From positions 1 to 22,042 of IMG/VR virus record IMGVR_UViG_3300033571_032329: a stretch of DNA of 22,042 nt. One strand, 5' to 3'. The notes below the pieces were generated by a model. That model saw only the letters and a program-made list of their open reading frames with translations, had not been told where the DNA came from and did not search any database. The stretch comes from a virus. The position numbers were made by a program, and so were the translations under genes. Of the stretch, positions 1-22,042 are shown piece after piece; position 1 is the stretch's first letter, and the number at the start of each line of letters is the position of its first letter.

Positions 1-1
1 C

Positions 2-433
2 GGCGAAATCGGCGGCGACGTCGAGTTCAACATGGGCCTCCAGGAAGCGGAGTTCCGCGGACAGCACAACTTCCCGATTGCGAAGGCGTTCTTCGGCGGG
101 AACCTCACCATCGGCGCACGTGGCGTCGAGCTTGACTTCGACAACCTGGAGCGATTCTGGGCCGAGACGTCGACTTCGACCGGCGGCAACGATGTTTACA
201 CGGTTGACTACGACACCCAGCCTTATCCGCTGTACGTGAAGATGGTCCACAACCGCACGGACGTCATCGGCGAGACGGTAACGATTCACGTTTGGAAGGC
301 ATATGCCCCAACCCTGAACTTCCCGTTCACCCGCGAAGACATCTCGAAGACGGACATCGACTTCGTGGCGATCTCGGACAGCACCCTCACGGGCGCTGCC
401 AACCAGATCATCCGCGTCGAGGTCTCGCAGTAA
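2..433 (+). CDS. Major tail (tube) protein, 5' end missing
   Basis: The open frame runs in from the window edge, reading GEIGGDVEFNMGLQ, so the ATG at 32 is probably internal and the true start lies upstream. About 143 residues are visible. The predicted role is the tail tube subunit that polymerises around the tape measure. Support comes mainly from position, directly before a frameshifting chaperone pair and a tape measure gene, and from a beta-rich, soluble sequence with no membrane segments. I do not recognise a diagnostic motif. The gene is clearly more G+C-rich than the tape measure and uses CGN codons for Arg, as expected for a highly expressed virion protein. It ends in tandem in-frame stops, TAA TAG (431-436), and a strong terminator follows. 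It could instead be another minor virion protein. Confidence 0.7.
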   Translation, partial: GEIGGDVEFNMGLQEAEFRGQHNFPIAKAFFGGNLTIGARGVELDFDNLERFWAETSTSTGGNDVYTVDYDTQPYPLYVKMVHNRTDVIGETVTIHVWKAYAPTLNFPFTREDISKTDIDFVAISDSTLTGAANQIIRVEVSQ

Positions 434-459
434 TAGTCTGATCTGGAGAGATCCGGAAA

Positions 460-491
460 CCCCCTGTGGCGAAAGCCGCAGGGGGTTTTTT
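460..491 (+). terminator. Intrinsic (rho-independent) terminator after tail tube gene
   Basis: An 11-bp stem pairs 460-470 with 475-485. It includes one G-T wobble (467/478) and is closed by a GAAA tetraloop (471-474). A run of six T follows at 486-491. The hairpin lies 24 bases after the tandem stop codons. It would stop or attenuate transcripts of the abundant tube protein, so that the following tail genes are made at a lower level or from their own promoter. Confidence 0.93.
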
Positions 492-492
492 A

Positions 493-520
493 TTGTTTTT
501 TATCCTAAATGCCGTATAAT
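493..520 (+). promoter_or_regulatory. Sigma70-type promoter candidate for tail assembly operon
   Basis: A perfect TATAAT -10 box lies at 515-520. A weak -35 match, TTGTTT (493-498), sits 16 bases upstream, inside the T-rich tail of the terminator. It is placed between the terminator and the first chaperone gene, where a new transcript would be needed. The core GTATAATCA (514-522) recurs exactly before the lysin gene at 21498-21506. The weak -35 box means strength, or dependence on a phage activator, is uncertain. Confidence 0.6.
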
Positions 521-558
521 CATTAATGGCACAAGCCAAAGGGGGAATAGCGATATAT

Positions 559-563
559 AGGAG
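559..563 (+). promoter_or_regulatory. Ribosome binding site for first chaperone gene
   Basis: AGGAG ends nine bases before the ATG at 573. This is a clear Shine-Dalgarno match and fixes the start of the 91-codon chaperone frame. The second chaperone frame has no comparable site. Confidence 0.85.
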
Positions 564-572
564 ATACATAAA

Positions 573-848
573 ATGACGCAACTTACGGACATCAATACGT
601 CAAAGGCGCTCTCGCTCAATGACCTTGCGGACATCGAGGAGAAGTTTGGGTCGATTGATAAGGTGAACTTTAACTCGTTTGCGACGCTACGCTTTGTTCT
701 CTGGTTGGCTGACCGCAAGGTCAATCCAAACAAGACTGAGCGAGAGCTTGGTGAAGAGTTTGACATTAGCTCGCTCCAGGAGAAGGCAACTGCTCTGCTC
801 CAGGCAAGCGGACTACTTCCAGAAGAGGACGATTCGGGAAAAAAGTAG
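573..848 (+). CDS. Tail assembly chaperone, short (lambda gpG-like) form
   Basis: This is a small acidic 91-residue protein with a good ribosome binding site. It lies between the tail tube and tape measure genes, where siphophages encode the gpG/gpGT chaperone pair that binds the tape measure during tail assembly. The predicted structure is mostly helical, with conserved-looking segments LNDLADIEEKFG (residues 15-26) and FATLRFVLWLA (35-45). The acidic C terminus EEDDSGKK is encoded over a slippery GGGAAAAAAG run directly before the TAG stop. The next frame is open through this point, so most ribosomes should make this short form and a minority a longer fusion. Identification rests on position, size and the frameshift arrangement; no homology search was possible. 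Confidence 0.85.
   Translation: MTQLTDINTSKALSLNDLADIEEKFGSIDKVNFNSFATLRFVLWLADRKVNPNKTERELGEEFDISSLQEKATALLQASGLLPEEDDSGKK
836..845 (+). other. Programmed -1 ribosomal frameshift site
   Basis: The zero-frame codons are TCG GGA AAA AAG TAG. Two canonical X XXY YYZ heptamers overlap here: G GGA AAA (836-842) and A AAA AAG (839-845). The zero-frame stop follows immediately (846-848). The -1 frame is open across the site and continues to 1165. A slip at either heptamer gives the same residues (S-G-K-K-V) and the same 197-residue fusion. This matches the established lambda G/GT strategy, in which a slip makes a minority long chaperone. Efficiency cannot be judged from sequence. Confidence 0.88.
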
Positions 849-883
849 GGGGTACTGAAAAGTGGTCGGAGATTGACTGGGGT

Positions 884-1165
884 GTGATTATGGCTTCATA
901 CGCGGAGGCATTTGGATATACGCCAAAACAATTCCTTAGCCTAACACTACCCCAGCTCGCCGCCTTTGGAAGGTACGCGACAAAGCAGGAAGAAGATAGA
1001 AAAAAGAGAAAAAATTCAAGCGGCTCATCTTCTTCCAGCGGAAGCACGAGTAGCTCAATCTCCGACATTGCTCAGATGTTTGGTACCCCAGAGACAAAGT
1101 CGCGCCTTCGAAAGCAGGCTATAGAACAAGCCAAAAAAGTTAAAATGGAAAAGGTTTCTGAGTAA
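884..1165 (+). CDS. Tail assembly chaperone, downstream (T-like) frame; expressed as -1 fusion 573-1165
   Basis: The frame lies -1 to the preceding gene and is open back through the slippery run. The listed GTG start at 884 has no convincing ribosome binding site. The real product is most likely a 197-residue fusion beginning at 573, slipping at 836-845 and reading on as V-G-G-T-E-K-W-S-E-I-D-W. The best folded part reads SYAEAFGYTPKQFLSLTLPQLAAFGRYA, spanning about 896-979. After it comes a basic stretch, a Ser/Gly-rich linker (about 1012-1059) and a charged helical tail. In the lambda system the T part contacts the tail tube protein while the G part binds the tape measure. The TAA stop overlaps the tape measure ATG by one base, so the two are probably translationally coupled. 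Confidence 0.82.
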   Translation: MIMASYAEAFGYTPKQFLSLTLPQLAAFGRYATKQEEDRKKRKNSSGSSSSSGSTSSSISDIAQMFGTPETKSRLRKQAIEQAKKVKMEKVSE

Positions 1166-4100
1166 TGGCGGGAAAAATAACTGACCAGCAGATGGCAGTC
1201 TTTGTTGCTATCGTTATAAAAGACATAGTTACTAATCGCGGGATAAATATACCCCGCGGATCAAGTATGGACGCAAAAGCTGCCCAGAAAATAGCGCACG
1301 AGAGAGTCTCAAGCCAACTGCAAAACGCGGGACATGACATCAGTCCAGCAAAAGTTGCCAAATTGATCAAATCAAATGGTTTGGATACCGCAAAAGCAAG
1401 AGATGCCATCCTCAAGCCCGCGGCGCAAAAAATAAAAGCAGAAACAAAAGCAGCAAAAGAGGCCTCAGCCGACAAGAAAAAAGGCATTAGCCGAACTAAC
1501 GTAGCTTTTGCAAAAGATATAGCGGCAAAGCAAGCAAAAATTCCTTATCAGGCGCCAAAAAGGGCAGCAGATACCTCAAGTCGGGCAAGGGCAAAAATGC
1601 CAACCATTCCCCCGTTAACAAGAGCAGAATTGCGCCTTGCAAAAAGGCTATTCCCTGGAATTTCGGACAGCGATGCCAACAAACACAGAGAGCACATTAG
1701 GCCAGCTGTTCAGCGCGGCGCAAGTGCGGGTTCTGGAAACGGGCAACGAAGATCAGATAGATTTATCGAACGCGGATATCAAACATTAAAAGACTCTGCC
1801 ATTCCTGGCGTTAAGCAGGCCGCGCCAGCATCGATAATGAGAATGGCTACCGCAAAATATACTCCAACCCCTTCATCCGCAGCAGCAAAACGGGTTCCAA
1901 TCAACGGTCAGTCTGGCGAGCAGGGTACCGGATCAACTGCAAGAGGGACTAGGTACTTCACCGCAGATCAGGCCGCCTTTATGCGTTCGGATCCTCGTGC
2001 CGTTCGTCAATACATGAAACTGCGAAGGTCCGACGCTGGTCGAAGAATAACTATTACGCAAAGAATCCCCGGCTCGCAAAGCATACCTGCCAGGACTGTG
2101 AGCACGCCGCTTCGTGGCGCTGCTAGGGCGGGAAAAATTGTAGATCTCATAAGAACCGATAGGGCACAGAAAGCCATTCGGTTGAGAGAGGACGCAAAAA
2201 AAATAAAAGCACCAGAAAAGATTGATCCAGCAAACGCAAAGCAAGTGGCAAAGGCAGCTGGTGAGCGAGAAGCCGTCAGGCAAGTTATGGCCAACAATTC
2301 CCGGAGAGTAGACTCAACAAGAGGATACGTTGCGTCAAAGGAAATAATAGGATCGACAGAACATGCCTCAAGAATTGATGCAATAACCTCAAAATCAATT
2401 ACGGCAGGAACAAAAATCTTTGGCCCATCAGATGAAAAGGCAGATACCGCGGTAAGGGGATCGGCGGAGAAAGCATATGCCCACGCGGTTGAAAGGTTCC
2501 AGCAGGACATGGGCATAAAATCCACTGATATAAAAAACCCTCAGATACTAGCAAAAATAGACGAGAAATTTGCCTCACCGGAGTCGCATGCAGCCGTTAT
2601 ACGATCTAGCGTTGCCACAATGGGCGGAAAAGATACCAGAAAAATTTCCCAAAGAATTAGGGAACTTGCTGCAAGCAAGAGTCCCGCGGATCGGGCAATA
2701 GCTCAGCGGATAGCCGACGAGTACATGCCTGGAAAAATAAACGTTGCAAGGCTTTCTGCAGATGCAGACAGGAAAGAAAAAGAAAAGGCGAAGGAGCCGG
2801 TGAAATCTGTTGAGCCAAAAAAGGTATCGGCAAGAGCCAAGCAAAGAACTGAAGAATTTAAAAAGCATGATAAAGAGACCAAGCGAAGAGAAGCTGCTAA
2901 TAAGGCGGCAGGCAAAGGAGAAAAACCATATCCTAAAGTTAGCGGCGATAGGGCAACGTTAGCAAAAGCGGTTGGGTTGCGATCGCCAAATCAAACTAAG
3001 CCTGGGCTATCTGAAGGATATGCCCACAAAGGAATACTATCAAACCAGGACATTGTTGGCGCGGCAAAAGCTAGGGCTGCTGGTAGCAGCCCAGAAATAG
3101 CGGACCGCAAAATAATTGCCAACACCATAGCTAGCAAAGTTGCTGGTTCGCAGGCAGTTTCTGGCGCCCCAAAGGCAATACTTGAAGCTATGGCTGCAGA
3201 CCCAAAGATAGCTAAATTCTACCTTGGCGAAGGGGCAACTGCAATAACTGGCGTCAAGGGGAAAGATATCGAGCGGCAAATGACCCAGAAGGAAATCCTC
3301 GATGCCTTTGCCGCAAAGAATGCAGCCGCCGAAGGCAAGGCTCCAAAGCTGCCAAAATCAGGCAAGGCTCCGAAAGCGCCAAAGGCAGAGAAGGCCCCTG
3401 CGGCTAAGCCAGCAGTAAAGCCCAGCGCGGCAGCACCCGCTAAATCATCTTCTAAGCCAGCAGCGGCTTCTGGTGGCTCAGGTGGCGGAGCGCCAAAGGA
3501 TCGAAAACAAATTGCCATAGACAATATGAAGACACGCTATGGTATGGAAGGGGCAATGCAAGGGAAAATAAAAGCAATTGATGCCCATATAAAAAGCCAG
3601 GGAATTGATCCTGCGACAAGGAAGCAAATTCTTTCCAGAATAGAGGCAAACGTTAACGCAAAAGTTGCTGGCGGGATGAAGGAAACCGATGCCTGGAAAT
3701 CAATAGGCATGCTTGGGAAAAATCTTGCAGGAAGCGACAACATAAAGGCAATTGTACGCGAAGCAAAGGCAGGTCCTGGGGCAATAGAAAAAACCCTTAA
3801 TACCATTGCTCCCTCAGAAGTTGCCAAAATGGCAGTGCCACCTGCGGAAAAGAAACCAGCTGCGGCAAAAGTAACTGAAAAAGCAGCAACAAAGGCAGCT
3901 GAGAAAACAGAAACAAAGCCAGCTGCTCCAACGGTTGCCGCCAAGGCCACTCCAAAGCCAGAGGCTACCCCGAAGACTTCCCCGAAGGCAAAGACTTCCC
4001 AAAAGCCAGCCCAGAAGCCAGCGGCAAAGGCAGCGACGCAGAAGCCAATCCCGAAAGCCCAAACAAAACCAGTGGCTCAAAAGTCAGCGCCAAAAGCAGC

Positions 4101-7100
4101 CCCAAGGTCAGCGCCTAAAGAAGCCAAAAAGCCAGCCGCGGCAAAGGTAACTAAAAAAACAGCTCTTGGGGATAAGCCCGTTAGGCCGATGTCAAAAGAA
4201 AAGCAGATAGCTGCCCTTGCCGCCTCTCAAGGATATAGTAGCAATAGCGGTGCAGGAAAAGCCTACATGTCGCTTCTCAAGAAGGGCGTTGATCCAGCCA
4301 CAGCAAAAGGCATTGTCGAGGATGGAAAGAAGTCCGGAATAGCCGGAAAGCAGCTTGAGCGCTACGCAAATAACCGACAGCGGGGAATGGACCATGACAC
4401 CGCAAAAGCTGTAGCAACGGCCCGAAAGGCCAGCGCTACGGCTGCCAGCGCAAAGCAAGAGGCGCAAAAGCCGAGCTCCGCTGGCGTTGAAGCAAAACCT
4501 GCCCGCGGCGGAAAGGGCGGTGGCGGCAAGGGGGAAGGCGGAGGGGGCGGGAAGAATAGGCGTGGCGGCGGCGGTGGCGGCGGGCAAGGGCCACAGAGGC
4601 CAACGACAACTAATCGCGGCGACTATATGGCTAGCGGTGGCGGCGGTGGCGGTGGCGGTGGTAAGGGTGGCGGCAGATTCGATCCGTATAACCAGGGCGG
4701 AGCAATAGGCGGAGCCGGGCAACTTGCTGGCCAGATAACAAAGAGCGTTATCACCGCCCAAGTTATTGGAAAAGTTGGCGCAATCCTTGGGCAAATAACC
4801 GGCGGCCTCATTGGCTTCAATATGAAGATAGAAGAGGCTGGCGTTGCGTTCCAGACATTGTTCGAAAACGAACAGCGGGCAATGGGTACGTGGCAGGGCG
4901 ATTCCACAATGGCAAAGCTCAAGGCCGCAGATATAACAAAGCAGATCCAAAATTTTGCTAACGTTACGCCGTTTAGGTTCCCAGAGCTTGTAACCGCAGC
5001 CGAGCGCATGAAGGCGTTCGGCTTTGAGACAAAGACAATTCTACCTAACTTGCAAGCAATCGGTGACGCAGTCGCCGCACTTGGTGGAGAAGATGACAAG
5101 CTAAGAAGAATCACGTACGCACTTGGGCAAATGAAGCAAGCGGGCCGGGTATACCAGAACGACATGATGCAGTTGTCCAACGCGGGTATCGCCGGATACG
5201 AAATTCTTGGCAAGGGTCTCCTTAAGCAAATAATTGAAACGGGAAGAGTTACAATTGCCGGAACCGAAGGAATCATTGATAAAAATGCCTCCAACATAGA
5301 TCAGTCGGTAAACGACATTGTTGCAAAGCAGGGTGCTGGATATAAGGTCATCTCTGCAACCAGGCAAAAATATAACGATATGTTTGAGGCACTTGCACTC
5401 GCCCCAGTTGAGGCGATTAGAAGCTACACAAAGAAGGGAATCATCGAGGGTCACGCAGCAGCGAACACCATCATGCAGGGCCTTGAGACAACTTATCAGG
5501 GCGGAATGCGCAAGATGTCCAGGACAATGCAAGGCGCAATCTCCACAATGCAAGATACGTCGCAATACCTTATCGCACTTTCATTCAAACCTGCGTATGA
5601 CGGAATAAGAGACCTTTTCTATAAGGCCGGACAGTTCATGATGAAGGAGGGCGGGCAAAAAATTGCCAAATCTGTTGCAAAATCAATACAGCCACTTTCA
5701 GATACATTCTTTAGAGTTATACCAAAGATGGGGAAGCTATTCTCTAATATAGTTTCCGGAATAGCAAAACCGTTTATAAATCTCTACAAGGCCATGCAAA
5801 AGGTCAAGATAGACGGCCAGGGGATGATCACGTTCCTTACAAATAGACTCGGGAAGGGCGTTATGTTCCTTTCGGAGATATTTAAAAATAGGTTTGTTCA
5901 GGCAATCCTTGCCGCTGCGGTAGCGTTTAAGGTTCTTACTACGGTCATGGCCGCAAACCCAATAATAATTGTAATTTCTGGCGCCGTTATGGCCCTTGGC
6001 CAGCTCACTCAAGGAATAGACAAGCTTAAGAAGGCCGGTGGAATTAGCAAGATTGGCGAGATAGCTCCAAAAGATCAAAAGAGCGCCGCATTTGCAATAA
6101 GAATAAATGAGGCAATGTCCGGAATAGCAAGAACAATGCAGCGACTTAAATCTGGCGTTGGACCAGCTGCGCAAAGATTCTTTGAGGTGATAGTAACATC
6201 GATAACGGATCTTGGCACTGGATCAATTGACAGGGCAACAAAGATGATCTCCGCGTTCCTAACAACTACAACTGGAGTCCTTCAGTCCATTGCGCCGTAC
6301 ACTGGGGAGCTCGCTAAGCTTCTTGTTGCCTTCATAGGATTTAAGGTTGCCGCTGGTGGGGTCAACATGTTCGTTGGCGTGATAAACACTCTTGTTCTTG
6401 CGATAAGCTCACTTGCTGGCGCAATGATCCTCTTTAAGGGCGGCGGCATGAAGGGCATACTTGGCGGTCTCATGGAAAAGGGTGGAATCAGCAGGGCTGC
6501 TGGGCTTATCGGCAGGACTGGTGCGGCAACAAGATCGGGAATCATGTCTGCAGAGGCGGCATCGCCAATAGCAAAAATAACAGAGGCCGCAGCATCAACC
6601 GGTCAACCCGTGGGGAGAATAGGGCCAGGAAACATCCTTAAGCAGGGGAAAATGGCACTCCGGGCAATCTTTGGTAAGGGGCCAGAGGGAACCACGCTTC
6701 TTAGCGAAAAGGTTGCTGGCGCCGGTAGGGCAATAAAAGTCGGTGCACCAGCAGGCGAATATTCCGTAATAAAAACAGCAAAGACATTTGATGCCGCTGG
6801 TAGGCCAGTTGTTGGCGCCGCAACAAACATTGCCTCAAAAATAGAATTCACAAAACCGGCCTCTGGCATTGCAAAGTTTGCCGCTGGGGTTGGAAACATA
6901 TTTACCAAGGGGAAGGGCGCAGCTGGATTCTTTGCAACCCTTGGCGGCGGGATAAAAATTGTTGCCAAACAGTTTGGGATCTGGGGCGTTCTTGTCCCAA
7001 TCATAATTGACAATATTGGAAATATTATCAGGTTCATTGGATCGTTTATTGGCTTTATCTTTAAATTGATTAGCGGACTTGGCGGACTAATAAGTGCCCT

Positions 7101-9906
7101 TGGCCCGGTTGGCGAGGCAATAAAAGCAGTGTTTGACATCATTGATTCGGTAGTGGGGTTCATAAGCACCACTTTTGGAAAAATTATAAATGCGCTATCC
7201 GACGGAATGGATCAATTTGGCGCAAGTACTGAAAGTACTGCCGACCAAATTGCAAATTACAAAGCGGAAATAATTGATGCTGGCTATTCCGAAGAAGACG
7301 CAATAAAAATCGCAACAGAGCTTGTCGCAATGAGAAAGCGACAGACGGCTGCGGCAATAGAGCTTGCCAGGGCTAACGGCACGATAGCCCTAATTCCGGG
7401 AATGAAAACGGGAACAACCACCCCAACAACTACTTCACCAACTGGAACATCGCCATCGGCCCCAACATCTGGCAAGCCAGTGTATGGGGGTGTTGTCCGC
7501 GCAACCGATACTGATGCAACCGGAAAAGTTTGGACGATGGACGAAAAGAAAGTCTGGTGGTCAAAGCCCGCAAATAAAGGAAAAACTCCGCCTTGGCAGC
7601 AATCGTACATAGACAGAACCTTTCCAACTGGCGGGTCCACTGGAACGCCATCTAGCCCACTGAGGAGGGGCTCAATTGGGCAGATTAAGAGCTGGGGCGA
7701 TACCGCGGTAATGACTCCAGATGCGAACAATCCGGGCAAAAGCAAGGAGACGACGCTCAACAAGGCTGGGGAGGAACTTGGAATTTCGGACCTTGGGAAT
7801 ATAGCGGGGGATGCGTATATTGCGGCTATTGCAAAAGCAATCGCTGCCTCGGAAGATTATAAGGCAACAATAATCAAGCTAGGCGCCACGGAGAAAGACG
7901 CAGAAGCAGCCGCCCGAGCAAAACTTACCGCCTGGGAAGACGAAATATCTGCAACCGTTGATAACGTCGCGGCAACCCAAGATTGGGGCTCGCTCATTGA
8001 TGCGGTTACCGCAAAGGGTGACAGCTTTAGCGTGGCAACGCAAAAAATGTCCGGAGACGTTAGCGCCCTTCGGGCGGAACTTCAATCCGCCTCCGATGGA
8101 TCATATGAAATCACCGTATACATCATAGACCAAGATGGAAACCCAGTAAAGGACACAATAAAGCTTGTTGGGTCTGCCGCAGAAAGCGCCGGAGCAACAA
8201 TGGAGTCCATTCAGGCGATTATAGACAGATACCGAGCGGCCATAGTTGATACCGGTGCTGTTTCCGGGGATATGGCAGACGTTATAGTAAACGCGAGAAT
8301 GAATGAAATAAGTGCGGCCATAGGCGATGCGGCGCTTGGATGGTACACAAACGCCGATGGGGTAAGGGAATATATAGGGCAAACCCTCGCAATATCTAAA
8401 GTTCAAGCGGATATGAAAAAGATAGTTGGCGTAAACTGGATGGACCTCCTTGCTGCAAACCTTGAGGATAAGCTGGAACGGGCAAAACAGGCCGCTGAAA
8501 AACTCAAGGCAATTATAGACCCACTTGTTGACGGAATAATTAAAAGACTTCAAAACAGCGCAGAGGATCAGTTTGCCGCAAGAATAGAGCATGTAACTTC
8601 CATACTTGAAGAGCAGAGAAAAGCTGAACTTGACGCAATCCAAGTAAGATCAGACGGGATAAACACAACGTACGGACAGCTCCAGAGAGAGATTGCCGCT
8701 CAAGATAAGAAAAACCGCCTACTCACTATTGAAAAGTCAATAATAGATGCTAGAAAAAATGTTGCCATGGCTGCACTTGCCGGATACGGCGATAACGCAG
8801 ATCCTCTACAGGCAGCAATTCAAAAAAGAGAAGCCGACCAGGCGATGACTGATGCAGTGCAAAAAGCACAGGAGGACATGAAGAAGATTACTATCGAAAA
8901 CATGGATTCCACAGCGCAGGCAGTTCAGGACACAATGGATCTCAGGATAGACATTGTTACAAAAGCACTTGATGATGAGAGGATGGCGTTCCAAGAGAAT
9001 ATTGATGCTATTGTCCAGAAAATTAAAGATGGCTCCATAAAAGGACAAGCCGCAGTTAACGCAATAAAGGGCGCATTCAGCCAGTTTAGCATAGCGCTCC
9101 CAGCGAATGTTCAGCAAATTGGCCAAAGCGGCATCATGCCAATATCAAAGGGTTTCCAGCAAATACAAACTGCAGTGGACAGATACTACAACAAATTGCA
9201 ATTAATTAAAAAGCTAGAAGATCAGCTTGGAAGTATTACCGACACTCCAACACCTACCGATCAAGAAGTTCTTGATGCAAAAAATGCAGATAATGCTGCT
9301 GATCAAATTACAAGAAACAGAGCATCAAAAGAAATTATGAGCACTGCCCTAAAGCAGTACAATGCCGCGTGGGCTAAATGGATGGCGGAAATTACAAGCG
9401 GCAAGCCTATTAGCGCTCAAACCACAGCCGCAAGAAATAGAATTCTTGGGGAATATAACTTGTTTATAAAATCAAAGCCTAGCAACATGGGATCGGTTTC
9501 CGAAAAAGACTTTGAAAAAATAATGAAGTCCTACACGGGATTTACCGGCTTCCTGCAATCTCCTGAAGTTGACCTGTTTACTCCGCCTCGCGCGAGAGGC
9601 GGCCCCGTTGCCCCAGGCGGCACGTATCTTGTCGGCGAGCGGGGACCAGAGATACTAACAATAGGTAGAACCCCTGGGGAAGTTATATCAAACTACTACG
9701 TCAAAGGCCTGACGGACACATTTAAGAAATTTAGCATTGGAAGCCCACGCGTTAGCGGCCAAATGTCGTATAATACTGGTGGTAAGACCGAGCTGTCTGT
9801 TGTCATCAACAACCCGCAGGTGCGAAACGATCAGGACATTGAAAGGATTGTCCAGGCCGTCAATAGATCGCAAATGCGTATGGCTCGCAAGTTGGGGCTT
9901 AGCTAA
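1165..9906 (+). CDS. Tape measure protein, 2913 residues
   Basis: The tape measure fills the tail tube, sets tail length and is ejected at infection. Residues 1-1110 are Lys/Ala-rich, with a Pro/Ala/Lys stretch at about 713-1002, and a Gly-rich segment covers 1113-1172. The recognisable tape-measure-type core follows at about 1200-1400 (FNMKIEEAGVAFQTLF near 1216, NDMMQLSNAGIAGYEIL near 1332). Hydrophobic stretches lie at about 1577-1612, 1719-1757 and 1937-2011. A Thr/Pro/Ser linker with a Trp-containing segment covers about 2086-2200, and coiled-coil-like helices about 2436-2629. Near the C terminus is the familiar GGPVAPGGTYLVGERGPEIL motif (2812-2831). No peptidase domain was recognised. 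At about 0.15 nm per residue, the whole chain would imply a tail near 440 nm, or about 260 nm if only the core spans the tube. The start is set by the one-base overlap and a weak GGAAAAGG site (1147-1154). Many ATA and AGA/AGG codons are used. Confidence 0.95.
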   Translation: MAGKITDQQMAVFVAIVIKDIVTNRGINIPRGSSMDAKAAQKIAHERVSSQLQNAGHDISPAKVAKLIKSNGLDTAKARDAILKPAAQKIKAETKAAKEASADKKKGISRTNVAFAKDIAAKQAKIPYQAPKRAADTSSRARAKMPTIPPLTRAELRLAKRLFPGISDSDANKHREHIRPAVQRGASAGSGNGQRRSDRFIERGYQTLKDSAIPGVKQAAPASIMRMATAKYTPTPSSAAAKRVPINGQSGEQGTGSTARGTRYFTADQAAFMRSDPRAVRQYMKLRRSDAGRRITITQRIPGSQSIPARTVSTPLRGAARAGKIVDLIRTDRAQKAIRLREDAKKIKAPEKIDPANAKQVAKAAGEREAVRQVMANNSRRVDSTRGYVASKEIIGSTEHASRIDAITSKSITAGTKIFGPSDEKADTAVRGSAEKAYAHAVERFQQDMGIKSTDIKNPQILAKIDEKFASPESHAAVIRSSVATMGGKDTRKISQRIRELAASKSPADRAIAQRIADEYMPGKINVARLSADADRKEKEKAKEPVKSVEPKKVSARAKQRTEEFKKHDKETKRREAANKAAGKGEKPYPKVSGDRATLAKAVGLRSPNQTKPGLSEGYAHKGILSNQDIVGAAKARAAGSSPEIADRKIIANTIASKVAGSQAVSGAPKAILEAMAADPKIAKFYLGEGATAITGVKGKDIERQMTQKEILDAFAAKNAAAEGKAPKLPKSGKAPKAPKAEKAPAAKPAVKPSAAAPAKSSSKPAAASGGSGGGAPKDRKQIAIDNMKTRYGMEGAMQGKIKAIDAHIKSQGIDPATRKQILSRIEANVNAKVAGGMKETDAWKSIGMLGKNLAGSDNIKAIVREAKAGPGAIEKTLNTIAPSEVAKMAVPPAEKKPAAAKVTEKAATKAAEKTETKPAAPTVAAKATPKPEATPKTSPKAKTSQKPAQKPAAKAATQKPIPKAQTKPVAQKSAPKAAPRSAPKEAKKPAAAKVTKKTALGDKPVRPMSKEKQIAALAASQGYSSNSGAGKAYMSLLKKGVDPATAKGIVEDGKKSGIAGKQLERYANNRQRGMDHDTAKAVATARKASATAASAKQEAQKPSSAGVEAKPARGGKGGGGKGEGGGGGKNRRGGGGGGGQGPQRPTTTNRGDYMASGGGGGGGGGKGGGRFDPYNQGGAIGGAGQLAGQITKSVITAQVIGKVGAILGQITGGLIGFNMKIEEAGVAFQTLFENEQRAMGTWQGDSTMAKLKAADITKQIQNFANVTPFRFPELVTAAERMKAFGFETKTILPNLQAIGDAVAALGGEDDKLRRITYALGQMKQAGRVYQNDMMQLSNAGIAGYEILGKGLLKQIIETGRVTIAGTEGIIDKNASNIDQSVNDIVAKQGAGYKVISATRQKYNDMFEALALAPVEAIRSYTKKGIIEGHAAANTIMQGLETTYQGGMRKMSRTMQGAISTMQDTSQYLIALSFKPAYDGIRDLFYKAGQFMMKEGGQKIAKSVAKSIQPLSDTFFRVIPKMGKLFSNIVSGIAKPFINLYKAMQKVKIDGQGMITFLTNRLGKGVMFLSEIFKNRFVQAILAAAVAFKVLTTVMAANPIIIVISGAVMALGQLTQGIDKLKKAGGISKIGEIAPKDQKSAAFAIRINEAMSGIARTMQRLKSGVGPAAQRFFEVIVTSITDLGTGSIDRATKMISAFLTTTTGVLQSIAPYTGELAKLLVAFIGFKVAAGGVNMFVGVINTLVLAISSLAGAMILFKGGGMKGILGGLMEKGGISRAAGLIGRTGAATRSGIMSAEAASPIAKITEAAASTGQPVGRIGPGNILKQGKMALRAIFGKGPEGTTLLSEKVAGAGRAIKVGAPAGEYSVIKTAKTFDAAGRPVVGAATNIASKIEFTKPASGIAKFAAGVGNIFTKGKGAAGFFATLGGGIKIVAKQFGIWGVLVPIIIDNIGNIIRFIGSFIGFIFKLISGLGGLISALGPVGEAIKAVFDIIDSVVGFISTTFGKIINALSDGMDQFGASTESTADQIANYKAEIIDAGYSEEDAIKIATELVAMRKRQTAAAIELARANGTIALIPGMKTGTTTPTTTSPTGTSPSAPTSGKPVYGGVVRATDTDATGKVWTMDEKKVWWSKPANKGKTPPWQQSYIDRTFPTGGSTGTPSSPLRRGSIGQIKSWGDTAVMTPDANNPGKSKETTLNKAGEELGISDLGNIAGDAYIAAIAKAIAASEDYKATIIKLGATEKDAEAAARAKLTAWEDEISATVDNVAATQDWGSLIDAVTAKGDSFSVATQKMSGDVSALRAELQSASDGSYEITVYIIDQDGNPVKDTIKLVGSAAESAGATMESIQAIIDRYRAAIVDTGAVSGDMADVIVNARMNEISAAIGDAALGWYTNADGVREYIGQTLAISKVQADMKKIVGVNWMDLLAANLEDKLERAKQAAEKLKAIIDPLVDGIIKRLQNSAEDQFAARIEHVTSILEEQRKAELDAIQVRSDGINTTYGQLQREIAAQDKKNRLLTIEKSIIDARKNVAMAALAGYGDNADPLQAAIQKREADQAMTDAVQKAQEDMKKITIENMDSTAQAVQDTMDLRIDIVTKALDDERMAFQENIDAIVQKIKDGSIKGQAAVNAIKGAFSQFSIALPANVQQIGQSGIMPISKGFQQIQTAVDRYYNKLQLIKKLEDQLGSITDTPTPTDQEVLDAKNADNAADQITRNRASKEIMSTALKQYNAAWAKWMAEITSGKPISAQTTAARNRILGEYNLFIKSKPSNMGSVSEKDFEKIMKSYTGFTGFLQSPEVDLFTPPRARGGPVAPGGTYLVGERGPEILTIGRTPGEVISNYYVKGLTDTFKKFSIGSPRVSGQMSYNTGGKTELSVVINNPQVRNDQDIERIVQAVNRSQMRMARKLGLS
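4501..4680 (+). repeat. Glycine-rich low-complexity coding segment in tape measure gene
   Basis: Runs of GGC/GGT/GGG codons encode several poly-Gly blocks, the longest nine Gly in a row, broken by Lys/Arg. They fall exactly between the Lys/Ala-rich N-terminal part and the recognisable tape measure core. This is probably a flexible hinge or a processing boundary. The base composition also produces misleading open frames on both strands here. Confidence 0.85.
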
Positions 9907-12900
9907 TGGCAATACGCGTCTACATACAGCTAAAGATTGAAGATTCGCCAGCTGGCATAGCTGGCTTTACCGACATTACCAGCAGGGTTGCGCTAGAGAA
10001 TTCCAGCTGGTCGCGCGACGCAGACGGCATGAGCTCGGAGATCTCATTTGATATCTTTACACTTCTCCCGCATTCTACATATCATTGGTCCGAGTACCCA
10101 GGAGCGACGTCTGCTGACAAGTTTGCAGCAGCGGTTGCCGATCAGGGATACAGAGTGTATGTCCCCATCAGGGCGGAGCTCTATGTTGAAGACTCCAACA
10201 CCGGAAAAAGAATCTTTGGTGGAATTGTTACTTCTGCGGATTATGCAAAGGAAAGTGGGTACATCATCGCCCACGTTACGGGAGGAGACTACACTCAGCT
10301 TCTAGAAGAGTGGATTATCAACCGATACGATATTCCCTACGGATCAAAAGATACCGACATCATCCTCGGCAACATAGTGCCAAACGCCTATACGGGCGAA
10401 GCCGTTCCATCAATACTTCACCCAGATAATCTTGCAAGAAACACGGACGGAGGGTCAGACTCGCCGGACATAAACCCACTGTTCTTTACCGTTTCCTCAA
10501 TTACAAAAAGCGGCAACGGTTCATACACATCTGGGATTGTAAGCAGCGTATTTACAACTTCCGACAACCACGATTTTGTCGTGGGTGACCAAGTAATTAT
10601 TACGGGAACCATTGGCACTTCATCTGATAGTGATGTGTTTGACTACACTGGTCCAATTACGCATGTGCCCAATGTAAACACCTTTGTTGTTTCAAATTTC
10701 CCCGCCAGCTATTCCGCAAACGCTGCGGGAACATCCTATCCGCAGACTACATCTATGGCAAGACATGATTATGTAGTAACAGCATCTGATTCAATATTTA
10801 GCCCAATCTACGTTGGCTATGGCGATGAAAGAAACATCCAAAAAATCAAAAGGAGCGCAGGATCCACTCGGGTAGCGATTGACACTGCTGCCCCAGCAAT
10901 CGCCTTTATTGAGTCAATTCCCAGCAAGGACTACTTCTATGCGGTTGAGGAGATCACAACTGATGTTACTAAGGCTGGCATTACCCCATCCGCAAGCACC
11001 GATGGACTTGCCATTGCCTTCATTGACCCAGACCCAACAAACACAAACCTTAGGGACGCGAAGACTGCAAGAATTGACCCAATAGTTACATCAACCCAGA
11101 AGACAATTAGCAACATTACAGCCATGGCCAACGGCGAGATAAAAATTGCCTTGCAGGCAGCAGTCTCGCTTGAGGCAAGAGAAAATACTCTCTGCTACAT
11201 TGTTGCAGCCGGTTATAAAAAGAATGCAAAAGGAACAGTCATTGCCGCGCAGACCGGAAACTTTACCGGCGTTTACAGAATTACCTCAATTGACGCGGCA
11301 AAAAACATTTTTACCGTAAAGCCAAGAAATCCAGCAAAGCCAGATCTATCCGGTATAAAAGTTGGTACGTTCTGGGGCGACTCCACTGGCGCAGATAGAG
11401 ACCTTGGATACCCCCAGACTAGCAGCGGAAAGCTAACTGGGGTAAAGGAAGACGACGCTTTTGTTCAGGCTGGCGTTGACCTTGTTGCTGGGGACCCATG
11501 GTCTATTACTGGCGACGGGAATGATTCAAAGGGGATCACTGGAGCTACCTCTGCTAAGTCTGCCCTACAGACTGGCTACGTTAGGGAAGTTGCCGCTGGC
11601 AAAGATACAGTTACCTACACGGTAGACGGAGCAAACAACTTTGCAGTCGGCGATTACGTTGGCGTTAGCGGGGTTACCATAAGCGATACGCCATACAATT
11701 TTGGTATAAAAAAAGTCTTGGGAGTTAACCCGCAGTACACCGTGTCAAGCGTAACCGCGGCACCATCAACAATCTCAACCACCTATGCCACGGGAGCGGT
11801 TGTGGCAGCTGGCTCAAGCATTGAATACAAGTATTACGATGTTGATCCCGGATTTGCCGTTGGCGACTATGTAAAGATTTCTGGCACTGGTTATAGCGAA
11901 CTTGATATAGACATTGCAAAAATTAAAGCGGTAACAAGCAATCAGAAATCTATCTCCTCAATTGAACAAGCAAAATCCGTTATCTCCCAAGACGGAACAA
12001 CTCAATCATCAATAACATCCCAAGGTACCACCGAGAATGGTTTTACCCTTTACTACAACACATTTACATCTGGCATTGTTGCTGGTGATTACGTTTCAAT
12101 TTCCGGATCTGCAAACACAGACATTAATACCGGACTGGCAATAGTTACTGCCGTCTCCTCAAGGGACGCCTCAATTGCAAGCGTAGCTGGATCAAAGACC
12201 CCAATTAGCGCAATCTCTAACGGCCTGTGGGGCATTACGCAAACGGATAACCGGGTTACCGCATCAAACGACGGAGAGTACATAGCTTATATTTTTAATA
12301 ACGGGGTAAACCCTGGCCTTGTGGTTGGCGACGCGATTACCATTTCCGGAATCAAAGACGCATCCGGCGCAGATTTTAGCTACTACAACAGATCAACTCC
12401 TGTAAAAGTAGAAAAGATTTCAACAGCTGGTGACGGAAAAAAGATTGTTAAAATTATAAAGCCATACACGGTATCATCTGCCGGTGCACGCACCTATAGG
12501 AACATCCCAACGGGGGCTGTCACAATAACGAGCTCCGTAATTACCAGGGTTGATATTGTTACATACACCACATCCTCAAATCACTCCCTCCCGCTTGGAG
12601 AGCTTGTAACTGTTGCTGGTTGCACAAATTCCGACTTCAACGTTTCCGATCAACAAATTATTGCAACAACGGCAAACACGTTTTCAATTGTAAAAACCCA
12701 GACTGGCACGTCGGCGTCTGGCGGTTTGGCAAGGCCGAAAGCAAACTCTATCAGCGTTCTGATCCCAGCAAAAGCTGTAACGCCATCGTCAACCGCAATA
12801 ATCAACGCGTCTGGAGCAACAATTACGCGTGTTCAAGTTGTTAAATATAAATTTGCAGCAGACGTTCCGTTTATTGTTGGTGATAAAATTTCAGTAGAAT

Positions 12901-15900
12901 CCGCCGGTGTATTTAATATTTCAAATCAGATAGTTGCAGGAATTGAAACCGCTGCTGCTGGAGCTAGGGCAGTTCCAGGAAAAGCAAGATCTGTTTCCGT
13001 AATATCAACTACAACGGGGTCGTATACATCTGGCGGAATTGCATATTCCACTAGATCGCAAAACTCTATTACGGTTGAGATCCCACAAGGGACTTTTTCA
13101 ACTCATGATTTTGCCCAATATGCCTTGATTGAAAGACTGCGAACAAACACGTACACGTTTGTTGGTAACCCAGATTTTAAAGTTGGGCAATACCCGAAAG
13201 TTCTTGGAAGCACCTCGGCAATATACGACCTTAACAGCTCGGCTCAAGATTATCCAATTAAACGCTACGAGTCGGAGATATCGTCAACGCCAACATACTA
13301 TCAGAGAACCGGAACCACCGTTACGATTACAACAAAGGGCGCTCACGGTTTTACAAAAGGAAGAACGGTTGTCGTATCTCTAAAAAATAACCCAAGCTCA
13401 ATAAACGGAACTTTTACCATCACCGATGTCCCAACGACAACAACATTTAAATACACCCGAGGGACCGGAACTATTGCAAAAACTGCGGTTGCAACTGGCG
13501 TAAGTACCGCTAAGCAGTACGGGCAATTTGTCACAATTTCCGCAAAGACTGGCCTGTTTGCTGGGGCCTCAGTGTACACCCGTGGATATTACGAGACGTT
13601 TACGGTTGGGAGCGGCGCTATTGCCGGTACGTCATACCCCGCGATAGACCCGACGCCAAGAACATCGTCATTTGCAAAGCGGGTTCCGACGGTTACGTAT
13701 ACATCCACTGGTCACCCATACACCGCAACCTCTGCCTCTAGCGGATCAAAAGTTACGGTATCAGGCATTTCCCCAAGCGGATTAAACATAACCGACAAGG
13801 AAATTGTTGACACAACAACAAATACTTTTGTTGTGAAAGACGTAGAGCTGATCACATCTGGGATAACATACTCATCTGGCGGCTCGGTATCACTTTCCGG
13901 GGCGGATAACAACGGATCATTCCGCATTGCGTATGACCCGGGCATGACTGATTCCGGTCGACCCTGGGTTGCATATTACAATGCTAATGCAGTCACTGAG
14001 TCGAGCACAAAGCAATCAACAAAAGGTGGCGGAACAAGGCTGAGGATTGAGTACGAAAACCTTGTATCTCACAACATAACAGAGAAAACATCTAAAAACG
14101 ATGTTCGAATTGGAGACACCGTCAAGGTAAGCGGAACGCTTAAGTCCGGGTTTATCAACCAGATTTCTATAAAAGGCGGAAAAGCAACAGTAATTACCCC
14201 AACAAATAACATTATCAACGGAGACAGGGTAACAATCTCCCAGGCTGGGGTGCCGTTTGATGGGTCTTGGTACGTCCACGACGTTGCAACAAGCCCAACG
14301 ACGGCAACCTCTTCGTTTGTTATTGATATCACTGGAGCTGCAGATAAAGACAGCGGAATATACGGCATAAAGCCAAGTTGGTCAGTAAATTTCTCTAATG
14401 ATGGAGACGAATCCACTGCCTTTGCCGTGGAGACTATGGAGAGGGACTCTTCTGGCATTGTAAAAATAACTACTACTGAGCCACACGACATTGTTGTTGG
14501 GCAAAAAGTTAACGTGATTATAAGGTCGGGAAACCTTTACGGTGAAATAAACGGATACCATTCAGTAGCTTCGGTTGACTCAAACTACATTACATATCAA
14601 ACGGCGCAAACTGGATCGGTTATCTCAATAACCGCGACAACTGGAAAAATTTACCAGCGCGATGGATACATTGTCTATCGGGTTCCAAACGAGAGTAGCG
14701 TTTACGCAATGTGGCCGGGGACCCAAGAGATCCCAGCAAGGTCGGTCCTTGCAACAGTAAATGAAAAGATTGACGTTGGCGACATTATTATGGTCTCCAA
14801 TACAAAAATTCCCGAAATAGATGGACAGTACCGAGTAGTAGAAAACACCGACTACTCTTTCTGGGGAACAAAGCAGCCGTATGCTGGATATTTTGAAGCA
14901 GAGCTGGTTGAAGGCACTTATACTACCGCCGCAGAATCAAGCCAAGGCGTATTCCAGAAAAAGCAAGAGATTGCAAAGGCAAGAATCCTTGAGCAGCTGA
15001 AGGGCAGGACAATTAGATCTGCCATAGACTTTATTACCTCGCGCACAAAGGGGCAGTTTTGGGTTGACCCGTACAAAAACCTTCAATACAAGAGAAGAAA
15101 AACAGTAAACATAGTCAAAACTCCGATTTACGAGTCCGGTTCTGGATCTTCATCCTCGCTTGGTTGGACTATAGACGGTGGATTTATCCTTGATAGTACC
15201 GGCGTGACTGGGCCGTATGGGACGGGCTACACAATTTATCACAGCGGCGTTGCAAAGGCTTGGCGTTATTACAAATTTGTTCCAAAGGCCACAAGAAAGG
15301 CTGGCTTTAATAACGCAAGTCTTTCAAAGATGCGGATATATTCAAGCTCCTCCGAGATTGCCATTGCCTCGGCAACCCCTCAGTATGCAACAGAGAACGC
15401 CGACGCAATAATTGACGAAAACAGCAACAGTGACTGGCTCACCACCAACATGAATAGCTCAACTGGGCCAAATGTAATTTTGGATATTTCATCTGCGCAA
15501 ATTGTTGATCACTACTCAATCTACACATCTTGGAACGACTCCACGGACTCTGACCCAGTTTCATGGGAAATATACGGCAGCAACGATCAGTCATCTTGGT
15601 CAATACTAGACAAAAAGGAATCCTACGGGACAACAGTTTCAAGGTCTACAGCGATTGGTACATTCTACATATCCCCACAAACTGCCGCGTACGCAAGATC
15701 TTCTGCAATTACCGTTTCCCCTGGAAAGAAGTACTGGATTTCATATAGGGTCAAGTCTCAGTCAGCATCAGCCGCGTCCGCAACGGTCTCATTTGCAGCC
15801 AGCGACGGGGCAGAGATCTCAGTAATAAAAACAATTTCTGGACCGGTCGTTCCAAACAATTGGGAGAAAAGGTATGCGATTGTTGAGGTTCCCACCGGAA

Positions 15901-18900
15901 AATACGCAATGTACGTTTCCGCAAAGATTTCTGCCGAGGATAAAGTTTCCTATTTTACTGATTGGTCCGTTGTTGAACTAAACGGTTCGTACGGATTCAG
16001 CGACAGGCCAGCAGAAGACGATGCGGCATACTCATCTGTTCTTCCATTCAAAGAATATGAAATCCCCGATTACTCAAAAGAAAGCTCCGGCGTTGCAAAT
16101 ACTGTATATATCTACGCTGCAATAATAAAAGCGGAAGATACCACCGCATCCGGATCTGTTCCATCTGCAGCAAGCACGGTAAGCAGCGAGAACATCATAG
16201 ACAACGGTAGCTTTGATCAAAACATCAAGCAGGCTAATGTATCCTCAATCATTAGGTATAACACCGGTTCCATTGTTCAGGTAACAACGATTTCTCCGCA
16301 CGGATTTGAAACCGGCGATTATGTTTCCGTTAGCGGAATACCATCAGATCTTACAATTGCAGATGGGACAAACATTGTAACGAGGATCTCCGACCAGGTA
16401 TTCCAATACGCAGAGGCTGGATCTGACGCAAGCAGAACGGGCATAGAAAATACCGGCGTTAAAGCTTCGTCAACTTACACGATAAAGAATTGGTCAGCAT
16501 CTAATGCGACTATCTCCCCAAGCACAAACTATGCTGTTGCCGGAGAGGTCTCGTTGCTGGCAATCCCTGCAGCCTCTGGAACAGTAACAATATCCTATTC
16601 TGAAGGCGCTGCGCTCAATATTACGCCTGGGGACTCCTATACGTTCTCGATCAGAACAATAGTTCCAAGCACTCAGGCAAATAGAAACATAACCATAAAA
16701 ATGTACTTTTATGGCAACAACGATGATCAAGTTGGTTATTACTCAGTGGCGGATGTATCGCAGTCTGCGGGAACATGGAAAAGCGTTGCAGTTTCTGGCG
16801 TTGCCCCCACCAGCGCGGTTTATGCAAAAGTGGAAATCTTAATTTCTGCCGCAGAAACCGCAGACTTCCACTACTTTGATGACGCAAAACTTATCAACGC
16901 GTCCTACCAGCAGATCTACTCTTATTCCTTTACCGACACCAAGGCCCTGTGGAACGCAAGCGGAAAGGTTATTGAGACTTCAATGGCAGATCAGCAAATT
17001 GCCACGGAGGAAGAGGTGACGCTCAAGGCAAAGCAATACTTTGAGGGCAACCCAAGCGGTCTGGAGTCCATTGGCTTTGATATGTCATATAACTCTGTTG
17101 CACCTCAGGTTGGAACCGTTGTCCCATTCCTCTGGAGGGACCTTGATATTTATGATGCTTACGTCATTAAGTCTGTATCGACAAAGCTTATCGGGACTGA
17201 AATCTTCTATAGGGTTCAGATAACTGGCGACTCAGAGCTCCTTGGCCGCGGTCTTCTTTCCGGGAAGAAGACTGCCCTTAGTGTGGTTTCTGATGGAGAG
17301 GGCGGGTCAAAGACAATCAACCCACCGGTCTATCCGTTTATTAATATTATCAATGGAGCAAACCCAGGAATTCAACTTAGGTGGCTTCACGCTTCTGGCG
17401 GTCAAAACTCAACGTACTCAATTTGGGCAAGAGCAATTCCCGCAGGGTCTGCGCAATACAGCGCAATTCAGTACAAGTTAATTAAGACCGGCATTGAATC
17501 AAATCCAATTGGCGAAATACAAGCTGCAAACGGCGACATCCAGTGGCGCGATGGAACAACAGTTGTTGATCAAACAATTGATAAAGAGGGAATGTATGTC
17601 TACAGAGAATACGACAGCAGATATTGGTACCAGTTTGTTATCAGGTCAAACATTCCTAACTTGTCAGGCGTGCCAGTATATTCAAGGCCAACCTATATCC
17701 CCGAGCCAGGGAGCCCGATTAGGCAGTACATTGCTCCGCCAACGGGCATTACCCTAAACTCAGACGCTCCGCATTCGTACGCCATTGCGGAAGACTACGC
17801 AGACAGCATAGACAGCGCCCCTTCAGAGGGAGACGGCTCTGGCATTAACTCAATCCAGTCCTCAGCAAATGGCAATCTTGGAAACCCGGTATTCTCGTTT
17901 ACTGGTGATGGAATTTCTATTTACAACGGAGCTGAATACACGGATGGGATAGGAAACACATATGACGCCGGTTCAAGAAAAATTCTTGAGAGCGATTTGG
18001 TAAAGGGCGTAACAATCAATGCTGACGTCATTAACACAGGCGTGCTCAATGCAAACGTTGTTGACGTCATTAACCTTAATGCTGACAACATTGTCGCTGG
18101 CACCATTGACGCCAGCCAAATCGAAGTCATCAACCTCAACGCCGACAACATCACCACGGGGACCATTGCCGCCACAGAGCTTCGCGTGGGCACTGGGGCC
18201 AATACCGTCGGCCTGACCGCAGACTACCTCTCTGGGACCGCGGGCTACGCCTTCTGGGCAGGAACAGAAGACCCAAGCAGCGCAAGTCCATTCTCTATCC
18301 AGACAGACGGGTCGGTCATTGCAAGCAACATTACTATTATTGGCGGCTCGCTTGACGCATCTATAGTCAATGTTACCAACCTTGCCGCAGATCAGATCAT
18401 TGTTGGGTCTGGATCTAACACCGTTGGGATTAGCCCAAACTACCTATCCGCCAGCGCTGGCTACGCAATCTGGGCAGGAAGCGCAACGCCAAGCTCTGCA
18501 AGTCCGTTCTTGGTAAGCACTGACGGCTCCGTTGTCGCAAAAAATGCAAACATTACTGGCACCATTTCTGCCTCTGCTGGAAACATTGGCGGATTTGCAA
18601 TTAACGCAACCTCCATAACTGCAGGCTCTGGGGCAACAGCCGTAGGCGTGGCACCAGGATCATACCCATTCTTTGCTGGCTCAGCCACAGCCGCCTCTGC
18701 GCCGTTCAGGGTCACCAGCACGGGCGAGCTGACTGCCTCTGGCGCCAACATTACGGGAACTATCTCGGCAACCTCCGGCAGCATTGGCGGGTTCTCAATC
18801 AACGCAACGTCGATATCTGCCGGGGTGGGCGTAAGCACTGTTGCGCTTTCCACCACGGGCGATTACGCAATTTACGCAGGGAGCTCAACCCCATCAGCAG

Positions 18901-21482
18901 CACCATTCTCCGTAACCCCTGGCGGCAAGGTTGCGCTGTCCGACGTCACCATCAAGGGCGGGTCGCTCTCTTCCGCTGCCGCAAACTTCATTGCCTTTGC
19001 CGCAAACTTTGCTAACGGTGTTGTTTCTAGCGTTGCAATTGCAGACGCGGCAATTACTACCGCAAAAATCTCAACCGCGGCAATTACTAGCGCCCTTATT
19101 CAAGACGCGGCAATTACTACTGCTAAGATTTCTACGGCGGCAATTACCAGCGCAAAGATTGAGAGCCTTGAAGCAACAAAGCTAACAAACATCTCTGGAC
19201 AACCGCTGCTTATTACCGCGGGCGGCGATGAAATAACCGCGGGGCCAGCATCTGGCGGAACCCCAGCATCAACCACTGGAGACATTGGCATCATTGGCGC
19301 AGCTTCTTCGCTTCTGATTGCCAACAAAAATGCTTTTGCTCAGGCTGCAGAAAAGCTAACAATAGACCCCGGTATTGAGCCAGAAGGGGCAAATATTGAC
19401 GAGTTTTATGGCGGAGCTGCTGGCTCCGTTTACGCGCAAACTACAGAGCAAGACCCTGGGGCAGTTGCAATTTCCTACGGCACAGAATGGGGACAAAGGT
19501 ACGCTTCTTCAAGACTTGTTTCTTCGTATGCTAATAGATTTGCCATTGAAAGCGTTTCAAGGTCCGGGACAACCGTAACGATTAAAGGTGACGGGATCTA
19601 CGAATTGATTATTTCTGGGGCGATAAAGGCCACTACGGCACTTTTCGTTGACCTGTCCACCAATTCCCCAGATGCAACAACCTACTCCCAGGTTAACGGA
19701 TCGAGAACCGTTGCCTCAGTTAACAGCACCTATCCAGGCAGTTTCTCATATACAGTTGCAACGTCTGCAACCCTTTCAGAAACTCCAGCAACTGGCTTTT
19801 ACGACTTGTTGGACAACACGGCATCTTCGGTCGATACATACGCAATTAACTGGCTTGATGTTGAGGTTTCCACAATTGCAAGAACCTCCTTGGGGGTTGT
19901 AACGCTTGGCGGTAGCGGATTTGATCAAATCCTTGCTGCGGGGGATAAGTTTTATGTAAACATTACAGTACCAAATTCGACTTATTCCGCAAACGAGGGT
20001 TGGCAAACGGCAACAAGCGTTACGGCGGGAACTATCGTTTACTCATCTACCGGTGGATTGGTTTCCACAACGGCAGTTACGGGAACAATTTCCATAAGAA
20101 ACATTTACAGCAAGTCCGGGTTTAAGATTAAATCCGGATTTGATACTGTTGTGATACAAGCAGATAGCGATCAGGGATCGCTTAACATCAACACATCGAG
20201 GTCAATGGACGTTATCAACACTGCTAGATTTGGCGAGTACGATACCCTTGATTTTGCCAACAACGGACCAGCTGATGGGGCATTAACCTCTGCAAGCCTT
20301 GGCTATGCTCAATTTGTTTACAGTGACGGCATCGTCATTGGGTCAAAAGTTGCACAGGAGTCTGGTGGTGTCGGCTACGGAACGCAAGGAGTTGGGGCGT
20401 CAATTACTTTTGAAGCATACGACGACAATGTAAGCGTCGCGCAAAGCCCTGTATATGTCTACATGAAAGAAGATGTCCCTGCAAGCGGTATTGCTGGACT
20501 TGCAGTAAGCGGCTCTCTGCGCATTGACAGAACGTCGCAAGCAACCCTTTCAAGCAAAGATCACGGGTTCCAAATTGGTCCAAGCAGCGGCAGTAATCTT
20601 AGGATGGACACTAATGAAATTAACGCATTAAGCAATGGCGCCGTTGCGGATATCTATATTAACCACTATGGTGGAGATGTCCACATCGGCCAAAACGCAT
20701 CAACAACCGCTGGCAACATAATCCTTGGTACTTCTGCCACAAACGTCACTGGTGCGATTATCTTCAAGGACGGCACTGGCGGATCAATTCGCGCATTTAG
20801 CACCACAAGCGGAAATACCTCAATTGCCATCAAAAACAGTAGCGGTTCCGCCTACGCGGCATTGGTTGCTGATAGTTTCTTCCCCGGCGGCCAGGGTAGC
20901 GCCAGCATAGACCACAATGGAACGCAGTTTATAATGAATGATTCTGTTTCCATTACTGGCGGAATAACCGTTAGCGCCGGAGTTACCGCACAATCAAGCT
21001 CGATTGCCCTAACGGCATCTGGCGGTGGCGACATTACTATGACTGGGGCTGATACAACAGTTCCGATTAGCGGAAACGGTGAACTCCAGGCGATTCCAAA
21101 CACAACAACTTTGACGACAAATAGCGCGCGGTGGGTGTCACTTGGCAGCAACAGATACGGATTACAGCGCGACTCTTCAACGCGCCGCGCGAAGACGAAC
21201 ATCGTTGAGGCTGACGACGCAGTATTGGCCGCCGCCAAGCGCCTACGCGCCGTTCACTTTGAGCCACTTGAGAAAGACGAAGAGGGCAACCTGCGCGGCA
21301 CTGGCCAGTTGACGCTTGGACTGATCGCCGAAGAGATTGCAGAGGCAGGGCTTGGATGCGCCGTGACCTATGACGGCGAAGGATTGCCGGACGGATACGA
21401 TGAACGCGTAATCATTGCTGCGCTCCTACATCGAGTTAACGACCTTGAGGCCAGACTGGCAGAAGTAGAATCTGCTGACTAG
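9906..21482 (+). CDS. Giant tail hub / receptor-binding fibre protein with S74 chaperone, 3858 residues
   Basis: This protein probably closes the tail tip, binds the host surface and forms the central fibre. Residues 1 to about 190 resemble the start of a phage tail hub. About 14 short beta modules follow (about 205-1680), then GRTIRSAIDFITSRTKGQFWVDP (1700-1722), which resumes a hub-type domain. A discoidin-like domain (about 1800-1930) and carbohydrate-binding-module-like domains (about 1929-2035 and 2095-2335) come next, then the last hub-type part (about 2349-2455). A fibronectin-III-like region (2469-2602), fibre repeats (about 2699-3095), a motif HGFQIGP...MDTNEINAL (from 3552) and a peptidase S74 domain (about 3750-3858) complete it. 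No signal peptide or membrane segment is seen. The start overlaps the tape measure stop by one base, with a weak GGGG site (9894-9897). The hub assignment is inference; the fibre role and S74 domain are firmer. Confidence 0.9.
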   Translation: MAIRVYIQLKIEDSPAGIAGFTDITSRVALENSSWSRDADGMSSEISFDIFTLLPHSTYHWSEYPGATSADKFAAAVADQGYRVYVPIRAELYVEDSNTGKRIFGGIVTSADYAKESGYIIAHVTGGDYTQLLEEWIINRYDIPYGSKDTDIILGNIVPNAYTGEAVPSILHPDNLARNTDGGSDSPDINPLFFTVSSITKSGNGSYTSGIVSSVFTTSDNHDFVVGDQVIITGTIGTSSDSDVFDYTGPITHVPNVNTFVVSNFPASYSANAAGTSYPQTTSMARHDYVVTASDSIFSPIYVGYGDERNIQKIKRSAGSTRVAIDTAAPAIAFIESIPSKDYFYAVEEITTDVTKAGITPSASTDGLAIAFIDPDPTNTNLRDAKTARIDPIVTSTQKTISNITAMANGEIKIALQAAVSLEARENTLCYIVAAGYKKNAKGTVIAAQTGNFTGVYRITSIDAAKNIFTVKPRNPAKPDLSGIKVGTFWGDSTGADRDLGYPQTSSGKLTGVKEDDAFVQAGVDLVAGDPWSITGDGNDSKGITGATSAKSALQTGYVREVAAGKDTVTYTVDGANNFAVGDYVGVSGVTISDTPYNFGIKKVLGVNPQYTVSSVTAAPSTISTTYATGAVVAAGSSIEYKYYDVDPGFAVGDYVKISGTGYSELDIDIAKIKAVTSNQKSISSIEQAKSVISQDGTTQSSITSQGTTENGFTLYYNTFTSGIVAGDYVSISGSANTDINTGLAIVTAVSSRDASIASVAGSKTPISAISNGLWGITQTDNRVTASNDGEYIAYIFNNGVNPGLVVGDAITISGIKDASGADFSYYNRSTPVKVEKISTAGDGKKIVKIIKPYTVSSAGARTYRNIPTGAVTITSSVITRVDIVTYTTSSNHSLPLGELVTVAGCTNSDFNVSDQQIIATTANTFSIVKTQTGTSASGGLARPKANSISVLIPAKAVTPSSTAIINASGATITRVQVVKYKFAADVPFIVGDKISVESAGVFNISNQIVAGIETAAAGARAVPGKARSVSVISTTTGSYTSGGIAYSTRSQNSITVEIPQGTFSTHDFAQYALIERLRTNTYTFVGNPDFKVGQYPKVLGSTSAIYDLNSSAQDYPIKRYESEISSTPTYYQRTGTTVTITTKGAHGFTKGRTVVVSLKNNPSSINGTFTITDVPTTTTFKYTRGTGTIAKTAVATGVSTAKQYGQFVTISAKTGLFAGASVYTRGYYETFTVGSGAIAGTSYPAIDPTPRTSSFAKRVPTVTYTSTGHPYTATSASSGSKVTVSGISPSGLNITDKEIVDTTTNTFVVKDVELITSGITYSSGGSVSLSGADNNGSFRIAYDPGMTDSGRPWVAYYNANAVTESSTKQSTKGGGTRLRIEYENLVSHNITEKTSKNDVRIGDTVKVSGTLKSGFINQISIKGGKATVITPTNNIINGDRVTISQAGVPFDGSWYVHDVATSPTTATSSFVIDITGAADKDSGIYGIKPSWSVNFSNDGDESTAFAVETMERDSSGIVKITTTEPHDIVVGQKVNVIIRSGNLYGEINGYHSVASVDSNYITYQTAQTGSVISITATTGKIYQRDGYIVYRVPNESSVYAMWPGTQEIPARSVLATVNEKIDVGDIIMVSNTKIPEIDGQYRVVENTDYSFWGTKQPYAGYFEAELVEGTYTTAAESSQGVFQKKQEIAKARILEQLKGRTIRSAIDFITSRTKGQFWVDPYKNLQYKRRKTVNIVKTPIYESGSGSSSSLGWTIDGGFILDSTGVTGPYGTGYTIYHSGVAKAWRYYKFVPKATRKAGFNNASLSKMRIYSSSSEIAIASATPQYATENADAIIDENSNSDWLTTNMNSSTGPNVILDISSAQIVDHYSIYTSWNDSTDSDPVSWEIYGSNDQSSWSILDKKESYGTTVSRSTAIGTFYISPQTAAYARSSAITVSPGKKYWISYRVKSQSASAASATVSFAASDGAEISVIKTISGPVVPNNWEKRYAIVEVPTGKYAMYVSAKISAEDKVSYFTDWSVVELNGSYGFSDRPAEDDAAYSSVLPFKEYEIPDYSKESSGVANTVYIYAAIIKAEDTTASGSVPSAASTVSSENIIDNGSFDQNIKQANVSSIIRYNTGSIVQVTTISPHGFETGDYVSVSGIPSDLTIADGTNIVTRISDQVFQYAEAGSDASRTGIENTGVKASSTYTIKNWSASNATISPSTNYAVAGEVSLLAIPAASGTVTISYSEGAALNITPGDSYTFSIRTIVPSTQANRNITIKMYFYGNNDDQVGYYSVADVSQSAGTWKSVAVSGVAPTSAVYAKVEILISAAETADFHYFDDAKLINASYQQIYSYSFTDTKALWNASGKVIETSMADQQIATEEEVTLKAKQYFEGNPSGLESIGFDMSYNSVAPQVGTVVPFLWRDLDIYDAYVIKSVSTKLIGTEIFYRVQITGDSELLGRGLLSGKKTALSVVSDGEGGSKTINPPVYPFINIINGANPGIQLRWLHASGGQNSTYSIWARAIPAGSAQYSAIQYKLIKTGIESNPIGEIQAANGDIQWRDGTTVVDQTIDKEGMYVYREYDSRYWYQFVIRSNIPNLSGVPVYSRPTYIPEPGSPIRQYIAPPTGITLNSDAPHSYAIAEDYADSIDSAPSEGDGSGINSIQSSANGNLGNPVFSFTGDGISIYNGAEYTDGIGNTYDAGSRKILESDLVKGVTINADVINTGVLNANVVDVINLNADNIVAGTIDASQIEVINLNADNITTGTIAATELRVGTGANTVGLTADYLSGTAGYAFWAGTEDPSSASPFSIQTDGSVIASNITIIGGSLDASIVNVTNLAADQIIVGSGSNTVGISPNYLSASAGYAIWAGSATPSSASPFLVSTDGSVVAKNANITGTISASAGNIGGFAINATSITAGSGATAVGVAPGSYPFFAGSATAASAPFRVTSTGELTASGANITGTISATSGSIGGFSINATSISAGVGVSTVALSTTGDYAIYAGSSTPSAAPFSVTPGGKVALSDVTIKGGSLSSAAANFIAFAANFANGVVSSVAIADAAITTAKISTAAITSALIQDAAITTAKISTAAITSAKIESLEATKLTNISGQPLLITAGGDEITAGPASGGTPASTTGDIGIIGAASSLLIANKNAFAQAAEKLTIDPGIEPEGANIDEFYGGAAGSVYAQTTEQDPGAVAISYGTEWGQRYASSRLVSSYANRFAIESVSRSGTTVTIKGDGIYELIISGAIKATTALFVDLSTNSPDATTYSQVNGSRTVASVNSTYPGSFSYTVATSATLSETPATGFYDLLDNTASSVDTYAINWLDVEVSTIARTSLGVVTLGGSGFDQILAAGDKFYVNITVPNSTYSANEGWQTATSVTAGTIVYSSTGGLVSTTAVTGTISIRNIYSKSGFKIKSGFDTVVIQADSDQGSLNINTSRSMDVINTARFGEYDTLDFANNGPADGALTSASLGYAQFVYSDGIVIGSKVAQESGGVGYGTQGVGASITFEAYDDNVSVAQSPVYVYMKEDVPASGIAGLAVSGSLRIDRTSQATLSSKDHGFQIGPSSGSNLRMDTNEINALSNGAVADIYINHYGGDVHIGQNASTTAGNIILGTSATNVTGAIIFKDGTGGSIRAFSTTSGNTSIAIKNSSGSAYAALVADSFFPGGQGSASIDHNGTQFIMNDSVSITGGITVSAGVTAQSSSIALTASGGGDITMTGADTTVPISGNGELQAIPNTTTLTTNSARWVSLGSNRYGLQRDSSTRRAKTNIVEADDAVLAAAKRLRAVHFEPLEKDEEGNLRGTGQLTLGLIAEEIAEAGLGCAVTYDGEGLPDGYDERVIIAALLHRVNDLEARLAEVESAD
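10530..14935 (+). repeat. Array of about 14 diverged beta modules (FCCH-like) within hub gene
   Basis: The protein repeats a roughly 60-100-residue pattern with the signature F-x-V-G-D-x-V-x-I-S-G followed by a Tyr/Thr-rich strand. Cores lie near 10582, 11649, 11860, 12078, 12325, 12595, 12878, 13178, 13350, 13750, 14108, 14220, 14495 and 14772. Several copies are degenerate, for example VGQYPKVLG and KGRTVVVSL. The pattern resembles the short beta repeats often matched to the E1 FCCH domain in phage tail proteins; this is recalled family knowledge, not a search result. The copies are diverged at DNA level, so the array is old rather than freshly duplicated. Confidence 0.75.
15300..15695 (+). 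other. Discoidin (F5/8 type C, CBM32-like) domain within hub/fibre gene
   Basis: Residues about 1800-1930 contain, in order, ATENADAIIDENSNSDWLT, then VILDISSAQIVDHYSIY, then SWEIYGSNDQSSWSIL. This order (Asp/Asn-rich loop with Trp, I-x-hydrophobic-D strand, Y-x-hydrophobic-x-S-x-D-x-x-x-W) is the familiar discoidin pattern. Such domains usually bind sugars or lipids, so a role in attachment to host surface glycan is likely. The ligand cannot be told from sequence. Confidence 0.7.
16186..16910 (+). other. CBM4/9-like carbohydrate-binding domain split by a beta module
   Basis: NIIDNGSFDQ (near residue 2096) is a typical opening for a CBM4/9-type beta sandwich. The rest appears later: NWSASNATI, then LNITPGDSYTFSIRT, TWKSVAVSGV and HYFDDAKLINA (to about 2335). 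Between them (about 2109-2178) is a complete extra copy of the beta module with HGFETGDYVSVSG. A neighbouring sandwich without this insertion lies at about 1929-2035 (SPGKKYWISYRV to YFTDWSVVELNG). Sugar binding is inferred from fold resemblance. Confidence 0.55.
18060..18179 (+). repeat. Tandem 60-base repeat, two copies, in fibre region
   Basis: Two adjacent 20-codon units begin at about 18060 and 18120. Both encode a version of EVINLNADNI followed by (A/T)GTI and an alcohol- or Ala-rich end. A partial, more diverged unit precedes them. They form a short beta or coiled segment typical of trimeric phage fibres. Confidence 0.75.
18186..18960 (+). repeat. Four tandem modules of about 66-73 residues in fibre region
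   Basis: Units start near 18186, 18402, 18621 and 18819. Each goes from a GSGxxTVG-like segment through YA(I/F)WAGS-xxPSSASPF and xTDGSVxA to ITGTIS or IGGSL. The spacing of 216, 219 and 198 bases keeps the reading frame. This layout is common in phage central fibres and is expected to form a trimeric stalk. Confidence 0.8.
19044..19161 (+). repeat. Two tandem 60-base repeats encoding AAITTAKIS-type units
   Basis: Two nearly identical 20-codon units start at 19044 and 19104. They encode DAAITTAKISTAAITSALIQ and the same with small changes at the end. Codon differences are mostly silent. Such I-x-D-x-A-I-T-x-A-K-I repeats are usual in phage fibre shafts. Confidence 0.85.
21153..21479 (+). other. 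C-terminal peptidase S74 (endosialidase-type intramolecular chaperone) domain
   Basis: The final residues (about 3750-3858) contain DSSTRRAKTNIVEADDAVL, then LRAVHFEPL, LGLIAEEIAEAGL, and a terminal helix VIIAALLHRVNDLEARLAEVE. This is the usual layout of the S74 chaperone, which helps a fibre trimerise and then cuts itself off. Ser3758 and Lys3763 are five residues apart, fitting the known Ser-Lys pair. Cleavage just before Ser3758 would release a piece of 101 residues. The segment is more G+C-rich than the fibre before it. Confidence 0.9.
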
Positions 21483-21504
21483 CCCATACAGCATATTGTA
21501 TAAT
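21475..21504 (+). promoter_or_regulatory. Sigma70-type promoter candidate for lysin gene
   Basis: A perfect TATAAT lies at 21499-21504. A partial -35 match, CTGACT (21475-21480), lies 18 bases upstream and overlaps the end of the fibre gene. The core GTATAATCA matches the promoter candidate at 514-522. No terminator is visible between the fibre gene and the lysin, so readthrough may also supply transcript. Confidence 0.55.
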
Positions 21505-21530
21505 CAACTTGCCGATTCGGCATATAGATT

Positions 21531-21536
21531 GGGGAG
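21531..21536 (+). promoter_or_regulatory. Ribosome binding site for lysin gene
   Basis: GGGGAG ends six bases before the ATG at 21543. This supports that ATG as the start of the truncated lysin frame. Confidence 0.8.
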
Positions 21537-21542
21537 AAAACC

Positions 21543-22042
21543 ATGAAATTTCGAGTAAAGTCACAGTTGGATCACGAGGAAAAAGGCGGCATCTTGGATG
21601 ATTGCGGCCCATCAAGCATGGCGGCCTGTGTCTCTTGGGTGTTTAAGTACTCAGAAGGCAAGGACTTCACTGCTGCTCAGGGTATTGCAGCAAAAACCAA
21701 GGCCACTGGCAAGATTGATAAGCAGGGCGTAAGCGACAACGGTAGCACTCTTGCTGACCTTATCCTTACCGCCAAGCAGCTTGGGGCTACGGCTCGCTGG
21801 GCAAAGGACTGGAACGACGTCATCAACTCCGCTAAGGCCGGTGCGGCTCTTGGCGTCTGGGTTGAGCAGCCTGCTGGGTACCCCAAGGGCCTTGAGGTTT
21901 CCGCATGGCACGCAAAGTGGGAGCGCTGGTGGTGGGTCAAGCAGAAGCAGCCTACCCGCACCTACGGTCACATGACCGCCGCTGTTTACGACCCGATTGA
22001 CGGCTGGCAGTGGGCTTGCCCAACGCGATCCGGCAAGGGTGC
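21543..22042 (+). CDS. Papain-like (peptidase C39-type) cysteine peptidase, probable endolysin, 3' end missing
   Basis: The frame is open from the ATG at 21543 to the window edge, giving 166 visible residues. It has no signal peptide. Near the N terminus is LDDCGPSSMAACVSWV, with the likely nucleophile Cys21. YGHMTAAVYDP supplies the likely His143 and perhaps Asp150. The order Cys-Gly-Pro-Ser, then His about 120 residues later, is the C39-like papain fold. Such domains serve as the peptide-cutting part of some phage endolysins, acting on cell-wall cross-links at lysis. A cell-wall-binding or second catalytic domain could lie beyond the window. The Trp-rich stretch WERWWWV (about 126-132) is unusual. 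It has its own promoter candidate and ribosome binding site. Another possibility is a virion-associated protease. Arg codons are CGN, as in the tube gene. Confidence 0.75.
   Translation, partial: MKFRVKSQLDHEEKGGILDDCGPSSMAACVSWVFKYSEGKDFTAAQGIAAKTKATGKIDKQGVSDNGSTLADLILTAKQLGATARWAKDWNDVINSAKAGAALGVWVEQPAGYPKGLEVSAWHAKWERWWWVKQKQPTRTYGHMTAAVYDPIDGWQWACPTRSGKG

Follow-up and report, generated by a model that had tools for sequence, protein, structure and literature searches.

A 1172-residue N-terminal extension of a phage tape measure protein: a candidate modular insert that may lengthen the tail and enter the host

The window analyzed here, the whole 22,042-base IMG/VR virus record IMGVR_UViG_3300033571_032329 (perhaps a fragment), encodes a tape measure protein (TMP) in which a long, strongly basic extension precedes the conserved core. 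We propose that the extension occupies, in this lineage, a variable insert slot at the N terminus of the TMP, and that as a modular insert it stays in the virion, adds to tail length and passes into the host. Taken as a joint claim, we give this slightly less than an even chance.

The tape measure gene and its neighbors

The following features were located in the window:

573..1165 (frames 573–848 and 884–1165), plus strand: probable tail assembly chaperone pair, with a phrog_2115 match and a candidate slip site
1165..9906, plus strand: tape measure protein gene, a single unbroken ORF of 2913 aa whose ATG overlaps the preceding stop (TAATG)
1165..4680, plus strand: N-terminal extension, residues 1–1172, net charge +122
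3385..3489, plus strand: first Lys/Ala/Pro-rich linker, about residues 741–775 (measured as 740–780)
3556..3774, plus strand: predicted compact all-helical module, about residues 798–870, pLDDT blocks 59–80 from residue 801 on
3802..4179, plus strand: Lys/Ala/Pro-rich disordered linker, residues 880–1005, containing short tandem units of about 24 nt
4186..4422, plus strand: predicted compact five-helix module, about residues 1008–1086, pLDDT blocks 70–91 from residue 1011 on
4516..4662, plus strand: Gly-rich hinge, with poly-Gly runs within residues 1118–1166
4690..6027, plus strand: conserved tape measure core, residues 1176–1621, as matched by the 17-core profile
5893..7110, plus strand: region with all the strongly hydrophobic segments (19-residue mean over 1.6), residues 1577–1982; none lies in the extension

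The TMP was identified by a Pfam TMP_3 match at residues 1253–1384 (E 3e-9; 37.2 bits, below the cut-off of 41) and by a match to the tape measure family phrog_9959 at residues 1248–1352 (E 4.5e-13). The open frame spans 8.7 kb and has a sustained composition skew, and thus is not a chance ORF. Upstream, frame 573–848 matched the tail protein family phrog_2115 (E 8e-5), and A AAA AAG occurs at 839–845, just 5′ of the stop of this frame. We take this to be a slip motif that may allow a −1 frameshift into the 884–1165 frame; a chaperone frame shifted into a second frame is the usual arrangement of tail assembly chaperones. Frames 2–433 and 884–1165 had no convincing Pfam or PHROG family match. 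The protein encoded downstream of the TMP has 3858 residues, with a Peptidase_S74 chaperone domain at its end.

With a non-contractile tail in mind, a sheath gene was looked for: Phage_sheath_1 was detected in none of 35 related records, in a search that also missed the annotated sheath of Lily and so carries no weight either way. In the window itself, the upstream genes are cut off. An actinobacterial host was considered and set aside, as WhiB was found in none of 34 records. The phage clade of the window is so far known from metagenomes, and a genome scan for hosts returned only two MAG prophages, both with short leaders, and thus no host for this clade.

Composition and predicted structure of the extension

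The sequence-only reading had described a basic extension of about 1170 residues that precedes the TMP core and ends in a Gly-rich hinge, and this description was borne out. A profile built from 17 cores (the window and 16 relatives) first matches the window TMP at residue 1176. The poly-Gly runs occur at residues 1118–1121, 1125–1129, 1134–1140 and 1158–1166, the last of which ends 10 residues before the core match. Net charge is +122 over residues 1–1172, compared with +30 over residues 1190–2913, and the extension contains 12.7% K, 6.7% R, 18.2% A, 6.2% P and 9.3% G.

The same reading considered the extension to be low in complexity and histone-like. This does not hold throughout. Of the 11 whole 100-residue blocks (residues 1–1100), 10 have an ordinary entropy of 3.50–3.82 bits, within the range of the core blocks (3.40–3.99 bits). 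Low complexity within the extension was confined to residues 740–780 (2.67 bits) and 880–1005 (2.95 bits) and to the Gly-rich residues 1090–1190 (3.14 bits). A composition like that of linker histones (Lys/Ala/Pro-rich, basic and disordered) was found only at residues 880–1005, with 22% K, 27% A and 16% P, and at about residues 741–775. The likeness of these linkers to linker-histone tails is one of composition.

AlphaFold, with the window extension and its relative L001 as input, gave a mean pLDDT of 43.9. The extension is predicted to be mostly disordered, with two fairly confident small all-helical modules. The five-helix module at residues 1008–1086 contains the stretch of the extension that is best conserved in L001 (57% over 70 residues). 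Residues 881–1006 and 1089–1172 have pLDDT below 50 and are modeled as non-helical apart from their ends. The remaining extension looks like a series of short helices and basic linkers, mostly modeled at low confidence.

A Foldseek search of the window model against PDB and BFVD yielded no match that stood out, leaving the modules without a known fold. In a second look at the model by VIA, the best hit had a Z of 5.6, to a designed helical repeat, and nothing stood out. Likewise, the extension had no convincing match to Pfam, PHROGs, NCBIfam or PDB sequences, searches that may miss remote domains.

A variable slot ahead of a shared core

Searching IMG/VR with the core recovered 76 loci. In 47 complete ORFs (46 relatives and the window), the number of residues ahead of the core ranges from 62 to 2984; the lengths for relatives were counted from the upstream stop codon and may overstate the true value by tens of residues. 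For the tree and the counts, near-duplicate loci were merged, which left 30 representatives (29 relatives plus the window). L076, in which the region before the core is missing, was omitted from the extension comparison. The extensions fall into six main families and two small ones, between which there is no BLASTP link at 1e-4:

Family A: the window and L001
Family B
Family C
Family D: short extensions (about 310–500 residues)
Family E: acidic extensions
Family F: the largest set, with 8 representatives
Small families: L041 alone, and L067/L071 with almost no extension

Family A has only two other members besides the window, L001 and the incomplete L085. In profile–profile comparisons among families A–F (11 of the 15 possible pairs were run), the probability never exceeded 33%. 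The window extension was not taken to be a distant homolog of families B–F, as the best probability was only 19%.

We built a core tree from the 30 representatives and 5 outgroups, with L041 placed with family D for the labels. The family labels need 7 changes together, which is the least possible. Families A–E each form one clade with one change, the 8 family F representatives need 2 changes, and families A, B and C together form one clade (100/99). The extension families thus track the core clades, indicating that each core has been passed on together with its own type of front end. At the level of sequence, the front ends of different clades have diverged beyond recognition, with no detectable homology between families.

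The families also differ in charge. All six representatives of family E have acidic extensions (net −40 to −117), and 23 of the 30 representatives have extensions that are net positive. Gly or Gly/Ser runs occur within 300 residues of the core in 17 of the 30 representatives, the window included. By eye, families D–F and L067/L071 have a short TMP-like header before the insert, a reading that the statistics did not back (D–E profile probability 1%). Relatives with longer extensions also tend to have longer C-terminal parts (rho 0.80), but as they are not independent of one another, nothing is concluded from this.

As outgroup we used 12 TMPs, ten from phage records (among them Lily and MMP17 with annotated sheath) and two from MAG prophages. 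Taking the N-terminal-most match, the core starts after −1 to 85 residues in 11 of these, and after 297 residues in P318, for which a weaker core match would set the leader at 208. The short front ends of the 11 TMPs mark the long form as a derived state, or an uncommon one at the least. The sequence-only reading had named related phages that combine a short N terminus with an equal tail length as what would refute it; the first of these two features does occur, both in this outgroup and within the clade (62 aa in L071).

Selection and recombination within the extensions

Extension dN/dS is 0.06–0.32 in 8 of 10 pairs, those with measurable dS. Within family A, comparison of L001 with L085 gave a dN/dS of 0.28 over L001 residues 860–1300; the substitution pattern indicates that this downstream part of the extension is under purifying selection. 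Over the first 280 residues the value is 0.80, resting on 14 differences only. The two ends of this pair of extensions are near-identical (dS 0.02 and 0.10) and the middle, about 460 residues, has dN 0.62 and dS 1.67, which looks like a recombinational swap of the central part inside the extension. A comparable mosaic occurs in L070/L023, where the front end is shared and the back end has diverged. Mosaicism is normal in phages, which counts against a special reading of the slot. Divergence of the extension is similar to, or somewhat greater than, that of the C-terminal region in the majority of 20 pairs.

Enzyme-like content in sister families

Families E and F, the two with the largest inserts, carry an HEXXH motif in the extensions of 13 of their 14 representatives, against about 0.1 expected by shuffling, and the motif is found in the extensions of none of the 16 other representatives. 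The sole exception in E and F is L057, a sequence truncated at its start. In the C-terminal parts, several of which are incomplete, HEXXH turns up in 2 of the 14 E/F representatives and in 1 of the other 16, so the motif is not confined to the slot. Among five family E sequences, HE.GH supplies four of only six invariant columns. Profile searches of PDB sequences with the HEXXH regions returned nothing convincing, the profile of the whole L070 piece returned nothing, and AlphaFold modeling of a 1200-aa piece of L070 gave a mean pLDDT of 34.5. The metallopeptidase suggested for families E and F is thus read wholly from the motif and its conservation.

In a Pfam scan of the extensions of 13 relatives, only L070 and L030, which belong to one cluster, exceeded a cut-off. 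Both matched PI3/PI4-kinase (29.2 and 34.3 bits, respectively; cut-off 27.1 bits). Matches to ddrB-ParB in L062 (E 0.0009) and L050 (E 0.044) were below cut-off, and further matches under threshold were disregarded. GNAT acetyltransferases had been suggested by eye for family F extensions and were discarded, as Pfam Acetyltransf_1 was found in none of 10 records. HicA-like PF07927 was detected in 5 of 10 family F records, always below cut-off (E 0.0016–0.13) and, going by the coordinates, always within the extension. AlphaFold models this segment in the order alpha-beta-beta-beta-alpha at pLDDT of about 47–56. Profile A7 retrieved no HicA from PDB, and its one low-E row was a designed repeat protein with no stretch passing alone. 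A HicA-like module in family F extensions is at most a possibility raised by these weak sequence matches. If any of the families has a cargo function, this is most plausible for E and F.

Does the extension count in the tail ruler?

The sequence-only reading had forecast a tail of about 260 nm if only the core spans it and about 440 nm if the whole protein does. Its arithmetic is sound: at 0.15 nm per residue the lengths are 261 and 437 nm, and across 0.145–0.15 nm per residue they are 252–261 nm for the post-extension part only and 422–437 nm for the whole protein. The suggestion that the extension lengthens the ruler gains comparative support from two systems. Thermobifida phage P318 has a TMP of 1899 residues and a tail of 285 nm by electron microscopy, and its authors arrived at the same 285 nm by calculation, using 0.15 nm per residue (PMC6893835). 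This TMP shares the window's core and has a leader of about 297 residues. Without the leader, the forecast is about 240 nm, compared with 1899 × 0.15 = 285 nm for all residues. In earlier work on TP901-1, deletion or duplication of N-terminal TMP sequence amounting to 29% of the residues altered tail length by 30%, and the slope is 0.145 nm per residue (PMC5099701). Because the P318 tail fits the whole TMP, leader included, the window extension by analogy probably counts in the ruler too, giving a tail of about 437 nm rather than 261 nm. P318 is a single data point and its leader is a poor mimic of the window extension, with 5 Pro in its first 360 residues; being so poor in Pro, it does not establish an equal rate for Pro- or Gly-rich linkers. 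Among the Bacillus relatives with short TMPs, a tail of 148 nm is given for Novomoskovsk and a TMP of 772 aa for its companion Bolokhovo; as these are two different phages, the pair of values is not used here.

Alternatively, the extension may do nothing except lengthen the tail, its sequence drifting freely provided that it threads the tube and its positive charge complementing a negative lumen. For the window's own extension, we consider this plain role nearly as likely as that of a modular insert. The fit of P318 to its whole TMP and the longer tails produced by N-terminal duplications in TP901-1 (PMC5099701) agree with it. Tail tube interiors carry negative motifs (PMC9022992), which suits the net-positive majority of the extensions, and the divergence of extensions at or above the rate of the C-terminal region is also in keeping with it. 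Against it, the slot in sister families holds HEXXH and kinase-like domains, and one family is acidic. Moreover, residues 881–1006 and 1089–1172, with their predicted disorder and high Pro or Gly content, do not look like a helical ruler, and two modules are predicted with fair confidence to fold, one of them well conserved.

A proposed modular insert that may travel with the tail

If the extension is a modular insert, it would consist of small helical modules connected through basic Lys/Ala/Pro linkers and Gly linkers. During assembly it would enter the tail as part of the whole TMP, come to lie in the tube nearer to the head than the core, and thereby add to tail length, giving about 420–440 nm if every residue counts. 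At infection it would trail the membrane-active core into the cell, directly ahead of the DNA. We infer the incorporation of the extension into the virion, its position in the tube, its delivery into the host and whatever it may do there. Sister clades fill this slot with unrelated inserts, some of which have enzyme-like modules, and so it could act as a cargo compartment.

A stronger version, which we regard as possible yet doubtful, is that the TMP of this clade is a cargo carrier, with unrelated multi-domain payloads in each clade that are threaded through the tail and released ahead of the DNA. With similar reservation, these payloads could reach about 2980 residues, some with metallopeptidase-like, kinase-like and perhaps HicA-like modules, and the payload of the window could consist of basic helical modules without a recognized enzyme, a proposal that we hold just as tentatively. 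Were the payload threaded in the tail, its size would partly determine how long the tails of these phages are.

Contact with DNA, cleavage and internal initiation

Another explanation is that the basic, head-proximal segment binds the leading end of the DNA or the neck and primes ejection. We consider this improbable. The net charge of +122 fits such a contact, as do the Lys/Ala/Pro linkers with their composition like that of linker-histone tails. Searches of the window extension against Pfam, PHROGs and further families gave no DNA-binding family match, and the outgroup phages manage without such a segment. The acidic extensions of family E in the same slot show that basicity is no general requirement there, and the earlier suggestion that the extension interacts with DNA in the tube, which had charge alone behind it, loses ground accordingly. 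It has been hypothesized that the N terminus of the TMP touches the head–tail connecting region (PMC5099701), in line with a contact at the neck.

The extension could also be a precursor segment, removed by a cut in or close to the Gly hinge either before the particle is assembled or while it is; the virion would then hold the core only. A Gly-rich stretch, predicted to be disordered, does lie immediately before the core, and sister families have metallopeptidase-like motifs. The window extension itself contains no HEXXH and no peptidase family match, which tells against the proposal in the sequence-only reading that it is cleaved before assembly. Furthermore, Gly or Gly/Ser runs near the core, common as they are among the representatives, are absent in 6 of the 8 in family F, and length scaling argues for retention of the leader in P318. 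We therefore consider removal very unlikely. Least credible of all is an internal start that yields a core-only TMP beside the long form: Met1155 sits in the hinge just ahead of the last Gly run, yet by eye nothing resembling a Shine-Dalgarno sequence precedes it at the usual spacing.

Relation to known systems

Compared with other TMPs of the TMP_3/phrog_9959 type (Finn, Adolin, Lily and P318), the window protein has a homologous core, and its gene may likewise lie close to tail assembly chaperones, with genes for the tail tip or tail fibers following. It differs in its front end of 1172 aa, versus −1 to 85 aa (297 in P318), and in its Lys/Ala/Pro and Gly linkers; the phage of Lily has an annotated sheath.

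Read as modular inserts, the slots of the relatives recall polyvalent proteins, in which zincin metallopeptidases, kinases and other enzymes occur on one chain that is thought to be injected with phage DNA and separated by its own peptidases (PMC5512222). The zincin-like metallopeptidase (HEXXH) is the commonest domain of these proteins, though not obligatory (PMC5512222). The likeness lies in the HEXXH, kinase-like and perhaps HicA-like parts carried on one large polypeptide, which would presumably go in along with the DNA. Here, by contrast, the carrier would be the TMP itself, and the word 'tape' is absent from the main text of PMC5512222. The window insert further differs in having neither a recognized enzyme nor HEXXH.

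Among the literature matches listed, judged by title and abstract, none deals with phage TMPs whose front ends are enzyme-like or a thousand residues long. The length mutants of the TP901-1 TMP involve N-terminal length changes in the same type of protein, and were made in the laboratory, whereas the inserts here are natural and reach about 3000 residues (PMC5099701). Sle1-type effectors of contractile injection systems also combine a TMP-related carrier with an interchangeable functional region; there the variable part is the C terminus and the particles are bacterial and contractile, whereas here it is the N terminus and the carriers are phages (PMC13277306). By analogy, Sle1-type effectors suggest that TMP-based delivery may be more general.

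If the modular-insert reading is correct, tail length would be partly a by-product of the amount of protein injected, and the TMP would serve for delivery in addition to measuring the tail. The clade offers a natural series, with 62 to 2984 residues ahead of one core, that could separate the ruler and cargo functions.

Genes flanking the tape measure gene

Upstream of the tape measure gene, the slippery sequence A AAA AAG occurs at 839-845, directly ahead of the stop codon of the frame at 573-848. A putative -1 shift at this site would fuse that frame with the one at 884-1165, a pairing that would match the usual gpG/gpGT layout of tail assembly chaperones.

Downstream, positions 9906-21482 encode a tail protein of 3858 residues, which appears repeat-rich by eye. 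Its C terminus matches Peptidase_S74 above the cut-off (E 6.4e-5), and this end is predicted to be an intramolecular chaperone. The last frame (21543-22042) is truncated; it contains DCGPSS, with GHM further on, and by eye looks like a papain/C39-type cysteine peptidase. It is perhaps an endolysin. A Pfam search with this frame gave no significant match.

Related tape measure loci

In L070 and L030, two loci belonging to one cluster, residues ~686-734 of the extension that precedes the tape measure core have a PI3/PI4-kinase-like match above the Pfam cut-off. A second DRHG motif was found at residue 1903 of L070.

The tape measure proteins of L042, L044 and L047 are 5545-5597 residues long (open-frame lengths), implying tails of >800 nm if every residue counts.

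Comparison of L085 (5001-8741) with L001 (314-4178), both of the window's extension family, revealed a sharp mosaic within a single gene, where DNA identity passes from 98% through a strongly diverged allele to 90%.

Follow-up and report, generated by a model that had tools for sequence, protein, structure and literature searches.

The long gene that follows the tape-measure gene in this viral DNA likely encodes a single-chain tail tip, in which a core divided into four pieces, probably a trimeric gp27-like hub, carries three loops of inserted domains. The window, by which we mean the whole stretch of DNA analyzed, is a 22,042-base virus record from an uncultured phage; it covers a tail-module stretch of small genes, a tape-measure gene, a gene encoding 3858 residues and a further gene truncated by the end of the record. 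The comparisons reported here establish that the core is continuous in relatives, where the insertions lie and how large they are, and that the inserted domains include a discoidin domain and a CBM-like fold.

Organization of the tail-tip locus

The genes and gene parts that frame the analysis are as follows.
1165 to 9906, plus strand: tape-measure gene (2913 residues; Pfam TMP_3 at 3.3e-9, under the cut-off; PHROG 9959 at 4.5e-13)
9906 to 21482, plus strand: whole gene for the probable tail hub, its insertions and the central fiber (3858 residues; a single open frame from ATG to stop; Peptidase_S74 at the C terminus)
17274 to 21479, plus strand: downstream fiber region, residues 2457 to 3858 (Gp58-like part; S74 chaperone at 3758 to 3814)

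The last base of the tape-measure stop codon is the first base of the ATG of the 3858-residue gene (position 9906), and the tape measure immediately precedes the hub-like gene in the window and in every relative that holds both genes. No separate Dit gene was recognized beside the long gene, and the tip departs from the textbook TMP–Dit–Tal order. The preliminary description had ended the protein at 17275; the translation has no stop there, and the frame continues to 21482. In Pfam searches, the downstream fiber region matches PF07902 (Gp58-like) at 2.1e-5, under the cut-off, and its C-terminal S74 domain matches PF13884 at 8.8e-5, slightly over its cut-off, over residues 3758 to 3814. With ≈1400 residues past the last core piece, ending in an S74 chaperone, a central fiber is most likely present too; given those C-terminal residues of the 3858-residue protein, the earlier view of loops projecting sideways rather than downwards poses a false alternative.

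Relatives with a compact version of the gene

The preliminary description had recognized hub-like sequence in three parts (residues 1 to 190, ≈1683 to 1740 and ≈2349 to 2455). Direct tblastn searches with these parts gave no match among annotated phages, and single-sequence scans of viral contigs with the middle and end parts likewise gave none. Residues 1 to 190 retrieved one relative from viral contigs, L002, which is 65% identical over this part, has an equally giant architecture and is truncated by the end of its contig. An alignment of the tape measures of the window and L002 was then used to reach relatives in IMG/VR and yielded 22 contigs; in those that extend far enough, the next gene opens with the same first domain and encodes 1559 to 1667 residues where complete. 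Further relatives came from scanning later with the first domain, and complete genes then span 1550 to 2417 residues, and a final scan with the last core piece returned loci largely on contigs already found. The compact rows used below comprise 16 contigs, several of them nearly identical to one another. Because these IMG/VR relatives have a compact version of the same gene, the proposed split is testable.

No relative was found in representative bacterial and archaeal genomes, which therefore provide neither a provirus nor a clue to the host; the peptidase-like gene downstream gives no clue to the host either. In relatives with longer flanks, a cysteine-peptidase-like gene and a putative holin, rather than tail genes, come next downstream; both were assigned by eye, as neither matched any family. 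Among distant tape-measure matches in cultured phages, the genes downstream in Tuck and Finn show no significant relation to the long gene. An assembly artefact was considered and rejected, as insertion 1 recurs, module for matching module, in a second contig, L002 (65% identical in the first core piece).

Four collinear core pieces

Residues 1 to 153, 1693 to 1765, 2026 to 2072 and 2347 to 2447 of the window protein map in order onto one ≈820-residue region of 16 other contigs, and the core therefore consists of four pieces, not three, separated by three gaps.
9906 to 10364, plus strand: core piece A, residues 1 to 153 (putative first tail-tube-like domain, followed by the beginning of a putative second hub domain; E 2.6e-21, 222 bits)
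14982 to 15155, plus strand: core piece B, residues 1693 to 1750 (putative second hub domain; E 3.4e-9)
15981 to 16121, plus strand: core piece C, residues 2026 to 2072 (absent from the preliminary description; 67 bits, alignment A5)
16944 to 17246, plus strand: core piece D, residues 2347 to 2447 (putative second tail-tube-like domain; E 1.8e-13, 137 bits)

Comparison with a profile of the compact relatives using hhalign aligns residues 3 to 156 (E 2.6e-21), 1694 to 1764 (E 3.4e-9), 1930 to 2074 (E 4.1e-11) and 2335 to 2445 (E 1.8e-13). Piece-specific HMMs score 222, 86, 67 and 137 bits in the window for A, B, C and D, respectively; these HMMs were built with the window among their rows, and the independent numbers are the hhalign E-values. 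Every compact relative is matched by the four HMMs in identical order. The three parts named at the outset are thus separated portions of a region that is continuous in relatives (2.6e-21, 3.4e-9 and 1.8e-13), and the set was incomplete, lacking the piece at residues 2026 to 2072 (67 bits).

Gaps 1, 2 and 3 measure 1539, 260 and 274 residues in the window versus 289 to 314, 119 to 121 and 30 residues in the compact relatives. In L002, gap 1 is 1459 residues long, and the contig stops before pieces C and D; no insertion 1 of intermediate size occurs among the relatives found. The core totals ≈370 residues against ≈2070 inserted residues. Inserted loops are thereby supported as originally described, although there are three of them rather than two, and one contains a nested insertion.

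Insertion 1 carries an array of FCCH-like modules

The first gap holds a series of repeated beta modules.
10365 to 14981, plus strand: insertion 1, residues 154 to 1692 (14 FCCH-like beta modules and a ≈290-residue stretch without a match)

An HMM trained on seed modules identifies modules of ≈60 residues in gap 1, nine with confidence and five weakly, and returns zero matches in 20 shuffled copies of the protein. When compared with the modules of L002, 13 of the 14 best match the one at the same position, with only residues 1138 to 1195 lacking a counterpart; the array therefore predates the divergence of the two phages. Judged by these positional counterparts, the five weak modules are real units, and the initial count of about 14 holds. 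The array has also been altered by gain or loss of a module. Compact relatives have exactly one FCCH-like module in gap 1. Scores against Pfam E1_FCCH (PF16190) of 15.1 to 19.1 bits fall under the gathering score of 29.5 required for membership, and the modules are therefore labeled FCCH-like only.

Insertions 2 and 3 carry CBM-like and discoidin domains

The second and third gaps hold domains of carbohydrate-binding type.
15162 to 15248, plus strand: insertion 2 CBM-like domain, N-terminal part, residues 1753 to 1781 (19.7 bits, profile positions 19 to 46)
15372 to 15719, plus strand: discoidin (F5/8 type C) domain lying inside the CBM-like domain, residues 1823 to 1938 (PF00754, E 1.4e-6)
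15693 to 15992, plus strand: insertion 2 CBM-like domain, C-terminal part, residues 1930 to 2029 (45 bits, profile positions 54 to 156)
16272 to 16859, plus strand: insertion 3 (FCCH-like module at residues 2123 to 2180 and second CBM-like domain at 2198 to 2318; 30 residues instead in compact relatives)

The gap-2 CBM-like domain is common to the window and all compact relatives, and in the window it is divided by ≈148 residues that include the F5/8 type C domain. Searched as a separate piece, residues 1823 to 1938 score 28.9 bits against PF00754, above the gathering score of 28.2; the score falls to 21.8 bits, under the cut-off, when the same residues are searched inside a longer stretch. 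The discoidin domain reported earlier is therefore real (28.9 versus 28.2 bits), but it lies within the CBM-like domain, not alongside it. The L002 counterpart of this stretch, of similar length, has no Pfam match. Fold comparison with CBM4/16/22 gives a Z score of 13.8 for the model of a relative, L012, and about 10 for the window's weak model, in which these folds align over ≈115 residues spanning ≈270, in agreement with a split CBM-like domain. Insertion 3 occurs in the window alone among the proteins reaching gap 3, and its CBM-like domain weakly resembles the first (14.3 bits).

The core is likely a tail hub

Assignment of the core as a likely tail hub draws on synteny and on a weak, controlled match of the relatives' joined pieces to PHROG 196. 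The joined pieces of five relatives (L034, L035, L027, L029 and L040) have PHROG 196, "baseplate hub," as their top family, weakly so (E 6.2e-5 to 5e-3); those of a sixth, L037, do not match it, and Pfam yields no hub family for joined pieces. In L034, the only relative on which order and decoy controls were run, the match of the joined pieces crosses the junction between A and B (22.7 bits). Joining A and B only gives 24.4 bits over profile positions 164 to 273, whereas A alone gives 15.7 bits and stops at 210, which supports the earlier proposal that residues 1 to 190 are not a self-sufficient hub. Placing B ahead of A lowers the score to 17.8 bits with a stop at 219, substituting five decoy segments for B gives 15.4 to 18.9 bits and the natural, unjoined chain of L034 has no PHROG 196 match. 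Transplanted onto L034 A, the B piece of L002 carries the match to 270 but at 17.7 bits, inside the decoy range, and that of the window does not lengthen it. For the joined pieces of the window itself, neither Pfam nor PHROGs gives a hub-family match, and the putative hub identity of the window protein comes solely via its relatives, which themselves match weakly.

When profiles were compared with those of a hub-like family free of interruptions (Bacillus phage Finn gp27 and relatives), the result was not significant, and a PDB sequence search with the alignment or the joined core returned nothing related. Two AlphaFold models built on shallow alignments have mean pLDDT values of 52.7 and 42.8 and do not place the pieces together confidently; in these low-confidence models, pieces A and D show a succession of strands and helices that is no more than compatible with tail-tube domains. 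The models support the CBM-like fold of gap 2 and neither confirm nor exclude a hub fold. Fold comparisons against the PDB, dominated by the CBM-like domain, list no hub structure, and a hub is not thereby excluded. The original proposal of a hub interrupted by inserted domains consequently stands as regards the interruption, through the collinear compact relatives, whereas its hub fold is unconfirmed by structure (pLDDT 52.7 and 42.8).

Alternative readings

The pieces might be unrelated, independent domains along a modular fiber, the split being apparent by coincidence. The modularity of beta-rich tail proteins and the AlphaFold models, which do not place the pieces jointly with confidence, are in keeping with this reading, but it is highly improbable given that the four pieces recur in the same order at near-constant spacing in 16 other contigs and that piece B of L034 improves the hub match only if it follows A. 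Also unlikely, if less strikingly so, is a core whose pieces do form one real unit but which serves as a tail-tip scaffold, Dit-like or of another kind, while the true hub comes from a gene elsewhere. The window is only 22 kb of a genome, no Dit was recognized in it and it has no significant direct hub match, all of which would fit a scaffold; on the other hand, the joined pieces of relatives match "baseplate hub," the genes downstream in relatives (cysteine-peptidase-like gene and putative holin) are not tail genes and four contigs of 79 to 85 kb contain no other PHROG 196 gene, in a search of low sensitivity since it misses this hub-like gene too.

A further reading accepts the hub and takes the insertions as structural spacers or as tube-closing plugs into or below the tip, not as glycan-binding side arms, and to this we give an appreciable though minor chance. 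The T5 hdII insertion does close the tube (PMC10038345), no ligand has been shown for FCCH-like modules and CBM-like folds are no proof of binding. Yet 1539 residues per chain would be a large mass to fit into a tube lumen, surface binding is typical of discoidin and CBM-like folds, and the hub insertions of Brussowvirus have been modeled far from the trimer axis (PMC9437275).

Proposed architecture

In the favored reading of a hub core bearing adhesive loops, pieces A to D (≈370 residues) would make up one fold, probably that of a gp27-like hub that, as a trimer, seals the tail tube under the last tube ring, with hdI and hdIV (pieces A and D) making the last ring and hdII lying around B. Three surface loops of this core would hold the insertions: the 14 beta modules between A and B, the CBM-like domain with its nested discoidin domain between B and C, and the module with the second CBM-like domain between C and D. 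Anchored in the core at either end, each insertion would form a closed loop running out and back, so that the 14-module string could extend no farther than about half its contour. This string may act as a flexible arm that grips surface glycans weakly and reversibly, and the C-terminal 1400 residues would be the central fiber, brought to its receptor by weak, multiple glycan binding of the loops. Hub fold, trimer, glycan binding and loop direction are all features that we infer. More tentatively, and with the balance of probability against it, the ensemble could be a lateral adhesion crown, in which closed loops on each hub subunit bear the 14-module arm and the nested sugar-binding domains, one gene supplies hub, side fibers and central fiber, and the arm grows or shrinks in evolution as modules are gained or lost within a loop of the protein that closes the tube.

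Relation to known tail tips

Hub insertions have been published in hdII and hdIV (PMC10038345, PMC10721106) and elsewhere in the gp27-like domain (PMC9437275, PMC7291167). T5 pb3 has an hdII insertion, which shuts the tube, and a plug (PMC10038345); lambda gpJ has FNIII-A in its HDII insertion and a beta-sandwich in HDIV (PMC10038345, PMC10721106). The window protein would resemble T5 pb3 and lambda gpL/gpJ in having insertions in the hub, and lambda gpJ likewise runs on into a central fiber (PMC10038345, PMC10721106); the T5 pb3 and lambda insertions comprise one or two domains, however, and a PDB sequence search found no relation of these hubs to the window. As in the Brussowvirus Tal (Streptococcus phages SW13 and TP-778L), a gp27-like hub domain would be interrupted and CBMs occur in the same protein (PMC9437275). 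The inserted domains of that Tal sit on long linkers and, by prediction, stick out far from the trimer axis; they are two lysin modules of ≈170 and ≈150 residues, placed as a single insertion between subdomains 3 and 4 (PMC9437275), whereas the window has insertions of 1539, 260 and 274 residues, the largest at another position, with no enzyme recognized in them.

"Evolved Tal" and "evolved Dit" proteins also have CBMs inserted in conserved tail-tip proteins, one or two of ordinary size (PMC7291167), in contrast to the 14-module string and the discoidin domain nested in a CBM-like domain seen here. The CBM-like domain between B and C in the window and its relatives would make these proteins evolved Tals only if the core is a hub. 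In the hub region of Andromedavirus (Bacillus phage Finn gp25/gp26/gp27), hub-like sequence is similarly interrupted, there by a receptor-binding tailspike encoded in a gene of its own (Geobacillus phage GBK1 has one long gene instead); a sequence relation to the window was not detected.

Dairy phages are known to have this kind of decoration on a smaller scale, and the window protein takes it to an extreme. Distinctive are its scale (≈2070 inserted versus ≈370 core residues), the three sites in one protein, the module array changing within a loop and the domain nested in an inserted domain. The case shows the insertion load that a tail-tip core can bear, and the compact relatives locate the tolerant loops; the window and its compact counterparts form a natural before-and-after set with which to ask whether such insertions widen or stabilize adsorption. 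The core makes up only ≈15% of the first 2447 residues and is recognized directly by no family library, a warning for annotation that tail-hub domains can go unnoticed.

Distribution of the FCCH-like modules

In three related viral contigs with a compact core of the probable hub (L040, L034, and L035), additional FCCH-like modules, the ≈60-residue β modules that fall below the Pfam E1_FCCH cut-off, are found instead in the fibre region, so this module multiplies at differing sites within the same gene. Near the start of insertion 1, which separates core pieces A and B of the probable hub protein in the window, lies a stretch of ≈290 amino acids with neither a Pfam family match nor a confident FCCH-like module.

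L040 putative hub gene, residues 1217-2019: extra FCCH-like modules, fibre region
Window 10728-11585 (residues 275-560): ≈290-residue stretch early in insertion 1

Genes flanking the putative hub gene

The tape-measure gene passes with zero gap into the putative hub gene in the window and its relatives, with no Dit-like gene between them in the window (9906) or the relatives (e.g., L007 14668-14669). In this group, the tape-measure proteins that are complete span 2794 to 3708 residues; the N-terminal part has a high content of Ala, Lys, and Pro. The next gene after the putative hub gene, cut by the window end, is conserved in relatives and resembles, as judged by eye, a C39-like cysteine peptidase; it returned no PHROG match and no phage match.

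Window 1165-4700; L020 3789-14915: tape-measure loci observed
Window 21543-22042; L007 19773-20396: gene following the putative hub gene

In Bacillus phage Finn (L004 14859-17754), a gene for a β-helical tailspike lies between gp25 (99 residues) and the hub-like gp27 (316 residues), and the match to PHROG 196, the “baseplate hub” family, falls within gp27. The Finn-related phages GBK1, Zuko, and KimJongPhill harbor a single long gene, whereas those of Finn are separate.
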